Assembly: GCF_020171315.1 (NCBI RefSeq)
Contig: NZ_JAIUZP010000004.1
Location: 186,001 to 250,000, forward strand
Reading direction: 5' to 3'
DNA from: Pseudooceanicola nanhaiensis
GTDB lineage: Bacteria > Pseudomonadota > Alphaproteobacteria > Rhodobacterales > Rhodobacteraceae
Length of the DNA: 64,000 nt
Part shown: positions 1 through 64,000 of the stretch, one piece after another
Layout: every line of letters starts with the position of its first letter
Numbering within the stretch: the stretch's first letter is position 1
Notes under the pieces: model-generated
The model's database searches: none
Seen by the model: the letters and a program-made list of their open reading frames with translations, nothing else
Told to the model about the DNA's origin: nothing
Made by a program: the position numbers and the translations under genes

Positions 1-1
1 G

Positions 2-310
2 AAATTCCCCGGCGTGACCGTGCTGAACCGCCCGGCACAGGAGATCGAGAGCCTTGGCCTTGCGCACATCGGCTCGGTCATCTCGGGTGTGCCGGTGCTG
101 GCGCGGCCGCAGATCCAGCGCGAGGTGGTGGGCCGGGCCTTCAAGGTGATGGCCCCGGGCGGGGTCTTCGTGCAGATCACCTATTCGCCCAACGCCCCGA
201 TCCCGCCCGAGGTGCAGGCCGAACTGGGCGTGCGCGCGACGAAGCGCGGGACGGTCTGGGCGAACCTGCCCCCGGCGCGGGTGTTCGAGTTCCGCCGGTC
301 TGCGCAGTAA
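2..310 (+). CDS. pmtA: Phospholipid N-methyltransferase, C-terminal part (PmtA-like)
   Basis: Only the last ~102 residues are inside the window; the frame is open from base 2 to the TAA at 308-310. The text resembles the C-terminal half of the SAM-dependent PmtA enzymes that methylate phosphatidylethanolamine towards phosphatidylcholine: a short strand ending in VISGVPVL, a helix, then FKVMAPGGVFVQITY, the late beta-strand/turn typical of class I methyltransferases (LRPGG.F..F.Y in relatives), and ANLPPARVFEFRR at the end. The SAM-binding glycine motif would lie upstream and cannot be checked. A strong intrinsic terminator follows about 45 bases after the stop, so this is probably the last gene of its transcript. 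The alternative is another small-molecule or rRNA methyltransferase of the same fold. Confidence 0.72.
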   Translation, partial: KFPGVTVLNRPAQEIESLGLAHIGSVISGVPVLARPQIQREVVGRAFKVMAPGGVFVQITYSPNAPIPPEVQAELGVRATKRGTVWANLPPARVFEFRRSAQ

Positions 311-354
311 GTGCGTGGGCCCGAGGGGCCGCGGGACAGGACGTGACAGGATAG

Positions 355-390
355 GACGGGCGGCGCGAGGGATTGCGCCGCCCGTCTTTT
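355..390 (+). terminator. Intrinsic terminator after pmtA
   Basis: A perfect 12-bp stem (355-366 with 375-386, arms gacgggcggcgc / gcgccgcccgtc) with an 8-base loop is followed by TTTT. Confidence 0.85.
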
Positions 391-496
391 GTTGTGGGTG
401 ACTTCGGGACCTCTCCTCGCTCGCGGGATGTCGCGCATCACGTCCAATTGGGCTGCCTGCCCCTCGCGCTCCCTTTCCCATTCCGCTCTCCGTCAG

Positions 497-590
497 CCAC
501 GGAGGGCAGCGCCGTCCCGCGGGGTGGCGCATAAGCGCCGCCCCATGGGGGGCGGGTCGGCGCTGCCCGGCCTATCGGCCGGGCGGGGGA
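497..590 (+). repeat. Dispersed intergenic hairpin element, copy 1
   Basis: One of five near-identical ~90-103 bp copies in the window (others near 14825, 20172, 23898 and, inverted, 54798). The core has outer arms GGGCAGCGCCG-T-CCCGC and GCGGG-T-CGGCGCTGCCC, inner arms ggggtggcgc / gcgccgcccc around a 4-base loop, and a second small hairpin (cggcc-tatc-ggccg) on the right. This copy lacks the clean CCACC/GGTGG outer flank seen in copies 2-4. Confidence 0.9.
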
Positions 591-755
591 TCAGTGGAGG
601 GGACCGCGCAGGCCCATAAGATTTGTAGGCCCGCCACGTTCAGAGAAAGGACGTTTCCTATCGCACCTCCCCTCCCTGCCCTATTCCCCCCAATGCGGCA
701 TTGATCTTCCCCGCAGGAGCGGTACAAAGCGGCGACTTCCTTTAGGAGAGCTGAC

Positions 756-2150
<1,395 letters not shown>

Positions 2151-2152
2151 GC

Positions 2153-2389
2153 ATGGCCGAACCGGTCAACCTGAACCGGTTTCGGAAAGACAAGGCGCGG
2201 GCCGAGAAGAAGGCCCGCGCCGACGAGAACGCCGTGAAATTCGGGCGCAGCAAGGCCCAGAAGGACGCGGAGAAGGCCCGCGCCGACCAGGCCCGCCGCC
2301 TGCTCGACGGGCACCGGACCGACGATGCGCCCGGGGTGGACGGCCCCGCTGCGCAAGACGCCCCGAAGGACGACGGGTCCGGGGCATGA
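2153..2389 (+). CDS. DUF4169 family small basic protein
   Basis: 78 residues that match the DUF4169 type: N-terminal NLNRFRKDKARAEK, then a strongly charged Lys/Arg/Ala-rich helix through about residue 60 and an acidic, disordered tail. It has no signal peptide or membrane segment, so it is cytosolic. The ATG lies 2 bases after the fumC stop, and the 3' end overlaps the next gene by an ATGA junction, so the three are probably translated from one mRNA. In alphaproteobacteria this family sits next to fumC and SspB-type genes; its molecular function is not known. The charged helix would suit binding of nucleic acid or ribosomes, but that is inference. Confidence 0.85.
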   Translation: MAEPVNLNRFRKDKARAEKKARADENAVKFGRSKAQKDAEKARADQARRLLDGHRTDDAPGVDGPAAQDAPKDDGSGA

Positions 2390-2610
2390 GCACCCGCCCG
2401 GTCAAACGCTCCCTTACCCTGCGAGGCCACCGCACCAGCGTCTCTCTGGAGGAGGACTTCTGGCGCGCCTTCCGTGACATCGCCGAGGAAAAGGGGCTGG
2501 CGCTGAACGCGCTTGCCGCCGAGATCGACGAGGCCCGCGGGATCGAGGCCGGGCTGGCCTCGGCGATCCGGGTCTACGTGCTGGCCCACTACCGGGGCAA
2601 TCGCGGTTAA
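2386..2610 (+). CDS. Ribbon-helix-helix domain protein
   Basis: 74 residues forming a single ribbon-helix-helix domain of the RHH_4 type. The strand KRSLTLRGHRTSVSL is followed by two helices (EDFWRAFRDIAEEK and LNALAAEIDEAR...LASAIRVYVLAHYR). Proteins of this fold dimerise and usually bind DNA through the paired N-terminal strands, so it may be a small regulator. The start overlaps the preceding stop (ATGA). The placement downstream of fumC and DUF4169 is conserved in the order; no target operator can be named from the sequence. Confidence 0.85.
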   Translation: MSTRPVKRSLTLRGHRTSVSLEEDFWRAFRDIAEEKGLALNALAAEIDEARGIEAGLASAIRVYVLAHYRGNRG

Positions 2611-2644
2611 TCGCGGATTAACTGACCTCGGGCAGGCTTGGCGG

Positions 2645-2875
2645 ATGACGCAGATCCCTGCCCCTCTCTCCGCAGACGCCTGGATGCGCCATCTCTTCAG
2701 CTCCCGCGCGGCCCTGTAGGGTGCGGTCATCCGGCGGAAACTGCGCGACATCGAGCGTTACGTGGGCCGCAGCCGGTTCGAGGCAGAGCTGCGCCGCCGC
2801 GGGTTCCATGCGGTCGAAAACGCGGGACAACTCGTCATCTTCTGCAACCAGGACCCGATCCAGGTTATCTGTTGA
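2645..2875 (+). pseudogene. Small conserved-looking protein interrupted by an in-frame TAG
   Basis: Reading from ATG 2645 gives MTQIPAPLSADAWMRHLFSS..., then TAG at 2717-2719. The same frame then continues without another stop for 51 codons to TGA 2873-2875 (GAVIRRKLRDIERYVGR...RRRGFHAVENAGQ...FCNQDP). Both halves look like one ~75-residue protein family that I recall from Rhodobacterales genomes, in which no stop occurs at this point. The parsimonious reading is a nonsense mutation or a base-call error. No good restart codon with a ribosome site is visible after the TAG. The function of the family is unknown to me. Confidence 0.6.
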
Positions 2876-2892
2876 AACATCGGATGCACTTC

Positions 2893-2937
2893 CCGTTTTC
2901 TTCGAAGAAAACGGACCGGAAAATTCGAATTTTCCGG
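2893..2937. repeat. Two adjacent 22-bp perfect palindromes
   Basis: Positions 2893-2914 (ccgttttcttcg...) and 2916-2937 (ccggaaaattcg...) are each a perfect 22-bp palindrome centred on TTCGAA, separated by one base. They sit 9 bases beyond the stop of the leftward P450 gene and 17 bases after the broken small gene, so they may act as terminators for converging transcripts or as a protein-binding site. Confidence 0.75.
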
Positions 2938-2946
2938 TTCAGACCT

Positions 2947-4386
2947 TCAACCTCTGCGCTCCAGGTGGAGCCAGATCCCGTCCTTCGAGCGCACCGTCAG
3001 ATGCGCCACAGGCACCGGGTCGCGGCCCTCGACGCGGCTGACCCGGTAATGCCGCAGGATCATCGACAGCAGCAGCGGCCCCTCGACCATGGCAAAGCCT
3101 GCGCCGGTGCAGACCCGGGCCCCTGCGGAGAAGGGAATATAGGCCTCGCGGGCGCAGGTGCGGCCGTTCTCGGTCCCCCAGCGGGTGGGGTCGAAGACAT
3201 CGGGCCGGTCCCAGAGCCGCTCGTGCCGGTGCAGGTGCCAGGGGCTCAGCACCACCTGCGCGCCTTTCGGGACCTCGCGGTCGCGGGCGTGCACCGGGCA
3301 GGCCGCCTCGCGCACCATCATCGGCACCGGGGGATAGAGCCGCAGCGCCTCGCGGAAGGTATCGCGGCTGAGCTTGAGCTTCGACATCACCGCGAAGTCC
3401 GCGCCTGCGTCCAGCGCGCGCGCCTCCTCGGCCAGCCGCTCCTGCCACTCGGGGTAAAGCGCCATGAGGTAGAGCGTCCAGGCCAGGGCCGAGGCCGAGG
3501 TCTCATGCCCCGCAAGGAAGAAGATCGCCACCTGGTCGACCATCTCGGCGGTGTCGAAGGTGTCGCCGGTCTGCGGGTCCGCGGTGGTCATGATCTTGGT
3601 GGCCAGATCGTCAGGTGCGGTGCCTGCCGCGATCTCCTGCCGCCGGGCGTCGGTCAGCCCGGTGATCAGCCGCCGGATGATCCGGGCCGAGCGTTTCGTG
3701 TCACGCCGGAAGAAGCGCGGCATCCAGCGCGGCAGGGGCACGAAGGCGGCTAGGTTCAGCACCGGCTGGCTGCGTTGGTAGACGCGGAATTCGTCAAAGA
3801 CCTGCGCGGCGACCTCGTGTTCGATCGGGATCGAGAAGAGCGTGCGGAAGATCACGTCCGCCGCGGCATGGCTGGTCTCGGCCTCGATCTCCAGCGTGCC
3901 GCCCGCATGGGGCGCCAGCCGCGCGACGCAGGCCTCGGCGGCGGCCCACATGGCGGGAAACGTGTCCTTCAGCCGCCCGCCCTCGAAGGCCGGGTCGATG
4001 ATCCGGCGCTGCCGTTTCCAGGTCTCGCCATTGGTCAGGAAGACGGAGTTACCGAGCAGCGGGCGCAGCCCCTCGCCTACCCGGTCGGACTTGGGGAAAT
4101 CCCCGGGCCGGTCCTTCAGCACCATCCTCACCAGTTCGGGCTGGTTCATGAGGTAGGAGCGGAAGAAGGGCGTGCGGAACTCGGCCATCCACGCGCGGTA
4201 GAGCCGCGCGGGCTGGGCCGAGAGCAGGTCGGCCCGGAAGAGCTTCACGTAGCGCCTCAGCGAGACCCTGTCGGGCCGCGAGGGCGGCTTGGGCGGCAGG
4301 CGGGGGTCGGGCCCCTCCGGCCCGGCCTGAGACGGCGCAGAGGGCTCGGGCGGCGGCATCCTCTCCCCATGAACGGGGCAACTCAT
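2947..4386 (-). CDS. Cytochrome P450
   Basis: 479-residue soluble cytochrome P450, a heme-thiolate monooxygenase. The I-helix oxygen-activation motif reads AGHETSAS, the K-helix E-x-x-R is E346-R349 (EALRLYPP), and the heme loop FSAGARVCTG places the cysteine ligand at C426. The first ~30 residues are Pro-rich with no membrane anchor, so the enzyme should be cytosolic and need a separate ferredoxin and reductase, none of which is nearby. The ATG at 4386 overlaps the upstream hydrolase stop in ATGA, which fixes the start and implies translational coupling. The open frame continues upstream only over the hydrolase gene. The substrate is unknown; the MNQPELVRMVLKD stretch suggests a fatty-acid or terpenoid-type bacterial CYP, as inference only. 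Confidence 0.93.
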   Translation of the reverse strand: MSCPVHGERMPPPEPSAPSQAGPEGPDPRLPPKPPSRPDRVSLRRYVKLFRADLLSAQPARLYRAWMAEFRTPFFRSYLMNQPELVRMVLKDRPGDFPKSDRVGEGLRPLLGNSVFLTNGETWKRQRRIIDPAFEGGRLKDTFPAMWAAAEACVARLAPHAGGTLEIEAETSHAAADVIFRTLFSIPIEHEVAAQVFDEFRVYQRSQPVLNLAAFVPLPRWMPRFFRRDTKRSARIIRRLITGLTDARRQEIAAGTAPDDLATKIMTTADPQTGDTFDTAEMVDQVAIFFLAGHETSASALAWTLYLMALYPEWQERLAEEARALDAGADFAVMSKLKLSRDTFREALRLYPPVPMMVREAACPVHARDREVPKGAQVVLSPWHLHRHERLWDRPDVFDPTRWGTENGRTCAREAYIPFSAGARVCTGAGFAMVEGPLLLSMILRHYRVSRVEGRDPVPVAHLTVRSKDGIWLHLERRG

Positions 4387-5654
4387 GCGACGCGGCTCGT
4401 GTATTTCGACACCGGGGTTTCGATCCGGCTTTTCGAGGGCTCGCGGCCCTCGTAACGGCGGCCGAGGGTCAGCGGCCCGGCGGTGATGCGGAAGTAATCG
4501 TAATCCCCGGGCCGGTCGAAGTGGCACAGGTACTGGAAATGCAGCCGGAAGAAGCGCCACCGCAGCTTGGCCCATGTCTCGGGCGCGAGCGTCTGGGTGA
4601 AGGCGGCGGAGACCACCAGCGGCCAGCGTTTGCCCTGCTGCGCCACGCCGGTGACCGCGACAGGATCGCAGAGCGCGAAGGCACAGCCGTCGCCGGGTGC
4701 CGTCACGTCGATCCAGGGCACCTCGGGGCGCATGGAGAGATAGGCGAGGTCATCGCGCAGCCGTCCCGCCTTGGGCAGGAAGGAGACCATGGGCACCACC
4801 TGCCCCAGCGACAGGAAGGAGAGCCGCGGCCCCTCGCCCCGCCCGGTGGGCGCCCGGCCCGAGCGCACCAGATCGGCGAGGATCGAGACCGCCAGATGGG
4901 CGCCCGAGGAATGGCCCACAACCAGCACCTCGTCCACATCCTCGCGCAAGGCAGCGGCGATGGCATCGCCGAACTCGGCCATCCGGGCCTCCAGCGCGGG
5001 CGGGTTCGCCCCCAGAGACTGGGCCGAGAAGCCGTAATCGTTCATCAGGTAATAGGCAAAGAACTTGCCGTCCTTGGCCTTGAACCAGGCCAGCACGCGC
5101 CAGACCACGGCCAGCCCCGTGGCCCATCCCAAGAGCGGCGCCAGCATCGGCAGCGCCAGCGACAGCAGCCAAGCCATCAGCGCCCCCGCGCCCCAGCCCG
5201 CAAGGCAGGCCAGCAGCAGTTGCAGGATCAGCATCCCGACGGGATAGAGTGCCGCGATCACCGGCCCCTTGCGCAGCCGCATCAGCCGGAAGAGCGCACC
5301 GGAGCCGATATAGACCGCCGCCGTGCGCACCATCTGCACGTAGGTCGCGGCAATCCCCTGCGCCATGCTGTCCCGCACGATGTCGGACCAGACCAGCACC
5401 TCGATATCGCTCTCGATCTCTGCGCCGTCCATCTGCGCCGAGACATGCCAGCCATAAGGGCCCTTGGTGGTCTTGGGACGCAGGGTGATCTCGTAGCCCG
5501 AGACCTCCGCCTGCAGCGCGGCCTCCTTGCGGTAGAGTTCCCGGTAGCGGCGCGGATGGATCGGATCGTAGCCGGGGATGTAGAAGACCCGGCGGCGCGC
5601 CACCTGTCCTTCCGTCTCTGCTGCGAAATAGTCCGGCATCTGCCCTGCCCTCAT
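4383..5654 (-). CDS. Membrane-associated alpha/beta hydrolase
   Basis: 423 residues. A nucleophile elbow GHSSG near residues 247-251 (VLVVGHSSGAHLAVS) marks an alpha/beta hydrolase of esterase or lipase type. YIPGYDPIHPRRYRELY near the N-terminus probably forms the oxyanion strand. Around residues 125-185 two to three hydrophobic stretches (PVIAALYPVGMLILQLLLACLAG, LLSLALPMLAPLLG) suggest a membrane hairpin inserted before the catalytic core. It overlaps the P450 gene by 4 bp, so the two products probably act together on one substrate, perhaps a lipid or an ester. An alternative start is ATG 5639 (MPDYFAAETEG). Confidence 0.72.
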   Translation of the reverse strand: MRAGQMPDYFAAETEGQVARRRVFYIPGYDPIHPRRYRELYRKEAALQAEVSGYEITLRPKTTKGPYGWHVSAQMDGAEIESDIEVLVWSDIVRDSMAQGIAATYVQMVRTAAVYIGSGALFRLMRLRKGPVIAALYPVGMLILQLLLACLAGWGAGALMAWLLSLALPMLAPLLGWATGLAVVWRVLAWFKAKDGKFFAYYLMNDYGFSAQSLGANPPALEARMAEFGDAIAAALREDVDEVLVVGHSSGAHLAVSILADLVRSGRAPTGRGEGPRLSFLSLGQVVPMVSFLPKAGRLRDDLAYLSMRPEVPWIDVTAPGDGCAFALCDPVAVTGVAQQGKRWPLVVSAAFTQTLAPETWAKLRWRFFRLHFQYLCHFDRPGDYDYFRITAGPLTLGRRYEGREPSKSRIETPVSKYTSRVA

Positions 5655-5705
5655 TCTTTCCCATGAGGCTACAGATTGTTTCCGGCAAGATTAAGGCCGC
5701 AGAAT

Positions 5706-5750
5706 GGTCAGCCCATGGTGGTCGGCCGATGGTGGTCAGCCGATGGTGGC
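5706..5750. repeat. Three tandem 14-bp repeats at the ccdA 3' end
   Basis: ggtcagcccatggt, ggtcggccgatggt and ggtcagccgatggt follow each other at 5706, 5720 and 5734. The third copy contains the ccdA stop codon and last codons, so the array seems to be a local duplication of the gene's end. Confidence 0.7.
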
Positions 5751-6485
5751 GAGCGCCGGGAAGGTCTCCAGCAGCCAGAAGGAGAAGGCCGAGAAGCCGC
5801 CCGTCAGCATCAGCAGGCCCACGGTCCAGAGCAGCAGCCCCATGATGCGCTCGATCCGCTCCATGTTGCGCTTGAGCCAGGACATCGTGCCGCCCAGGCT
5901 GGGCAGGAAGGCGGCCACCAGCAGGAAGGGCACACCAAGGCCGATGGCATAGACCGCCAGCAGCGCGGTCCCGCGCGTGACGTTGCCCTCGGAGGCGGCC
6001 ATGGAGAGGATCGCGCCAAGCTGCGGCCCGATGCAGGGCGTCCAGCCGAAGGCAAAGGCCAGCCCCAGCACATAGGCCCCGAAGGCCGAACCGCCCCGAT
6101 CGCCCGCATCCATCCGCGCCTCGCGGTCGAGGAAGGGGATGCGGATCACGCCGAGGAAATGCGCGCCGAAGATCATCACCAGAACGCCCGCGACCGTGTT
6201 GAACCACTGCTGGTATTGCAGGAAGAGCAGCCCCGCCGCCGAGGCCGCAAAGCCGAGCAGCAGGAAGACGGTGGAGAGCCCCAGCACGAAGAAGAGCGCG
6301 GCCAGCAGCGGGCGCCCCCGGTCGCGGCCCTGCCCCACCTCGGCCATGGAGACCCCGGACATATACGCCAGGTACGGCGGCACGATGGGCAACACGCAGG
6401 GGCTGAGGAAGGAGATCACCCCCGCCGTCAGCGCCACGAGCATGGCGGGCAAGAGGCCCGCGTCTATGAGGTCGATCCCGAACAT
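5736..6485 (-). CDS. ccdA: Cytochrome c biogenesis protein CcdA
   Basis: 249-residue integral membrane thiol-disulfide transporter with six hydrophobic segments. CcdA passes electrons from cytoplasmic thioredoxin across the inner membrane to keep apocytochrome c cysteines reduced. Its two redox cysteines are visible in the expected contexts: C30 in FLSPCVLPIVPPYLAYMSG and C151 in GWTPCIGPQLGAIL, in the first and fourth segments. The start MFGIDLIDAG is a normal family start. No other cytochrome c maturation gene is adjacent. A 9-unit GGCTA array lies about 110 bp upstream, in the probable promoter region. Confidence 0.95.
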   Translation of the reverse strand: MFGIDLIDAGLLPAMLVALTAGVISFLSPCVLPIVPPYLAYMSGVSMAEVGQGRDRGRPLLAALFFVLGLSTVFLLLGFAASAAGLLFLQYQQWFNTVAGVLVMIFGAHFLGVIRIPFLDREARMDAGDRGGSAFGAYVLGLAFAFGWTPCIGPQLGAILSMAASEGNVTRGTALLAVYAIGLGVPFLLVAAFLPSLGGTMSWLKRNMERIERIMGLLLWTVGLLMLTGGFSAFSFWLLETFPALATIG

Positions 6486-6591
6486 GTCTTCCGATTATCG
6501 CATGTGGGCTGCCGCGTCATGTGGTGCGATGTCACAAGAGCGTTGGGTTCTGTTTCAATGGAGCCGTCCCGCCGGGCCCGCGGCTTGACTT

Positions 6592-6636
6592 GGCTAGGCT
6601 AGGCTAGGCTAGGCTAGGCTAGGCTAGGCTAGGCTA
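6592..6636. repeat. Pentanucleotide microsatellite (GGCTA)9
   Basis: Nine exact GGCTA units run from 6592 to 6636 between the 3' end of rne and the start of ccdA. A 5-bp unit outside coding sequence is unstable by slipped-strand mispairing, and the array lies upstream of leftward ccdA. Confidence 0.95.
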
Positions 6637-6671
6637 GGAGACGCGTCCCGGATGGATCGAGTCCACAAATG

Positions 6672-6703
6672 AAAACCGCCGCACCCGGTGGGGTACGGCG
6701 GTT
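6672..6703 (-). terminator. Intrinsic terminator of rne
   Basis: On the minus strand aaccgccg...cggcggtt forms an 8-bp stem (6674-6681 with 6696-6703), followed by TTTTC, about 30 bases beyond the rne stop. Confidence 0.7.
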
Positions 6704-6730
6704 CACATCATGTCGGTGCGGAAGCGAACC

Positions 6731-9619
6731 TCAGCGGCCGGCGTTCCACCAGCCGCGCCGCTTGGGCTTGGCCGGGGCCTCTTCCGCCGCGACGGGCTCG
6801 GGCTCGGGCGCCGGGGCCACGGTCTCGGCGGCGACGGTCTCCTCGACCACCTCTGCCACGGTCTCCTCGACCGGTGCTTCGACAGGGGTCTCGACAGGGG
6901 CTTCGGCCGCGGGCGCGACTTCGGCTTCTGCCGTCACCTCGACCACCTCGACGGCCGCCTCTTCGACACCTTCCGGCGCCGAGGGCACATCGGCCATCAC
7001 CGGCTCGGCCACAGCCTCAGGTTCAGCGGCCTCGGGTTCAGCGACCTCGGCCACAGGCTCCACCACGTCGGCGGGGGCTTCGGCCACGGTCTCTTCGACC
7101 GGCGCGCTGTCCTCGAGGGTCGGCGCGGGTTCGGCGGGCGCTTCGGCCACGACCTCTGCCGGGGTTTCCGACGCGGGCGCAGCCTCTGCCGGGGCTTCCG
7201 CGCCGGTTGCGGTTGCGGCCTCGGCAGCGTCGGCGGCGGCTGCCGCTTCCATGGCCTTCTTGGCACGGCTGCTGCGGCTGCGGCTGCGGGTCTTCTTCGG
7301 CTTCTCCTCGGCCTCGGGGGCCTCGGCAGCGGCTTCGGCGGTGCCCACTTCGGCCTCGCCCGCGGTCACTTCGGCGGCCTGCTCATCGAGCTTGGGCGCC
7401 TCGCCTTCTGCGGCCTCGTCCGAGGTCTCGTCCGACCCGTTCTCATCGGTCTCGCCATTGCTGCCCGAGGACTTCCGCCGACGACGCCGACGACGGCGCT
7501 TCTTCGGCTTCTGGTCGTCTTCCGACGCGGCTTCCGGCTTGGCCTCGGTCGTCGTTGCCTCTTCTTCGGCCTCTTCGACTTCGACCTCGTCGACGATATC
7601 CTCGTCTTCCTCGTCATCCATGGAGGTGGTGTCGATGGAGATCACATGCGGGATTTCGGTCACCACGCGGGTCGCGGTCTTGAACTTCTCCATGGTGAAG
7701 TCCGGGCTGACCAGCATCGGGTCGCCCTCGATGCGCACGGCCATGCCATAGCGGCCCTCGATCTGGGCGACGTGCTCCCGCTTCTGGTTCATGAGGTAGT
7801 TGGAGATGCCGACGGGCACCTTCACCAGCACTTCGCGCGACCGGCGACGGGTGCCTTCTTCCTCGATCTGGCGCAGCACGGAGAGGGCCATGTTGTCATC
7901 CGAACGGATGAGGCCGGTGCCGTGGCAATGCGAGCAGGGCTGCGTCGTGGCTTCGATCATGCCCGGACGCAGTCGCTGGCGCGACATCTCCAGCAGGCCG
8001 AAGCCCGAGATGCGGCCCACCTGGATGCGGGCGCGGTCGGTCTTGAGCTTGTCCTTCAGCTTCTTCTCGACGGCGGCGTTGTTCTTGCGCTCGTCCATGT
8101 CGATGAAGTCGATGACGATCAGGCCGGCGAGGTCCCGCAGACGCAGCTGGCGGGCGACCTCTTCGGCCGCTTCCAGGTTGGTCTTGGTCGCGGTCTCCTC
8201 GATCGAGCCTTCCTTGGTGGCCCGGCCGGAGTTCACGTCGATCGCCACCAGCGCCTCGGTCACGCCGATCACGATGTAGCCGCCGGATTTCAGCTGCACG
8301 ACGGGGTTGAACATCCCGGCGAGGTAGCTTTCCACCTGGTAGCGCGCGAAGAGCGGCAGACCGTCCTGGTAGTGTTTCACGTTCTTGGCGTGGGACGGCA
8401 TGATCATTTTCATGAAGTCCTTGGCGTTGCGGTAGCCCCGCTCGCCTTCCACCAGGACCTCGTCGATGTCGCGCGAGTAGAGATCGCGGATCGAGCGTTT
8501 GATCAGGTCGCCTTCTTCGTAGATCTTGGCCGGCGCGATGGATTTCAGCGTCAGCTCGCGGATCTGCTCCCACAGGCGCTGCAGGTATTCATAGTCGCGC
8601 TTGATCTCGGATTTCGTCCGCTTGGCACCGGCGGTGCGCACGATCAGGCCCGCGCCGGTCGGCACGTCGATCTCGGCGGCGATTTCCTTCAGCTTCTTGC
8701 GGTCGACGGCGTTGGTGATCTTGCGGCTGATGCCACCGCCACGGGCAGTGTTCGGCATCAGGACGCAGTACCGGCCTGCCAGCGAGAGGTAGGTGGTCAG
8801 GGCTGCGCCCTTGTTGCCGCGCTCTTCCTTGACGACCTGCACCAGCAGGATCTGACGGACCTTGATGACTTCCTGGATCTTGTACCGCTTGGGCCGGGGC
8901 TTGCGCGGGGGGCGGATGTCCTCGTGGTCGTCGTCGTCCGCGACGCTCTCGATCTCGCTGTCCTTCTCGGAGGCAGCCGACTTGCGGCCGCCGGACTTGG
9001 CGGAGGGGGCGTCGTCGTCGCTGTCCTCGTCCTCGTCGGAGGCATCCTCGTCCATGACGTCGTCGGAGGCCTCTGCCTCCTCCTCGTCCGCGGTGTCCTC
9101 GGAGGGTTCCTCAACCGGGGTCTCGGCGACGGTCATCATCGGCGAGGTGCCCTCGGCGATCTCGTCGACGCTGTCCTCGTCGGAGGTGTCGATCGTCTCC
9201 ATACCCTCGATTTCGCGGGTCTCGACGGCATCGTTGGCGTCCGTCTTGGCCGCCTTCGAGCGCGAGCGCGAGCGCTTGGGCTTGGATTTCTTCTCTTCCT
9301 CGGCCTCGTCGCGCGCCTTCAGTGCCTCGGCATAGGCGCGCTCTTCCTCCATCAGGGCCTCACGGTCCGCGACGGGGATCTGGTAGTAATCCGGGTGGAT
9401 TTCCGAGAAGGCGAGGAAGCCGTGACGGTTCCCGCCGTAGTCTACGAAGGCCGCCTGAAGCGACGGTTCGACCCGGGTTACCTTTGCGAGGTAGATGTTG
9501 CCGGCGAGCTGCCGCTTGTTTTCGGACTCAAAGTCGAATTCCTCGACCTTGTTGCCGTCCACCACCACGACGCGGGTTTCCTCCGCGTGCGTGGCGTCGA
9601 TAAGCATTTTCTTTGCCAT
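6731..9619 (-). CDS. rne: Ribonuclease E/G family endoribonuclease
   Basis: 962 residues. The N-terminus MAKKMLIDATHAEETRVVVVD is the standard alphaproteobacterial RNase E start and supports ATG 9619 over upstream in-frame codons. An S1 RNA-binding region (residues ~35-290) is split by a long insertion (~95-240) made of Asp/Glu, Ser and Arg-Lys blocks. The catalytic core follows (GYIVIGVTEALVAIDVNSGR, DLAGLIVIDFIDM with the Mg-binding aspartates), then a zinc-link CSHCHG (C562, C565) that would tie two subunits together. Beyond ~residue 690 the protein is low-complexity Ala/Glu/Pro-rich with one basic patch (KKRRRRRRRRK), the presumed degradosome and RNA-binding tail. It initiates bulk mRNA decay and rRNA/tRNA processing. 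Both DNA strands are open here because of the repetitive codon use. Confidence 0.96.
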   Translation of the reverse strand: MAKKMLIDATHAEETRVVVVDGNKVEEFDFESENKRQLAGNIYLAKVTRVEPSLQAAFVDYGGNRHGFLAFSEIHPDYYQIPVADREALMEEERAYAEALKARDEAEEEKKSKPKRSRSRSKAAKTDANDAVETREIEGMETIDTSDEDSVDEIAEGTSPMMTVAETPVEEPSEDTADEEEAEASDDVMDEDASDEDEDSDDDAPSAKSGGRKSAASEKDSEIESVADDDDHEDIRPPRKPRPKRYKIQEVIKVRQILLVQVVKEERGNKGAALTTYLSLAGRYCVLMPNTARGGGISRKITNAVDRKKLKEIAAEIDVPTGAGLIVRTAGAKRTKSEIKRDYEYLQRLWEQIRELTLKSIAPAKIYEEGDLIKRSIRDLYSRDIDEVLVEGERGYRNAKDFMKMIMPSHAKNVKHYQDGLPLFARYQVESYLAGMFNPVVQLKSGGYIVIGVTEALVAIDVNSGRATKEGSIEETATKTNLEAAEEVARQLRLRDLAGLIVIDFIDMDERKNNAAVEKKLKDKLKTDRARIQVGRISGFGLLEMSRQRLRPGMIEATTQPCSHCHGTGLIRSDDNMALSVLRQIEEEGTRRRSREVLVKVPVGISNYLMNQKREHVAQIEGRYGMAVRIEGDPMLVSPDFTMEKFKTATRVVTEIPHVISIDTTSMDDEEDEDIVDEVEVEEAEEEATTTEAKPEAASEDDQKPKKRRRRRRRRKSSGSNGETDENGSDETSDEAAEGEAPKLDEQAAEVTAGEAEVGTAEAAAEAPEAEEKPKKTRSRSRSSRAKKAMEAAAAADAAEAATATGAEAPAEAAPASETPAEVVAEAPAEPAPTLEDSAPVEETVAEAPADVVEPVAEVAEPEAAEPEAVAEPVMADVPSAPEGVEEAAVEVVEVTAEAEVAPAAEAPVETPVEAPVEETVAEVVEETVAAETVAPAPEPEPVAAEEAPAKPKRRGWWNAGR

Positions 9620-10568
9620 GTGATCCGTTTGCATGGCGCAACATCCCCGCCTCCCCCGAAGGTGGCGGGCGAAGAATGGCTGCGGCATGTCTGTCAGGGG
9701 CGACGGCGGCAATGTCCGAGGGGAGGCCCGCAAGGGTCTCACATCCGCTCAGGTATTCTCTTGCACGCCTCATCGCGTTTCTTCTCCGGTGACCGATCGT
9801 TTGATCGCCGATCACCCGTTGCAGTGCCCGCTGTCCGTTTCCGGGACGGGCGTTACTATGGCCCTATGGGCCCAATCGGTCTGTCCTGACCGGCGAGCCT
9901 TGTGGCCCTGCCGTTTCAGTCCAGCGAAACTCATGTCGGAGCGCCACTCAGAGGGCGCAAATCCGTTCTGAGAGCATAGAGTGTGGGCGGCATACAATAC
10001 AATGGTGAAAATGCAGCGAAGCTTTGTGGCGCGGAGGCAGCAGTCGCGTTTCGCGCATAAGTTGTGCAAGACGACCTGTGGTGCGGGGGCGTCGGAGGGA
10101 TCGGTGGAGGGATGCGGACCTTCCAATGTCGCGTAACGCCCTGAGGGAACAGGCAACTCCCCTGCCCCTTGGTCGAGGCTGCACAAGTTCTGCCCGTTTC
10201 GCGGCGGCTGTATGGCCCCGCTGATCTTTCGGCGGCGGCCAAATGGAATGGCTCCGCAGCCCACTCCTCCGGCCATTGACGAACGCCTGCGCGGAACAAG
10301 GCCGCAGGCCGCCGCGCATCGCCGGCGCGCCCCCACGCGGCGACGATTTGGTGAGACTGGGCAGTCCCTCGAGAGGACACGACATGCTTGGCTGCCATAA
10401 ACTGCCCGCCAGAGAGCGTTGGATCGCCTCCGCGCGCGCCGTCGATGCGCGGCTTCGGGGGAGCGGCACCATTGGAAGGTGATCCCCGTTCAATGGAGAA
10501 GGCCGGGGCACATCATAGCACCCCGGCCCCCGATCCGTGTCAGCCGTCAGGCCCCCTTGAGCCCAAGC
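9620..10568. other. Long non-coding stretch upstream of rne
   Basis: About 950 bp between the divergent 5' end of rne and the 3' end of dctD hold no frame that reads like protein; the open frames present are Arg/Pro-rich and lack family text. Part is probably the rne 5' UTR and promoter. Short hairpin-forming runs are visible (gatcgtttgatc near 9798, and the 10501-10528 inverted repeat). Compositionally it contains more A/T than its neighbours around 9940-10030. The N-acetylmuramoyl-L-alanine amidase gene that I recall next to rne in some relatives is not here. Confidence 0.55.
10497..10530 (-). terminator. Probable terminator of dctBD
   Basis: ggccgggg...ccccggcc at 10501-10508 and 10521-10528 forms an 8-bp GC stem, 40 bases past the dctD stop, followed on the minus strand by a weak TTCTCC. 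Confidence 0.45.
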
Positions 10569-11903
10569 TCAGAGATAATCCGACCGCTGCAGCCCGTACT
10601 TCGCCATCTTCTCGTTCAGCGTCCGGCGCGGCAGGCAGAGCTCTTCCATCACCGAGGCGATGGAGCCCTTGTGGCGACGCATCGTGTTGTCGATCAGCAT
10701 CCGCTCGAACGCCTCGACGTATTCCTTCAGCGGCTTGCCCTCGGTGGTCATCACCGGCTGCATCTCGTCGTTGTCCGACATCAGCAGAGACGCGATGGAG
10801 CCCGACCCGCGGCGCGACTGCAGCACCGCGCGTTCGGCCACGTTGATCAGCTGGCGCACGTTGCCCGGCCAGGGCGCCTGCAACAGCTGGGCGGCCTCCT
10901 GCGCGGTCACCTGCGGTGCCTCGCAGCCGTATTCCTCGCTGAACTGCTCCGAGAGCTTGGTGAAGAGCGTCAGGATGTCCTCGCCCCGCTGGCGCAGCGG
11001 CGGCACGGTGATGCGCAGCGCGGCCAGACGGTAGTAGAGATCGGGGCGCAGCGCGTCCTCGCAGGTCTTGTCCTGCTCCTGCATGTTGCAGATGGCAACG
11101 ATCCGGGTCTCGGCCGGGGTGCCCTGCTCGTTGATCGCGCTCAAGAGCTTGGCCTGAAGGCTTTCGCTCAGGGCCTCGACGTCCTCCAGCACGAGGGTGC
11201 CGCCGCGGGCCTCCTCGATGGCGGGCAGCTGGGTGTCCTCGGGCAGCATCGGGCCGAAGAGCCGCTTTGACAGCTGGTCCTCGTCGATGGCCGCGCAGGA
11301 GACCAGCACGAACTTCTTGCCCGCCCGCGCGCCGACCGCGTGCAGCGCATGGGCCACCAGCGTCTTGCCGGTGCCGGTCTCACCGTCGATCAGCACGTGA
11401 CCGTCGGCCTGACCGAGGTCGAGGATGTCTTCCTTCAGGCGCTCCATCACCGGCGAGGTGCCGATCAGCTTGTTCATGATCTGGCCGCCGTCCGACAGCT
11501 CGCGCCGCAGGGCGCGGTTGTCCATGGTCAGGCGGCGGGCATTGGCCGCCTTCTTGGCCAGTTCGTTCATCCGGTCGGGATTGAACGGCTTCTCGAGGAA
11601 GTCGAAGGCCCCGATGCGCATGGCCTCGACCGCCATGGGCACGTCGCCGTGCCCGGTGATCATGATCACCGGCAGGGCGCTGTCCGAGCCCATCAGCTTC
11701 TTGAGGAACTGCATCCCGTCCATGCCGGGCATCTTGATGTCGGAGATCACGATGCCGGGGTAATCGGGCCCCAGTTTCTTAAGCGCCTCCTCGGCGCTCG
11801 AGAAGGTTTCGGTGTCATAACCGGACAGGGCCAGCCACTGGCTGATGGACTGGCGCATGTCCTGTTCGTCGTCGACGATGGCGATCTTCATGCTTTTTTG
11901 CAT
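10569..11903 (-). CDS. dctD: DctD-like response regulator lacking the sigma-54 contact loop
   Basis: 444 residues in the DctD/NtrC layout. The receiver domain has acidic pair D11-D12, phosphorylation site D55 (VISDIKMPGMDG) and K105. An AAA+ domain follows with intact Walker A GETGTGKT (174-181), and the C-terminus is a Fis-type helix-turn-helix (SIASVMEELCLPRRTLNEKMAKYG). The GAFTGA loop that contacts sigma-54, expected between LFG (~216) and GGTL (~234), is absent: the stretch reads LFGPMLPEDTQLPAIEEARGG. The Walker B text is LVLEDVEAL rather than LFLDEI. It may therefore act with another sigma factor, as Rhodobacter capsulatus NtrC does. The start MQKS has AAGAAG just upstream, 9 bases after the dctB stop. 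DctB/DctD normally control C4-dicarboxylate uptake; no dctP/Q/M is in view. Confidence 0.88.
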   Translation of the reverse strand: MQKSMKIAIVDDEQDMRQSISQWLALSGYDTETFSSAEEALKKLGPDYPGIVISDIKMPGMDGMQFLKKLMGSDSALPVIMITGHGDVPMAVEAMRIGAFDFLEKPFNPDRMNELAKKAANARRLTMDNRALRRELSDGGQIMNKLIGTSPVMERLKEDILDLGQADGHVLIDGETGTGKTLVAHALHAVGARAGKKFVLVSCAAIDEDQLSKRLFGPMLPEDTQLPAIEEARGGTLVLEDVEALSESLQAKLLSAINEQGTPAETRIVAICNMQEQDKTCEDALRPDLYYRLAALRITVPPLRQRGEDILTLFTKLSEQFSEEYGCEAPQVTAQEAAQLLQAPWPGNVRQLINVAERAVLQSRRGSGSIASLLMSDNDEMQPVMTTEGKPLKEYVEAFERMLIDNTMRRHKGSIASVMEELCLPRRTLNEKMAKYGLQRSDYL

Positions 11904-11912
11904 ATTCTTCTT

Positions 11913-13706
11913 TTACTCCGCGGCCTCGATATCTTCACTCAAGATAGGCAGTTGCAGTTCGAAAACAGCCCCGCCCCCACTTGCGTTCCGTGCAATGAGG
12001 CGTCCGCCGAACTCGTTCACGATCCCGGAAGAGATCGCAAGCCCCAGCCCGACACCGTCGCCGGGCTGCTTCGTGGTGTAGAAAGGCTCGAAAAGGTTCT
12101 CGAGATTTTCGATCCCGTGGCCGTTGTCACGCACCGTGACCGTGGCCGTTTCCCCCGCGGAAAGCAGGATGTCGATCTCTGGCTCATCCACGGTTTCCGT
12201 GGCGTCCAGAGCGTTCCGCAGGAGGTTGATCAGGACCTGTTCCAGACGCACCCGGTCGGCCATGACCAGCACCGGGCGATCGGGGATCGCGCGGTTGATC
12301 TTGACCTGCCGCTGGCGCAACTGGGGTTCCATCATGGCGAGTGCGGAATTGAGCGCATCGCCAACGATTACAGGGGCAAAGGCGTCACCGCCCTTGCGCG
12401 CATAGCTCTTGAGCTGCTTGGTGATCGCGCCCATCCGTTCGATCAGGTCGTCGATCCGCTGGAAGGAGGAGAGCGCCTCGTCCGGGCGGTTCCGGCGCAG
12501 CAGCAGCGAGGCCCCGGCGAGGTAGGTCTTCATCGCGGCGAGCGGCTGGTTCAGCTCGTGGCTGACGGCGGCCGACATCTCGCCAAGCGCGGCCAGCTTG
12601 GAGCTCTGCTCCAGCGTCTGCTCGGCTACGACGAGGCTTTCCTGCATCCGTTCCCGCTCGGCGATTTCCCGCTGGAGGCGTTCGTTCAGGGCGCGAAGAT
12701 CCGCCGACTCCCGCTGGAAGAGCGCCATGCGCAGCGCCGTCTTGCGGCTGAGCGCATAGAAGGCGAGCGCCAGCAGGATGGCAAATCCCATGATTTCGAG
12801 CGCCAGAACGCCGTTCACCCGCTCCCGGATCGAGGCATAGGTGGTGAAGGAGGTGATCTGCCAGCCCCGGAACGGGATGCGCGAGGAGACCCGCATCACC
12901 GCCTCGCCCTGCACGTAGGCATCAGCGGGCAGCGCGGTCCAGTCGGCGGTGGCCTGAAGGGCGCGTTCGATGGCGGTGTCGGGCGGGTCGCGGGTCAGCG
13001 CCTCGGCCTCGGTCCGGCCGCGCCAGCGGGGTTCGGTGGCGAGGATGATCTTGCCGGTGCTGTCCACCACGAGGACCGCATCCGAGATGCCGGCCCAGGC
13101 CCGTTCGAATTTCTGCAGGTCGACCTCGACCACGATCACGCCAACGACGTTGGACTGGCTCTCGATCCGGCGCGAATAGGTGAAGCGGTAGCCGCCCGAT
13201 TCCCGCTCCAGCGTCGAGAAGACCGTCCCGTTCGAGCGCAGCGCGTCGACGAAATAGGCCGCGGTGCGGTGCTGTTCGCCCAGCCGGTTGCGGTCCGTCG
13301 CGGCCACGGTGCGCCCGTCGCGGTCCAGCAGCATCAGCGAGGCCGCCCCGATTTCGTCCACGAAGGAGATCAGCCGCTGGGTCGACTGGGAATAATCGCC
13401 GGAGTTCAGCGCGTTGATCAGCGCCGCGTCGCGGGCCAGCAGCTGCGGCACGATGGAGTTCCGGCGCAGCTCGCTGACGAGGTTGCCACCGTAGAGCGCC
13501 AGCCGCAGCTCCGCCCGGTTGCGGGTGTTGGAGGTGAAGCGGTCCGTCAGCATGGAGTTGGTCACGTAGACCACCACCGCCGCCAGCGCCACGAGAGCCA
13601 GCAGCGCCAGCCGCGTCCGCCAGCTGATGGCCCGGCCTGACACCGGGCGTCGGGAGTCCCCTTGCGCCATAGGCTCCAATTTACTTGGCTCCGCGTCCTT
13701 GCTCAA
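11913..13706 (-). CDS. dctB: C4-dicarboxylate sensor histidine kinase DctB
   Basis: 597 residues. A transmembrane segment at ~31-48 (RLALLALVALAAVVVYVTN) is followed by a ~230-residue periplasmic double-Cache domain, a second segment near 295-313 (VLALEIMGFAILLALAFYAL), a coiled linker and the kinase core. The phosphorylated residue is H383 in AVSHELNQPLAAM, with an asparagine box (LLRNALDATE) and glycine boxes (DNGHGIENL, GVGLGLAIS). This is the DctB layout, which senses succinate, fumarate or malate in the periplasm. The gene precedes dctD by 9 bases in one operon. An acidic, Pro-poor N-terminal cytoplasmic tail of ~25 residues is longer than the minimum. Confidence 0.92.
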   Translation of the reverse strand: MSKDAEPSKLEPMAQGDSRRPVSGRAISWRTRLALLALVALAAVVVYVTNSMLTDRFTSNTRNRAELRLALYGGNLVSELRRNSIVPQLLARDAALINALNSGDYSQSTQRLISFVDEIGAASLMLLDRDGRTVAATDRNRLGEQHRTAAYFVDALRSNGTVFSTLERESGGYRFTYSRRIESQSNVVGVIVVEVDLQKFERAWAGISDAVLVVDSTGKIILATEPRWRGRTEAEALTRDPPDTAIERALQATADWTALPADAYVQGEAVMRVSSRIPFRGWQITSFTTYASIRERVNGVLALEIMGFAILLALAFYALSRKTALRMALFQRESADLRALNERLQREIAERERMQESLVVAEQTLEQSSKLAALGEMSAAVSHELNQPLAAMKTYLAGASLLLRRNRPDEALSSFQRIDDLIERMGAITKQLKSYARKGGDAFAPVIVGDALNSALAMMEPQLRQRQVKINRAIPDRPVLVMADRVRLEQVLINLLRNALDATETVDEPEIDILLSAGETATVTVRDNGHGIENLENLFEPFYTTKQPGDGVGLGLAISSGIVNEFGGRLIARNASGGGAVFELQLPILSEDIEAAE

Positions 13707-13793
13707 GCAGCGCCGATGCCACTCGGCGCAGGGCCGCCCATCGGCACCGTATGGCGCGCAATCGGGGGTTGCGGCCCTCTCCCAGAACGCGAA

Positions 13794-13815
13794 ACGGCCG
13801 CCCGGGGGCGACCGT
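13794..13815 (-). terminator. Hairpin after purQ
   Basis: acggccgcc / ggcgaccgt with one mismatch and a cggg loop lies about 50 bases past the purQ stop. On the minus strand it is followed by TTTCGCG, a poor T tract. Confidence 0.4.
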
Positions 13816-13862
13816 CAGATGCGATCGGGTGCGCGGCACCCGGTGGTTCGGCGTCGATCGGC

Positions 13863-14531
13863 TCAGGCCGAGACGAGCTGTTCCATCAGCGCGGTGAACA
13901 TCGCGCGGCCGTCGATACCACCCTGCGAGGGCTCCGCCGCCCGTTCCGGGTGGGGCATCATGCCGAGCACGCGGCGATTCTCGCTCAGCACACCGGCCAC
14001 GTCCCCGGCAGAGCCGTTCGGGTTGTCGGTGTAGGTGAAGGCGATCCGGTCCTCGTCGCGCAGCTGTTTCAGCAGCGCCTCGTCGGCTTGGTAGTTGCCG
14101 TCGTGGTGGGCGATGGGGATCAGGATCTCGTCGCCCTTGCCGTAGCCCGCGGTGAAGGCACTGTCGGTGGTTTCCACCTTCAGGCCGATGGGGCGGCAGA
14201 TGTACTTGAGGTTCGCATTGCGCAGCAGGGCGCCGGGCAGGATGCGGGTCTCGGTCAGGATCTGGAAGCCGTTGCAGACGCCGAGCGCATAGCCGCCGCG
14301 CTCCACGTGGGCTTTCAGCGAGCCGCAGATCGGCGAGTTGGCCGCGATGGCCCCGCAGCGCAGGTAGTCGCCATAGGAAAAGCCGCCCGGCACGCCGACG
14401 ATGTCGATGCCTTCGGGCAGCGTGGCGTCCTTGTGCCAGACCATGGTGACCTCGGCCCCGGCGTTTTCGAAGGCGACCTTCAGGTCGCGGTCGCAGTTGG
14501 AACCGGGAAAGACGAGAACGGCGGCCTTCAT
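13863..14531 (-). CDS. purQ: Phosphoribosylformylglycinamidine synthase subunit PurQ
   Basis: 222-residue class I glutamine amidotransferase, the usual PurQ length. It releases ammonia from glutamine for the PurL synthase, converting FGAR to FGAM in purine synthesis. The triad is visible: C86 in ALGVCNGFQIL, H194 and E196 in MMPHPERAAE. The oxyanion region reads GVPGGFSYGDYLRCGA. PurQ works in a complex with PurS (15245) and PurL (not in the window). In relatives purC, purS and purQ lie close together; here 713 bp with a terminator and a dispersed repeat separate purQ from purS, so purQ probably has its own promoter. Confidence 0.97.
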   Translation of the reverse strand: MKAAVLVFPGSNCDRDLKVAFENAGAEVTMVWHKDATLPEGIDIVGVPGGFSYGDYLRCGAIAANSPICGSLKAHVERGGYALGVCNGFQILTETRILPGALLRNANLKYICRPIGLKVETTDSAFTAGYGKGDEILIPIAHHDGNYQADEALLKQLRDEDRIAFTYTDNPNGSAGDVAGVLSENRRVLGMMPHPERAAEPSQGGIDGRAMFTALMEQLVSA

Positions 14532-14824
14532 GGGCGATCTCCTGTAGCCGAGATATGTCCGGGATTACGCGCCTGATACGCGCGAAAGCGGTTTGGTTCA
14601 AGAGTTGGGTGGGACGGGAGGGAGTGAAGGGGGAAATGGGGGGCCGGCGGGCGGGAGAATGGCGCGTTGGTTGCGTTGGCTTGCGGATGGTTGCGCCCCT
14701 TCCCCATCTTCTGCCTCTGCGTAGTCTTCATCGTAATGCGTCTCTGACCGCCCCTTGCCCGCCGCAACACACATTCCATTGACCCACACCCCGCAGCCAC
14801 CCCTTTGACGCTCCAACGGCTCCA

Positions 14825-14924
14825 TCCACCACGAAGGGCATCGCCGTCCCGCGGGGTGGCGCGATAGCGCCGCCCCAGGGGGGCGGGACGGCGCTGCCCG
14901 CCCTGCGGCCGGGCGGGTGGCTGA
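14825..14924 (+). repeat. Dispersed intergenic hairpin element, copy 2
   Basis: Same layout as the other copies. This copy carries gcgggAcggc on the right arm opposite gccgTcccgc on the left, restoring a base pair that is T-T in copies 1, 3 and 4, but it has a mismatch at gggcaTcgccg. The outer flank is TCCACC...GGGTGG, followed by gatagagagtacggcg, similar to the sequence following copy 4. Confidence 0.88.
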
Positions 14925-15013
14925 TAGAGAGTACGGCGTTCGAAAAGCACCGCTGGCGTTGGACGTACTGGACCAGTCAAACAGTGCAAGTCCGGGTCCG
15001 CGGTCACACGATC

Positions 15014-15114
15014 GCAGATCGGGCTTCCGCAGCGGCGGCGCAGATCAGGCTTCCGGAGCTCGACCGAAGATCGGGCCCCTCAGCCACACAGGAGATCAAG
15101 CCGCACAGCAGATC
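15014..15114. repeat. Degenerate ~26-bp periodic repeat
   Basis: The heptamer gcagatc or close variants recurs at 15014, 15040, 15066, 15091 and 15108 (spacings 26, 26, 25, 17), with gggcttccg/aggcttccgg after the first two copies. It reads as a decayed tandem array. Confidence 0.45.
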
Positions 15115-15190
15115 AGTCCCCGCAGCCCAATCGGGCATCCCTTGGCGCCCCCCCCACACCCGACACCTCGCCCCACGCCTCCCCCAAAAG

Positions 15191-15222
15191 CAAAACGCGC
15201 CGCCCGGGGGCAGCGCGTTTCA
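15191..15222 (-). terminator. Intrinsic terminator after purS
   Basis: On the minus strand acgcgctgccc...gggcggcgcgt forms a stem of about 10 bp with one mismatch (15194-15219), followed by TTTTGCTTTT. A sister hairpin with the same leading bases (cagattgaaacgcgc) ends the zeta-subunit gene at 16778. Confidence 0.65.
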
Positions 15223-15244
15223 ATCTGTCCGGCAGGGTATCCCC

Positions 15245-15475
15245 TCAGGCCAGTTCGATCGTGTAGCTCTCGATCACCGTATTGGCGAGCAGCTTCTCGC
15301 ACATGGCCTTCACGGTGTCTTCCGTGGTGCCCGCGGCGAGGTCCAGTTCGATCACCTTGCCCTGGCGCACACCCTCGACCCCGTCGAAGCCGAGCGCGCC
15401 AAGCGCATGGCGCACGGCCTCGCCCTGGGGGTCCAGAACACCGTTCTTCAGCATCACATGCACACGCGCTTTCAT
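15245..15475 (-). CDS. purS: Phosphoribosylformylglycinamidine synthase subunit PurS
   Basis: 76 residues, the standard PurS size (KARVHVMLKNGVLDPQGEAV at the N-terminus, VRQGKVIELDL in the middle, LLANTVIESYTIEL at the end). PurS is a small ferredoxin-fold dimer that bridges PurQ and PurL in the three-part FGAM synthase. The start at 15475 has AAGAAGG 9 bases upstream and lies 17 bases after the purC stop, so the two are cotranscribed. An intrinsic terminator follows at once, so the transcript is purC-purS rather than purC-purS-purQ. Confidence 0.96.
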   Translation of the reverse strand: MKARVHVMLKNGVLDPQGEAVRHALGALGFDGVEGVRQGKVIELDLAAGTTEDTVKAMCEKLLANTVIESYTIELA

Positions 15476-15492
15476 CGCAGGGCCTTCTTCTT

Positions 15493-16254
15493 TCAGTTGA
15501 TCAGCGTGGGTTTGGTCACGGAAGCCGGGCTCTGCTGCAGCACGCCCAGGCGTTTCGCCACCTCGGAATAGGCGTCGGTCAGGTTGCCCAGATCCCGGCG
15601 GAACACGTCCTTGTCCAGCTTCTGGCCGGTCTCGATGTCCCACAGGCGGCAGCTGTCGGGGCTGATCTCATCCGCCACGACGAGGCGCTGGAAATCGCCC
15701 TCGTAGACGCGACCGATCTCGATCTTGAAGTCCACCAGCCGGATGCCGACGGCCATCATGACGCCCGAGAGGAAATCGTTCACCCGCAGCGACAGGGCGA
15801 GGATATCGTCCATGTCCTGCTGGCTGGCCCAGCCGAAGGCCGCGATGTGCTCTTCGGTGACCATGGGATCGCCCAGCTTGTCGTCCTTGTAGCAATACTC
15901 GACGATCGGGCGGGGCAGCGCCATGCCCTCCTCGAGGCCGAGACGCGTCGCCAGCGACCCGGCGGCGTAGTTGCGGACGATGATTTCCAGCGGGATGATC
16001 TCGCAGGCGCGGCACAGCTGCTCACGCATGTTGAGCCGCTTGATGAAGTGCGTGGGCACCCCGATGTTGTTCAGCCCGGTCATGAAGAACTCGGACAGAC
16101 GGTTGTTCAGAACGCCCTTGCCTTCGATGGTCGCCTTTTTCTGGGCGTTGAATGCCGTGGCGTCGTCCTTGAAATATTGCACGATGGTCCCGGGCTCCGG
16201 GCCCTCGTAGAGGATCTTCGCCTTGCCTTCGTAGATTTTCTTGCGCCGTGCCAT
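15493..16254 (-). CDS. purC: SAICAR synthetase
   Basis: 253 residues; phosphoribosylaminoimidazole-succinocarboxamide synthase, which joins CAIR and aspartate with ATP in purine synthesis. Family signatures are [14 protein letters not shown] at the N-terminus (nucleotide-binding glycine loop), [11 protein letters not shown] near residue 90, and [10 protein letters not shown] followed by [14 protein letters not shown] near 175-205. The ATG at 16254 has AAAGGA upstream. It heads the purC-purS unit and is divergent from the zeta-subunit gene across 150 bp. Two motifs usual for the family, SAICAR signature 1 and 2, are both intact. Confidence 0.97.
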
Positions 16255-16404
16255 GGCCTGTCCTTTGCGGAAGCGGGTTGAGTCCCGCCGCTCGCGCCCT
16301 CTTACGTCATGGGAGCCATTGTCGCAAGCGGCGCAGGGCACTTGCGGAATGTGTCCTGCGGCGGCATACAAATATTGAGTTAACTTTAGCCGGGGGATCT
16401 GCCC

Positions 16405-16719
16405 ATGACCACCTTCGACGAACGTGAAAGCGCTTTTGAAAACAAGTTCGCGCATGACGCGGAAATGCAGTTCCGTGCGGAAGCCCGCCGGAACAAGCTG
16501 ACCGGGCTCTGGGCCGCGGACCTGCTCGGCAAGACCGGCGACGCCGCCGACGCCTATGCCAAGGAAGTGGTGAAGGCCGACTTCGAGGAGCCGGGCGAGG
16601 AGGACGTGGTCCGCAAGCTCGTGGCGGACCTCGACGGCAAGGCCGACGAGGCCACCATTCGCGCCAAGCTGGTCGAGAAGATGGCCGAGGCAAAGGCCCA
16701 GCTTCTCGAGGAAATCTGA
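16405..16719 (+). CDS. F1-ATPase inhibitor zeta subunit (DUF1476)
   Basis: 104 residues matching the DUF1476 family, whose Paracoccus member is the zeta subunit that inhibits the F1Fo-ATPase. The N-terminal inhibitory segment [19 protein letters not shown] is followed by a four-helix domain ([31 protein letters not shown]). The protein is cytosolic and should insert its N-terminal helix in F1 to block ATP hydrolysis when the membrane is de-energised. This family is almost confined to alphaproteobacteria and supports the taxonomic reading. The gene is monocistronic: an intrinsic terminator follows at 16778. Confidence 0.95.
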
Positions 16720-16777
16720 GCCGGAGACCGGCCCGCAGCGGGTGCGCCGCCATGGCGCCCCCCGACAGACAGATTGA

Positions 16778-16806
16778 AACGCGCCGCCAACAGCGGCGCG
16801 TTTTTC
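16778..16806 (+). terminator. Intrinsic terminator of the zeta-subunit gene
   Basis: acgcgccgc (16779-16787) pairs with gcggcgcgt (16793-16801) around caaca, followed by TTTTTC. Confidence 0.85.
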
Positions 16807-17037
16807 TTTGCCCCATGTGCCCCCCGCCCCGGATGTCCCCGCCTCGAGCGCTTGACCGGCAGCGGCATGCGCTACAGCCCCTGCCAGCACCTGACACAGC
16901 ATCCTGCCTCTACGTTCAGACCCACCGCCGTCTGGCGGTGAAGGCCTGCGCCCCCCGGCCCCACGCAAGCTTTCGTTAGCACCTCCCGCCGTAAGGTCGC
17001 GGCGGTGGGGGCTTCCGGCATTCGGAGGACTGGGATC

Positions 17038-18939
17038 TTGAAAGGCTTTGACCTGGCGCGGGCGCAGGCCCGTGGCCTGATGCGTTCGGCCGTGCCGCTG
17101 ATGGCGGGGGCGGTCTGCCTCGTGCTGCTTGCAGGGCGTCTGAAGGGAATCGATCTGGCTCTGGTGCGCGACGGCGTCGGACAGGTCAGCTCCGCGCAGT
17201 GGCTGGCTGCTTCAGGGGCCACGGCGCTCAGCTTCTGGGCCCTCGGACGCTATGACCTCGTCATGCACCGGCACCTGCGCACCGGCCTGCCGGCCCGGCA
17301 GGCGGAACGCGCGGGCATGGCCGCGATTGCCCTCAGCCAGGTGCTCGGCCTCGGGATGGTGACCGGCGCGCTCGCCCGCTGGCGGATGCTGGAGGGCCTC
17401 GGCCCGCTCGGCGCGGCACGGGTGACGGCGGCGGTCTCGCTCTCCTTCCTCGCCGCATGGGGCGTGCTGGCGGTGCTTGCCTGCCTGCTGCTGCCGGGCG
17501 GCCCGGCCCTGCCCGTCCCGCTGACCCTCGCGGTGCTGGGGGCAGCGTTGGCCTTGGCGGCCCTCGCCCTCTGGCGTCCTGTGCTGCGGCTCGCCCGCTG
17601 GCAACTGCGCCTGCCCTCGCTGCCCGCCATGGCGGCGATCGGGCTTTATACGCTGATCGACACCACTGCCGCCGCCGCCGCGCTGCACGTGCTGCTGCCG
17701 GCCGAGGTCTCGCTGGGCTTCGAGGTGCTGCTGCCGGTCTACCTGCTGGCGCTTGGCGCGGGGCTCTTCACCTCCACCCCCGGCGGGGTCGGCCCCTTCG
17801 AGCTGGCCCTGCTGGCGCTGCTGCCCGCCGTCCCGGTGGAGCCGCTGCTGGCCACCGTCGTCTGCTACCGGATCGTCTATTACGCGCTGCCCGCCTTGCT
17901 GGCCCTGCCCCTGCTGGCGCGGCCCCGGCGCGGGCACCAGCACGCTACGACGGCGCTGCCGCCAGTGCCTGAGGCGCTGCTGAAGGTGGCGGCCCGTTCC
18001 GAATCGGCGCTCGCGCGGCAGAACGGCGGGCGGCTCCTGCGGGCGGGCGACGCCGCCGCCCTGGTGGTGGAGACGGGCCAGACGCTGACGCTGCTCTTCG
18101 ATCCGCTGACCGACGGGCTGCGCCCGCTGCTGCCCGCCCTCAGCCGCGCCGCGCGACAGGCGAACCGGCTGCCCTGTCTCTACAAATGCGCCGCCCCGAC
18201 GGCGCTGGAGGCCCGCGCCGCCGGATGGCACGTCCTGCGCGTGGCGGACGAGGCGCTGCTCGATCCCGTGCGGTTCGACCTTTCCGGCCCGCGCCACCGC
18301 CAGCTGCGCCGCAAGCTGCGACATGCCGAGAAGGCCGGGATCGAGATCACCGCCTTGCCCCCCGGCAGCCTGCTGCCGCTGGCCGAGCTTGCCGCGCTCG
18401 ACACGGCGTGGTGCGCCAATCATGGCGGGGCGCGGGGCTTCTCCACCGGGCGCTACAGCGCGCAACATGTTGCCCGGCAATGGATCTACCTCGCCCGGCA
18501 AGGCGGCCGCGCGGTGGCCTTCATGACCTTCCACGGCAGCCGGCAGGAACGCGCCCTTGACCTGATGCGCTATCTCCCCGGCCTGCCGGACGGGACGATG
18601 CATGCCCTCGTCTGCGCCGCCCTTGAAGAGGCCCGCCGCGACGCCTGCCCCCGGCTCTCCCTCTCGGCCATGCCCGCGCTCTGCACCGAGGGGCCGCTAC
18701 TGACCCGCGCCCGGGCGCAGGCCGCCCGCTGGCAGGGCGGCGCCGGGCTGACCCGGTTCAAGGAGAGCTTCGGCCCGACCCGCGCCCCGCTCTATGCCGC
18801 GGCGCCCAGCCGGGCGGCCCTGGCCCTGGGCCTCGCGGATATCGCCCTCACCATCCGGGGCGCGGGACAGGCCGCCATTCACAGCGCGGCGACCGCGCCC
18901 TATGAGGAAGGGACATTTGCCCCTGCCTCCGGGATGTGA
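17038..18939 (+). CDS. MprF-like lipid aminoacyltransferase (DUF2156)
   Basis: 633 residues from TTG 17038, chosen because GGAGG lies 9 bases upstream; an in-frame GTG at 17005 has no such site. The N-terminal ~310 residues are a polytopic membrane region of the LPG-synthase type (about eight hydrophobic segments, with [19 protein letters not shown] and [17 protein letters not shown]). The C-terminal ~300 residues are a DUF2156 acyltransferase domain ([44 protein letters not shown]). Such proteins transfer an amino acid from aminoacyl-tRNA to a membrane lipid, lowering surface charge. At 633 residues it is shorter than the ~840-residue MprF of firmicutes, mostly in the membrane part. Rhodobacterales make ornithine and other aminolipids; the donor amino acid cannot be read here. 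Confidence 0.82.
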
Positions 18940-18976
18940 CAGGAGGGGGTGGCTAAAAGCTCAGGGGAGCGAGACC

Positions 18977-19987
18977 ATGACCAACGCCCTTTCCCGCCTT
19001 CTTGAAACCCGCGACTGGCTGCTGGCCGACGGGGCCACGGGGACGAACCTCTTCAACATGGGCCTCAGCTCGGGCGATGCGCCGGAGCTGTGGAACGTCG
19101 AGGAGCCCGAGAAGATCCGCACGCTCTATCGCGGCGCGGTGAACGCGGGCTCCGACCTCTTCCTGACCAATTCCTTCGGCGGCAATGCCAGCCGGCTGAA
19201 GCTGCACGGCGCCGAGAAGCGCGCCCGCGAGCTGTCGCGCATCTCGGCCGAACTGGGCCGCGAGGTGGCCGATGCGGCGGGCCGCCCGGTGATCGTCGCG
19301 GGCTCCGTCGGGCCGACGGGCGAGATCATGGCCCCCATGGGCAGCCTCACCCACGCGGCGGCGGTGGAGATCTTCCACGAGCAGGCCGAGGGGCTGAAGG
19401 AAGGCGGGGCCGATGTGCTCTGGCTGGAAACGATCTCGGCCATCGAGGAATACAAGGCCGCGGCCGAGGCCTTTGCCCTCGCGGACATGCCGTGGTGCGG
19501 GACCATGTCCTTCGACACCGCGGGCCGCACGATGATGGGCGTGACCTCCGCCGACATGGTGACCATGGTCGAGAAGCTGCCAAACCCGCCGCTGGCCTTC
19601 GGGGCGAACTGCGGCGTCGGGGCCTCGGACCTGCTGCGCACGGTGCTGGGCTTTGCCGCGCAGGGCACCGAGCGGCCGATCATCGCCAAGGGCAATGCCG
19701 GCATCCCGAAATACCACGACGGCCATATCCATTACGACGGCACGCCCGAGCTGATGGCGGAATACGCCTGCCTCGCGCGGGACGCGGGCGCCACGATCAT
19801 CGGCGGCTGCTGCGGCACGATGCCCGAGCATCTGGAGAAGATGAAGGAGGCGCTGGAGACCCGCCCGCGCGGCCCGCGCCCCACGCTGGAGGAGATTGCG
19901 GAGAAGATGGGCGGTTTCTCCTCGGCCTCGGATGGCACCGGAGACGACGGCGCCGCCCCTCGCCGCCGCTCGCGCCGGAGAGGGTGA
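18977..19987 (+). CDS. bmt: Betaine/other methyl donor-homocysteine S-methyltransferase
   Basis: 336-residue zinc-dependent homocysteine methyltransferase of the betaine-homocysteine type. LLADGATGTNLFNMGL is the typical start of the barrel; the zinc thiolates are C212 (GANCGVG) and the pair C278-C279 (GGCCGTMPEH). The tail is Arg-rich and disordered. It makes methionine from homocysteine. In roseobacters a Bmt-type protein is also thought to serve as the homocysteine module of a methionine synthase split over several polypeptides; the corrinoid module lies 1.9 kb downstream (21850), separated by a leftward radical SAM gene. A terminator follows at 20021. Confidence 0.9.
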   Translation: MTNALSRLLETRDWLLADGATGTNLFNMGLSSGDAPELWNVEEPEKIRTLYRGAVNAGSDLFLTNSFGGNASRLKLHGAEKRARELSRISAELGREVADAAGRPVIVAGSVGPTGEIMAPMGSLTHAAAVEIFHEQAEGLKEGGADVLWLETISAIEEYKAAAEAFALADMPWCGTMSFDTAGRTMMGVTSADMVTMVEKLPNPPLAFGANCGVGASDLLRTVLGFAAQGTERPIIAKGNAGIPKYHDGHIHYDGTPELMAEYACLARDAGATIIGGCCGTMPEHLEKMKEALETRPRGPRPTLEEIAEKMGGFSSASDGTGDDGAAPRRRSRRRG

Positions 19988-20020
19988 GGAACGGGGCGCA
20001 AGCCCTTGGGATGATGGGAG

Positions 20021-20048
20021 ACCCGTCGGCGAGAGCTGGCGGGTTTTT
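20021..20048 (+). terminator. Intrinsic terminator of bmt
   Basis: acccgtc (20021-20027) pairs with ggcgggt (20038-20044) with one G-T wobble, followed by TTTTT. Confidence 0.6.
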
Positions 20049-20171
20049 CTGTTTCTCGGGCCACGGCAAGCGTGGGTCCGGACGGAAAGGGGCGCACTGA
20101 AGGCATCTTGAAGAGTGCGTAACTGACACTCAAGGACCCACCCGATCCGGTGGTCGAAATCCGACCTCTCG

Positions 20172-20274
20172 ATCCACCACGCAGGGCAGCGCCGTCCCGC
20201 GGGGTGCCGCATAAGCGCCGCCCCAGGGGGGCGGGTCGGCGCTGCCCGGCCTCTCGGCCGGGCGGGTGGTAGAT
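20172..20274 (+). repeat. Dispersed intergenic hairpin element, copy 3
   Basis: Same outer arms and right-hand hairpin (cggcc-tctc-ggccg) as copy 4, flanked by atCCACCac and GGGTGGtagat. The inner left arm reads ggggtgCcgc instead of ggggtgGcgc, which costs one pair of the inner stem. Confidence 0.9.
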
Positions 20275-20528
20275 GGAAAGGAAGACGCCCAATCAGCAGC
20301 GCTTGAGAGAGTTCGTTGAGGGACTGCCGGATGGGAGGCATGGGCGACTATCGAAGGGGCCATGCGCGCGGCGAAACAGACAGCGTCACAGATGCCAGTC
20401 GCGAGCACGCCGTGCCGGACACGCAGGCCTCACCAGAGGCTCCTTTAATGCTCAACCCTCCCGGCTGTTTCTCAGAAATCTCCCCCGCGTCATCGAAGAC
20501 GGGAGCAAACGGCCAACCAACCACCCCC

Positions 20529-21641
20529 CTACCCAAACAAATCCATCTGGTCCCCGGCCCGAGGCGGCACCCTGAACAGGTCACTCCGCAACTCCGGCTG
20601 CGCGGTGTCCAGCCCCAGCCGCTTCACCGCCAGCTTGAACCTCTTGCCGATCATCTCGGCATAGGGTCCGGTGCCCCGCATCCTCCGGCCCCATTGCGCG
20701 TCGTAGTCCTGACCGCCGTGCATCTCGCGGACCCGCGACATGACCCGCGCGGCACGGTCCGGGAAGCGCTCCTCCAGCCATTCCACGAAAAGCGGCGAGA
20801 CCTCCCGCGGCAGGCGCAGCATGATCCAGCTCGCCGCCGTGGCGCCCGCGTCGGCGCCCGCTTCCAGCAGCGCCTCCAGCTCGTGATCCGTGAGGCCCGG
20901 CACCACGGGCGAGGTCATGACCCGCACCGGCACGCCCGCCTCCGCCAGCCCCCGGATCACCGCAAGGCGCTGCTGCGGCCCGGGCACCCGGGGCTCCATC
21001 GCGCGCGACACCGCCGGGTCCAGAGTGGTCAGCGAGAGCCCCACCCGCACCAGCCCCTGCGCGGCCATCTCCGACAGCAGGTCGAGGTCGCGCAGGATCA
21101 GCGTCCCCTTGGTCACGATCGCCACCGGGTGGCGGAAATCGCGCAGCACCTCGAGGCAGGCGCGCATCACGCCGTGACGTTTCTCGATCGGCTGGTAGGG
21201 ATCGGTATTGGTGCCGATGGCGATGGGCGCCACGCGGTATTTCTTCGCCGACAGCTCCCGCGCCAGCACTTCGGGCGCCTCGGGGCGGGCCACGAGGCGG
21301 GTTTCAAAGTCGAGCCCCGGCGACAGGCCGAGGTAGGCATGGCTGGGCCGGGCAAAGCAGTAGATGCAGCCGTGTTCGCAGCCACGATAGGGGTTGATCG
21401 ACCGGTCGAAGGGCAGATCGGGCGAGCGGTTGTAGGTGATCAGGCTGCGCGGCGCCTCCAGCGTCACCTCGGTGCGCAGGACCGGCAGCTCCTCCTCGAT
21501 CTCCCAGCCGTCGTGCACCGCCTCGCGCTGCTGGCCCTCGAAACGGCCGGTGGCATTGCTGACAGCCCCCCGGCCCCTGCGCCGTTCGGGCGCAAGCCGG
21601 CTGGTGCCTTCGGGGGCGGCGGGATCGGGGGCGAGTCTCAT
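20529..21641 (-). CDS. PA0069-family radical SAM protein
   Basis: 370 residues of the SPL/PA0069 radical SAM group. After a basic, disordered ~45-residue N-terminus the cluster motif NPYRGCEHGCIYC gives three [4Fe-4S] cysteines C88, C92 and C95 (C-x3-C-x2-C). Downstream are the SAM-binding elements IGTNTDPYQPIEK and VAIVTKGTLILRDLDLL. The start at 21641 (MRLAPDPAAP) is the most downstream ATG that still keeps the whole conserved domain. The role of this family is not established; the fold is shared with spore photoproduct lyase. It runs against the neighbouring genes and is not in an operon with them. Confidence 0.88.
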   Translation of the reverse strand: MRLAPDPAAPEGTSRLAPERRRGRGAVSNATGRFEGQQREAVHDGWEIEEELPVLRTEVTLEAPRSLITYNRSPDLPFDRSINPYRGCEHGCIYCFARPSHAYLGLSPGLDFETRLVARPEAPEVLARELSAKKYRVAPIAIGTNTDPYQPIEKRHGVMRACLEVLRDFRHPVAIVTKGTLILRDLDLLSEMAAQGLVRVGLSLTTLDPAVSRAMEPRVPGPQQRLAVIRGLAEAGVPVRVMTSPVVPGLTDHELEALLEAGADAGATAASWIMLRLPREVSPLFVEWLEERFPDRAARVMSRVREMHGGQDYDAQWGRRMRGTGPYAEMIGKRFKLAVKRLGLDTAQPELRSDLFRVPPRAGDQMDLFG

Positions 21642-21849
21642 GGCGGCAGGATGGAACATATAGAGAACACGCGCAAGCGGGGACCGCGCCGCGGACAGCA
21701 ATCCGCGATGCCAAACCGTGGGATTTCCTGCTATAGGTCGGGGATGGAACGCGCCATGTCGCAATCCGGACAGTCGGCCCCGGCCGTTTGGCTATTGGCT
21801 GGGAAGATAGACCCCGCCCCGCCACAGGGGCCCAGGCAAGAGGTGACCC

Positions 21850-22554
21850 ATGTCGGAAAACGAAGACGACATCATCCTGTCGGAACTCGATGACGAGGAA
21901 CTTGTCCAGCAGATGATGGACGACCTCTACGACGGCCTCAAGGAAGAGATCGAAGAGGGTGTGAACATCCTGCTGGAGCGCGGCTGGGAGCCTTACCGCG
22001 TCCTGACCGAGCCTCTCGTGGGCGGCATGACCATCGTCGGCCATGACTTCCGCGATGGCATCCTCTTCGTGCCGGAAGTGCTGCTGGCCGCGGGTGCCAT
22101 GAAGGGCGGGATGGCGATCCTCAAGCCGCTACTGGTTGAAACCGGCGCCCCGAAACAGGGCAAGATGGTCATCGGCACCGTGAAGGGCGACATCCACGAC
22201 ATCGGCAAGAACCTCGTCGCCATGATGATGGAGGGTGCGGGCTTCGAGATCGTCGATCTGGGGATCAACAACCCGGTCGAGGAATACCTCGACGCGATCC
22301 GCCGCGAGGAGGCCGACATCCTCGGCATGTCCGCGCTGCTGACCACCACGATGCCCTACATGAAGGTCGTGATCGACACGATGAAGGAACAGGGCATCCG
22401 CGACGATTACATCGTGCTGGTGGGCGGTGCCCCCCTGAACGAGGAATTCGGCCGCGCCATCGGCGCCGATGCCTATTGCCGGGATGCCGCCGTCGCGGTG
22501 GAAACCGCCAAGACCTTCATCGCGCGCAAGCACAATCAGGGCGTGGCCTCCTGA
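21850..22554 (+). CDS. Corrinoid (B12-binding) methyltransferase protein
   Basis: 234 residues in the MtbC/MtaC layout: an N-terminal helical cap domain (~1-100; LVGGMTIVGHDFRDGILFVPEVLLAA) and a Rossmann B12 domain (~103-230) with the base-off cobalamin motif GDIHDIGKN, H116 being the lower axial ligand, plus VGGAPLNEEFG. Such proteins carry a methyl group on cobalamin between a donor methylase and an acceptor enzyme. With Bmt upstream and DUF1638 downstream it probably forms the B12 module of a split methionine synthase. AAGAGG precedes the ATG. The 14-residue acidic N-terminal extension has no cofactor role that I can see. Confidence 0.92.
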   Translation: MSENEDDIILSELDDEELVQQMMDDLYDGLKEEIEEGVNILLERGWEPYRVLTEPLVGGMTIVGHDFRDGILFVPEVLLAAGAMKGGMAILKPLLVETGAPKQGKMVIGTVKGDIHDIGKNLVAMMMEGAGFEIVDLGINNPVEEYLDAIRREEADILGMSALLTTTMPYMKVVIDTMKEQGIRDDYIVLVGGAPLNEEFGRAIGADAYCRDAAVAVETAKTFIARKHNQGVAS

Positions 22555-22567
22555 GGCCGGGGGCGGC

Positions 22568-23284
22568 ATGACGCGGCCCCTGCCCGACGCGCCGGACGAT
22601 GGCTTGACCAGCGCTAAGTCCAGCGCCCAGCCCGACGTCTTACCTGATGCGCAGTCACTCGACCTGCGGACACTGACCGATACGGGCCTGCCTGCCAGCG
22701 GGCGGGGTCGTATCCTGCTTCTGGCCTGCGGGGCGCTCGCCCGCGAGGTGCTGGCGCTGATCCGCCTGAATGGCTGGAGCCTCTTCGACCTGCAGTGCCT
22801 GCCCGCCATCCTGCACAACACCCCCGAGAAGATCACCGCCGCCGTGCGCGAGGCCGTCGAGGCCGCCCGGGCGGACTACGAGGATGTCTTCGTGCTCTAC
22901 GGCGATTGCGGCACCGGCGGGCTGCTGGAGGCGGAATGTGCCCGCCTCGGCGTCTCCATGCTGCCCGGCGCCCATTGCTACGCCTTCTTCGACGGGGTCG
23001 AGGCCTTTGCCGCCCGGGACGAGATCACATCGTTCTACCTCACCGATTTCCTCGCCCGGCAGTTCGATGCCTTCGTCTGGGAGCCACTCGGGCTCGACCG
23101 GCATCCGCAGTTGCTGCCGATGTACTTCGGCCATTACGAGCGGTTGGTCTACCTCGCCCAGACCGAGGATCCCGCGCTGACCGCCCGGGCCGAGGCCGCC
23201 GCCGCCCGGCTCGGCCTTGCATTCACCCGCCGTTTCACGGGATATGGCGACCTTGCCACAGCCCTTGAACGGATTGCCTCGTGA
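22568..23284 (+). CDS. DUF1638 domain protein
   Basis: 238 residues. A ~45-residue disordered N-terminus leads to the DUF1638 core: GRILLLACGALAREVLAL, then LPAILHNTPEKI, the glycine/cysteine stretch YGDCGTGGLL near residue 120, CARLGVSMLPGAHCYAF and FLTDFLARQFD-type text. The gene starts 13 bases after the corrinoid protein and overlaps the next start (GTGA), so the three are one transcript. DUF1638 proteins are commonly found beside methyltransferase corrinoid proteins, which suggests a role in loading, reactivating or reducing the cobalamin; no enzymatic activity is established to my knowledge. Confidence 0.88.
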   Translation: MTRPLPDAPDDGLTSAKSSAQPDVLPDAQSLDLRTLTDTGLPASGRGRILLLACGALAREVLALIRLNGWSLFDLQCLPAILHNTPEKITAAVREAVEAARADYEDVFVLYGDCGTGGLLEAECARLGVSMLPGAHCYAFFDGVEAFAARDEITSFYLTDFLARQFDAFVWEPLGLDRHPQLLPMYFGHYERLVYLAQTEDPALTARAEAAAARLGLAFTRRFTGYGDLATALERIAS

Positions 23285-23805
23285 CCGCTGAAGCCCCTGA
23301 TCGTTCCCCTGACCGTCTGGCCACCGATTGCTCGAAATGCGCGGCACTCTGCTGCCTCGCGCTTGCCTTCGACAAGGGCAAGGACTTCGCCTTCGACAAG
23401 AACCCGGGCGAGCCCTGCCGGAACCTGAAGGGGCATCTGTGTTCCATCCACGACAGCCTGACGGACAAGGGGTTCAAGGGCTGCGTCGCCTACGATTGCC
23501 TCGGCGCGGGCAACCGCGTGGTGCAGGAGGTCTTCGGCGGGCGGTCGTGGCAGAAGGACCCGATGCTGACGCGCCCGATGATGGAGGCTTTCTCGGGCAT
23601 GCGGGAGGTGCACAAGCGCATCGACCTGCTGCGCGCGGCGGAGGCGCTGCCGCTCTCGAAGCAGCATGACCAGACGCGGCGGGAGTACCTCGCGCGGCTG
23701 GAGCAATACACCTGGAGCGGGCAGGAGCTGAACGATTTCGAGGTCGGGCTGGCGCTGGAGATCGACCTCTTCTTCCACGGCTTGCGGGGGTATGTGAGCC
23801 GGTGA
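23281..23805 (+). CDS. Cysteine-rich putative metal-cluster protein
   Basis: 174 residues from GTG 23281, which overlaps the DUF1638 stop. The N-terminal half has clustered cysteines: DCSKCAALCCLAL (C17, C20, C24, C25), GEPCRNLKGHLCSIHD and FKGCVAYDCLGAGN. This is the spacing of small Fe-S or zinc cluster domains of the YkgJ type. The C-terminal half is helical and cysteine-free. It is cytosolic, with no signal. Being the last gene of the corrinoid protein-DUF1638 unit, it could be an electron carrier for cobalamin reactivation, but that is inference from position only. Confidence 0.75.
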   Translation: MTAEAPDRSPDRLATDCSKCAALCCLALAFDKGKDFAFDKNPGEPCRNLKGHLCSIHDSLTDKGFKGCVAYDCLGAGNRVVQEVFGGRSWQKDPMLTRPMMEAFSGMREVHKRIDLLRAAEALPLSKQHDQTRREYLARLEQYTWSGQELNDFEVGLALEIDLFFHGLRGYVSR

Positions 23806-24117
23806 GGACGTGCCGTCACTGGCGACACATCCGCCGTCTTCAAACGTGACCGCCGGGACCGACACCGGCCCTAACAGACGCTCTTTGCAACGCTGCGATC
23901 CACCACATAGGGCAGCGCCGTCCCGCGGGGTGGCGCACTAGCGCCGCCCCAGGGGGGCGGGTCGGCGCTGCCCGGCCTCTCGGCCGGGCGGGTGGTGCAT
24001 GGAGAGTGCGGCGCTTGTGGGCTCAGGTCTGAGAGGCGCATGAATGTGCAACGTGGCTCGGGACTACAGAGCCACAGCGAGACCTCTACCGAAGCCGCGC
24101 CACTACCACGCCCCGCC
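23806..24117. other. Intergenic stretch with repeat copy 4
   Basis: The flanking genes converge. The only recognisable content is copy 4 of the dispersed element (23898-24000). Sequence after it (gagagtgcggcgcttg) resembles what follows copy 2. Confidence 0.6.
23898..24000 (+). repeat. Dispersed intergenic hairpin element, copy 4
   Basis: The most regular copy. The left flank atCCACCac pairs with right GGTGG; the outer arms are gggcagcgccg-t-cccgc and gcggg-t-cggcgctgccc; the inner arms are ggggtggcgc and gcgccgcccc with a cact/acta loop; a second hairpin follows, cggcc-tctc-ggccg. Confidence 0.92.
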
Positions 24118-24528
24118 TCACGCCGCTTCGGCCGCGACCTTCCGCACCCGTTCGATCATCGCGCGCAGCCCGTTCGAGCGCTGCGCCGAGAGGTGGTCCT
24201 GCAGCGACAGCCGCGCCAGTTCCCCGGCCGCATCGACCTTGCCCACCTCGCCCACCGGCAGCCCGTTGTAGAGCGCGCGCAGCACCGCGATCAGACCGCG
24301 CACGATCATCGCGTCGCTTTCGCCGTCGAAGCGGAAGACACCGTCCTCGATCACCGGGTGCAGCCAGACCTGGCTGGCGCAGCCATCGACCTTGGTGGCG
24401 GGCACCTTCAGCGCGTCGGGCAGCGGGTCCATCGCCTTGCCCATGTCGATCACGTGCCGGTAGCGGGTCTCCCAATCCTCAAGGAATTCGAAATCCGCGA
24501 CAATGTCCTCAAAGGCTTCCTGCGCCAT
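24118..24528 (-). CDS. sufE: SufE-family cysteine desulfuration protein
   Basis: 136 residues, matching SufE. MAQEAFEDIVADFEFLEDWETRYRHVIDMGK is the usual N-terminal helix pair and C50 in KVDGCASQVW is the sulfur-accepting cysteine. SufE takes persulfide from the SufS cysteine desulfurase and hands it to SufB for iron-sulfur cluster assembly. No suf gene is adjacent, so this is a detached copy. The start at 24528 was chosen because the conserved domain begins immediately; the frame extends upstream without family text. Confidence 0.93.
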   Translation of the reverse strand: MAQEAFEDIVADFEFLEDWETRYRHVIDMGKAMDPLPDALKVPATKVDGCASQVWLHPVIEDGVFRFDGESDAMIVRGLIAVLRALYNGLPVGEVGKVDAAGELARLSLQDHLSAQRSNGLRAMIERVRKVAAEAA

Positions 24529-24676
24529 GGTTCTCTCCGCTGTCTCTTGCCTTTCACCTAGGCCCTCGCCGCCCGAAGGTCCAGAGCACAGGGCCAGCAC
24601 CCCACCCCCGGGGCTTGGCGCTTTTCAAGCCCGGCCCGATAAGGTAACCGGGAGGAAATCATCAGAAGGTCCCGAC

Positions 24677-25153
24677 ATGCGCAAGCTCCTGTCCCTCGTC
24701 CTGATCTCTGCCCTGGCCGTCTCGGCCTGCGGGCGCAACCGCGCGCCGGCCCCCGCGCCCAACGGTGAGACCAACGACCTGATCCCGGAGCGCTCGGCCA
24801 TCGGCCTCGGCAACCTGAAGGACTACCAGGCGCGCTACTTCGGCGTCCCGGTCGAAAAGATCCTCGATGCCAAGCTGGAGCGCACGCCCACCGGCGGCAT
24901 TCTCACCGTGACCGCGCAATCCTCGACCCAGGGCGACCACGACCTGCGCCTGATCCCCGACACCGAAGACGGCAGCCCGGTGGACGGCGTTCTGCGCCTG
25001 ACCCTCGTGGCCGAGAAGCTGGAACGCGCGCCCGTCGGCACCGCCGCCAGCCGCACCATGCGCAAGGCGCTGTTCTTCACCAATGCCGAGCTTGTCCCGA
25101 TCCGCCGGATCGAAGTGCTGGGCGCCACGAATTCGGCCGCGATCAGCCGCTGA
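24677..25153 (+). CDS. Small outer-membrane or periplasmic lipoprotein
   Basis: 158 residues with a lipoprotein signal: basic MRKLLSLVLISALAVSAC with the lipobox cysteine at residue 18. After a Pro/Ala linker comes a ~120-residue mixed alpha/beta domain (LTVTAQSSTQGDHDLRLIPDTEDG, GVLRLTLVAEKL, RKALFFTNAEL). I do not recognise a named family beyond a Rhodobacterales lipoprotein of unknown role. AGAAGG lies 10 bases before the ATG. A strong convergent terminator follows at 25175. Confidence 0.82.
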   Translation: MRKLLSLVLISALAVSACGRNRAPAPAPNGETNDLIPERSAIGLGNLKDYQARYFGVPVEKILDAKLERTPTGGILTVTAQSSTQGDHDLRLIPDTEDGSPVDGVLRLTLVAEKLERAPVGTAASRTMRKALFFTNAELVPIRRIEVLGATNSAAISR

Positions 25154-25174
25154 TCCCCCCGCCACCGATGCACG

Positions 25175-25200
25175 AAGGGCCGCCCCTCGGGGCGGCCCTT
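25175..25200. terminator. Bidirectional hairpin between lipoprotein gene and rnd
   Basis: aagggccgcccc (25175-25186) pairs with ggggcggccctt (25189-25200): 12 bp with a tight loop, followed on the plus strand by TCGCGTTG. It serves the converging lipoprotein gene and rnd. Confidence 0.65.
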
Positions 25201-25262
25201 TCGCGTTGTCAGAAGACCCATGTCCGGCACAGCCTGCGCCGGGTCCCTTCGCGGCCCGTTGA

Positions 25263-26432
25263 TCAGGCGAGTTCGATGATCTCGACATTCGGGCCCTTGG
25301 CCGCAAGCGCGATCTTTCCATCGCAGAGCCGCAGCGCATCCTCGCCAAAGACGTCACGCCGCCAGCCGCTGAGGGCCGGCAGGTCGCGCATCCCGGCGGC
25401 GATGGCATCGAGGTCCGCCGCGGGGGCGATCAGCCGCGAGGCGACGCCCGCCTGCTCCGACTTGGCCTTCAGCAGCACGCGCAGCAGATCGGCCAGCGCC
25501 GGGTTCACCTGCATCTTCTCGCGCGAGGTATCGACCTCGGGCAGCTTGTCCGCGGGGCAGTCCATGCCCGCCTTCACCGCGGCGAGGATGCCATCCGCGA
25601 TCTCGCCCTTGCGGGCCTCGCGCAGCAGCAGCCGGGACCGGGCGAGGTCCTTCATGTCCTTGGGCTTGGTCGAGGCCAGCTCCACCAGCGCGTCATCCTT
25701 GTAGACCCGGCTGCGGGGCACGTTGCGCTCCTGCGCGTAGGCCTCGCGGAACTTGGCCAGCTCGCGCAGCACCGCCAGGAACTTGCCCGAGGTGGTGCGG
25801 GTGCGTACGCGCTGCCACGCCTCTTCGGGGCGGACCTGATAGGTCTCGGGATCGGAGAGGATGCGCAGCTCCTCGGCCACCCACTTCTCGCGCTTGGCGC
25901 GGGCGATGTCGCGGGCCAGCCGTTCGTAGATCACCCGCAGGTGGGTCACGTCGGCGATGGCATAGGTCTTTTGCGCATCGGTCAGCGGGCGGCGCGACCA
26001 GTCGGTGAAGCGCGAGGACTTGTCGAGCGCCTCCTTGGCGATCTTGCGCACCAGCGTCTCGTAGCCGACCTGTTCACCAAAGCCGCAGACCATCGCGGCG
26101 ACCTGCGTGTCGAAGAGCGGCTCGGGGATGACGCCCGCGTCGACGAAGAAGATCTCCAGATCCTGACGCGCGGCGTGGAAGACCTTCACCACGGCGGTGT
26201 TGCGGAAGAGCTCGTAAAGCGGCTCAAGCGAGAGCCCCTCGGCCAGCGGATCGACCAGAACGGCGTCGGGCCCCTCGCCCGCCTGTTCCACCGGCAGGGC
26301 CAGCTGCACGAGGCAAAGCTGGGAGTAATAGGTCCGCTCGCGCAGGAACTCGGTATCGACCGTGACATAGGTGCAGTTGGCTGCCCGTTGGCAGAAAGCG
26401 GAAAGGTCGTCGGTCGTGGTGATTGTTATCAT
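25263..26432 (-). CDS. rnd: Ribonuclease D
   Basis: 389 residues, 3'-5' exoribonuclease that trims tRNA and other stable RNA precursors. DEDDy motifs: VDTEFLRERTYYSQLCLVQ (D26 and E28), VFHAARQDLEIF, and TYAIADVTHLRVIYERL near residue 160. The region from ~200 to the end carries the HRDC-type helical domains (SGKFLAVLRELAKFREAYAQERNVPRSRVYKDDAL). ATG 26432 gives the family start MITITTTDDL; the frame continues ~15 codons upstream without support. It is transcribed divergently from the small membrane-protein gene at 26649 and converges with the lipoprotein gene. Confidence 0.95.
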   Translation of the reverse strand: MITITTTDDLSAFCQRAANCTYVTVDTEFLRERTYYSQLCLVQLALPVEQAGEGPDAVLVDPLAEGLSLEPLYELFRNTAVVKVFHAARQDLEIFFVDAGVIPEPLFDTQVAAMVCGFGEQVGYETLVRKIAKEALDKSSRFTDWSRRPLTDAQKTYAIADVTHLRVIYERLARDIARAKREKWVAEELRILSDPETYQVRPEEAWQRVRTRTTSGKFLAVLRELAKFREAYAQERNVPRSRVYKDDALVELASTKPKDMKDLARSRLLLREARKGEIADGILAAVKAGMDCPADKLPEVDTSREKMQVNPALADLLRVLLKAKSEQAGVASRLIAPAADLDAIAAGMRDLPALSGWRRDVFGEDALRLCDGKIALAAKGPNVEIIELA

Positions 26433-26648
26433 AATTGGGCCATGTTTGCCTGCATGCGGTTGCACAGGGATAGGCAAAACCGGGGGAAATGAAAAGGAGC
26501 CGAGCCGGATTCTCCGTGGACTGGCGGCATCACTGCCACCGGATGAGGCGACACATTCACAAATGTGATGCGAGACAATTCAAACATTCATTTTCGGAAT
26601 GAAAGCGCAGGCCGTATATGAGGATCATTCCCTCAAAGGAGGCTCCCC

Positions 26649-26843
26649 ATGACGACTCTCGACCTGAATATCCCCGCAGAAGCGATCTCCCGCGCCCGGC
26701 ACGACGGGTCGGTGATCGCCTCCACCCTTGCCGCCGTGCTGCTGCTGGCCCTGCTGGGGCTGCCCGCCCTGTTGGCCGGGCCCGACAGCCGCGCGCCGGA
26801 ACACTGGAACGGCAATTCCGCGGGCGCCCTCAGCGCGCGGTAA
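26649..26843 (+). CDS. Small single-pass membrane protein
   Basis: 64 residues preceded by a very strong ribosome site (AAAGGAGG, 6 bases before ATG). The N-terminal ~22 residues are polar, then SVIASTLAAVLLLALLGLPALLAG forms one transmembrane helix (~residues 21-44), and the C-terminal ~20 residues are polar. An intrinsic terminator follows at 26881, so it has its own short transcript. I do not recognise the family. The strong ribosome site, matching terminator and clean helix make it a real small gene rather than a chance frame. Confidence 0.72.
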   Translation: MTTLDLNIPAEAISRARHDGSVIASTLAAVLLLALLGLPALLAGPDSRAPEHWNGNSAGALSAR

Positions 26844-26880
26844 GCCGGACCTGCACAGCAGACCTGACTGGCAGAACGAC

Positions 26881-26905
26881 AACGGGGGCCCATGGCCCCC
26901 GTTTC
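26881..26905. terminator. Intrinsic terminator between small membrane gene and purN
   Basis: aacgggggcc (26881-26890) pairs with ggcccccgtt (26894-26903) around cat, followed by T on the plus strand. It lies between two converging genes. Confidence 0.7.
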
Positions 26906-26938
26906 GCTGTTCAGTCTCTGGCGCCCGTCAGCCCCGGC

Positions 26939-27544
26939 TCACGAGAGGGTCAGCATCTCGCGGTTGCCGGCGGCAAAGCGGCGCAGCACGGCCGGGTAGA
27001 GCTTGTGCTCCATCGTCAGCACCCGCGCGGCCAGCACATCGGGTGTATCGCCCGGCTCGACCGGCACCCGCGCCTGTCCGAGGATCGGACCGTCGTCGAG
27101 GTTGGGCGTCACCTCATGCACGGTGCAGCCTGCCTCGGCATCGCCTGCTTCCAGCGCGCGGGCGTGGGTGTGCAGCCCCTTGTACTTGGGCAGCAGCGAG
27201 GGGTGGATGTTCAGCATCCGGCCCGTCCATTGCGACACGAAGCCCTCGGTCAGGATGCGCATGAACCCCGCAAGGCAGAGGATATCCGGCTGATAGGGCG
27301 CGATCACCTCCATCAGCGCGGCCTCGAAGGCGGCGCGGTCGCCCTTGAAGGGGCGGTGATCCACGGCGGCCACCTCGACCCCCATGGCGCGGGCCTTGGC
27401 AAGGCCGCCCGCCTGCGGGTCGTTGGAGAGCACGAGGCAGGGCCGCGCCGGGTGATCACCCTGCATCGACTCGACCAGTTTCACCATGTTCGAGCCGCCC
27501 CCCGACAGGAGGATGGCGACCCGCTTCGTCTCGGCTTGGGTCAA
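26939..27544 (-). CDS. purN: Phosphoribosylglycinamide formyltransferase
   Basis: 201 residues; transfers a formyl group from 10-formyl-THF to GAR, the third step of purine synthesis. Motifs are [17 protein letters not shown] at the N-terminus (phosphate loop), [16 protein letters not shown] near residue 105 with the catalytic H, and [18 protein letters not shown] with the catalytic D. The start is taken as TTG 27544, overlapping the purM stop in TTGA; no ATG or GTG lies between that stop and the conserved core. The larger frame that runs upstream over purM is only the third-phase reading of purM. It is translationally coupled to purM. Confidence 0.94.
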
Positions 27545-28584
27545 GAGAGCGTGCCCGTGTAGGAAACGCCTTCGCCGTCCGTCACGGTGCCGAGGCGGAA
27601 GACGGTTTCGCCCTCGCCTTCCAGCAGCGTGGTCAGGGCCTCGGCCTGATCGGCCGCCACGACGACGACCATGCCGATGCCGCAGTTGAAGGTCTTGAGC
27701 AGGTCTGCCTGATCGGTGCCGCCCTGCGCGCGCAGCCACTGGAAGACCGGCGGCAGCGACCATGCGGAGAGGTCGATCTCGGCGCCGAAGCCCTCGATGA
27801 CGCGCGGCAGGTTCTCGGTCAGGCCGCCGCCGGTGATATGGGCAAGCGCATGGACACCGCCTGCGCGCACGGCGGCAAGCGCCGGCTTCACGTAAAGACG
27901 GGTCGGCGTCAGCAGCGCCTCGCCGAGGGTGCCCTCGCCGAAGGGGCAGGCCGCGTCCCAGCCAAGGCCCGAGACCTCGACCACCTTGCGGACCAGCGAA
28001 TAGCCGTTGGAATGCACCCCGTCCGAGGCGAGGCCCAGCAGGACATCGCCCGCCTGCACGCCTTCGGGCAGCGCGGTGCCGCGCTCCATCGCGCCGACGG
28101 CAAAGCCTGCGAGGTCGAAATCGCCCGCCGGGTACATGCCCGGCATCTCGGCGGTTTCGCCGCCGATCAGCGCACAGCCCGAGCGGTAGCAGCCCTCGGC
28201 GATGCCTTCCACCACGCGGGCGGCAGCATCGACCGACAGCTTGCCGGTGGCGAAATAGTCGAGGAAGAAGAGCGGCTCGGCGCCCTGGCAGACGAGGTCG
28301 TTCACGCACATGGCGACCAGGTCGATGCCCACGCCGTCCACGAGGCCGGTGTCGATGGCGATGCGCAGCTTGGTGCCCACGCCGTCGGTGGCCGCCACGA
28401 GGATCGGGTCCTGATACCCGGCAGCCTTCAGGTCGAAGAGCGCGCCGAAGCCGCCCAGGCCCGACATGACGCCGGACCGGCTGGTCCGCTTCGCCGCCGG
28501 CTTGATCCGTTCGACCAGCTCATTGCCCGCGTCGATGTCCACGCCGGCATCGGCATAGGTGATCCCGTTGGGTTTCCCGCTCAT
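27541..28584 (-). CDS. purM: Phosphoribosylformylglycinamidine cyclo-ligase
   Basis: 347 residues, AIR synthetase, closing the imidazole ring from FGAM with ATP. It belongs to the PurM/PurL ATP-binding superfamily and acts as a dimer in the cytosol. Visible text includes [22 protein letters not shown] at the start, [24 protein letters not shown] with the ATP-binding loop, [13 protein letters not shown], and the late [11 protein letters not shown]-type text ([17 protein letters not shown]). ATG 28584 is preceded by AGGAG at 7 bases. A GTG two codons earlier is possible but less well spaced. It leads the purM-purN pair. Confidence 0.96.
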
Positions 28585-28767
28585 GCGCACTCTCCTGATG
28601 ATGGCGCCCCCGATAGAGCAATGCGGCGCGGCTGTCCACGGGGCAAGCGGGCCGAAACCACAGGTTTCAGCCAGAGTTTCGCCCTGCCCGTCTCCGGCCC
28701 GCCGGGTTTTCCGGGGCGCAGGCCCGTTGCGACGCCTCCGCCCCGTCCCCGCGGCGGGGGTGACGCC

Positions 28768-29613
28768 TCAGTCCGGCACGAAGCGGTAGCCGAGGGGAGC
28801 TGCCTCCACCCGGCCCACGGCGGGGAAGTCGAGGTGCATGCCAACCACCCGTTCGCCGCTGCGCGCCTGCTGCTCCAGCAGGGCCTGCCGGGTCGCCCGC
28901 GCCTGATCGGCATTGAGGTCATAGACCACGCTCCACTCCGGCAGGGCGAGCTGGAAGCGCTGCGAATGCACCACGTCGGCGAGGATCAGGAGGCTGTCCT
29001 CCCCGCGCTGCAGGCGGAAGCCGGAATGACCCGGCGTGTGGCCCGGCAGCGGCACATGGGTCAGACCGGGCAGGACCTCCTCGCCCTCCTCCAGCAGCCG
29101 GACGCCTTCGGCATAGGGCAACAGCGTGGTGCGGACATAGAGGCGCGAGCTGCGCGAGCCTTCGCTGAGGGCCTCCAGCAGCGCGTCGTCATGCACCATC
29201 TCCCAGTCGGTGCGGCTGAGCACGAGGGTGGCGTTCGGGAACCGCGCCCCGCCCGCATCATCCAGCAGCGCGCCGACGTGATCGCCGTGGGGATGCGTCA
29301 GCAGGACCGTCGTGATCTGCTCCGGCGTCACGCCCGCCTCCTCCAGCGCCTCGGGCGTGAAGCCCGCGTTGGGGCTGCGGCCCGGAGGATTGCCCGCGTC
29401 AATCAGGATCACCTGCCCCTCCAGCTCGACCAGACAGGCGTTGATGTCGAACTTCAGCGGCTCCTCGGCCCGCGTGCCCGTCTGGGCATCCGCCTTTGCC
29501 GCAAGCGCGACATCATAGGAGAGCAGCACCGCCTCGGCCTGCGGGTACATGGCGCCGTCGTGGAGAACGGTCAGGGCTGCGTCGCCGACGGGCACGCGGT
29601 GAATACGTGTCAT
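28768..29613 (-). CDS. MBL-fold metallo-hydrolase (lactonase-like)
   Basis: 281 residues with a binuclear zinc site: HPHGDH (H107, H109, D111, H112), an ordered later histidine in VPLPGHTPGHSG and a C-terminal GMHLDFP histidine. This is the arrangement of the N-acyl-homoserine-lactonase/hydroxyacylglutathione-type subgroup with a conserved DAG (residues 72-74, LIDAGNPPG). The start at 29613 has AAGGAGG just upstream. It has no signal peptide. The substrate is not determined; a lactonase or arylsulfatase-like activity is as likely as glyoxalase II. It stands alone between purM and a tRNA gene. Confidence 0.85.
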   Translation of the reverse strand: MTRIHRVPVGDAALTVLHDGAMYPQAEAVLLSYDVALAAKADAQTGTRAEEPLKFDINACLVELEGQVILIDAGNPPGRSPNAGFTPEALEEAGVTPEQITTVLLTHPHGDHVGALLDDAGGARFPNATLVLSRTDWEMVHDDALLEALSEGSRSSRLYVRTTLLPYAEGVRLLEEGEEVLPGLTHVPLPGHTPGHSGFRLQRGEDSLLILADVVHSQRFQLALPEWSVVYDLNADQARATRQALLEQQARSGERVVGMHLDFPAVGRVEAAPLGYRFVPD

Positions 29614-29733
29614 GAGGGGCCTCCTTGGCTGGCGCCAAACAAGCAGCCCCGTGGCCCGGATGCAATCCACGACACCGTGCAGTGGCGCGCATGCTTGACC
29701 CTTCCGGCGCAGATCGCGATAACAGCCCCGGAC

Positions 29734-29809
29734 GGGCCTGTAGCTCAACGGTTAGAGCAGAGCGCTCATAACGCTTTGGTTGCGGGTTCAAATCCTGCCG
29801 GGCCTACCA
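29734..29809 (+). tRNA. tRNA with CAU anticodon, probably tRNA-Ile2 (lysidine)
   Basis: A 76-nt cloverleaf: acceptor GGGCCTG/CGGGCCT with one G-U at the end, D arm TAGCTCAACGGTTAGAGCA, anticodon loop CTCATAA, T arm GCGGGTTCAAATCCTGC and encoded CCA. The CAU anticodon can be elongator Met or Ile2, in which TilS turns C34 into lysidine. The G-rich acceptor and the pattern around the anticodon stem resemble bacterial tRNA-Ile(CAU) more than the elongator Met form, so Ile2 is favoured but not certain. Confidence 0.9.
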
Positions 29810-30200
29810 CCCTTCCGTCCCGATGCCCCAGTCTGCCCCAGGCGCCCTGATCCGCAAGACGTTCGACGTTGCCCCGCGCGGGTCTTCCTGAACAGCACCG
29901 GGACTGAAGACCGAGGCCTCCCCCCGGCGCTGCCACGCCACGTGTGCCGTGGAACAGGGACGCCACTGCGCAAGCGCTTTCTGCCCCCGGCCTTCGGCGC
30001 CATTGCGCGCAATATCAGGCCGGCGTGCGGGTTCTCGCCACTCGATCGGGCTATTCTGCAACGATTCATGTGCCTTGCGCCGTTGCAGCATGCGAACGCC
30101 ATAATTGAACCCGAGTTGCATGGCCCTGTGGTACGCACTGACTCGCCCCCCATCCTCCGTGGCCGCCCCTGCCCGGTCTTCCCTCTCCCAAGGACCTGAA
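29810..30200. other. Intergenic stretch between tRNA and bgsB-like gene
   Basis: I see no gene, repeat or clear terminator in this 390-bp stretch. It must contain the promoter of the polysaccharide synthase operon; AAGGA precedes that operon's first ATG. Confidence 0.5.
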
Positions 30201-31364
30201 ATGAAATACGCCCGTCTCGTCATCGGCTTCATCGTAATCTTCGCCGCCATCTGGATCATCGTCGGCGAGCAGATGTCGGGGGCCAGTGCGGATGCCGTGG
30301 TGAATGCCCCGGTCGTGACTGTCCGGTCGGATGTCGCCGGGACGCTGGACATGCCCCAGCGGGCCTATGGGTCGCGCATCGCACAGGGCGAAGTTCTGGC
30401 GACGGTGACGGACGAACTGGTGGATACGGTCCGACTGAATGACCTGATCATGGAGCAGGACCTCGCCCGGGCCGAGGCCGCGCGCCTCTCTGCCGATATC
30501 GACGCGACGCAGGCCGTGCTGACCGACCTGCGCGCACGAACCGATGTCTTCCGCAGCAACCGGCTGGACGAACTGCGCACGCGGCTGGATCACGCCCGTG
30601 TCCGTCTCCAGCTGCTGGAAGGCGGCGATTTCCCCGACGGGACGGACCAGCGGCTGATCGACGGTCTGGACGACCTGCAAGACCGGCTGCCGGGCGAGCC
30701 GCTTGTGGATGCGCTGGTGCTCGATCACGCCCGTGAGCGGGTCGAGGTGCTGCAGATCGCGCTGCGTGCCGCCGAGGCGGGCGTCTTCCTTGGCGACGGT
30801 TACAACGACAGCCCCAATGCGGAGCAGCGGGCCACCGAACTCGACAGCGTGCTTGCGGACCAGCAGAACGCCCTGACCGAGGCAGAGGGCCGCGTGGATG
30901 CGATCCAATCCCGGATCGACCGCGAGCGGGTGCGCGTCAATGCCCTCAGAGGGGGCGAGATGGCCGCGCCGGTCAATGGCCTCTATTGGGACATCCTGCA
31001 GGCCGATGGCGTGACGGTGCAACGCGGCGATCCTCTCCTGCGTCTGGTGAACTGCGACGAGGCGATGGTGACACTGTCGGTGACCGAGCGGGTCTACAAC
31101 GATCTGAGGATCGGACAGGCCGCCACCTTCCGACTGGAAGGCCAGTCCGAGCTTTTCGATGCGACGGTCGCCCGGTTGGCCGGTTCGGGCGCCGCGACGG
31201 TCTACGAACATCTGGCCGTCGCCCCGAGCCAGAAACATCTGGAGCGCTACGACGTGATGCTGCAGGTCCCCGGCCTTGCCGCCGACCCCGAGGCCGGGTG
31301 CCTCATCGGGCAGACCGGTCGCGCCTTCTTCGACCGCCGGCCGCTCGACCTGTTCCGCGGCTGA
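30201..31364 (+). CDS. HlyD/BgsB-like membrane fusion protein
   Basis: 387 residues. One N-terminal transmembrane helix (residues ~6-23, LVIGFIVIFAAIWIIVG) leads to a periplasmic part: a short lipoyl/barrel half-motif (VTVRSDVAGTLDMPQRAYGSRIAQGEVLATV), a long coiled coil (~75-245, LNDLIMEQDLARAEAARLSAD...) and the returning barrel (MAAPVNGLYWDILQADGVTVQRGDPLLRLVNCDEAMV). This is the membrane-fusion-protein layout of the HlyD family and fits BgsB of the rhizobial bgsBA operon or Alg44-type partners of polysaccharide synthases. It ends 1 base before the synthase gene starts. It probably couples synthesis in the inner membrane to export of the glycan. Confidence 0.83.
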   Translation: MKYARLVIGFIVIFAAIWIIVGEQMSGASADAVVNAPVVTVRSDVAGTLDMPQRAYGSRIAQGEVLATVTDELVDTVRLNDLIMEQDLARAEAARLSADIDATQAVLTDLRARTDVFRSNRLDELRTRLDHARVRLQLLEGGDFPDGTDQRLIDGLDDLQDRLPGEPLVDALVLDHARERVEVLQIALRAAEAGVFLGDGYNDSPNAEQRATELDSVLADQQNALTEAEGRVDAIQSRIDRERVRVNALRGGEMAAPVNGLYWDILQADGVTVQRGDPLLRLVNCDEAMVTLSVTERVYNDLRIGQAATFRLEGQSELFDATVARLAGSGAATVYEHLAVAPSQKHLERYDVMLQVPGLAADPEAGCLIGQTGRAFFDRRPLDLFRG

Positions 31365-31365
31365 C

Positions 31366-33345
31366 ATGCTTGAATTTCCGCATCTGGGCGGGCTCGGATC
31401 GAGCATCATCCACCTCTGGCTGATCACCGGGGTGGCGCTGATCCTGCCCTCGGTCGTCGACCGGACCAACAACCGCCACCGCGCGGTGCTCTTCGTGATC
31501 GCCTTCCTGTTTGCCCTGCGCTACGCGTGGTGGCGTCTGAGCGAGACCTTGGCGCCGGTGGGGCTGACGGTCGACTTCGTCGCCTCCACCTCCCTCTTCG
31601 CGCTCGAGATGCTGGCCCTCGTCGGGTCTCTCAGCGCCTTTGTCATCATGTCGCGCGTCAAGCTGCGCAGCGACGAGGCGACGGATCACGAAGGGTGGTG
31701 GAGCGGGCCGGAACCGAAGGTCGCCATCCTGATCGCCACCTACAACGAGGATCGCGATGTCCTCGAACGGACGATCGTCGGCTCTCGCTCGCTCAGGCAC
31801 CAGAACAAGGAGGTGATCGTCCTCGACGACAGCCGCCGCGACTGGCTGAGGGACTTCTGCGCCGAGCTTGGCGTGCGCTACATGCGCCGCCCCGACAACA
31901 AGGGCGCCAAGGCCGGCAACATCAACCACGCGCTCACGCGGCTGGCCGAAGACCCGGTGCCACCGGATTTCGTTGCCGTGCTCGACGCCGATTTCGTGCC
32001 GCACCGGGGCTTCCTGTCGCGCACGCTCGCGCTCTTCCACGACCCCGCGGTCGGGCTGGTCCAGACCCCGCAGCACTTCTTCAACCCGGATCCGATCCAG
32101 CACAATTTCGGGCTCAGCCGCTCCTACCCTGACGAACAGCGGTTCTTCTTCGACCACATGCAGCCATCGCGCGACGGCTGGGGCATTGCCTTCTGTTGCG
32201 GCACCTCCTCGGTCTGCCGGGTCGCGGCGCTCGAGGACATCGGCGGCTTTCCGACCGAGAGCGTGACCGAGGATTTCCTGCTGACGCTCTCGCTGCAGAA
32301 TCAGGGCTGGCGCACCGTCTACCTCGCCGAACCGCTGACCGAGGGCCTCGCCCCCGAGGGGCTGAAGGAATACGTCACGCAGCGCGCCCGCTGGTGCCTC
32401 GGGCTGATGCAGATCGCGCGGTCCTCGCTCGGTCCCTTTGCGCAGAACAACCTGCGCCTGCGCGACAGGTGGAGCGTGGTCGACTCGGTCTTCTACTGGC
32501 TGACAACCTTCCCGTTCCGCATCGCGTCGATCTTCTTCCCGCTGCTCTACTGGTACTTCAACATCACCGTCGTCGACGCGCGGCTGCCGGACGTGATCAG
32601 CTATTTCGGCTGTTACTACGTCTGGTTCCTCGTCGTGCTGAACATCCTCAGCCGGGGGATGATCGTGCCGATCCTGAACGACGTCAGCCAGTTGATCGGC
32701 GCGATCCCGATCAGCCGCGCGGCCTTCACCGGCCTCTTCCGGCCACATGGCCACCCCTTCTCGGTCACGGCCAAGGGCGGTGACCGGTCCCGCGTCGTCG
32801 TGCAGTGGCGGATGATGATGCCGTTCCTGCTGACCTTCGCCGTGACCTTCGCGGGCCTCTGGCTGGGCATCGCCTCGGATGCCTTTGCCTTCAACGATGC
32901 CGGCGACGGGAAATGGGTGATCCTGTTCTGGACGCTCTACAACCTTGTCGTACTGGGGGCCACGGCACTGGCCTGCATCGAGCTGCCGCGCGCCGAGATC
33001 CATGTCGCCGACAGGCCCGAGCGCGTGACCTTCCGCGCCGACGGCGTCGAGTGGTACCTGTGGATCACCTCGCTGACGATGGACACGGTGCGGCTGCGTG
33101 GTGCGGTCTTCCCGGCCGAAACCCGCGGCACCCTCGAACTGGAGGGCGTTCCGGGCGAGGTCGCGGCCTATGTCATCACGCCCACGGTGGACGGCGCCCG
33201 GGTCCAGCTGCTGCCGAACGCGGCGCAGCGCGATGCCTTCTTCGTGCGGTTCTACGCCGAGGGCAACGCACCCGGTGTGGCCAACGTCCGGGCCTCGGCC
33301 CTGCTGGGCGACCTGATGGAACGCTTCTCGGTCAGGAGCCGCTGA
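31366..33345 (+). CDS. Processive GT2 beta-glycan synthase (BgsA/cellulose synthase-like)
   Basis: 659 residues. Membrane segments at ~15-30, 40-55 and 68-95 precede a GT2 domain with D154/D155 (VLDDS), D207-A-D209, T301-E-D303 and Q339-RARW343, the complete signature of processive beta-glycan synthases. Four to five further segments follow (376-397, 405-430, 484-505, 517-540), then a ~115-residue cytosolic tail. The tail has R553-VTF-R557, matching the first c-di-GMP motif of PilZ, but the second D/N-x-S-x-x-G element is not clear. Length and layout fit BgsA (mixed-linkage beta-glucan) and curdlan or cellulose synthases; no bcsB/bcsZ/bcsC follows. The stop overlaps the converging receptor gene by 14 bp. 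Confidence 0.87.
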   Translation: MLEFPHLGGLGSSIIHLWLITGVALILPSVVDRTNNRHRAVLFVIAFLFALRYAWWRLSETLAPVGLTVDFVASTSLFALEMLALVGSLSAFVIMSRVKLRSDEATDHEGWWSGPEPKVAILIATYNEDRDVLERTIVGSRSLRHQNKEVIVLDDSRRDWLRDFCAELGVRYMRRPDNKGAKAGNINHALTRLAEDPVPPDFVAVLDADFVPHRGFLSRTLALFHDPAVGLVQTPQHFFNPDPIQHNFGLSRSYPDEQRFFFDHMQPSRDGWGIAFCCGTSSVCRVAALEDIGGFPTESVTEDFLLTLSLQNQGWRTVYLAEPLTEGLAPEGLKEYVTQRARWCLGLMQIARSSLGPFAQNNLRLRDRWSVVDSVFYWLTTFPFRIASIFFPLLYWYFNITVVDARLPDVISYFGCYYVWFLVVLNILSRGMIVPILNDVSQLIGAIPISRAAFTGLFRPHGHPFSVTAKGGDRSRVVVQWRMMMPFLLTFAVTFAGLWLGIASDAFAFNDAGDGKWVILFWTLYNLVVLGATALACIELPRAEIHVADRPERVTFRADGVEWYLWITSLTMDTVRLRGAVFPAETRGTLELEGVPGEVAAYVITPTVDGARVQLLPNAAQRDAFFVRFYAEGNAPGVANVRASALLGDLMERFSVRSR

Positions 33346-34432
33346 TCTTGCGGCGGGCCTGAAGACGGGCGAGTGCCGCCGACAATTGGGCGGCCTCGCG
33401 CGTCGAATTCCGTTCCCGGGGATAGGCATCCTCGCCCGCGGCAAGCTGCGTCGCGCTGTCGACGAGTGCGTCGATGGGACGGATGAAGATCAGTACGAAG
33501 AGGAAGGTCAGGAGCGCCAGCACGGCGAGCGCCAGTGCCGCGGCCAGCGCCGCCGATCCGACGAGGCTGTGCAGGCCCGCCTGGAAGGTCCCGGCGTCGA
33601 GCCGGCCCGCAAGCCGCCAGCCGAAGTTGGGCAGGTCCGCGTAGGACAGGTTCGGCACCAGCGTCGTGAAATACTCCCGCCCGTCGGACCATTCGGCGCG
33701 GCCTGACGCCTCGGCCCCGGACCGCGCGGAGGCGAGTTGCATGACCTCCTCCACACCGGCCGTGGTGCCGGTGGAGGACATGACGATCTCGCCCGACTGG
33801 CTGATGAGGTAGAGGTCGATCCCGAGGCTCCGCGCCATCTCCGCCAGCGACCGTTCGGCCCAGCCCGCGTCGATGTGCATGCCCAGCACCCCGGTCAGGT
33901 CTCCCTCAAGGTTTTTGACCGGCAGGGCGAGGTCGACGAAGCGCAGCGGCTCGCCGCCCTCGGGGCGCAGAAGGTTGGCCAGAAGGACCGCCTCGTGGAC
34001 GTCACCCGCAAAACCCGACCGCAGCCCGTTGCGGAACCACGGCCGCTCGCTCACATCCGCGCCGACCAGCAGCCCGTCAGAGGCCTCGCGCACGGTTCCG
34101 TCGACACCCGCGTAGCCGATCCACGAAATCCGCGTGCCATCCCCGCGCATCCCGGCCATGACCTCGCCGATCCCGTCGAGGTCCGATCCGTCAATGGCGC
34201 CGGAGAGATACTTGAGATCGGCCCAATCTGCGTGCAGCGCCCGGGCGAAGTCCTGCCCTGCCGCCTCTGTCCGCTTGCGCACCGCACTGTCGAGCGCCTC
34301 GTCCAGCACGCTTTCGGACCGCGCCATGAACAGCGCGGCAGCGGCCACGGCCAATACGAGCACCGAAAGGACGACGAAGCCGTAAACGGCCGTGCCCAAG
34401 GTGACCAATCCGCGGGACGGTTTCTCTGACAT
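33332..34432 (-). CDS. Cache-HAMP membrane receptor without output domain
   Basis: 366 residues. Two transmembrane helices (~15-38, VYGFVVLSVLVLAVAAAALFMA; ~288-312) bracket a ~250-residue periplasmic double-Cache domain (RPWFRNGLRSGFAGDVHEA, FVDLALPVKNLEGDLTGVLGMHID). A HAMP linker follows (RPIDALVDSATQLAAGEDAYPRE) and the protein ends shortly after it. No kinase, GGDEF, EAL or methyl-accepting domain is present, so it would need a partner to pass its signal, or it is a truncated receptor. It converges on the glycan synthase and overlaps its 3' end by 14 bp; position suggests it modulates that system. ATG 34432 starts the membrane anchor directly. Confidence 0.75.
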   Translation of the reverse strand: MSEKPSRGLVTLGTAVYGFVVLSVLVLAVAAAALFMARSESVLDEALDSAVRKRTEAAGQDFARALHADWADLKYLSGAIDGSDLDGIGEVMAGMRGDGTRISWIGYAGVDGTVREASDGLLVGADVSERPWFRNGLRSGFAGDVHEAVLLANLLRPEGGEPLRFVDLALPVKNLEGDLTGVLGMHIDAGWAERSLAEMARSLGIDLYLISQSGEIVMSSTGTTAGVEEVMQLASARSGAEASGRAEWSDGREYFTTLVPNLSYADLPNFGWRLAGRLDAGTFQAGLHSLVGSAALAAALALAVLALLTFLFVLIFIRPIDALVDSATQLAAGEDAYPRERNSTREAAQLSAALARLQARRKISGS

Positions 34433-34445
34433 ATGCAGCCCAGCC

Positions 34446-35039
34446 TCAGAAGGTGTTGACGGCGAAACCGACGAAGAAGGTCTCGGCCTTGAACTTGTAT
34501 CCGGCCCGCAGAACGTAGGGCCCGTCGCCCAACCGCTTGCTGACAGCCGCGACGACAGAGCTGTACTTGTCGCTGCCACCGACGGAGAACTCAGTCGCGA
34601 AGCCGGAATTGCCGAAGCCGGTCTGCACCAGCCCGAAGTAGTCATTGTCGTTGGTGCTGTAGTTGCCCAGCACGAAGATGTGCCCGAAGGACGTGGGCGC
34701 CCAGCGTTCAAGCGCGACCTTGGCACCAAGCTGCGTCTCATCGGATGCGGTGTCACTGAAGCTGTGCGCCACGCTCGGGCCGAGCTTGACCGTCCCTAAC
34801 CCCTCGACCGGGATCGACCACAGGAGCGAGACGTGGCCGGAACTGCCGCCCTCGTAGCGCGTGTAGCCCGCATCGAAGCTCAGCTGCCCCCGCGCGATGG
34901 AGAGGCTGGCATCGGTCGCGTCTTCCGCGATGTCGAGCTGGAAGAACTCTCCATCCGCCCGGGCCGATGCCGCGCAGGTCAGCGCGATGGCCAGCCCGAT
35001 CGCCGCCCGTGTGTGCGCCTTGGTCTTGCGCGTCTCCAT
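34446..35039 (-). CDS. Small outer-membrane beta-barrel protein
   Basis: 197 residues with a signal peptide (METRKTKAHTRAAIGLAIALTCAASARA, cleavage before DGEF). The mature ~170 residues alternate polar and hydrophobic residues (ARGQLSFDAGYTRYEGGSSGHVSLLWSIPV, TQLGAKVALERW, YVLRAGYKFKAETFFVGFAVNTF) and end in phenylalanine, as BAM-assembled barrels do. The size suggests 8-10 strands. The gene lies 13 bases upstream of the Cache-HAMP receptor gene in the same direction, so they are probably cotranscribed. It could be the outer-membrane exit for the glycan made next door or a structural barrel; no sequence family is recognised. Confidence 0.72.
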   Translation of the reverse strand: METRKTKAHTRAAIGLAIALTCAASARADGEFFQLDIAEDATDASLSIARGQLSFDAGYTRYEGGSSGHVSLLWSIPVEGLGTVKLGPSVAHSFSDTASDETQLGAKVALERWAPTSFGHIFVLGNYSTNDNDYFGLVQTGFGNSGFATEFSVGGSDKYSSVVAAVSKRLGDGPYVLRAGYKFKAETFFVGFAVNTF

Positions 35040-35821
35040 GCCTGCCCTCTCGCCTAAGTGCCGCGTTTCGCGACGATTCTGCCCCGGTTCTATGGCCGGG
35101 AAATACAGCAATTCTGTGGTCACGCCCCTGCCTCTCTGCCCGGCGGCGTGATTAACGAGGCCCGACCACGGGATTGCCCATCAAAGATATGTGAGAAGTG
35201 TATGTTATCGGCAGAGCAGCGCAAGTGAGGCCACGCCCGGGCGAAAGCGTGATCCTGCCGATCCCGTCTCGCCGGATGGTCGTCCCGGGTCAGACCATTG
35301 TCGCCGCCCCCGGCAGGATCGCCCGTCGATTGGTCGTCCCCCATCAGGATCGTTCTGCGCTCTACCTTCAAGAAGTCGCTGTCCTATCCCCAAATGCGGG
35401 GCGCATGCGTCTGATGCTCCGGCTATGTGTCATGGTGAGCGCGGGGCAGCGACCACGCCTGCAGCGTCGGCATTTTCGGCACTGTAGCATCCCTAAGCGG
35501 TGGTCAGCAAAAGCGCAGCCACCCCGCGCTCACCCCTCCCTTCTGCCGTCGGATTTCATCGAGCCCGAAGCGCGCCCTGCCCGGTCCAGCGGTCCGAAAT
35601 CCGGGCGGGACACCCGATGGCCAGAACCGTGGAGCAATGGTCAGCGCCCGCGTCCCGCCCCGGTGATCGCGTCGCAATGCCTGCAAGTCGGGCGCAGCCT
35701 TCTGCCGGAACGGCCGCTGCGGGCGATTGCCCCTTGAGAGCGGGCCGCCGCTCGTGCCCAAGTGGGGCCGTGGCCCACACGCCCGGGCCGCCCGCCTGAC
35801 GCCCCGTCCGAGGAGAAAGAC
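35040..35821. other. Long non-coding stretch before the Asp-box gene
   Basis: About 780 bp without a convincing gene. Frames that stay open are Arg/Pro-rich and lack family text. Promoters for the leftward OM-barrel pair and for the rightward Asp-box gene should lie here; an AT-richer stretch around 35180-35215 (aaagatatgtgagaagtgtatgttatc) is the best promoter candidate. GAGGAGA lies 7 bases before the 35822 start. Confidence 0.5.
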
Positions 35822-37696
35822 ATGGTCCAATCGGTTTTCCTGTCGGAGATGCCCGCCCTTGCCAGCGGCGGCAACGCCCGGGACCACGACATCGGCGAGG
35901 CGCAGAATGCCAACGTCCTGCCCTTCGGCGACAGCTACATCGGCCTGATCAAGGTCTTCCCCTCTGCACCGCAGGACATCTACCCCGCGCAGGTCTACCG
36001 CTATGACCTCGGCGTGTCGGAGCTGGAGAGCAACGCCGATCTCTGGAGCCTCTTCAACGGCATCAACATCCGGCCCGAGCAGAACAATCCCCAGATCGAC
36101 TTCGGCGTTGGCACCTGGACAGAGCCGCTCGACAGCCATTCGAACCCGGCCAAGCGGTGGATCCCCGACCTGCCCTCCGGCGGATTGAACAAGGGGCGCA
36201 CCTACCGGATCACCGACGCGGGCAACACGAACTGGGGCCGGATCGGTGCCGCCTCTGCCAAGGCGGGCGCCAGCTTCGTTGCAACGGACACCACCGGCGG
36301 CAGTGGCCGCGCCCGGATGATCGCCACGGACGGCGCGCTGGAAACCGGCGTCTGGTACGTGATCGAGAGCCCCGGCACCTCCGATTTCCGCACGGCCGGC
36401 GCCCCGGCGAACACCGCAGGCACGGTGTTCCGCGCCACGGGGCCCGGCGGCAAGGGCACCGGCACGGTGCTGCTGACCTATGGCGCGCGGCACGGCGACA
36501 TGGCGGGCAGCGTCTTCGACGACGGCAGCGGGCCGCGCCAGCAACTCTGGGTCAATGTCTACGGCTATGCCAACATCCCCTCCAACCGCCTTGCCCTGAT
36601 CGAAAGCCGCGACGGCTTCGAGACCTACGAGGAGATCGGGGAGATCACCTTCAACGGCGGCAACTTCGGCGCGACGGTGGCCGATGTGGTGCAGCGCCCC
36701 GGCACCACCGATCTCTACATGCTCTGCTCGATCCGTCACGCAGAGCGCGGCTTCATCCAGGTCGTCCGCAAGTCCACCGACGGAGGCCGGACGTGGAGCA
36801 ACACCGGATCGCGCATCCGCCTGTCGGATGACCCGGCCTCGCCGCGCTACTTCAGCTATCCCGTGGGCCGGATCATCGCCGCCGATGACAAGCGGGTCTG
36901 GGCCTCGATGCCGGCCTCGCGCTATGGCGACGACTGGCCCGAGGCCAACATCATCGCCCATGCGCAGTGGTGGGAGATCGAGAACGGCAAGCCCTGGACG
37001 ATCTGGGACAAGGCGATCTCTCTCATGCGGGGGCCGCAGTATTCCGGGGGGTGGAATGCGGATTACGTCTGGCTGCCCGACGGGTCGGGATTTGCCGTGC
37101 ACAATTGCTTTGGCATGCACAGCTTTCAGGACATCAACACGCCGCAGATGAACCGCCTGCGCGACGTCAATCAGTACTACCGCGTCGGCGAAGGGTCGGA
37201 CAAACACACCGCGGTGGTTCAGACCCTGAACCGCCTTGCCTTCGACAACCCCGACTACTGGCCTTTCGAGGACGGCGATACCGTCCGGCTCAGCTCCTTC
37301 GGCTATCATCTGGCCGCCACCGGCCTGAAGGACGGCGCCCCCGTGACGCTGAACGAACGCCCCGAGGCCGCGGAGGCGCAATGGATCATGCGCCGCGAGG
37401 GCGAGTTCTTCTGGAAGATCGTCCCCCGCGATGCGCCGGAGCTTTCGCTGGCGATTTCCGGGCCCGAGGACGACAACCGCGCGATCGGCCTCGCCATGGC
37501 CCTGCGCCAGCACGACGCCAAGGATGCGGCGCAGAACATCGCGCATCACTGGGCCATGCTGATGATCGGCGACGGCGCCCCGACCGCCTGCTACCTGCAA
37601 AACCGGCGCAGCAGCCTTGGGATGCACTACAACTGCACCCAGCAACCGCTGCTCTATGGCCGTCCCGACATGATCTGGGTGGTGGAGCGGGCCTGA
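35822..37696 (+). CDS. Asp-box beta-propeller protein with phage-tail-type repeats and lectin-like C-terminus
   Basis: 624 residues. A sialidase/BNR-type propeller is suggested by the Asp-box STDGGRTWS at ~318-326 and by strand-rich text around it. Inside the first half lie two ~42-residue repeats (124-165, GRTYRITDAGNTNWGRIGAA; 175-217, GVWYVIESPGTSDFRTAGAP), each ending in a short F-x-A-T...G-G segment. This is the Y-x-I-x...G-T-T-D-F...G-A...G-T-x-F-x-A-T pattern of phage virion and tail-fibre proteins. The C-terminal ~190 residues (VRLSSFGYHLAATGLKDGAPVTL; two or three W/Q-rich blocks) look like a ricin-type lectin trefoil. There is no N-terminal signal, so secretion would need another route. 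It may be a glycan-binding surface or tail-like protein; catalysis is not evident. Confidence 0.6.
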   Translation: MVQSVFLSEMPALASGGNARDHDIGEAQNANVLPFGDSYIGLIKVFPSAPQDIYPAQVYRYDLGVSELESNADLWSLFNGINIRPEQNNPQIDFGVGTWTEPLDSHSNPAKRWIPDLPSGGLNKGRTYRITDAGNTNWGRIGAASAKAGASFVATDTTGGSGRARMIATDGALETGVWYVIESPGTSDFRTAGAPANTAGTVFRATGPGGKGTGTVLLTYGARHGDMAGSVFDDGSGPRQQLWVNVYGYANIPSNRLALIESRDGFETYEEIGEITFNGGNFGATVADVVQRPGTTDLYMLCSIRHAERGFIQVVRKSTDGGRTWSNTGSRIRLSDDPASPRYFSYPVGRIIAADDKRVWASMPASRYGDDWPEANIIAHAQWWEIENGKPWTIWDKAISLMRGPQYSGGWNADYVWLPDGSGFAVHNCFGMHSFQDINTPQMNRLRDVNQYYRVGEGSDKHTAVVQTLNRLAFDNPDYWPFEDGDTVRLSSFGYHLAATGLKDGAPVTLNERPEAAEAQWIMRREGEFFWKIVPRDAPELSLAISGPEDDNRAIGLAMALRQHDAKDAAQNIAHHWAMLMIGDGAPTACYLQNRRSSLGMHYNCTQQPLLYGRPDMIWVVERA

Positions 37697-37831
37697 CTGC
37701 GGCCCCTCCCGGCGCCCTCGCCTGACTGCGGCCCGTTGCGGCGTCGTCGGCCACGGCCCGTCGCCCTGCCCTCGCCTACGGCCCCGGGCGTCACCCCGTA
37801 AAGGCAGCCCGTCGCGGCGGCACGGGGCGGA

Positions 37832-39148
37832 TCAGCGCGCGATCACGATGTCGGCCTGAAGCCCACCCATCCTCAGGCTGTCCCCCAGCCGCAGCACGCC
37901 GCCATGGGCGCGCGCGATGTCGATGGCGATCGAGAGGCCCAGCCCCACGCCCATGCCGCGATTCTGGTTGCGCGATTCGTCGAGCCGCGCGAAGGGGCGC
38001 AGCGCCTCTTCCCGCCGGTCGGCCGGAATGCCCGGCCCGTCGTCCTCGACCCGGATGCGCAGGCTCTTCTCGGACAGCGTGACCGAGACCTCGGCGCGCT
38101 CGCCATAGCGCACGGCGTTGGAGATCAGGTTCTCCACCGCGCGCCGGATCGCACCGGGGCGCAGCAGCACTGTCCCTTCACCCTCCGTCTCCACCAGCGT
38201 CACCGGCACCGCGCCGCGCTGATCGTCCTCGACGATCTGCCGGACCAGCGCGATCGGGTCGACCTCTTCCACCTCCTCGCCCGTGGTGCCGCGCGCGAAG
38301 GCAAGGAACTCGTCCAGCAGGTGCTGCATCTCGGCCACGTCGCGCTCCATCGGCTCGCGGTCCTCGTCCTCCAGCATGGAGAGGCCCAGCTTCAGCCGGG
38401 TCAGCGGCGTGCGCAGGTCGTGGCTCACCCCCGAAAGCATCAGCGTGCGCTGCTCGATCTGGCGCTCGATCCGGTTGCGCATGTCGAGGAAGGCATTCCC
38501 GGCCGCCCGCACCTCCACCGCACCGGAGGGCTTGTAGGGCTCGACCCGTCCGCGCCCGAAGGCCTCCGCCGCCTTGGCCAGCCGCGTCACCGGGCGCAGC
38601 TGGTTGCGCAGGTAGATGAAGGAGATCGCCGTCATCAGCATGCCGAAGACCACCATGTTCACCAGCAATTGGTGCGGGTTTGAGGCCGAGACCCGCTTGC
38701 GCGAGAAATCGAACCGCAGGAGGCCACGGGCCCCTTCCGCGTAGACCGTCACCCGCTGGTCATCGGGCAGCAGCACGGCGCGCACCGCCGGCACGGCCCC
38801 GTCCAGCGTCGCGATCACCACGCGCCCCGAGAAATCGTACCAGCGGCGTTGGTCCTGCGCCGGCAGGTCGGCCTCGGGCACCTTGGTGACGGCGATCTCC
38901 AGGAAGTTCGAGATCTCCTCCAGCGTGATCTCGGGCAGCAGGGCCGCCTCCTCCTTGTCCGCCTCCAGCAGGACCCCCAGCTCCAGCGAGAGCGAGCCGG
39001 TCATCTGCTTGGTCACCCCCTCGAAGTGGCGCTGGATGAAGACGACGGAGACCACCAGTTGCAGCGTCACAACCGGGAGCACGAGGATGAGCGCCGCCCG
39101 CCCGTAGAGGCTGCGCGGCACATAGCGTTTGAGCCAGTCGAAGGTCAT
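37832..39148 (-). CDS. EnvZ-type sensor histidine kinase (orphan)
   Basis: 438 residues. Two transmembrane helices (~17-38, ALILVLPVVTLQLVVSVVFIQ; ~163-180, MVVFGMLMTAISFIYLRN) flank a ~125-residue periplasmic sensor. A HAMP linker (RPVTRLAKAAEAFGRGRVEPY) precedes the kinase core with H243 in SGVSHDLRTPLTRL, N box ENLISNAVRYG, and G boxes DDGPGIPADRRE and GMGVGLGLSIAIDIARAHGG. This is the EnvZ/OmpR group. No response regulator is adjacent on either side: the partner gene must lie elsewhere or the gene is detached. The start is 38 bases from a divergent hydrolase gene. Confidence 0.9.
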   Translation of the reverse strand: MTFDWLKRYVPRSLYGRAALILVLPVVTLQLVVSVVFIQRHFEGVTKQMTGSLSLELGVLLEADKEEAALLPEITLEEISNFLEIAVTKVPEADLPAQDQRRWYDFSGRVVIATLDGAVPAVRAVLLPDDQRVTVYAEGARGLLRFDFSRKRVSASNPHQLLVNMVVFGMLMTAISFIYLRNQLRPVTRLAKAAEAFGRGRVEPYKPSGAVEVRAAGNAFLDMRNRIERQIEQRTLMLSGVSHDLRTPLTRLKLGLSMLEDEDREPMERDVAEMQHLLDEFLAFARGTTGEEVEEVDPIALVRQIVEDDQRGAVPVTLVETEGEGTVLLRPGAIRRAVENLISNAVRYGERAEVSVTLSEKSLRIRVEDDGPGIPADRREEALRPFARLDESRNQNRGMGVGLGLSIAIDIARAHGGVLRLGDSLRMGGLQADIVIAR

Positions 39149-39186
39149 GGCTAAACCTTAGCAGCGGACTTGGCGGAGGAAAGCCC

Positions 39187-40113
39187 ATGCAGAGCCCCAT
39201 GCAAGCGCCGGATGATTTCGATCCCCGGCCCGGAAAGCCCGTGGCGCTGTCGCCGCTGGTGCGCCGGATCGTGGCGCCGAACCCTTCTCCGATGACCTAT
39301 CGCGGCACGAACACCTATCTCCTTGGCGCGACGGAGGTCGCGGTGATCGACCCGGGCCCCCGCGATGCCCGCCACATGGAGGCGATTCTGGCGGCCCTCG
39401 CGCCCGGCCAGCGGATCAGCCACATTTTCGTGACCCACGCGCATCTGGATCATTCTCCCCTCGCCCGTGACCTGTCCGAGGCGACGGGCGCCCCGGTGCT
39501 GGCCTATGGCGATGCCTTCGCCGGGCGGTCCGCCGCGATGCAGGCCCTCGCCGCGACGGGCGAGATCGGCGGCGGCGAAGGCGTGGATGCCACCTTCGTG
39601 CCCGATATCCTTCTGGCGGACGGGGCCGAGGTGTCCGGCCCCGACTGGACGCTGGAGGCGCTCTGGACCCCCGGGCACTACGGCAACCACCTGAGCTTCC
39701 GCCTGGGGGACGAGATCTTCTCCGGCGACCTCGTGATGGGATGGGCCTCCTCCCTCGTCTCGCCCCCCGATGGCGACCTGACGGACTTCATGGCCTCCTG
39801 CGAGCGGCTCGCCACCCTGCCCGCCCGGCGCTTCCATCCCGGCCACGGCGCACCGGTCGCGACCCCGGCCGAGCGGCTCGCCTTCCTGCTGTCCCATCGC
39901 CGCGCCCGCGAGTCGGCGATTCTGGACGCGCTCAGCGACGGCCCCGCCACCGCGGCCGCCCTCGCGGCGCGGATCTACACCGACACGGATCCCCGTCTCC
40001 TGCCCGCCGCAACGCGCAATGTCCTCGCGCATCTCATTGACCTTACGGGAAGATCCCGTGTTTCGCCGGTCGGAGACCTGACCCTCGACGCCCGCTTCGC
40101 GCGCCGCTCCTGA
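39187..40113 (+). CDS. MBL-fold hydrolase with winged-helix tail (LACTB2-like)
   Basis: 308 residues. Zinc motif THAHLDHS (H84, H86, D88, H89), later ligands in WTPGHYGNHL and FHPGHG, and a C-terminal winged-helix-like region (RARESAILDALSDGPATAAALAARIY). This is the LACTB2/beta-lactamase-like 2 arrangement, associated with RNA or thioester hydrolysis. ATG 39187 follows AGGAAAG; an in-frame ATG four codons later is an alternative. It is divergent from the orphan kinase gene. The substrate is unknown. Confidence 0.85.
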   Translation: MQSPMQAPDDFDPRPGKPVALSPLVRRIVAPNPSPMTYRGTNTYLLGATEVAVIDPGPRDARHMEAILAALAPGQRISHIFVTHAHLDHSPLARDLSEATGAPVLAYGDAFAGRSAAMQALAATGEIGGGEGVDATFVPDILLADGAEVSGPDWTLEALWTPGHYGNHLSFRLGDEIFSGDLVMGWASSLVSPPDGDLTDFMASCERLATLPARRFHPGHGAPVATPAERLAFLLSHRRARESAILDALSDGPATAAALAARIYTDTDPRLLPAATRNVLAHLIDLTGRSRVSPVGDLTLDARFARRS

Positions 40114-40214
40114 CCCTGCCGCAAGGTCATGGCACCCGCGGCGAGAAAATCGAAAATTTCGTGACAATTGCCTCTGGACGCCCCGGAATCGCATCGCTAT
40201 ACAGCCCCACATGT

Positions 40215-40289
40215 TCCGGCGTAGCTCAGCGGTAGAGCAGTTGACTGTTAATCAATTGGTCGTAGGTTCGATCCCTACCGCCGGAGCCA
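40215..40289 (+). tRNA. tRNA-Asn (GUU)
   Basis: A 75-nt cloverleaf: acceptor TCCGGCG/CGCCGGA fully paired, D arm TAGCTCAGCGGTAGAGCA, anticodon loop CTGTTAA (GUU), T arm GTAGGTTCGATCCCTAC and encoded CCA. A strong terminator follows directly. Confidence 0.95.
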
Positions 40290-40290
40290 T

Positions 40291-40327
40291 AAAAAGCCAC
40301 CAAGCTCAATAGCTTGGTGGCTTTTTT
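40291..40327 (+). terminator. Intrinsic terminator of tRNA-Asn
   Basis: aaaaagccaccaagct (40291-40306) pairs with agcttggtggcttttt (40311-40326) around caat: 16 bp plus T run. Confidence 0.9.
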
Positions 40328-40561
40328 GCTTTTCGGGCCGGTCACTCAGCCCTCTCACTGGGGCACAGTTCCGGGTACAATTGATCGCCAAGTTTCTGGC
40401 CCGAAATCTCACGGGCGTAGAGCGCACTGGCGACCCCGGTCCGCCCCAAACAAATCAGTACCCTCCACGCCCGCCACGCCCAGGTCGCACGCCGCCACAC
40501 GCACCGCCCTGCCTTCGGCGGGCGGTTTCCTGTTGCAGTCGTCTCCCGCGGACCGCTATAC

Positions 40562-40579
40562 GTAATAGTATAACATTAC
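40562..40579. promoter_or_regulatory. Zur-box-like operator
   Basis: gtaatagtataacattac is an 18-bp imperfect palindrome (14 of 18 positions symmetric) with the core TATAAC typical of alphaproteobacterial Zur sites. It lies 17 bases before the start of the ZigA-type GTPase, a family regularly induced under zinc limitation. Confidence 0.6.
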
Positions 40580-40596
40580 ACACCACGGAGACCCAG

Positions 40597-41814
40597 ATGC
40601 CCGCCACGGACCCCCGCCTGCCCGTCACCGTCCTGTCCGGATTTCTCGGGGCGGGAAAAACCACGCTCCTGAACGACGTCCTCAACAACCGCGACGGGCG
40701 CCGCGTCGCCGTCATCGTCAATGACATGTCCGAGGTGAACATCGACGCCGACCTCGTGCGCGACGGCGGGGCGGACCTCAGCCATACCGAGGAAAAGCTG
40801 GTCGAGATGACCAACGGCTGCATCTGCTGCACCCTGCGGGACGACCTGCTGATCGAGGTCCGCCGCCTGGCCGCGGAGGGGCGCTTCGACTACCTGCTGA
40901 TCGAGAGCACGGGCATCGCCGAGCCCCTGCCCGTCGCCGCGACCTTCGACTTCCGGGATGCGGCAGGCGACAGCCTCAGCGACGTGGCGCGGCTCGACAC
41001 CATGGTGACCGTGGTCGACACGGTGAACCTGCTGAAAGACTACGCCAGCCACGATTTCATCCGCGACCGCGGCGAATCCCTGGGCGAAGAGGACGATCGC
41101 ACGCTGGTGGACCTTCTGGTGGACCAGATCGAATTCGCCGATGTGGTCGTACTGAACAAGGTCAGCGACGCGGGCCCGGAAAGGCTGGATGCCGCGCGCA
41201 AGATCGTCACCGCGCTGAACCCCGACGCCCGCATCGTCGAAACCGACCACGGCCGAGTAGCGCCAGAGCGGATCTTCGACACCGGCCTCTTCGATTTCGA
41301 GAAGGCGCATCTACACCCGATGTGGGCCAAGGAACTCTACGGGTTCGAGGACCACGTGCCCGAAACCGAGGAATACGGCGTGTCCTCCTTCGTCTACCGG
41401 GCCCGCCGCCCCTTCCACCCGCAGAAGATCCATGACGCGCTCAACGGTGACCTGCCCGGGGTGATCCGCGCCAAGGGGCATTTCTGGATCGCCACGCGGC
41501 CCGACTGGCTGGCGGAGTTCTCGCTCGCCGGGGCGTTGAGCAGCGTGCGACCGCTCGGCAACTGGTGGGCCACCGTGCCCGAGGCGCGCCGCCCGGATCA
41601 TCCGCAGGCCCGCGCCTATCTCGCGCAGCACTGGCAGGAGCCCTTTGGCGACCGCAGGCAGGAACTGGTCTTCATCGGCGCGGGCATGGACCGGGCCGCG
41701 ATCACGGCCACGCTCGACGCCGCACTGGTGCCGGAGGAGGAGTTCGCACCCGATCTCTGGGCGGATTTGCCCGATCCCTTCCCGGGCTGGCGGCGTGCCC
41801 CGCAGGCCGCGTGA
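40597..41814 (+). CDS. zigA: COG0523 zinc metallochaperone GTPase (ZigA/ZinG type)
   Basis: 405 residues, the long COG0523 form. Walker A GFLGAGKT (15-22), metal motif C74-I-C76-C77 ([15 protein letters not shown]), Walker B-type ESTGIAEP, guanine motif NKVSD, and the C-terminal CobW domain ([16 protein letters not shown]). Proteins of this type deliver zinc to enzymes under limitation. The Zur-like palindrome and GGAG ribosome site immediately upstream support zinc-dependent control. A small DUF6525 gene follows at 22 bp. A second COG0523 gene lies at 42224 in the opposite direction. Confidence 0.9.
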
Positions 41815-41836
41815 TGCCCGGCGCACCGGCGGAGAC

Positions 41837-42133
41837 ATGATGCACAGGCGCGACACGAACACACGCAGCACCCTGCGGCGCAGACGGCGGCGCGGGGATG
41901 CGATGGCGGCCTTTGACCGGCTGCCGGTCGCTCTGCGGCACTGGCTGGCGCAGGCCGCCCTGCCCTGGTCCCCGTCCTCGGCGCTGCGGCTCTGGACCCG
42001 CGCGCTGCAGGCCCACGGTGGGGATGCCTCTGCCGCGGCCCGTTACCTGTCACGGGTCGAAAGCGCCCTGCTGGCCCGCGACGGGCCCGCGATCTGGGGC
42101 GTGGCCCCTCGCGGGGCGCGGACGGGATCCTAG
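41837..42133 (+). CDS. DUF6525 family small protein
   Basis: 98 residues. A basic N-terminus (RRRRRRGDAMAAFDRLP) leads to the DUF6525 core RHWLAQAALPWSPSSALRLWTRAL followed by a helical C-terminus (AARYLSRVESALLAR). This is a small soluble protein family that I know mainly from Rhodobacterales, without an assigned function. It starts 22 bases after the zinc GTPase stop with GGAG before the ATG, so it is probably cotranscribed. An intrinsic terminator at 42179 closes the unit. Confidence 0.82.
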   Translation: MMHRRDTNTRSTLRRRRRRGDAMAAFDRLPVALRHWLAQAALPWSPSSALRLWTRALQAHGGDASAAARYLSRVESALLARDGPAIWGVAPRGARTGS

Positions 42134-42178
42134 GGCTGACTTGCCATCCGACAGTCCGCAGGTACAGACACGACACAG

Positions 42179-42206
42179 GCCCTCGGTAGTCCCCGGGGGC
42201 TTTTTT
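42179..42206 (+). terminator. Intrinsic terminator after DUF6525 gene
   Basis: gccctcgg (42179-42186) pairs with ccgggggc (42193-42200) with one wobble, followed by TTTTTT. Confidence 0.8.
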
Positions 42207-42223
42207 CTTAAGGTCTCAGCGGC

Positions 42224-43327
42224 TCAGGACGAACCGCCCGCAGTCCCGCTGCCGCCCGGGCGCGCGGTCATGAACGGCGGGGCCTCCCCGCCAAGCGCCG
42301 CGAAGTCCCGGCGCAGCGCCTCTTCGTCCAGCCCGGTGCCGATCAGCACCAGCCGGGTCTGGGCCAAGCCATCGGGCCAGCCCTCAAGCCGCCGGGTCGG
42401 ATAGAGGCGATGCCCGACGCCATGCACCACGGCCGGGCGGGACGGGTCGTCCCGCAGCGCAACCAGCCCCTTGATCCGCAAGAGCCCCGCCTCGGGCGTG
42501 GCACTCACCCGGTCGAGGAATCCGCGCAGGTCGGCCTCTTCGAGCGGCGCATCGCGGGTCAGCGGCACGGCAAGGACACGGCCATGCCGGTTCAGGTCAT
42601 GAAACGCCCCGCCGTGGGCATGCGCCCCGGCAGAGGCCTCTGCCGCCAGCCAGCGGGTCACGTCCTCGCCCTTGCCGAAGGCCTGATAGCTGCCCGCCTC
42701 CAGAAGGCTGGCCGGATCGAACCCGGGGTCCGCGGCATCGTGCAGACGGGCCGCGCCGTTGATCGCGCGCAACCTGTCGGGCCAGTCGCCGACGGCGCCG
42801 GTTTCGGTGTGGGTCAGGATGACATGATCGGCAAAGGCGATCTGGCGCAGGCTTTCCGGATGGGCCGCCAGCGCGGCGCCGATGCCCTCCACGTTCACAA
42901 GGGTGATCACCCCCGACAGGCGGAAGGCCCGCGCCACCGCGTGATCGGCCCAGGACCGCGCGTCGATGCCGCCGGGGATCAGGCTGTTGATGATCGGGGC
43001 CGGATCGGCAAGGCCCGTGGTTTCGACGATGACGCGGCTGAAGGGCGGCAGCGCGCCCGTCTTGCGCCCCTGCAGCAACTGGTCCAGCGAGGACCGCAGA
43101 TCGCTGCCCACGGTGCAGCAGATACAGCCCGCGGTGGTGACCATGGGCTGTTCGCGCCCCTCCCGGACCAGATCGTGATCCACCGGGACCAGCCCGAATT
43201 CGTTGATCACGAGGGCAGTGTCCTGCAATGCCGGATCGTCCATCAGCCGGTTCAGCAGGGTCGTCTTGCCCGCGCCGAGGAACCCGGTCAGCAGGTAGAC
43301 GGGACATTGCGCCTTGGGGGAGATCAT
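42224..43327 (-). CDS. Second COG0523 GTPase (CobW/YjiA type)
   Basis: 367 residues. Walker A GFLGAGKT (15-22), metal motif GCICC with C68, C70 and C71, VETTGLADPAP, and a C-terminal CobW domain (LLRIKGLVALRDDPSRPAVVHGVGHRLYP). Its sequence differs clearly from the 40597 gene, so this is not a recent duplication. A His-rich patch in the middle (SAGAHAHGGAFHDLNRHG) suggests extra metal binding. It probably inserts or stores a metal such as zinc or cobalt. It runs leftward, converging with the ZigA-DUF6525 unit, 254 bp from the divergent ArsR gene. Confidence 0.88.
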   Translation of the reverse strand: MISPKAQCPVYLLTGFLGAGKTTLLNRLMDDPALQDTALVINEFGLVPVDHDLVREGREQPMVTTAGCICCTVGSDLRSSLDQLLQGRKTGALPPFSRVIVETTGLADPAPIINSLIPGGIDARSWADHAVARAFRLSGVITLVNVEGIGAALAAHPESLRQIAFADHVILTHTETGAVGDWPDRLRAINGAARLHDAADPGFDPASLLEAGSYQAFGKGEDVTRWLAAEASAGAHAHGGAFHDLNRHGRVLAVPLTRDAPLEEADLRGFLDRVSATPEAGLLRIKGLVALRDDPSRPAVVHGVGHRLYPTRRLEGWPDGLAQTRLVLIGTGLDEEALRRDFAALGGEAPPFMTARPGGSGTAGGSS

Positions 43328-43581
43328 GCTGCCGCTCCTCTCGTCCTGTCGCGGATCTGCGGGCCGCGCCGCTGGCTTTCAGGCAGGGGCCGCGCCGGAC
43401 CCGCGGGTTTTGCCATGGTCCGGGGGTGGGCGAAAGCCCCCATCGCCCCGGCGCAGGACCGGCAGCGGGCCGTCAGAGAAGCAGGCCACGCGACCCGCCG
43501 GCGAGTTATTTCCGCCGATCCCGAAGGCCCCATTGAGAATGCCCCATTGACAGGCCGCTGGATTTCCGGCCCTTTCCTTCC

Positions 43582-43905
43582 ATGGATATCGAAATAGCAG
43601 CGCGACAATTGCAGGCCCTGGGCAACACGACCCGCCTGCAGATTTACCGGACCCTCGTGCGGGCGGGCCACGGCGGCCTGCCCGTGGCGCAGGTGCAGGC
43701 CCGGGTCGACCTCCCTGCCTCGACCCTGTCGCATCACCTCAAGACGCTCATCCAGCAAGGGCTCCTGCGGCAGGAGCGCCGGGGCACCACGCTGATCTGC
43801 CATGCAGAATACCCGGCCATGACGGCGCTGCTCGGCTTTCTCGGGGACGAGTGCTGCGCCGATGAAGGCTGCGCTGTTCCTCTGCCGGAGCAACAGGCAG
43901 AATGA
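43582..43905 (+). CDS. ArsR/SmtB-family regulator
   Basis: 107-residue winged helix: LGNTTRLQIYRTLVRAG is the first helix pair, LPASTLSHHLKTLIQQGLL the recognition helix, and RRGTTLIC the wing. The tail ECCADEGC (after residue ~90) has clustered cysteines that could sense a metal or metalloid. It overlaps the MFS gene by an ATGA junction, so it probably controls that transporter. Confidence 0.9.
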   Translation: MDIEIAARQLQALGNTTRLQIYRTLVRAGHGGLPVAQVQARVDLPASTLSHHLKTLIQQGLLRQERRGTTLICHAEYPAMTALLGFLGDECCADEGCAVPLPEQQAE

Positions 43906-45086
43906 CCCGCGCGACCCTCCGCACGATCTCTGCCCTCGGCGTGGTCGAAATTTTCGCATGGGGCAGCAGCTACTACCTGATGGCCCCCCTCTCTGCCGCG
44001 ATTGGCGAAGACACCGGCTGGAGCCTCGGCTTCCTCTCGGGCGGTGTCTCCCTCGGGCTGCTCGTCTCGGGGCTCAGCGCCCCGGCCGTCGGGCGTTGGA
44101 TCGGACGCACCGGCGGACGGCAGGCGCTCTCGGCTGGCATGGTCTGCCTTGCCGCCGGGCTCGCGCTGCTGGGGCTGGCGCAGTCGCAGGCAGCCTATCT
44201 GCTTGCGTGGATCGTCCTCGGCTTCGGCATGGCGGCCGGGCTCTATGACGCGGCCTTCTCCGTCCTCGGCAGCGCCTTCGGGCGCGATGCCCGTGCGGCG
44301 ATCACCCAGCTGACGCTCTGGGGCGGCTTTGCCAGCACGGTCTGCTGGCCGCTCTCCGCCTGGATGGTCGAGGCCTTCGGCTGGCGCGCGGCCTGCTTTG
44401 GCTATGCCGCGCTGCATCTGTGCGTGACGCTGCCGCTCTGCCGGTATCTGCTGCCGCGCGCGCCCGGCGACGGCGGCGGCGCGGCCGCCGGGGCCGCCAC
44501 CGGCCCGGCCCCGGTCAGCGGCACCGATCTGCGGATGCTCTGCATTGTCGCCACCGGGGTCACGCTGACCATGCTGGCCACGATCTTCTCGATCCACATG
44601 GTCACGCTGCTGGGGGCGCAGGGCTATACGCTGGCCGCGGCGATCGGGCTTGGCACGCTGCTGGGGCCGTCGCAGGTGGGCGCCCGTGTGATCGAGATGC
44701 TGGGCCGCGGGCGCCATCACCCGATCTGGACCATGATCGCCAGTGCGACGCTGGTGCTGATCGGGATGGCCACCCTCTCGCTGGGGCTTCCGGCAGTGGC
44801 GGCGGTGGTGGCCTACGGGGCGGGCAACGGGCTCTGGTCGATCACCAAGGGCGCCCTGCCGCTCGCGATCTTCGGGCCAGAGGGCTATGCCCCGCTGATG
44901 GGACGCCTTGCCCGGCCCATGTTGATCGCGGGCGCCGTGGCGCCGCTGATCGGGGCCATGCTGATCGACGGGCTGGGGCCCGACCGGACGCTGGCGTTGC
45001 TGGCCGCCTGCGCCCTGCTGCCGGTGGCGGCTTCGGGGCTGCTCTACCTGCGGCTTCACAGTACCGGCGCGCAGCGGGTGGTCTGA
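43902..45086 (+). CDS. Major facilitator superfamily transporter
   Basis: 394 residues, twelve hydrophobic segments in two halves (VVEIFAWGSSYYLMAPLSAAI at the start; GRTGGRQALSAG in loop 2-3; TGVTLTMLATIFSIHMVTLLGAQG after the central loop). This is the typical two-fold MFS arrangement. Its cargo is not readable from motifs. It is translationally coupled to the ArsR-type regulator (ATGA overlap), which suggests control by a metal or small stress compound. Confidence 0.85.
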   Translation: MTRATLRTISALGVVEIFAWGSSYYLMAPLSAAIGEDTGWSLGFLSGGVSLGLLVSGLSAPAVGRWIGRTGGRQALSAGMVCLAAGLALLGLAQSQAAYLLAWIVLGFGMAAGLYDAAFSVLGSAFGRDARAAITQLTLWGGFASTVCWPLSAWMVEAFGWRAACFGYAALHLCVTLPLCRYLLPRAPGDGGGAAAGAATGPAPVSGTDLRMLCIVATGVTLTMLATIFSIHMVTLLGAQGYTLAAAIGLGTLLGPSQVGARVIEMLGRGRHHPIWTMIASATLVLIGMATLSLGLPAVAAVVAYGAGNGLWSITKGALPLAIFGPEGYAPLMGRLARPMLIAGAVAPLIGAMLIDGLGPDRTLALLAACALLPVAASGLLYLRLHSTGAQRVV

Positions 45087-45114
45087 CCCCGCCCGCGCCA
45101 GCCCTGCCTTGCGG

Positions 45115-47151
45115 TCAGAGGGTGCGCACCAGCCGCAACGCGTCATAGATCGCAGCGTGGGTGTTGCGGGCCGAGACCGCATCCCCGATCCGGTAGAGCC
45201 GGAAGGCCCCGTCCGGGTTGGGCGCCATCGCCTGCCCCTGCCCGGCCACCAGCGCCTCGTAGTCCACCTCGCCCAGATTGGACGACAGCGGCTTGAGCGC
45301 GAAGTAGAGCTCATCCAGCGGCAGCGTGCCGTGGTTCACCACCACCTGATCCACCCGCCGCTCGCGCATGACCGCGCCATAGTCCGACCCCAGCACCGCC
45401 AGCAGCGCGTTGCCCTCGCGCCGGACTTCCCGCAGACGCCATGTGACGGTGAAGGTCGTGTCCAGCTGTTGCAGCGACCGCATGAAGGGCACGAGGTTCA
45501 TGCCCATGACCTCGGGCGCAAAGGCCCGGTCCGGCGTCACGATCTCGACCCGCGCGCCGCTCTGCGCGATCGCCTCTGCCGCCTGCAGCCCCGCCGCATC
45601 GCCCGCATCGTCGAAGACCAGCACCTCGCGGCCCGGCTTCACGTCGCCCGACAGGATGTCCCAGGCCGAGACGACAAGGTCATTGCCCGCCTCCAGCACC
45701 TCCGTATCGGGCAGCCCGCCGGTGGCGATGATCACCGCGTCGGGTTCGGTCTCCAGCACCTCCGCCTCCTCGGCATAGGTGTTGAAGCGGAAGGTCACGC
45801 CCAGCTTCTCGCATTGCTCCATGCGCCACGAGATGATCGCCCCCATCTCGCGCCGCCGCTCCTGCAAGGCGGTCAGCCGCACCTGCCCGCCGGGCGCGTC
45901 CGAGGCCTCCAGCACCGTCACCTGATGGCCCCGTTCCGCCGCGACGCGGGCGGCCTCCATGCCGCCCGGCCCCGCGCCCACCACGGTGACCCGCAGCGGC
46001 GCCTCGGCCCGGGCGATCGCATGGGGCTGCGACACCTCGCGCCCCGTGGAGGGGTTGTGCATGCACAGCGCCATGCCGCCCTGGTAAATCCGGTCGAGAC
46101 AGTAGTTCGCCCCGACACAGGGGCGGATGTCCTCCTCGCGGCCCTCGACGAGTTTGCGCACAAGATGCGGGTCGGCGATATGGGCCCGCGTCATGCCGAC
46201 CATGTCCAGCTTGCCGCTGGCGATGGCATGGCGCGCGGTGGCGAGGTCGGGGATCTTGGCGGCGTGGAAAGTGGGGATCTGGGTGGCGGCCCGGATCTCT
46301 CCGGCGAAGTCGAGATGCGGCGCGTTGCGCATCCCCTGCACCGGGATCACGTCCGTCAACCCGGCGTCGGTGTCGATATGGCCGCGGATCACGTTGAGGA
46401 AATCCACCATGCCGCTGTCCTTCAGCCGGCGAGAGATCTCCAGCCCGTCGGTCTTGGTCAGCCCGCCGGGCAGGTCCTCGTCACCCACGTAGCGGATGCC
46501 GACGATGAAGTCCTCGCCGCAGCGCCGCCGCACCGCGCGCAGCACGTCGAAGGTAAACCGCAGCCGGTTGTCGAGGCTGCCGCCATAAGGCGCGTCGAGG
46601 TCATTGGTCAGCGGCGACCAGAAGGCATCCATCAGGTGGCCGTAGCTCTCGATCTCGATCCCGTCGAGGCCCGCCGCCTTCATCCGCTCGGCGGCAAGGG
46701 CGTAATCCTCGATGATCCGCGCGATGTCCCAGTCCTCCATCCGCTTGGGGAAGGCCCGGTGCGCCGCCTCGCGGGCATGGCTGGGCGAGACGACGGGCAG
46801 CCAGTCGCCCTTGTCCCAGCGGGTCCGGCGGCCAAGGTGCGTCAGCTGGATCATCACCGCGCAGCCCTCGTCGTGGCAGGCATCGGCGAGCTGCTTCATG
46901 TGGCCCACCACCTCGTCCTTCCACGCGAGGATGTTGTTGAAGGCGGGCGGGCTGTCGCGCGCGACACTGGCAGAGCCCGCCGTCATGGTCAGCGCGATAC
47001 CCGCCCGGGCGCGTTCGACGTGATAGGCCCGGTAGCGCTCCTTCGGCATCCCGTCCTCCGGGTAGGCCGGTTCGTGGCTGGTGATCATGATGCGGTTCTT
47101 CAGCGTCAGGTGCTTGAGCTGGAACGGCTGGAGCAACGGATCATTCGTCAT
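45115..47151 (-). CDS. NADH:flavin oxidoreductase / N-methyl amine demethylase
   Basis: 678 residues from ATG 47151 (MTNDPLLQPFQL), with GAGGG 9 bases upstream. A TIM barrel binds FMN (MITSHEPAYPEDGMP, IQLTHLGRRTRW, YGGSLDNRLRF). Cluster cysteines are C345, C351 and C363 (CVGANYC...ALC) and a C-terminal FAD/NAD half begins with VVGAGPGGMEAARVA. This is the 2,4-dienoyl-CoA reductase/trimethylamine dehydrogenase family; CVGANYCLDRIY and the N-terminus resemble DgcA-type dimethylglycine and stachydrine demethylases. These oxidise N-methyl groups of betaine-derived compounds. Divergent from a TetR gene that probably controls it. An alternative start lies three codons upstream. Confidence 0.85.
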   Translation of the reverse strand: MTNDPLLQPFQLKHLTLKNRIMITSHEPAYPEDGMPKERYRAYHVERARAGIALTMTAGSASVARDSPPAFNNILAWKDEVVGHMKQLADACHDEGCAVMIQLTHLGRRTRWDKGDWLPVVSPSHAREAAHRAFPKRMEDWDIARIIEDYALAAERMKAAGLDGIEIESYGHLMDAFWSPLTNDLDAPYGGSLDNRLRFTFDVLRAVRRRCGEDFIVGIRYVGDEDLPGGLTKTDGLEISRRLKDSGMVDFLNVIRGHIDTDAGLTDVIPVQGMRNAPHLDFAGEIRAATQIPTFHAAKIPDLATARHAIASGKLDMVGMTRAHIADPHLVRKLVEGREEDIRPCVGANYCLDRIYQGGMALCMHNPSTGREVSQPHAIARAEAPLRVTVVGAGPGGMEAARVAAERGHQVTVLEASDAPGGQVRLTALQERRREMGAIISWRMEQCEKLGVTFRFNTYAEEAEVLETEPDAVIIATGGLPDTEVLEAGNDLVVSAWDILSGDVKPGREVLVFDDAGDAAGLQAAEAIAQSGARVEIVTPDRAFAPEVMGMNLVPFMRSLQQLDTTFTVTWRLREVRREGNALLAVLGSDYGAVMRERRVDQVVVNHGTLPLDELYFALKPLSSNLGEVDYEALVAGQGQAMAPNPDGAFRLYRIGDAVSARNTHAAIYDALRLVRTL

Positions 47152-47245
47152 CGGCATCATCCCTCGAAAAGCCACGCAGACGGGTTCGGGAAACGCTCCG
47201 AAAAAATGTACAGTTGTGTCAAGAAATTTGTAGGCGTTGGTCTTG

Positions 47246-47260
47246 GTTGCGATATGCAAC
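47246..47260. promoter_or_regulatory. Candidate operator between flavin demethylase and TetR gene
   Basis: gttgc-gatat-gcaac is a 5+5 inverted repeat in the 252-bp divergent region, of the size bound by TetR-type dimers. Only one such palindrome is obvious here; a match to a known site is not claimed. Confidence 0.3.
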
Positions 47261-47403
47261 GCTGAGAGAGGACAGCCAAAGGTGGGTGTGGCGAAGATGG
47301 AGATGACAACTGAGTCAGCGCCTTACGGGCCAAACCTCACCCAACTGGACAGAACCGCACATTTTATGGACAATAAGACCACCCGAGCGCCTTGCAGGAT
47401 GGC

Positions 47404-48051
47404 ATGACCGACGATTCCCCCTCTGACCGCGGCTGGCGCGGCTCCCCCGATCTCTGGCTCGACGCGGCGCAGGCCGTGCTCGTCGAGAAGGGCGTGGAGG
47501 CGGTCAAGATCATGACGCTGGCGGACCGGCTCGCGCTGTCGCGCACCAGCTTCTACTGGTTCTTCAAGGACCGGGGGCAGCTGCTGGCTGCCCTTCTCGA
47601 CCGGTGGGAGGCGGCCACCACCCGGCACCTCGTCGCCGCCACGCAGGAGTATGCTGCGACCGAGACAGAGGCGATGCTGAACGTGATCAGCACCTTCCTC
47701 TCTGACAACAGTTTCGACAGCGGGCTGGAACGGGCGGTGCGCTCCTGGGCACAGCAGGACGCGGGCGTGCTGGCCCGGCTGCAGCAGGCCGATGCGGACC
47801 GGCTGGCGGCGCTGCGGGACCTGCTGGAACGCTGGGGCCATGCGCCCGACGACGCGGATGTGCGGGCGCGGACGGTCTACCTCGTGCAGGTGGGCTATAT
47901 CTCGATGCGGGTGACGGAGCCGCTGGAAGAGCGCCTCGCCCGCTTCCCGCATTACGTCGAGATCTACACCGGCACCCGCCCGCCGGCGCAGGAAATGGCC
48001 CGCTTCGAGGCGCGCATCGGCTATCGGCGCGCGCAGGACGGCCAGCCCTGA
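47404..48051 (+). CDS. TetR-family transcriptional regulator
   Basis: 215 residues. A helix-turn-helix at ~20-60 (LWLDAAQAVLVEKGVEAVKIMTLADRLALSRTSFYWFFKDRGQLL) is followed by an all-helical ligand domain. ATG 47404 is preceded by AGGA at 5 bases. It is divergent from the flavin demethylase and separated from it by 252 bp, the standard arrangement for a local regulator. Confidence 0.88.
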   Translation: MTDDSPSDRGWRGSPDLWLDAAQAVLVEKGVEAVKIMTLADRLALSRTSFYWFFKDRGQLLAALLDRWEAATTRHLVAATQEYAATETEAMLNVISTFLSDNSFDSGLERAVRSWAQQDAGVLARLQQADADRLAALRDLLERWGHAPDDADVRARTVYLVQVGYISMRVTEPLEERLARFPHYVEIYTGTRPPAQEMARFEARIGYRRAQDGQP

Positions 48052-48204
48052 CCGGCGGAGCACCGCGGACAGCGATCACAACCCGACTAAGACAGCCCCG
48101 CCCCCTTGCTGCCCGGCGCGTGGCGCACTAGGCAGCGCCCCGTGCGCGGACGCCCTCTCCCGGCGGATCCCGGCACCAATAACATCATGAGGATCGGCTG
48201 AAGA

Positions 48205-48978
48205 ATGCGACTTGCCCTGTGCCAAGCCGCCCCCACCGGGGGCGATGTCGAAGGGGCCTTTGCCCGGATGGAACGAATGGCGCGCGCCGCAGCCCTCGGC
48301 GGTGCCGATCTGCTGCTGCTGCCCGAGCTGTACCTGCCCGGCTACAACCGGCCCGGGCTGCATGGCCCGATGGCACAGCCTGCCTGTGGCGAGTGGATCG
48401 CCCGGGCGGCGGATATCGCGAAAGCGGCCGGCTGCGCGATCTGCTTCGGCTTTGCCGAAAAGACGCCCGAGGGCACCCGCAACAGCGCCATGGTCCTGTC
48501 GGCCGAGGGCGAGCGGCTGGCGCTCTACCGCAAGGTGCAGCCCTTCGGCGCGATGGAAGAGGCGAACTTCACCCCCGGTTCAGGCTATGTCGCCTTTGAC
48601 TTCAAGGGCCGCCGGCTGGGCCTGCTGATCTGCTTCGACATCGAATTCCCGGTCCATGCCCGGCGCCTTGCCGTGGCCGGGGTCGACCTGCTGCTGGTGC
48701 CCACGGCCAATCCCGCCGCCTATCCCCACGTGCAGGACCTGCTGGTGCCCGCCCGCGCGGCCGAAAACGGGATCACCGTGGCCTATGCGAATTATACCGG
48801 CGACGACGCGGGCCTCGCCTTCGGCGGCGGCTCTGTCATCGCGGGGCCGAGAGGCGAGATCCTTGCCCGTGCGGGCAGCGGCGAGGCACTGCTGATCACC
48901 GATCTGCCGGACCCCGATGCCAGCACGGCGCTCCATGCCCCGGCCGCACAGGAACGGGGCGACATTTCGGGCCCCTGA
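48205..48978 (+). CDS. Carbon-nitrogen hydrolase (nitrilase family)
   Basis: 257 residues with the nitrilase-superfamily triad E41 (LLPELYLPGY), K110 (YRKVQPFG) and C143 (LICFDIEFP). Such enzymes hydrolyse amides or nitriles through a cysteine acyl intermediate; this size and the PELYLPGY text fit the branch of small omega-amidases and similar amidases. There is no signal peptide. It stands alone with a terminator after it at 49018. Its substrate is unknown. The 150-bp gap to the TetR gene is not obviously a promoter. Confidence 0.88.
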   Translation: MRLALCQAAPTGGDVEGAFARMERMARAAALGGADLLLLPELYLPGYNRPGLHGPMAQPACGEWIARAADIAKAAGCAICFGFAEKTPEGTRNSAMVLSAEGERLALYRKVQPFGAMEEANFTPGSGYVAFDFKGRRLGLLICFDIEFPVHARRLAVAGVDLLLVPTANPAAYPHVQDLLVPARAAENGITVAYANYTGDDAGLAFGGGSVIAGPRGEILARAGSGEALLITDLPDPDASTALHAPAAQERGDISGP

Positions 48979-49017
48979 AGCGCGCCCCTCAGGCCGGGCC
49001 GAATGCCCGCCTGAAAC

Positions 49018-49047
49018 GAAAAAAGGCCGCCTGCACGGGCGGCCTTC
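49018..49047. terminator. Bidirectional terminator nitrilase/FixJ-type regulator
   Basis: aaggccgcc (49023-49031) pairs with ggcggcctt (49038-49046). The minus strand reads out into TTTTTT, so it best serves the leftward regulator; the plus strand is followed by CTCT. Confidence 0.7.
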
Positions 49048-49071
49048 TCTATCGAGACCGGTGCGCGCCGG

Positions 49072-49710
49072 TCAGGACAGCGACGGCCCCGCCCCCTCGA
49101 CCCGCTTCACGAGGTCAACAAGCTCCACCAGCGAGCGCACTTCCAGCTTTTCGAGGATACGCGCGCGGTGGTGGTCCACGGTACGCGGGCTGATGCCCAG
49201 CTGGTTGCCGATCTCCTTGCTGGAGACCTCCGCCGGGTTGGCCATCATCATGGCGACAAGCTCTTCTTCCCGCGCCGTCAGCCGGTCGAGCCGCGCGCGG
49301 AATGCGCGCTGCACCTCCAGCGCCTCGCTGCGTTGGCTTGCGATCTCAAGCGCGGCCTCGATCCGCTCCACCAGCACCGACTGGCGGAAGGGCTTTTCGA
49401 GGAAATCGACCGCCCCGCCCTTCATGGCCTGCACCGATTCCGGCACGCCGCCGTGGCCCGTGATGAAGATCAGCGCCAGCGGGCTGCCCCGGCGGTTGAG
49501 CTCGGCCTGAAGCTCCAGCCCGTTCATCCCCGGCATCCCGTAGTCGAGAACGATGCAGCCTGACGTCTGCTCGTCATATTCCGAGAGGAAAGTGGCGGCG
49601 GAGGCATAGGGCACCACGTCGAACCCGCGCTGCCCCAAGGCGCGCGTCAGCGAACTGCGAATGTCCTGATCGTCGTCTACCACGTAGACGACGGATGTCC
49701 TGTCCGTCAT
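49072..49710 (-). CDS. FixJ/DctR-type response regulator
   Basis: 212 residues. The receiver has DDD at 12-14, phosphorylation site D56 (CIVLDYGMPGMNG) and K106 (FLEKPF). A NarL/LuxR helix-turn-helix (LTAREEELVAMMMANPAEVSSKEIGNQLGISPRTVDHHRARI) is in the C-terminus. This architecture matches FixJ, TtrR and DctR. The partner kinase gene lies 152 bp upstream in the same direction. In Rhodobacter capsulatus the DctS/DctR pair of this type controls dicarboxylate uptake; whether this pair does so is not shown by the sequence. Confidence 0.9.
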   Translation of the reverse strand: MTDRTSVVYVVDDDQDIRSSLTRALGQRGFDVVPYASAATFLSEYDEQTSGCIVLDYGMPGMNGLELQAELNRRGSPLALIFITGHGGVPESVQAMKGGAVDFLEKPFRQSVLVERIEAALEIASQRSEALEVQRAFRARLDRLTAREEELVAMMMANPAEVSSKEIGNQLGISPRTVDHHRARILEKLEVRSLVELVDLVKRVEGAGPSLS

Positions 49711-49862
49711 CGGACCCCCGAGAAACGCGTCCCACCACTCTGCGGCGCAAGCTAACGGATCGGCCGCGCCTCGGTAAGTGGCCCGCGGCGGGTAATGCCC
49801 CGAAAAGTCACCTTATGACGCTGCGGCGGTTTGTCTCGTACGAATGTCCGATGCCGCCCCGG

Positions 49863-52172
49863 TCAGGCAAGCGCCACGGTGAAGTGGAAGGCCGCGCCCC
49901 CGTCCGGCGCCGGCGTGTGCCAAAGCGCGCCGCCATTGGCCTCGATGATGGACTTGCAGATCGACAGGCCCAGCCCCATGCCGTTCACCTTGGTGGTCTC
50001 GAACTCGGAGAAGAGCGTGATCTCGGGGTCCACCCCCGGCCCGGTGTCCGCGACCGAGACGGTGACGCGGTTGCCCTCGACCTGCGCCTGCACCCGCACC
50101 TGCTTCACCTCGCCCGCCCCCTCGGCCACGGCCTCGATCGCGTTGCGCATCAGGTTCACCAGCACCTGCGCGATCTGGATGCGGTTCGCGCTGACCGCGG
50201 GCAGCGCCCCGATCTCCGAGATCACGGCAACGCCCGCCACCCGGGCCTCGGCCATGACCAGCCGCCGGGTCTGCTGCACCAGTTCGCCAAGGTCGAAGGC
50301 CGTCTTCATGCCCTCGTCCCGGCGGATGAAGCCGCGCAGCGCCTTGATGATCTCGCCCGCGCGCATCGACTGATCCGCGATTTCCTCCAGCGTGTGGCGC
50401 AGTTCGGGATCGGCCCCGGCCATCTGGTCGATGGCGAAGAGCGCGCTGTCGGCGTTCTGCGCAATGGCGGTCAGCGGCTGGTTCAGTTCATGCGCCAGAC
50501 CGGCGGCCATCTGGCCCATCGTGTTGTCGCGCGACAGGTTCGACAGGTCCTTGGAGAGTTCGGCAATCTGCTCTTCCGCCCGTTTGGCGTGACTGATGTC
50601 ATCCATTGTCAGGACGAAATGCAGCGGACGCCCCTCCTGGTTGAAGCTGAGGATCGCGTTGACCATCGTCCAGATGGCAGAGCCGTCGTGCCGCAGGCAG
50701 CGCATCTCGTGGTTGATCTCGCGCGGGGTGGCGCCGGTATCGGCCGCGGGCAGCAGGAAGGGCGGATCGGCCGGGTCGGCCAGATCGGCAAAGGTCATCT
50801 GCTCCAGCTCCGCCTCGGAATAGCCCGTGATCTCGCAGAACTTGTGGTTCACCCGCAGGAAGCGCCCGCTGCCCGCATCCATCTGCGCCATCCCGCGCGA
50901 GGACAGGGCAAAGGTCTGGCCGAATTCCATCTCGGTCTCGCGCCGCCGGGCGATCTGCTGCATCAGCGTGCGGTTGGCGTTGTCCAACTCCTCGTAGGTC
51001 TTGGGAGAGGGTTCCGACGGGTCGACCTCGCCCTGCGCGATCAGGGCCGAGCGCACGGCGAAGGCCCGAACGGGGCGGTAGATGTAATTCGCAAGCGCAA
51101 GACCGAAGAGCCCGGTCACCACCGCGACGACAGCCGCGATCCAGATGTTCTGGAGCCGGTTTTCCTTGATCACCTCGGTGAAGTCGCTTTCCAGCGCATA
51201 GGCCGCGATGGTCCAGGGCAGATGCTCGCTGATCGGCGGCATGATGACCGAGACGTAGGTCTCTCCGCCATAGGTGAACTGGCTCAGGGTTTCCTTGGGC
51301 GTCGGCACCGTGCCGTCCGCCTTCAGCCCCGAGAAGGCCGCCTGCGCGATCGGGTCCTCGAACTGGGTAATGTCCACGAACCGCAAGGTGCCGTCGGCGT
51401 CCTTGGTCTTGAGCAGCTCCTTGTTGGGATGCGCGATCACGTCACCGTTCTGGTGGATGATCAGCGCCCGCCCGGTCGAGCCGATGCGCAGCCGCGCCAG
51501 GAAATCCGAGATCGCGCTGATCTCGATATCGACGCCCACGATCCCGCGCACGGTGTCGGTGCCATCCATCACCGGCGAGGCCAGCGTGATGCCCGGCTGC
51601 TGGGAGGAGAAGAAGATATAGGGATCGGTCCAGATCGTGGTGAGCTGCGCGCGCGCCCGCTTGTACCAGGGCCGCGTGCGCGGGTCATAGGTGTCGTCGG
51701 GATCGAAGCGGCGCTCGATCACGTTGAAGTCGTCATCGCGCCAGATCAGCTCGGTGCTGCGGGTGTCCCCCTTCACGCGGATGATCTTGGTCCGGAACGG
51801 CCCCGGCGCAGAGGCATCCGCCCGCATGACATAGACGAACTCGCCATCCTCACTGCCGTGGTAGACACCGGCGAACTGCGGGGCGAGCTGCAGTTGCTGG
51901 AACAGCAGCTGCTCCAGCAGTTCGGGCACGTCACTGGCGATCACCCGGTCCTGCGCCAGCCGGGCCGACAGCTCCGCTGCGCCCCGTGCCGGGCTGAGGA
52001 AGCCGCGGGAATGTTCGATGGTGTTGGTGCCCACGTCGCTGAGCAGGTCGCGGGCGTGATCCAGCAGGGCGCGTTCCGAGGTCACGTAGGACGAGAAGAC
52101 CACCGCGAGCACAGCCATGAACTGCAACCCGGCCAACCCGATCGCCAGCAATGCCCCCAGTGAATTGCGCAT
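49863..52172 (-). CDS. Cache-PAS sensor histidine kinase (DctS/FixL-type)
   Basis: 769 residues. Transmembrane helix ~6-25 (LGALLAIGLAGLQFMAVLAVVFSSYV), a ~330-residue periplasmic double-Cache domain (RTRPWYKRARAQLTTIWTDPYIFFSSQQPGI), a second helix (~355-375, IWIAAVVAVVTGLFGLALANYIY) and a PAS domain (FALSSRGMAQMDAGSGRFLRVN). The kinase core has H561 in AHELNQPLTAIAQ, N box LMRNAIEAVAEG and G boxes DTGPGVDPEI and GMGLGLSIC. H-E-L-N-Q-P-L-T is the box of the DctS/FixL kinases, which pair with FixJ-type regulators, as here. Starting at 52172 gives a normal anchor; the frame extends upstream by 23 codons without support. Confidence 0.85.
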   Translation of the reverse strand: MRNSLGALLAIGLAGLQFMAVLAVVFSSYVTSERALLDHARDLLSDVGTNTIEHSRGFLSPARGAAELSARLAQDRVIASDVPELLEQLLFQQLQLAPQFAGVYHGSEDGEFVYVMRADASAPGPFRTKIIRVKGDTRSTELIWRDDDFNVIERRFDPDDTYDPRTRPWYKRARAQLTTIWTDPYIFFSSQQPGITLASPVMDGTDTVRGIVGVDIEISAISDFLARLRIGSTGRALIIHQNGDVIAHPNKELLKTKDADGTLRFVDITQFEDPIAQAAFSGLKADGTVPTPKETLSQFTYGGETYVSVIMPPISEHLPWTIAAYALESDFTEVIKENRLQNIWIAAVVAVVTGLFGLALANYIYRPVRAFAVRSALIAQGEVDPSEPSPKTYEELDNANRTLMQQIARRRETEMEFGQTFALSSRGMAQMDAGSGRFLRVNHKFCEITGYSEAELEQMTFADLADPADPPFLLPAADTGATPREINHEMRCLRHDGSAIWTMVNAILSFNQEGRPLHFVLTMDDISHAKRAEEQIAELSKDLSNLSRDNTMGQMAAGLAHELNQPLTAIAQNADSALFAIDQMAGADPELRHTLEEIADQSMRAGEIIKALRGFIRRDEGMKTAFDLGELVQQTRRLVMAEARVAGVAVISEIGALPAVSANRIQIAQVLVNLMRNAIEAVAEGAGEVKQVRVQAQVEGNRVTVSVADTGPGVDPEITLFSEFETTKVNGMGLGLSICKSIIEANGGALWHTPAPDGGAAFHFTVALA

Positions 52173-52512
52173 GTCCCGCCCGTTCTTGCCACGGGCCTCC
52201 CCCGCCTTCCAAGGGGTCTCACAATCGTCCCCGCCGGGCAACGGAAATGGCCCCGCCCGGCATAGGCAATATTACGCAGGCAATCACACCAATATCACGC
52301 GGATGTTTGCTGTGGCAGTCTGCATCTTGTCGGAGGAGACGGCGTAACAACATCCCGTTAAGCACCTGATCTTCCGGCCTATTTGAGAGAGACCTTTTTA
52401 GCGGCGCGTGTGAGTGGTGCGTCCATAGGATCCACTTTTTTGAATGCCGGTGTCGGGATCCCCACCTGATGCCGGCATTCTTTTTGCCCTACTGCCCTCT
52501 TTTGCAGCCCGC
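52173..52512. other. Intergenic stretch with orphan plus-strand terminator
   Basis: The flanking genes both run leftward: the kinase gene starts at the left edge and the helicase gene ends at the right edge. No gene is visible. A hairpin with a plus-strand T tract ends at 52486, so a small plus-strand transcript is likely (see the ncRNA candidate). Confidence 0.55.
52390..52486 (+). ncRNA. Candidate small RNA ending in an intrinsic terminator
   Basis: gaatgccgg (52442-52450) pairs with ccggcattc (52472-52480), followed by TTTTT on the plus strand. No plus-strand gene precedes it; the sequence just upstream contains a second T6 run and ggatcc/ggatcc repeats. The 5' end is unknown; the stated start is a guess. 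It is at best a candidate regulatory RNA. The minus strand is not followed by T, so it is not the helicase terminator. Confidence 0.35.
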
Positions 52513-54555
52513 CTAGCCCCACATGGAGCGCATCCTTGCCGAGACGTCGATCTTCGGCGGGGCCTGACGGGCCTGTGACGCCCCTTGGGTGGGTGACCAG
52601 TGCAGCGCCTCGAAGCGGTCGAGGATGCCGTTCGGGATGAACCTCGTGCGCATGGCATAGACATGCCGGTCGCCGTTGCGCGTCTGCTGGGTGACGTAGA
52701 ATCGCAGCGGCAGCCCCAGCGTCAGCCGGTCCTTGGCCCGCGTCATGGCGACGTAGAGCAGCCGCCGCTCCTCCTCCAGCTCATGGGTCGATCCGGTGCC
52801 GAGGTCGGAGGGGATGCAGCCATCCACCGCGTTCAGCAGGTAGACCGATTTCCACTCCTGCCCCTTGGCGGAATGGATGGTCGAGAGGATCAGGTAGTCC
52901 TCGTCCTTCAGCGGCACACCGGCCTGATCGCTGGTGGCGTCGGGCGGGTCGAGCGTCAGCTCGGTCAGGAAGGCCTCGGCCGAGGGGTAGCCCTGGGCGA
53001 TCTGCTCCAGTTGCAGCAGGTCGGCGCGGCGGGCGTCGGCGTCCTCGTGGATGCGTTCAAGATGCGGCTCGTACCACGCACGGGCCTTTTCCAGCGCCAC
53101 CGGCCATGCGGTCTGCCCCGCCATGGCGGCGACGAAGCCGGGCCAGTCGGCGCGGGCCTTGGCGGGCGGCGTCACCGCCTCCAGCGCGGTCAGCGGATCG
53201 GGCGTAAGGTCGAGCGCGTCGAGCACCCGCCCCGCCGCCTTGGGCCCGATGCCGGGGATCAGTTGCAGCACCCGGAAGCCCGCCACACGGTCGCGCGGGT
53301 TGCGCGCCAGCCGCAGCACCGCCAGCAGGTCCTTCACATGGGCCGTGTCGAGGAACTTCAGCCCGCCGAATTTCACGTAAGGTACGTTGCGGCGGGTCAG
53401 CTCGGCTTCCAGCTGGATCGAATGGCTGGCGGTGCGGAAGAGCACTGCCTGATCCTTCAGCCGCGTGCCCGTCTCACGATCCTCCAGCACCCGGTCAACG
53501 ATGTAACGCGCCTGCTCCGCCTCGCTGTTCACCGTGACGAGGCGCGGTTTCTCGGCGCTCTCGCGTTCGGTCCAGAGGTCCTTGGTAAACCGTTCGCGGG
53601 CCTCGGCGATCACCGCGTTGGCGGCGGCCAGGATCGGCTGGGTGGAGCGGTAGTTGCGATCCAGCGTGACGACCCCCGCGGGCGGATCGAACTGGCCGGG
53701 AAAGTCGAGGATGTTGCGCACGGTCGCGGCCCGGAAGGCATAGATCGACTGCGCGTCGTCCCCCACCACCGTCAGCCCGCGCCCGTCGGGCTTCAGCCCC
53801 ATGAGGATACGCGCCTGCAGGCGGTTGGTGTCCTGGTATTCGTCGATCAGCACGTGGTCCCATTCCGCCCCGATCCAGGCGGCGAATGCGGGATCGGCCA
53901 TCACCTGCGCCCAGGCCAGCAGCAGGTCGTCGAAGTCGAGGACGTTCTGTGCCTGCTTGGCCTCCACATAGGCGCCGAAGAGGGTTTTCAGCTCCGCCTC
54001 CCAGCGGGCGCACCAGGGGAAATGCTCGCGCAGGACCTCGGCCAGCGGCTCCTCGGCGTTGACCACGCGGGAGTAAATCGCAAGGCAGGTGCCCTTGGCC
54101 GGGAAGCGCGTCTCGGTCTGGCTGAGGCCCGCCGCGTGGCGGCAGAGGTTCATCAGGTCGGCGCTGTCTTCGCGGTCGTGGATCGAGAAATCGGGATGCA
54201 GGCCGATGACCTCGGCGTTGTCGCGCAGGATGCGGGCGCCGATGCCGTGGAAGGTGCCGGCCCATGTGAGCGCCTCTGCCGCCACGGCCGAGCCCATGGC
54301 CTGCGCCGTGATCCGCTCGACCCGGCGGGTCAGCTCCACCGCCGCGCGGCGCGAGAAGGTCATCAGAAGGATGCGCCGGGGATCGGCGCCCGAGGCCAGC
54401 AGATGCGCCACCCGATGCGCCAGCGTGTTGGTCTTGCCCGAGCCCGCCCCCGCGATCACCAAGAGCGGCGCGCCGGGCGTGGCATCCGCCGGGCCATGGG
54501 TCACGGCGGCCCGCTGGTTGTCGTTCAGTTTGTCGAGGTATCCTGCCTGCGCCAT
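52513..54555 (-). CDS. UvrD/PcrA-type ATP-dependent DNA helicase
   Basis: 680 residues, superfamily 1. Q motif LNDNQRAAV (10-18), Walker A VIAGAGSGKT (33-42), motif Ia MTFSRRAA, motif II VLIDEYQD, motif III VVGDDAQSIYAFRAA, motif IV YRSTQPI, motif V STIHSAKGQEWKSV, and motif VI VAMTRAKDRL. All seven motifs are intact. It unwinds DNA 3'-5' in repair or replication restart. At 680 residues it is shorter than UvrD (720) and resembles a PcrA-like class frequent in alphaproteobacteria next to the main UvrD. ATG 54555 gives MAQAGYLDKL; the frame runs on upstream without family text. Confidence 0.93.
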   Translation of the reverse strand: MAQAGYLDKLNDNQRAAVTHGPADATPGAPLLVIAGAGSGKTNTLAHRVAHLLASGADPRRILLMTFSRRAAVELTRRVERITAQAMGSAVAAEALTWAGTFHGIGARILRDNAEVIGLHPDFSIHDREDSADLMNLCRHAAGLSQTETRFPAKGTCLAIYSRVVNAEEPLAEVLREHFPWCARWEAELKTLFGAYVEAKQAQNVLDFDDLLLAWAQVMADPAFAAWIGAEWDHVLIDEYQDTNRLQARILMGLKPDGRGLTVVGDDAQSIYAFRAATVRNILDFPGQFDPPAGVVTLDRNYRSTQPILAAANAVIAEARERFTKDLWTERESAEKPRLVTVNSEAEQARYIVDRVLEDRETGTRLKDQAVLFRTASHSIQLEAELTRRNVPYVKFGGLKFLDTAHVKDLLAVLRLARNPRDRVAGFRVLQLIPGIGPKAAGRVLDALDLTPDPLTALEAVTPPAKARADWPGFVAAMAGQTAWPVALEKARAWYEPHLERIHEDADARRADLLQLEQIAQGYPSAEAFLTELTLDPPDATSDQAGVPLKDEDYLILSTIHSAKGQEWKSVYLLNAVDGCIPSDLGTGSTHELEEERRLLYVAMTRAKDRLTLGLPLRFYVTQQTRNGDRHVYAMRTRFIPNGILDRFEALHWSPTQGASQARQAPPKIDVSARMRSMWG

Positions 54556-54797
54556 CCCTGCCCACCGATGGTTTGCGTTTTGCGTTTTGCGGCAGGATAG
54601 CGTTAAGAGAACATAAAGGGAACTTTGTTTTGGCGGGGCGGTGGTTCGTTGGTGGCGCAGGTCCTCCGCGCCATTCCTCCGCCGCGGGAAGCCCCGCTGG
54701 TGGCGCTGTCTTCTCCCAACCCTGCGCAATGCTCCGAAGGCAGGGAGGCATGCTAAGCTCCAAGGCCTCACCGTCACCCCCTACCCTCAAGGAATGT

Positions 54798-54882
54798 CCC
54801 GACCGGCCGAGAGGCCGGGCAGCGCCGACCCGCCCCCCTGGGGCGGCGCTATTGCGCCACCCCGCGGGTCGGCTGCTGCCCT
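54798..54882 (-). repeat. Dispersed intergenic hairpin element, copy 5 (inverted)
   Basis: Read on the minus strand it gives the same element. It has gccgAcccgc on the left arm opposite gcgggTcggc, an A-T pair at the position that is T-T in copies 1, 3 and 4 and T-A in copy 2. It is somewhat shorter than the other copies (outer flank eroded, left arm agcagccg instead of agcgccg). Confidence 0.85.
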
Positions 54883-54930
54883 TCGCGTTTCATGTCCAGC
54901 GTGTGGGTTTGAACGTGATCAGCGCACCAA

Positions 54931-54963
54931 ACAAAAACACCCGGAAGCCTGCGCCTCCGGGTG
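54931..54963 (-). terminator. Intrinsic terminator of the lyase gene
   Basis: acccgga (54939-54945) pairs with tccgggt (54956-54962); on the minus strand it is followed by GTTTTTG. It lies about 30 bases beyond the stop of the 54991 gene. Confidence 0.72.
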
Positions 54964-54990
54964 CCGATCCGTCAGGGCCTCTGCCCCGGA

Positions 54991-55851
54991 TCACTCGTAT
55001 TTCGCGCCATGCTCCAGCATCTGCGGCAGGCCGATCACCTCGTTCAGCTCGTCGAAAACCGCCATCCGCTCCTTGAAGGGCGCGTTGCTTCCGTTCTCCT
55101 TGAGCGAGGCGTAATACGCCTGCCCCTGCCGCAGCATCGCCCGCGCCACGCCGCCCGGGAAGATCACCACCCGGAAGCCCCGGTCGTGCAGCTCCTGCGC
55201 CGAGCCCATGGGCGTCATGCCGCCCTCGACCATATTCGCCAGCAGCGGGATGCGCGCGGCGAAGGTCTTGGCGATCACCTCCATCTGCTCCAGCGAGCGC
55301 GGCGCCTCGATGAAGAGCACGTCGGCCCCGGCCTCCACGTACATCTCTGCCCGCTCCAGCGCGGCGTCGAAACCCTCGACGGCGATGGCATCGGTCCGGG
55401 CGATGATCTGGAAGCCCTCGGACTTCCGCGCGTCCACGGCGGCATGGATCTTGCCCACCATCTCGGCGGCGGGGATCAGCTTCTTGCCCGCGAGGTGCCC
55501 GCAGCGCTTGGGGAAGCTCTGGTCTTCCATCTGGATCGCCTGCGCGCCCGCGCGCTCGAAGCCGCGCACCGTGCGCTGCACGTTCAGCGCATTGCCGAAG
55601 CCGGTGTCCCCGTCCACGATCATCGGCAGGCCGACGCGGTCGGTGATCAGCTCCACGGTAGAGATCACCTCGGAGACGGAGACCAGCCCGATGTCGGGCC
55701 GCCCCAGCCGGGTGTAGGCGATCGAGGCACCGGAAAGGTAGAGGCAGTCAAAGCCCGCCTGCTCGGCCAGCAGCGCGGTAAAGGCGTCATAGACGCCGGG
55801 GGCCACGATGCCGCGGGCGGGATCGGCCAGAAGGGTCTTGAGAGAGGTCAT
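54991..55851 (-). CDS. Methylisocitrate-lyase-like C-C lyase (ICL/PEP mutase family)
   Basis: 286 residues, the usual length of PrpB-type enzymes. Barrel text VAPGVYDAFTALLAEQAGFDCLYLSGASIAYTRLG, metal-binding D80-G-D82 (IVDGDTGFGN), E109-D110 (QMEDQ) and the mobile-loop catalytic motif K115-R-C117-G-H (FPKRCGHL). The KRCGH cysteine marks a C-C bond lyase acting on a 2-hydroxy acid (2-methylisocitrate, isocitrate or 2,3-dimethylmalate) and argues against a PEP mutase. Products would be pyruvate or succinate plus a carboxylate or glyoxylate. It overlaps the GntR gene in ATGA and belongs with the divergent TctCBA-LeuCD locus; the substrate is probably the hydrated product of that hydratase. Confidence 0.85.
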   Translation of the reverse strand: MTSLKTLLADPARGIVAPGVYDAFTALLAEQAGFDCLYLSGASIAYTRLGRPDIGLVSVSEVISTVELITDRVGLPMIVDGDTGFGNALNVQRTVRGFERAGAQAIQMEDQSFPKRCGHLAGKKLIPAAEMVGKIHAAVDARKSEGFQIIARTDAIAVEGFDAALERAEMYVEAGADVLFIEAPRSLEQMEVIAKTFAARIPLLANMVEGGMTPMGSAQELHDRGFRVVIFPGGVARAMLRQGQAYYASLKENGSNAPFKERMAVFDELNEVIGLPQMLEHGAKYE

Positions 55852-56702
55852 CGGTCTGCTCCGGTCGCGGTGTCCTTGGTGGTCCAGATTTGCGCCGCCT
55901 TCGTCTGGCTGCGGTCGTATTCCATCTCGTGTTCGTAGGTGTCGGGCCGGTAGAGCCCGTTGATGTATTCCACCACTGCCCCGGCATCGTCGAAGACGAG
56001 GCGGCGGACGGAAAGCAGCGCCTCGCCCGGCTCGATCCGCAGCAGATGCGCCACCTCGGGCGTGGCCAGCTTGGCGGTGATCGCCTGCCGGGCCGAGGCG
56101 ATGGGATGACCCGCGCGCTCGATCAGGCGCAGGAGCGGCGTGCACTGCATCTCCTCCGGCGTGAAACTGCGCCCGATGGGCTCGGGCAGCCATGTGGTCA
56201 GGTGGCTGAAGGGCACGCCCTCGTGGCTGCGCACCCGGACGGCGCGCTGCATCACGGTGCCATGGGGCACCTGCATCGCGTCGCAGACCTGCGGCGGGGC
56301 GATGACATAGGTCAGGTCGATCAGCTCCACGTCGGTCTGAAGGCCAAGCGCGATCAGGTTCTCGATATTGCCCGAAAGGCTGGCCCCCACGGGCGAGGGA
56401 CGGCTGTCGCGCCGGGCAAAGGTGCCGCGCCCGCGCTGCCGTTCGACCCGGCCCTCCTGCGCCAGACGGTCCATCGCCTTGCGGATCGTGATCCGCGAGA
56501 CCTCGAATCGATCCGCAAGCGCCAGCTCCCCCGCCATGGGTTCCACGTCGGTATAAACCCCGTCTTCGATCTCCTGCCTCAGAATCAGGTAGACGCGGTG
56601 GTGCTTGGGCCAGAGGCTTTCCTCGCCCGAGGCGGCGCCCCCAAAGGAAGCGGACCCCGTCACGACGTTGCCCGAAGGCCGGTTACGCGGCTGTTCTGCC
56701 AT
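55848..56702 (-). CDS. GntR/HutC-family regulator
   Basis: 284 residues. A GntR winged helix at ~35-105 (YLILRQEIEDGVYTDVEPMAGELALADRFEVSRITIRKAMDRLAQEGRVERQRGRGTF) and a UTRA effector domain at ~115-275 (VSHLTTWLPEPIG-type text, LLRIEPGEALLSVRRLVFDDAGAVVEYINGLYRPD). The HutC/UTRA group binds small acids or sugars and represses local catabolic genes. It overlaps the lyase gene by 4 bp and is divergent from the tctC gene, with a palindrome candidate in between. Confidence 0.92.
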   Translation of the reverse strand: MAEQPRNRPSGNVVTGSASFGGAASGEESLWPKHHRVYLILRQEIEDGVYTDVEPMAGELALADRFEVSRITIRKAMDRLAQEGRVERQRGRGTFARRDSRPSPVGASLSGNIENLIALGLQTDVELIDLTYVIAPPQVCDAMQVPHGTVMQRAVRVRSHEGVPFSHLTTWLPEPIGRSFTPEEMQCTPLLRLIERAGHPIASARQAITAKLATPEVAHLLRIEPGEALLSVRRLVFDDAGAVVEYINGLYRPDTYEHEMEYDRSQTKAAQIWTTKDTATGADR

Positions 56703-56770
56703 GGCTCTTCCTCAGATTTCCTCCCGTTGACGGCGATTGTTAACCGGAAGTTGATCAGCGTCCAACCCCA

Positions 56771-56792
56771 AATGTATTATTGACATGACATT
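56771..56792. promoter_or_regulatory. Candidate GntR operator and promoter region before tctC
   Basis: aatgt...acatt frame a 22-bp imperfect palindrome (56771-56775 and 56788-56792) around tattattgacatg. A TTGACA hexamer (56780-56785) lies inside it and would place the operator over the -35 of a rightward promoter. Confidence is low because only the outer 5 bases are symmetric. Confidence 0.4.
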
Positions 56793-56864
56793 AAGACTTG
56801 ATAGCTTTCAGGCCATGCGGGCCACGGGGTCCGTCCCGGAATTGGCCGGATATGGGAGGATACC

Positions 56865-57875
56865 ATGCTGAAATTCACCGGCGCATCGCGCCGCCGCTTC
56901 ATCTGCACCGCCGCCGCATCGCTGGGCCTTGCCGGCGTCACGCTGACCGGCGCACAGGCCGCCGACGCCTGGCCCGAGGACCCGATCACCATCGTGGTGC
57001 CCTTCAAGGCAGGCGGCTCGGCCGACCGGATGGCCCGCACCCTGTCGGAGCCGCTCTCCGAAGAGCTCGGCGTGCCCGTGGTGGTGGAGAACCGGCCCGG
57101 CGGCGCAGGCGGCCTCGGCGCGACCTATGTCGCCCGCCAGTCCAAGCCCGATGGCAACACGCTGCTGCTGATGCAGGCGACGCCCTACCTCGCCAACGCG
57201 ATCCTCGTGGGCGGCGCCCCGGTGAAATGGGAGGACTTCAAGTTCCTCAACGCCCAGTGGAACGACTACGCCATCGTCGCCGTCCACAACGACAGCCCCT
57301 ACGAGACCTTCGACCAGTTGGTCGAGGCGATGAAGGAGCCCGGCAAGGTCTCCTCGGGGATCATCTACGGCAACGGCGGCCACCTGCAGACCCTCGTCGC
57401 GATGGAGGCCCTCGACATTCCCGCCGACAACGTGCGCTTCGTCACCTATGACGGCGGTGCCCCGCTGCGCACGGCCCTTGCCGGCAACCAGGTCGACTTC
57501 GAGGTCATCGCGGCCCGCGGTGCCGCCTCGATCATGGACAGCCTGCGCGTCCTCGCCGTGGTCAACGACAACGATCCCGACGGGCTCGGCGCACCGCTGC
57601 TGAACGACGCACTGGTCTCTCTCGGGGCCGAGGCGCAGCCGATCATCGGCGGCAACATCACCGGCCTGCTGATCCCCGCCGCCTTCGAGAGCGAGTATCC
57701 CGACCGCTATTCCAAGCTGGTCGCGGCCTATGAAACGGTGGTGACCTCGGACGCCTACAAGGACGCCGCGAAACAGGCCGGCCTCGGCGCGGACTGGGTC
57801 GGCCCCGAGGCCAGCCAGAAGATGGTCGACGACGCCTATACCGCGCTCGAAGCGCTCAGCGACGTGGTGAACTGA
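56865..57875 (+). CDS. tctC: TctC/Bug-type extracytoplasmic binding protein
   Basis: 336 residues. A signal region with SRRRFICTAAASLGLAGVTLTGAQA may use Tat or Sec export. The mature protein has the Bug family opening ITIVVPFKAGGSADRMAR, then VVENRPGGAGGLGATYVA, which binds the carboxylate group of the substrate, and a second lobe (NIRFVTYDGGAPLRTALAGNQVDF-type text). Such proteins catch citrate-like or other carboxylates for tripartite tricarboxylate transporters. It starts the tctCBA-leuCD-like operon; the substrate is not determined, but the lobe motifs are of the mono/dicarboxylate-type class. Confidence 0.92.
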   Translation: MLKFTGASRRRFICTAAASLGLAGVTLTGAQAADAWPEDPITIVVPFKAGGSADRMARTLSEPLSEELGVPVVVENRPGGAGGLGATYVARQSKPDGNTLLLMQATPYLANAILVGGAPVKWEDFKFLNAQWNDYAIVAVHNDSPYETFDQLVEAMKEPGKVSSGIIYGNGGHLQTLVAMEALDIPADNVRFVTYDGGAPLRTALAGNQVDFEVIAARGAASIMDSLRVLAVVNDNDPDGLGAPLLNDALVSLGAEAQPIIGGNITGLLIPAAFESEYPDRYSKLVAAYETVVTSDAYKDAAKQAGLGADWVGPEASQKMVDDAYTALEALSDVVN

Positions 57876-57960
57876 GGCCGCCCGAAAGCGCCGCCACATG
57901 TGACGACCAAGGGTGGGGCCCCGCGGGCCCTGCCCCACCCTCCACCGCTGGACGCACGAC

Positions 57961-58476
57961 ATGACTGACGCCACCTCCACCCCTCCGGTCGCCCCCGAAA
58001 CGCAAGGCGGTCCGACCCAGAGCGATCCTGCGCCGCGCCGCAACTGGGGCGCCCTCGTCTTCGCCCTCGTCCTCGCCGCCGCCCTCGCCTTCTATGCCTG
58101 GAGCGTGATGGGCGTGGCCCGCGGCCTGACGGATTACCTGCTGATCCTGCCCGCCGCGGTGATCGGCGTGGCCGCCGCCCTCTGGGCCGGGATCGCCGAT
58201 CTGGCCCCGCTCAAGGGTCTGGCCCAGATCACCCGCCGCCCGCTGCGCGAAGAGACCAAGGGCATCGCCCTGCTGGTGCTCACCGGGGTCTATGCCTGCC
58301 TGCTGCCCTGGATCGGCTTCGACGTGGGCACCGCTGTCTTCATCGCCCTCGCCCTGATCATCCAGGGCGAACGCAGCTTGTGGAAGCTGGCCCTGGCCGC
58401 CGTGCCCGGTGCCGCGCTGATGACATGGATTTTCACGGACCTGCTGATGGTCCGCCTGCCGGTGCTGCTCTTCTGA
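57961..58476 (+). CDS. tctB: TctB-type small permease subunit
   Basis: 171 residues. After a ~28-residue Pro-rich cytoplasmic tail come four hydrophobic segments (GALVFALVLAAALAFYAWSV; LTDYLLILPAAVIGVAAALWAG; GIALLVLTGVYACLLPWIGFDVGTAVFIALALII; LALAAVPGAALMTWIF), as in TctB. It supports TctA in tripartite tricarboxylate transport. It begins 85 bases after tctC and ends 36 bases before tctA, inside one operon. Confidence 0.9.
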   Translation: MTDATSTPPVAPETQGGPTQSDPAPRRNWGALVFALVLAAALAFYAWSVMGVARGLTDYLLILPAAVIGVAAALWAGIADLAPLKGLAQITRRPLREETKGIALLVLTGVYACLLPWIGFDVGTAVFIALALIIQGERSLWKLALAAVPGAALMTWIFTDLLMVRLPVLLF

Positions 58477-58512
58477 GCCGCGTCGGATGACCACTATCGG
58501 GACACGACCCAG

Positions 58513-60024
58513 ATGATCGACCTTTCCGCCTTCTCCGCCGCCCTTTCCCTGCTGGGCAGCGATCCGCTGGCCTGGCTTGTGGTGATCCCCGGCCTGTTCA
58601 TCGGGCTGGTCTTCGGGGCGATCCCGGGGCTTTCCATCTCCATCGCCATGGCGGTCTTCCTGCCCGCCACGCTTTACATGGACTTCCTGCCCGCGATCCT
58701 CTTCCTGACCGCGATCTTCACCGGCGGCGGCTTCGGCGGCGCGGTGCCCGCGATCCTGATGAACATCCCCGGCACCTCCTCCGCCGTGGCGACCGCCTTC
58801 GACGGCTACCCGATGTCGAAGAAGGGCCAGCACGGCGAGGCGCTCGGCGCGGGGCTCGTGGCCTCGGCCGTGGGCACGCTCTTCGGCTACATCCTGTTGA
58901 TGTTCATCGTCTCGCCGGTGGCCACATGGGTGCTGATGCTGGGCCCGACCGAGATGCTGATCGTCGCGATCTGGGGCCTGCTGCTGATCGCGGTGCTGAA
59001 CGACAGTTCCATCGCCAAGGGCCTTGCCGCAGGCATCCTCGGCATCCTGATCAGCACCATCGGCTATTCGGACACCGGGCTGATGCGCGGCACCTTCGGC
59101 TCGATGTACCTGCTCGATGGCATTCCCGCGATCCCGGCGCTGATCGGCCTCTTCGCCGCTTCCGAGCTGATCAACATGGCGGGCCGCGACTACCTGATCG
59201 CCGACCGCGAGATGCGCAAGATGAAGCTGAAGCCGATCCTCAAGGGCGCGGGCGACACGATGCGCGGCTGGCCGCAGGTGCTGCGCGGCTCGGCCATCGG
59301 GACGCTGATCGGGATCATCCCCGGCGTGGGCGCCTCAGTCGCCAACCTCGCCTCCTACGCCGCCACCAAGCGGCTATCCAAGGAGCCCGAGACCTTCGGC
59401 AAGGGCAACCGCGAGGGCGTCGTCGCCTCCGAGGCCGCCAACTCCTCCTCCGAGGGCGGCGGCATGGTCACCCTGCTGGCGCTCGGCCTGCCGGGCGGCG
59501 CGGGCACCGCGATCCTACTAGGCGCCTTCGCCATGCATGACGTCACCGGCGGCCCCCGCTTCATCTCCGAGAACACGGATATCGTCTATGCGCTGATCCT
59601 CGGGAACATCGCGCAGGCGATCCTGCTGCTGGGGGTCGGGCTGGTCTTCGTCTTCCTCGCCTCCTCGATCGTGAAGATCCGCCTCAGCTACCTGATCCCC
59701 TACGTGCTCTCGGTCTCGATGATGGGCACCTATGCGATCACCGGCTCCATCGTCGGGCCGCTGACCGTGGCGGGCGCGGGCGCGCTCGGCTGGATCATGC
59801 GGCGCTACGGCTACCCGGTGACGGCCACCGTGGTGGGCCTGCTGATCGGCCCCATGGCCGAGGGCGAGCTGACCCGCTCGTGGCAGATTTCCGGCGGCGA
59901 CCCGGCCTTCATCCTGACCCGCCCGATCACCATGGTGATGCTGGTGCTGCTGATCCTCATGCTGCTGGCGGTCCTCGTCGGCAAGCGGATGAGCCGTCAG
60001 ACCGCCCCCGTCATCGCCGAATAA
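58513..60024 (+). CDS. tctA: TctA-type large permease subunit
   Basis: 503 residues, the standard TctA length. Long hydrophobic blocks contain the two signature loops GAIPGLSISIAMAVFLP and GIIPGVGASVANLASY, which bracket the two halves of the protein. The first half has IPGTSSAVATAFDGYPM, another TctA hallmark. It forms the transport channel with TctB and uses an ion gradient, not ATP. It is 11 bases upstream of the leuC-like gene. Confidence 0.95.
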   Translation: MIDLSAFSAALSLLGSDPLAWLVVIPGLFIGLVFGAIPGLSISIAMAVFLPATLYMDFLPAILFLTAIFTGGGFGGAVPAILMNIPGTSSAVATAFDGYPMSKKGQHGEALGAGLVASAVGTLFGYILLMFIVSPVATWVLMLGPTEMLIVAIWGLLLIAVLNDSSIAKGLAAGILGILISTIGYSDTGLMRGTFGSMYLLDGIPAIPALIGLFAASELINMAGRDYLIADREMRKMKLKPILKGAGDTMRGWPQVLRGSAIGTLIGIIPGVGASVANLASYAATKRLSKEPETFGKGNREGVVASEAANSSSEGGGMVTLLALGLPGGAGTAILLGAFAMHDVTGGPRFISENTDIVYALILGNIAQAILLLGVGLVFVFLASSIVKIRLSYLIPYVLSVSMMGTYAITGSIVGPLTVAGAGALGWIMRRYGYPVTATVVGLLIGPMAEGELTRSWQISGGDPAFILTRPITMVMLVLLILMLLAVLVGKRMSRQTAPVIAE

Positions 60025-60035
60025 GGAGAGCCCGG

Positions 60036-61421
60036 ATGTCCCCTCACCACACGGCCCCCCGCACCGCCATCGCCAAGATCTGGGACAGGCACCGCGTCCT
60101 GACGCAGGACGGCACCGATCTGCTCTATATCGACCGGCATTACCTGCACGAGGGCTCGCACCACGCCTTCGCCCGCCTGCGCGAGACCGGCCGCGAGCTG
60201 CGCCACCCGGAGCTGACCTTCGGCGTGGCGGATCATTACGCCCCCTCCAGCCCGCTGCGGGCGACAGAGACGACGGCCACGATGATCGACCGGCTGAAAC
60301 GCAACGCCAGCGACTTCGGCATCGACAGCTTCGGCATCGGCGATCCCCGGCGCGGGATCGTCCATGTGGCGATGCCGGAACAGGGCCTCACCCTGCCCGG
60401 CGTGACCGTGGTCTGCGGCGACAGCCACACCGCGACCCATGGCGCCTTCGGGGCCTTCGCCTTCGGCATCGGCGCCTCCGAGGTGGCCCATGTGATGGCG
60501 ACCCAGACGCTCTGGCAAAAGCCCGTGCCCGTCATGCGCATCCGCGTCACCGGCCGCCTGCCCGCAGGCACCACGGCCAAGGACCTAGCCCTTGCGATCA
60601 TCTGGAAGATCGGCACCGGCGGTGCGACGGGTCATGCGGTGGAATACGACGGCGCGGCCATTGCCGCGCTTTCGATGGAAGAGCGCATGACGCTCTGCAA
60701 CATGACCATCGAAATGGGCGCACGCTCGGGCTTCGTGCCGCCGGACGAGACGACCTTCGACTGGCTCAAGGGCCGCCCCATGGCGCCCGCGGGCGACGAC
60801 TGGGAGGCGGCGGTGGCCGAGTGGCGCGGGCTGACCGCCGACCCGGGCGCCGTCTATGACCGCGAGGTCGAACTGGACGCCGCCGAGGTCGCCCCGATGG
60901 TCACATGGGGCACAAGCCCCGAGCAGGTCGCCCCCGTCGATGGCGCGATCCCCGCGGACGCCAACGGCGACTCGCTGGGCTACATGGGGCTGGAGGCCGG
61001 CGCGCCGATCACCGGTATCACCGTGGACCGCGCCTTCATCGGCAGTTGCACCAACGGGCGGCTCTCGGACCTCAAGGCCGCTGCCGCGGTGCTGGCGGGG
61101 CGCAGCCTTGCCGTGCCGCTGCTGGTCTCGCCCGGCTCCGACGACGTGGCCCGGCAGGCCGAAGAGCTTGGCATCGCGGATATCTTCCGCGCGGCCGGGG
61201 CCGAGTGGGGTGCGAGCGGCTGTTCGCTCTGCGTCGGCATGAACGGCGATCTGGTGGCTTCGGGCGAACGCTGCGCCTCGACCTCGAACCGCAACTTCCG
61301 TGGCCGTCAGGGCCCCGGCGCCCGCACCCACCTGATGAGCCCGCAGATGGTGGCCGCCGCCGCCGTCACCGGACGGATCAGCGATGCCCGCGCGCTGCTG
61401 GCAGAGGAGACCAAGGCGTGA
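60036..61421 (+). CDS. LeuC-like large hydratase subunit (aconitase superfamily)
   Basis: 461 residues, close to the 466 of LeuC. All [4Fe-4S] cysteines are present: VVCGDSHTATHGAFGAFAFGIG (near residue 130), GSCTNGRLSDLKAAA and GCSLCVGMNGD near 395-405. The substrate-binding text FRGRQGPGARTHLMSP is also kept. With the small subunit next door it should carry out reversible hydration of an unsaturated diacid, as isopropylmalate isomerase, dimethylmaleate hydratase or a citraconase does. Its place between a tricarboxylate transporter and a methylisocitrate-lyase-like gene argues for a catabolic rather than leucine-synthesis role. GGAGAG precedes the ATG. Confidence 0.86.
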   Translation: MSPHHTAPRTAIAKIWDRHRVLTQDGTDLLYIDRHYLHEGSHHAFARLRETGRELRHPELTFGVADHYAPSSPLRATETTATMIDRLKRNASDFGIDSFGIGDPRRGIVHVAMPEQGLTLPGVTVVCGDSHTATHGAFGAFAFGIGASEVAHVMATQTLWQKPVPVMRIRVTGRLPAGTTAKDLALAIIWKIGTGGATGHAVEYDGAAIAALSMEERMTLCNMTIEMGARSGFVPPDETTFDWLKGRPMAPAGDDWEAAVAEWRGLTADPGAVYDREVELDAAEVAPMVTWGTSPEQVAPVDGAIPADANGDSLGYMGLEAGAPITGITVDRAFIGSCTNGRLSDLKAAAAVLAGRSLAVPLLVSPGSDDVARQAEELGIADIFRAAGAEWGASGCSLCVGMNGDLVASGERCASTSNRNFRGRQGPGARTHLMSPQMVAAAAVTGRISDARALLAEETKA

Positions 61422-62035
61422 AACCGATCAAGACCCTCTCTGGCCCCGCCGCCGCCCTGCCCCGCGCCAACGTCGACACCGATCAGATCATCCCGGCCCG
61501 TTTCATGAGCCGCTCGCGCACGGATGGCTACGGCGACCAGTGCTTCCACGACATGCGCTTTGATCAGGACGGCGCGGCCAAGGCCGACTTCCCCCTCAAC
61601 GCCCTGCCCGAGGGGCCGACGGTGCTGGTGGCGGATGACAACTTCGGCTGCGGCTCCTCCCGCGAGGCGGCGGTCTATGCGCTGCTGGATTACGGCGTCA
61701 GCGCCGTCATCGCCCCGAGTTTCGCGGATATCTTCCGCTCGAACTCGGGCAAGAACGGCCTGCTGACCATCGCCCTGCCGCCCGCCACGGTGCAGGCGCT
61801 GCTGGCGAAACTGGCCGAGGCACCGGGCACGCCCGCGCAGGTCGACCTGCCCGCGCAGCGCGTCACCATCGGCAACGAGGTCTTTGCCTTCGAGATCGAC
61901 CCGCGGCTGAAGCACCGGCTGGAAAACGGGCTCGACGATCTCTCGGCCACCTTGCAGGACGCCGACCGGATCGCGGCGTTCGAGGCGTCCTATTTCGGCG
62001 CCCGCCCGTGGATCAGGCCCCGCAAGGCAGGCTGA
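61418..62035 (+). CDS. LeuD-like small hydratase subunit
   Basis: 205 residues from GTG 61418, overlapping the large-subunit stop in GTGA. NVDTDQIIPARFM is the standard N-terminal signature, and DNFGCGSSREAAVYALLDYG replaces the usual GSSREHAPWAL of isopropylmalate isomerases (H-A-P-W becomes A-A-V-Y). That change alters the active-site lining and suggests another substrate. The protein completes a two-subunit hydratase. It is the last gene of the operon and is followed by a bidirectional terminator at 62066. Confidence 0.84.
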   Translation: MKPIKTLSGPAAALPRANVDTDQIIPARFMSRSRTDGYGDQCFHDMRFDQDGAAKADFPLNALPEGPTVLVADDNFGCGSSREAAVYALLDYGVSAVIAPSFADIFRSNSGKNGLLTIALPPATVQALLAKLAEAPGTPAQVDLPAQRVTIGNEVFAFEIDPRLKHRLENGLDDLSATLQDADRIAAFEASYFGARPWIRPRKAG

Positions 62036-62065
62036 TCCTGCCCAACAGCACCACTCGCAAGAATC

Positions 62066-62094
62066 GAAAGGGGCGGCCATGGCCGCCCCTTTTG
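62066..62094. terminator. Bidirectional terminator between leuD-like and permease genes
   Basis: aaaggggcggcc (62067-62078) pairs with ggccgccccttt (62081-62092) around at; T on both strands. It separates the converging operons. Confidence 0.8.
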
Positions 62095-62099
62095 CCGTC

Positions 62100-63041
62100 T
62101 TACCGTTCGCCGCGCCGGTAGGGCTGCATCAGCGCCTGCGGCACCCGTGCCCGCCGCGCCATCAGGATCAGCGCGAGGATCGACAGCAGGTAGGGCAGCA
62201 TCAGGAACAGCTGGTAGGGCACGCCGTCCACCACGGTCTGAAGCCGCAGCTGGAAGGCATCGAAGAAGGCAAAGAGCAGCGCGCCCAGCAGGGCCCGGCC
62301 CGGCTTCCAGCTGGCAAAGACCACCAGCGCCACGCAGATCCAGCCCCGCCCCTGTACCATCGTGGGGAAGAAGCTGTTGAAGGCCGCCAGCGTCAGGAAG
62401 GCCCCGCCCATGGCCATCAGCGCCGAGCCCGCCATGATCGTGACAATCCGCAGGCGCACCGGGTCGATCCCCTGTGCATCCACCGCATGGGGGTTCTCGC
62501 CGGTCATGCGCAGCGCCAGCCCCAGCGGCGTGCGGTAGAGCCCCCAGGCCAGCAGCGCCACCAGCACAAGCGCAAGGTAGGTCGGCGGCGTCTGGGTGAA
62601 GAGCACGGGCCCGACGAAGGGTATGTCCGACAGCACGGGCACCGCCAGCGGGCGGAACGGCTCCACCGTGGGCGGCGAGGAGGACGTCGGCACCGCGAGG
62701 CGGAAGAGGTAATAGGAAAACGACGAGGCGAAGAGCGTGATGCCAAGCCCGGTGACATGCTGGCTCAACCCCAGCGGCACGGTCATCAGCGCATGCAGCA
62801 GGCCGAACATCGCCCCGGCGGCAGCGGCCACGAGCATGCCGGTCCAGAGGTCCGCACCGTTGTAGACGCTCAGCCAGCCGACCATGGCGCCGAAGGTCAT
62901 GATCCCCTCGATCCCGAGGTTCAGAACGCCGACCCGTTCGCACAGCAGCACGCCAAGGGTGCCGAAGATCAGCGGCGTGGCAATGCGCAGCACCGCCTCC
63001 CACATGCCGACCGAGGAGAGGATATCGAATAGAACGCTCAT
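62100..63041 (-). CDS. BmpA-type ABC transporter permease 2
   Basis: 313 residues with about nine hydrophobic segments. The opening FGTLGVLLCERVGVLNLGIEGIMTFGAM, then GLGITLFASSFSYYLFR and GENPHAVDAQGIDPVRLRIVTIMAGSALMAMGGAFLTL are signatures of the BPD/RbsC-like permeases of nucleoside (BmpA/PnrA) uptake systems. It overlaps the partner permease by ATGA. The ATP-binding and binding-protein genes must lie beyond the window edge. Confidence 0.9.
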   Translation of the reverse strand: MSVLFDILSSVGMWEAVLRIATPLIFGTLGVLLCERVGVLNLGIEGIMTFGAMVGWLSVYNGADLWTGMLVAAAAGAMFGLLHALMTVPLGLSQHVTGLGITLFASSFSYYLFRLAVPTSSSPPTVEPFRPLAVPVLSDIPFVGPVLFTQTPPTYLALVLVALLAWGLYRTPLGLALRMTGENPHAVDAQGIDPVRLRIVTIMAGSALMAMGGAFLTLAAFNSFFPTMVQGRGWICVALVVFASWKPGRALLGALLFAFFDAFQLRLQTVVDGVPYQLFLMLPYLLSILALILMARRARVPQALMQPYRRGER

Positions 63042-64000
63042 CTGCGGATCCGGTACTGGGTGAGGAAGATCGCCACCAGCATGGTCAGCAGCGACAGGGC
63101 GACGGTGACATCGGCGATATAGGACGGGATCGAGAGCGCGCGGCTCATGCTGTCCGCGCCCACGAACATCACGGCCGAGAAGAGCGCGGCCCCGATCACC
63201 CCGATGGGGTTCAGGTTGGCCAGCATCGCGATGATGATGCCGGAATAGCCATAACTGGGCGAGAGATCGGTGGTGACATAGCCCTTCACCCCCATGACCT
63301 CGATCGCGCCCGCAAGCCCCGCCATCCCGCCGGAAAGGCAGGCCACCGCGATCAGCGTCCGCCCCAGCGGCACGCCGGCAAAGGCCGCGGCGCGCGGGTT
63401 CAGCCCCGCCGCCCGCGCCCGCATCCCGAAGACAGTGCGCGATTGCAGCCACCAGGTGAAGACCGCCGCCGCCACCGCGATCAGCAGGCCAAGGTGCAGC
63501 CGGGTCCGCGCCATCAGCTGCGGCAGCACCGCGCTGTCGGGCACCGGCACCGATTGCGGCCAGCCGAAGGCCAGCGGGTCCTTCATCGGCCCCTCGATCA
63601 TCAGCGAGACGAAAAGCACGGCGACGAAGTTCAGAAGCAGCGTCGTCACCACCTCGTCCACGCCGAATTTCAGCCGCAGCCCCAGCGGCACCAGCAGCAG
63701 CACCATCCCCGCCACGGCCCCCACGGCAAGGCAGAGCAGGATCGCCACCGGCGCGGGCAGCGCGACAAGCGCCGGGATCATGCCGAAGCCCGCCACCGCA
63801 AGCGCCCCCATGTAAAGCTGCCCCTCGCCGCCGATGTTCCAGAGCCGCGCGCGGAAGGCCACGGCGGCGGCCAGCCCGGTCAGGATCAGCGGCGTGGCCC
63901 GCGTCAGCGTTTCCGAGATGCCAAGGCGGGAGCCGAAGGCCCCCTTGAGGATCAGCCCGTAGGCCCGCAGCGGGTTGGCCCCGGCGAGCGCGATCAGCCC
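63038..64000 (-). CDS. BmpA-type ABC transporter permease 1 (5' end outside window)
   Basis: The frame is open to the window's right edge; about 320 residues are visible (LIALAGANPLRAYGLILKGAFGS at the cut). WNIGGEGQLYMGALAVAGFG, GVDEVVTTLLLNFVAVLFVSLMIEGPM and GLNPRAAAFAGVPLGRTL are the conserved permease text of the nucleoside/simple-sugar class. It overlaps the downstream permease gene in ATGA. The missing N-terminus should be short, since such permeases are ~350-360 residues. Confidence 0.88.
   Translation of the reverse strand, partial: GLIALAGANPLRAYGLILKGAFGSRLGISETLTRATPLILTGLAAAVAFRARLWNIGGEGQLYMGALAVAGFGMIPALVALPAPVAILLCLAVGAVAGMVLLLVPLGLRLKFGVDEVVTTLLLNFVAVLFVSLMIEGPMKDPLAFGWPQSVPVPDSAVLPQLMARTRLHLGLLIAVAAAVFTWWLQSRTVFGMRARAAGLNPRAAAFAGVPLGRTLIAVACLSGGMAGLAGAIEVMGVKGYVTTDLSPSYGYSGIIIAMLANLNPIGVIGAALFSAVMFVGADSMSRALSIPSYIADVTVALSLLTMLVAIFLTQYRIRR

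Follow-up and report, generated by a model that had tools for sequence, protein, structure and literature searches.

Seven ORFs between positions 54991 and 62035 of the window, as we call the whole 64,000-nucleotide stretch of Pseudooceanicola nanhaiensis DNA that was analysed, raise the question of whether a LeuCD-like pair beside a TTT uptake system serves leucine synthesis or the breakdown of an imported acid, and which acid that might be. ORF and profile checks gave the same gene content and strands as a preliminary description of this DNA, with the lyase and GntR genes on the minus strand and the genes for TctC, TctB, TctA, LeuC and LeuD on the plus strand:

54991..55851, minus strand: ICL/PEPM-superfamily lyase with KRCGH (Pfam PEP_mutase 159 bits; prpB TIGR02317 301 bits)
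55848..56702, minus strand: GntR/UTRA regulator (PF00392 and PF07702)
56773..56798, plus strand: promoter- or operator-like site TGTATTATTGACATGACATTAAGACT in the divergent gap, common to other TctC promoters, its role being predicted
56865..57875, plus strand: TctC solute-binding protein (PF03401 64.7 bits)
57961..58476, plus strand: TctB, with an alternative start at 57913 (PF07331 41.4 bits)
58513..60024, plus strand: TctA large permease (PF01970 403 bits)
60036..61421, plus strand: LeuC-like hydratase large subunit of the AVY group (PF00330 516 bits, scanned from 60030; LeuCD tree)
61418..62035, plus strand: LeuD-like small subunit of the hydratase, carrying AAVY and the loop PARFMSRSRTDGYG (PF00694 94.4 bits; alignments and loop list)

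The GntR gene lies upstream of the lyase gene on the same strand, and 4-base overlaps join these two genes as well as those for LeuC and LeuD. A gap of 162 bp, in which inverted repeats are short only, separates the two divergent operons. The adjacent TctC, TctB and TctA all score above their Pfam cut-offs and thus form a TTT system.

The LeuCD-like pair had been described as unlikely to be an isopropylmalate isomerase unless the strain lacked another LeuCD, and a second, canonical LeuCD is indeed encoded on contig C1 (TIGR00170 789 bits, TIGR00171 265 bits). A LeuD scan of genome contigs gave, among the matches listed, mostly canonical LeuD. Alignment with the canonical LeuD of the strain confirmed that the window LeuD carries AAVY at the position of HAPW, and its loop reads PARFMSRSRTDGYG, where the canonical loop is PKQFLKTIKR. 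The pair therefore has none of the marks by which we recognised canonical LeuCD (HAPW, the loop PKQFLKTIKR and being the sole pair of the strain). A tree built from 46 selected pairs has the AVY-type LeuCD as one side of a branch (SH-aLRT 98), and the window pair, itself on a long branch (1.08), forms one group with those of Tistrella and genome G443 (SH-aLRT 95). The separate canonical pair, the AAVY motif and the changed loop thus make a part in leucine synthesis unlikely, and together with the tree placement they led us to reject this role. A spare biosynthetic LeuCD that came to lie beside a TTT system by chance is barely credible, although both window subunits pass the leuC and leuD models (TIGR00170 580 bits, cut-off 560; TIGR00171 181 bits, cut-off 116), as a canonical LeuCD is present and motif, loop and tree all put the window pair in the catabolic group. 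The model score, taken alone, would call the window pair leuCD.

The lyase belongs to the ICL/PEPM superfamily (cut-off for PEP_mutase 31.5 bits). Its nearest NCBIfam model is prpB, of which it misses the cut-off (301 against 354 bits), and was thus not classed as PrpB; it also matches the fungal 2,3-dimethylmalate lyase (PDB 3fa3) with 176 bits. The 385 genomes searched include 45 others with matches of at least 55%, after which the next matches fall to 51% or less. Twelve members of this clade that were compared read NMVEGG where aligned PrpB chains have N(L/M)TEFG. The enzyme is predicted to cleave the hydrated acid to pyruvate and a carboxylate.

We then compared the neighbourhoods of relatives, using 40 stretches around lyase matches of at least 55% and, as controls, 20 stretches around lyase paralogues of at most 51%. 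LeuCD was found in 24 of the 40 stretches, HyuAB or PuuE-like hydrolases in 25 and both in 21, against 5, 4 and none of the 20 controls, in whose counts three loci with TTT, LeuCD and lyase genes (L231, L236, L247) were left. The genes of L236 and L263 come from tblastn alone and L065 was left out, the gene finder having called almost nothing in all three. Twelve of the 40 stretches carry neither LeuCD nor HyuAB nor PuuE-like genes, which contig ends do not explain in every case. The usual company of AVY-type LeuCD is an orthologue of the window lyase together with HyuAB and a cysteine hydrolase; at other loci PuuE-like hydrolases and an isochorismatase take the place of the latter two. The occurrence of two different imide-opening modules suggests a disubstituted maleate as substrate of the hydratase. 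Hydantoins or ureides were put aside as HyuAB substrates by reasoning, because two C-N hydrolyses would leave no dicarboxylic acid. Imide-opening genes were not found in the window locus, which is hence not a cyclic-imide cluster itself, and elsewhere in the genome HyuB reaches 40% and the best PuuE-like proteins about 31-32%; with no close imide-opening genes, the strain would import the already open acid.

Both closest LeuCD sisters adjoin a gene for a succinate-glutarate CoA-transferase, the one in Tistrella also a gene for a glutaryl-CoA dehydrogenase (GcdH), a name which is taken from PDB similarity and which NCBIfam does not give to these dehydrogenases. The gene order is HyuB-HyuA-hydrolase-GcdH-CoA-transferase-LeuC-LeuD on Tistrella plasmid pTM2, where the operon is without a lyase (this gene is on plasmid pTM1, with no LeuCD beside it), and HyuB-HyuA-hydrolase-CoA-transferase-LeuC-LeuD, with GntR and lyase, in G443. 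Plasmid p1 of Burkholderia plantarii repeats the association with the other imide module, LeuCD, lyase, ETF, GcdH and CoA-transferase. No glutarate genes are adjacent to the window locus; elsewhere the genome encodes a GcdH-like protein (69% to that of Tistrella) and a CoA-transferase match of 591 bits, which like all such matches is below the NCBIfam cut-off of 750 bits. Among the 40 lyase stretches GcdH of at least 70% was found in two (same genus) and CoA-transferase of at least 60% in one; at these thresholds neither was found in the 20 controls. From the genes beside the nearest sisters and their recurrence in B. plantarii, the products of the split may be pyruvate and glutarate, in which case the substrate may be opened hematinic acid, a tricarboxylate suiting the TTT importer.

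The closest TctC in the genome samples is that of G443 (71%). The TctC of Roseivivax marinus reaches 70%, and there a GntR regulator of 62% occupies the same position in the order lyase-GntR//TctCBA and LeuCD is absent from the stretch examined. TTT uptake for such a pathway had been put forward as new, and the neighbourhoods show that it is not unique to this locus. In four of five other genomes of the class with a TctC of 40-71%, the TctC gene has an ICL-family lyase and a hydratase of the aconitase family as neighbours, and the same holds for Skermanella (41%) and Roseibium (38.5%); the neighbourhood of the Vibrio pelagius TctC (38%) lacks this pairing. The site at 56773..56798 is common to three TctC promoters in all, matching the one before the G443 gene in 24 of 26 bases and sharing a 13-base core with R. 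marinus. It was not found in the two gaps of the G443 imide cluster (L196), so that an operator tying TTT uptake to that cluster is not supported.

From gene content, tree position and the neighbourhoods of relatives we predict an inducible catabolic locus, to which, with glutarate as the most likely product, we give an even chance. TctCBA would import a 2,3-disubstituted maleate-type acid, most likely methyl-homoaconitate (2-(2-carboxyethyl)-3-methylmaleate), the ring-opened form of hematinic acid. The LeuCD-like Fe-S enzyme would hydrate its double bond and the lyase would cleave the hydroxy acid to pyruvate and a carboxylate, most likely glutarate, which genes elsewhere in the genome could convert to glutaryl-CoA; GntR would sense the acid and control both operons from the single gap. 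A catabolic hydratase and ICL-family lyase beside a GntR gene, as proposed earlier, agree with both the neighbourhoods and the LeuCD tree. Hematinic acid is the carboxyethyl-methyl-maleimide that remains after oxidation of chlorophyll, heme or bilins, and fragments of chlorophyll or heme are a possible food source. We propose only tentatively that the window locus and its relatives represent a bacterial hematinic acid route running to glutaryl-CoA. In the relatives a HyuAB or PuuE-like imidase would open the imide, followed by amide hydrolysis; AVY-type LeuCD would act as methyl-homoaconitate hydratase, and a methyl-homoisocitrate lyase would release pyruvate and glutarate. Where ring D is reduced, the resulting dihydro form would be processed by a flavocytochrome-c-like FAD enzyme, which has tricarballylate dehydrogenase among its relatives in NCBIfam. 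In the window strain the TTT system would bring in the tricarboxylate in its opened form.

The same chemistry would serve a small unsaturated diacid of C5-C6 (or C7), such as citraconate, dimethylmaleate or methylethylmaleate, whose uptake and hydration would be followed by cleavage to pyruvate or 2-oxobutyrate and acetate, propionate or butyrate. This is rather unlikely but deserves weight: the NMVEGG motif sets the lyase clade apart from PrpB and most imide clusters have no glutarate genes in the stretch, whereas both nearest LeuCD sisters come with the glutarate-type CoA-transferase and TTT systems classically import tricarboxylates. The hydratase-lyase logic of the preliminary description thus stands, while its list of citraconate, mesaconate, itaconate and dimethylmaleate is less well supported, since relatives point to imide-derived disubstituted maleates and the closest of them to a glutarate product, i.e. 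a C8 tricarboxylate.

Plain or methylated aconitate of the citrate or methylcitrate type, split by a PrpB-like 2-methylisocitrate lyase to pyruvate and succinate, appears improbable. It agrees with prpB as the nearest model, and related TTT genes adjoin AcnA and a lyase in Roseibium and an aconitase-like gene and two lyases in genome G212; however, the window lyase stays under the prpB cut-off, and the lyases of Roseibium and G212 match the C7 paralogue of our genome (41-49%) better than the window lyase. Very doubtful is a route through homoaconitate and homoisocitrate to glyoxylate and glutarate, which would account for the glutarate genes and for the Hac-like LeuCD found in 21-22 of 62 loci but leaves HyuAB and the PuuE-like hydrolases unexplained, as we know of no natural cyclic imide of homoaconitate.

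If the hematinic acid route is true, the window locus and its relatives provide a testable gene set for bacterial use of single-ring pigment fragments, and they suggest that genes labelled leuC and leuD can be catabolic, to be told by [AG]AVY in LeuD. By one account the yearly formation and degradation of chlorophyll amounts to about 10^12 kg, and senescent leaves and lake sediments are reported to contain hematinic acid and maleimides (PMC7318184). A search of one open-access library, partly swamped by other topics, yielded no description of a bacterial route consuming these fragments, and our literature search none of imide-opening genes joined with LeuCD and lyase.

Among known systems, HxnM and HxnN of Aspergillus nidulans are described as cyclic imidase and amide hydrolase (PMC9304392); judged by that account, the clusters of relatives similarly carry PuuE-like or HyuAB hydrolases and an isochorismatase-family hydrolase, whereas the window strain is without close copies. 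A TctC gene of unknown function is reported to adjoin the itaconate cluster of Cupriavidus necator, which resembles our locus in joining branched acid catabolism to a TTT component but uses CoA-ester chemistry, the available account naming no LeuCD or ICL-family lyase (PMC12290011). The end of the methylcitrate cycle, with hydration of 2-methylaconitate and the PrpB lyase, has the same reaction types as proposed here, but the window lyase falls under the prpB cut-off and the predicted acid is one CH2 longer, giving glutarate and not succinate. The petal death protein may be a precedent for ethylmethylmalate cleavage; among the papers listed by a literature search there was none on it. Eubacterium barkeri possesses, as part of nicotinate fermentation, the dimethylmaleate hydratase DmdAB and a dimethylmalate lyase, and the analogy drawn to this pair is supported: in both cases an aconitase-family heterodimer is followed by an ICL-family lyase, giving or predicted to give pyruvate and a carboxylate. 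In contrast to E. barkeri, the window locus has its own importer and regulator and the long LeuCD type, and its relatives have links to the opening of imides and the use of glutarate.

Gene calls and family scans confirmed all seven genes of the locus, at the coordinates and with the content assigned to it in the preliminary description.

54991-55851, (-) strand: isocitrate lyase-type (ICL) family lyase
55848-56702, (-) strand: GntR-UTRA regulator
56865-57875, (+) strand: TctC
57961-58476, (+) strand: TctB
58513-60024, (+) strand: TctA
60036-61421, (+) strand: LeuC
61418-62035, (+) strand: LeuD

The locus also looks self-contained, as had been proposed, because its neighbours are a UvrD-like helicase at one end and a nucleoside-type ABC system at the opposite end (names read from the sequences). 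The strain's genome (4.82 Mb, 30 contigs) carries a second, canonical LeuCD on contig 1, which scores 789/265 bits with the leuC/leuD models versus 580/181 for the window pair and clusters with Phaeobacter and Rubellimicrobium pairs in the LeuCD tree, a position that makes the strain a probable member of the Rhodobacterales. The window LeuD differs from the canonical one at two places, with AAVY in place of HAPW and with PARFMSRSRTDGYG where the canonical subunit has PKQFLKTIKRTGLG, the latter lying in what we take to be the specificity loop of the small subunits. The separate canonical LeuCD together with the changed motif and loop makes leucine synthesis a very unlikely role for the window pair, and the refuting case named in the preliminary description, a strain lacking another LeuCD, does not apply. 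Two more pairings of LeuCD with an ICL-family lyase were noted in this genome, with some names given by eye. Stretch L049 (G000:C7:140000-158000) holds at 1648-10806 a cluster of LeuC, LeuD (AAVW) and lyase with an HpaB-like monooxygenase, a flavin-reductase-like protein, a polyamine-like ABC system and a class V aminotransferase whose best model, scoring under its cut-off, is pyridoxamine-pyruvate transaminase, perhaps another N-heterocycle route; L050 (G000:C1:48000-66000) combines at 7313-12402 a short (Hac/Dmd-like) LeuCD with a lyase, and also holds kinase-like and class III aminotransferase-like genes.

A search of 198 family genomes led to 14 neighbourhoods of the non-canonical kind of LeuD seen in the window, 13 of them with a callable LeuD (AAVY in 12, AAAY in one). 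Most combine it with GntR, LeuC and a TRAP transporter (TRAP genes were not seen in stretch L060) and carry on the divergent side a tautomerase-like protein, HyuB, HyuA and an isochorismatase-type hydrolase, joined by a lyase close to the window's wherever the stretch extended that far. In a further set of 85 LeuD loci (5 chosen among 40 listed plasmid matches and the best 80 of the matches listed in a scan) [AG]AVY occurs in 13, and lyase or HyuAB-hydrolase genes lie within the stretch in 11 of these; a Neorhizobium locus has its lyase just past the stretch end, and L086 contains no such genes. They are absent from every stretch of the remaining 72 loci without [AG]AVY. When 46 selected LeuCD pairs were concatenated and placed in a tree, a single branch (SH-aLRT 98) divided the AVY type from the others, and the two closest pairs to the window's, from Tistrella mobilis pTM2 and genome G443, fall into one group with it (SH-aLRT 95).

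A search of 385 genomes of the class, with up to six candidates scored per genome, gave lyase matches of at least 55% identity in 45 genomes besides the strain's own, the next matches falling to 51% or less. The 40 stretches fetched cover 41 of the 46 lyase matches (five were left out) and were compared with 20 stretches around paralogues of at most 51%. LeuCD of either type is present in 24/40 versus 5/20, HyuAB in 17/40 versus 2/20, PuuE-like hydrolases in 9/40 versus 2/20 and either hydrolase in 25/40 versus 4/20, while LeuCD together with HyuAB or PuuE-like proteins occurs in 21/40 versus 0/20. All three partners are absent from 12 of the 40 lyase stretches; contig ends cut several stretches, yet others, L201, L206 and L220 among them, are uncut and have the lyase without these partners.

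Two hydrolase modules alternate next to hydratases and lyases of one kind. One consists of HyuAB (hydantoinase/oxoprolinase, Pfam) and an isochorismatase-family hydrolase, the other of mostly two polysaccharide-deacetylase-family proteins nearest to allantoinase PuuE with a different isochorismatase-family hydrolase; 10 loci whose PuuE-like match reaches 40% or more lack HyuAB. Excerpts of PMC9304392 describe the fungal cyclic imidase HxnM as akin to a P. putida cyclic imide hydrolase and PuuE-like proteins. Judging from these sequence relationships, we infer that the modules may open cyclic imides and supply the hydratase and lyase, since imide opening followed by amide hydrolysis leaves a dicarboxylic acid, as these two enzymes would require.

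Among the 385 genomes searched in the class, TctC was matched at E 1e-50 or better in five others (up to five candidates scored per genome). It neighbours LeuCD and lyase in three and two lyases with an aconitase-like gene in one; in G443 it lies apart from such genes, and a lyase-LeuCD-HyuAB cluster is found on another contig. The LeuD of the three TctC-LeuCD-lyase loci reads QAVW, AAVF and AAAF, i.e. non-AVY, and these LeuCD group separately with L230. Three weaker TctC relatives in the phylum sample, the strain's own C5 paralogue and the TctC of Vibrio pelagius are without such neighbours. A plasmid of Roseivivax marinus carries the same lyase-GntR//TctCBA block (identities 73, 62, 70, 45 and 76%), with LeuCD absent from the stretch; a Skermanella mucosa plasmid has GntR//TctCBA-LeuC-LeuD-lyase and a Roseibium plasmid lyase-GntR//TctCBA-AcnA. 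TctC is preceded by a 26-base site (56773-56798) that G443 shares at 24/26 bases and R. marinus in part (13 bases); the two gaps of the G443 imide cluster do not contain it. Taken together, the comparative evidence supports well the proposed hydratase-lyase catabolism of an imported acid, and from sequence comparison the locus probably handles an acid of the maleate type in this way.

Other gene arrangements were noted around these systems. Rieske-type and amidohydrolase-like genes adjoin a TTT-LeuCD-lyase cluster in G292 (L231 9312-10866, names by eye), and Ebo genes (EboA-domain, EboE, UbiA-family and TatD-family) lie beside the R. marinus TTT block (L291 12109-17273). In the window strain's own genome two TTT systems flank CoA-transferase, citrate-lyase-beta-like and amidohydrolase-like genes (L265 3366-12397, names by eye), and Variovorax stretches L078, L104 and L117 combine TctC with HAVW-type LeuCD, with LeuB too in L078.

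The pTM2 stretch reads GntR, HyuB, HyuA (a tblastn match that the plasmid gene table lacks), hydrolase, acyl-CoA dehydrogenase, CoA-transferase, LeuC, LeuD, the lyase being on pTM1. The dehydrogenase scores up to 620 bits against solved glutaryl-CoA dehydrogenases (next kind 243) and is not so named by NCBIfam; the CoA-transferase reaches 533 bits with succinate-glutarate CoA-transferase (next model 295), short of the 750-bit cut-off. In G443 the same CoA-transferase (513 bits) separates the hydrolase from LeuC, and GntR and lyase adjoin. One Burkholderia plantarii plasmid stretch, a biased pick named by both searches within 6 kb, unites a PuuE-like module, short-type LeuCD, FAD enzyme, lyase (62%) and ETF with a protein resembling glutaryl-CoA dehydrogenase (735 bits) and CoA-transferase (542 bits); on Azospirillum plasmids, also named by both searches, the two genes searched for are far apart. 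Unbiased counts gave the dehydrogenase (at least 70%) in 2/40 lyase stretches, from a single genus, and the CoA-transferase (at least 60%) in 1/40, each with 0/20 in controls. The window strain encodes a protein like glutaryl-CoA dehydrogenase (69% to that of Tistrella) and a CoA-transferase (591 bits) elsewhere.

We tentatively propose, as a specific possibility that we hold rather doubtful, that the substrate is opened hematinic acid and that glutarate is formed from it. The opened acid is a tricarboxylate, which the TTT importer would fit. According to excerpts of PMC7318184 and PMC12860425, hematinic acid is a breakdown product of chlorophyll, with bilirubin as another source, and is present in leaves and sediments. 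No HyuB copy of the window strain exceeds 40%, and its closest PuuE-like proteins stand at 31-32%, so it would use already opened acid, which may be made by other organisms or chemically. An FAD enzyme in 25/62 loci, with tricarballylate dehydrogenase among its NCBIfam relatives, might, speculatively, act on the dihydro form. If the substrate were hydrated and then cleaved to pyruvate and glutarate by a lyase resembling 2-methylisocitrate lyase (PrpB), the acid would be 2-(2-carboxyethyl)-3-methylmaleate, whose cyclic imide is hematinic acid and which equals 2-methylaconitate plus one CH2.
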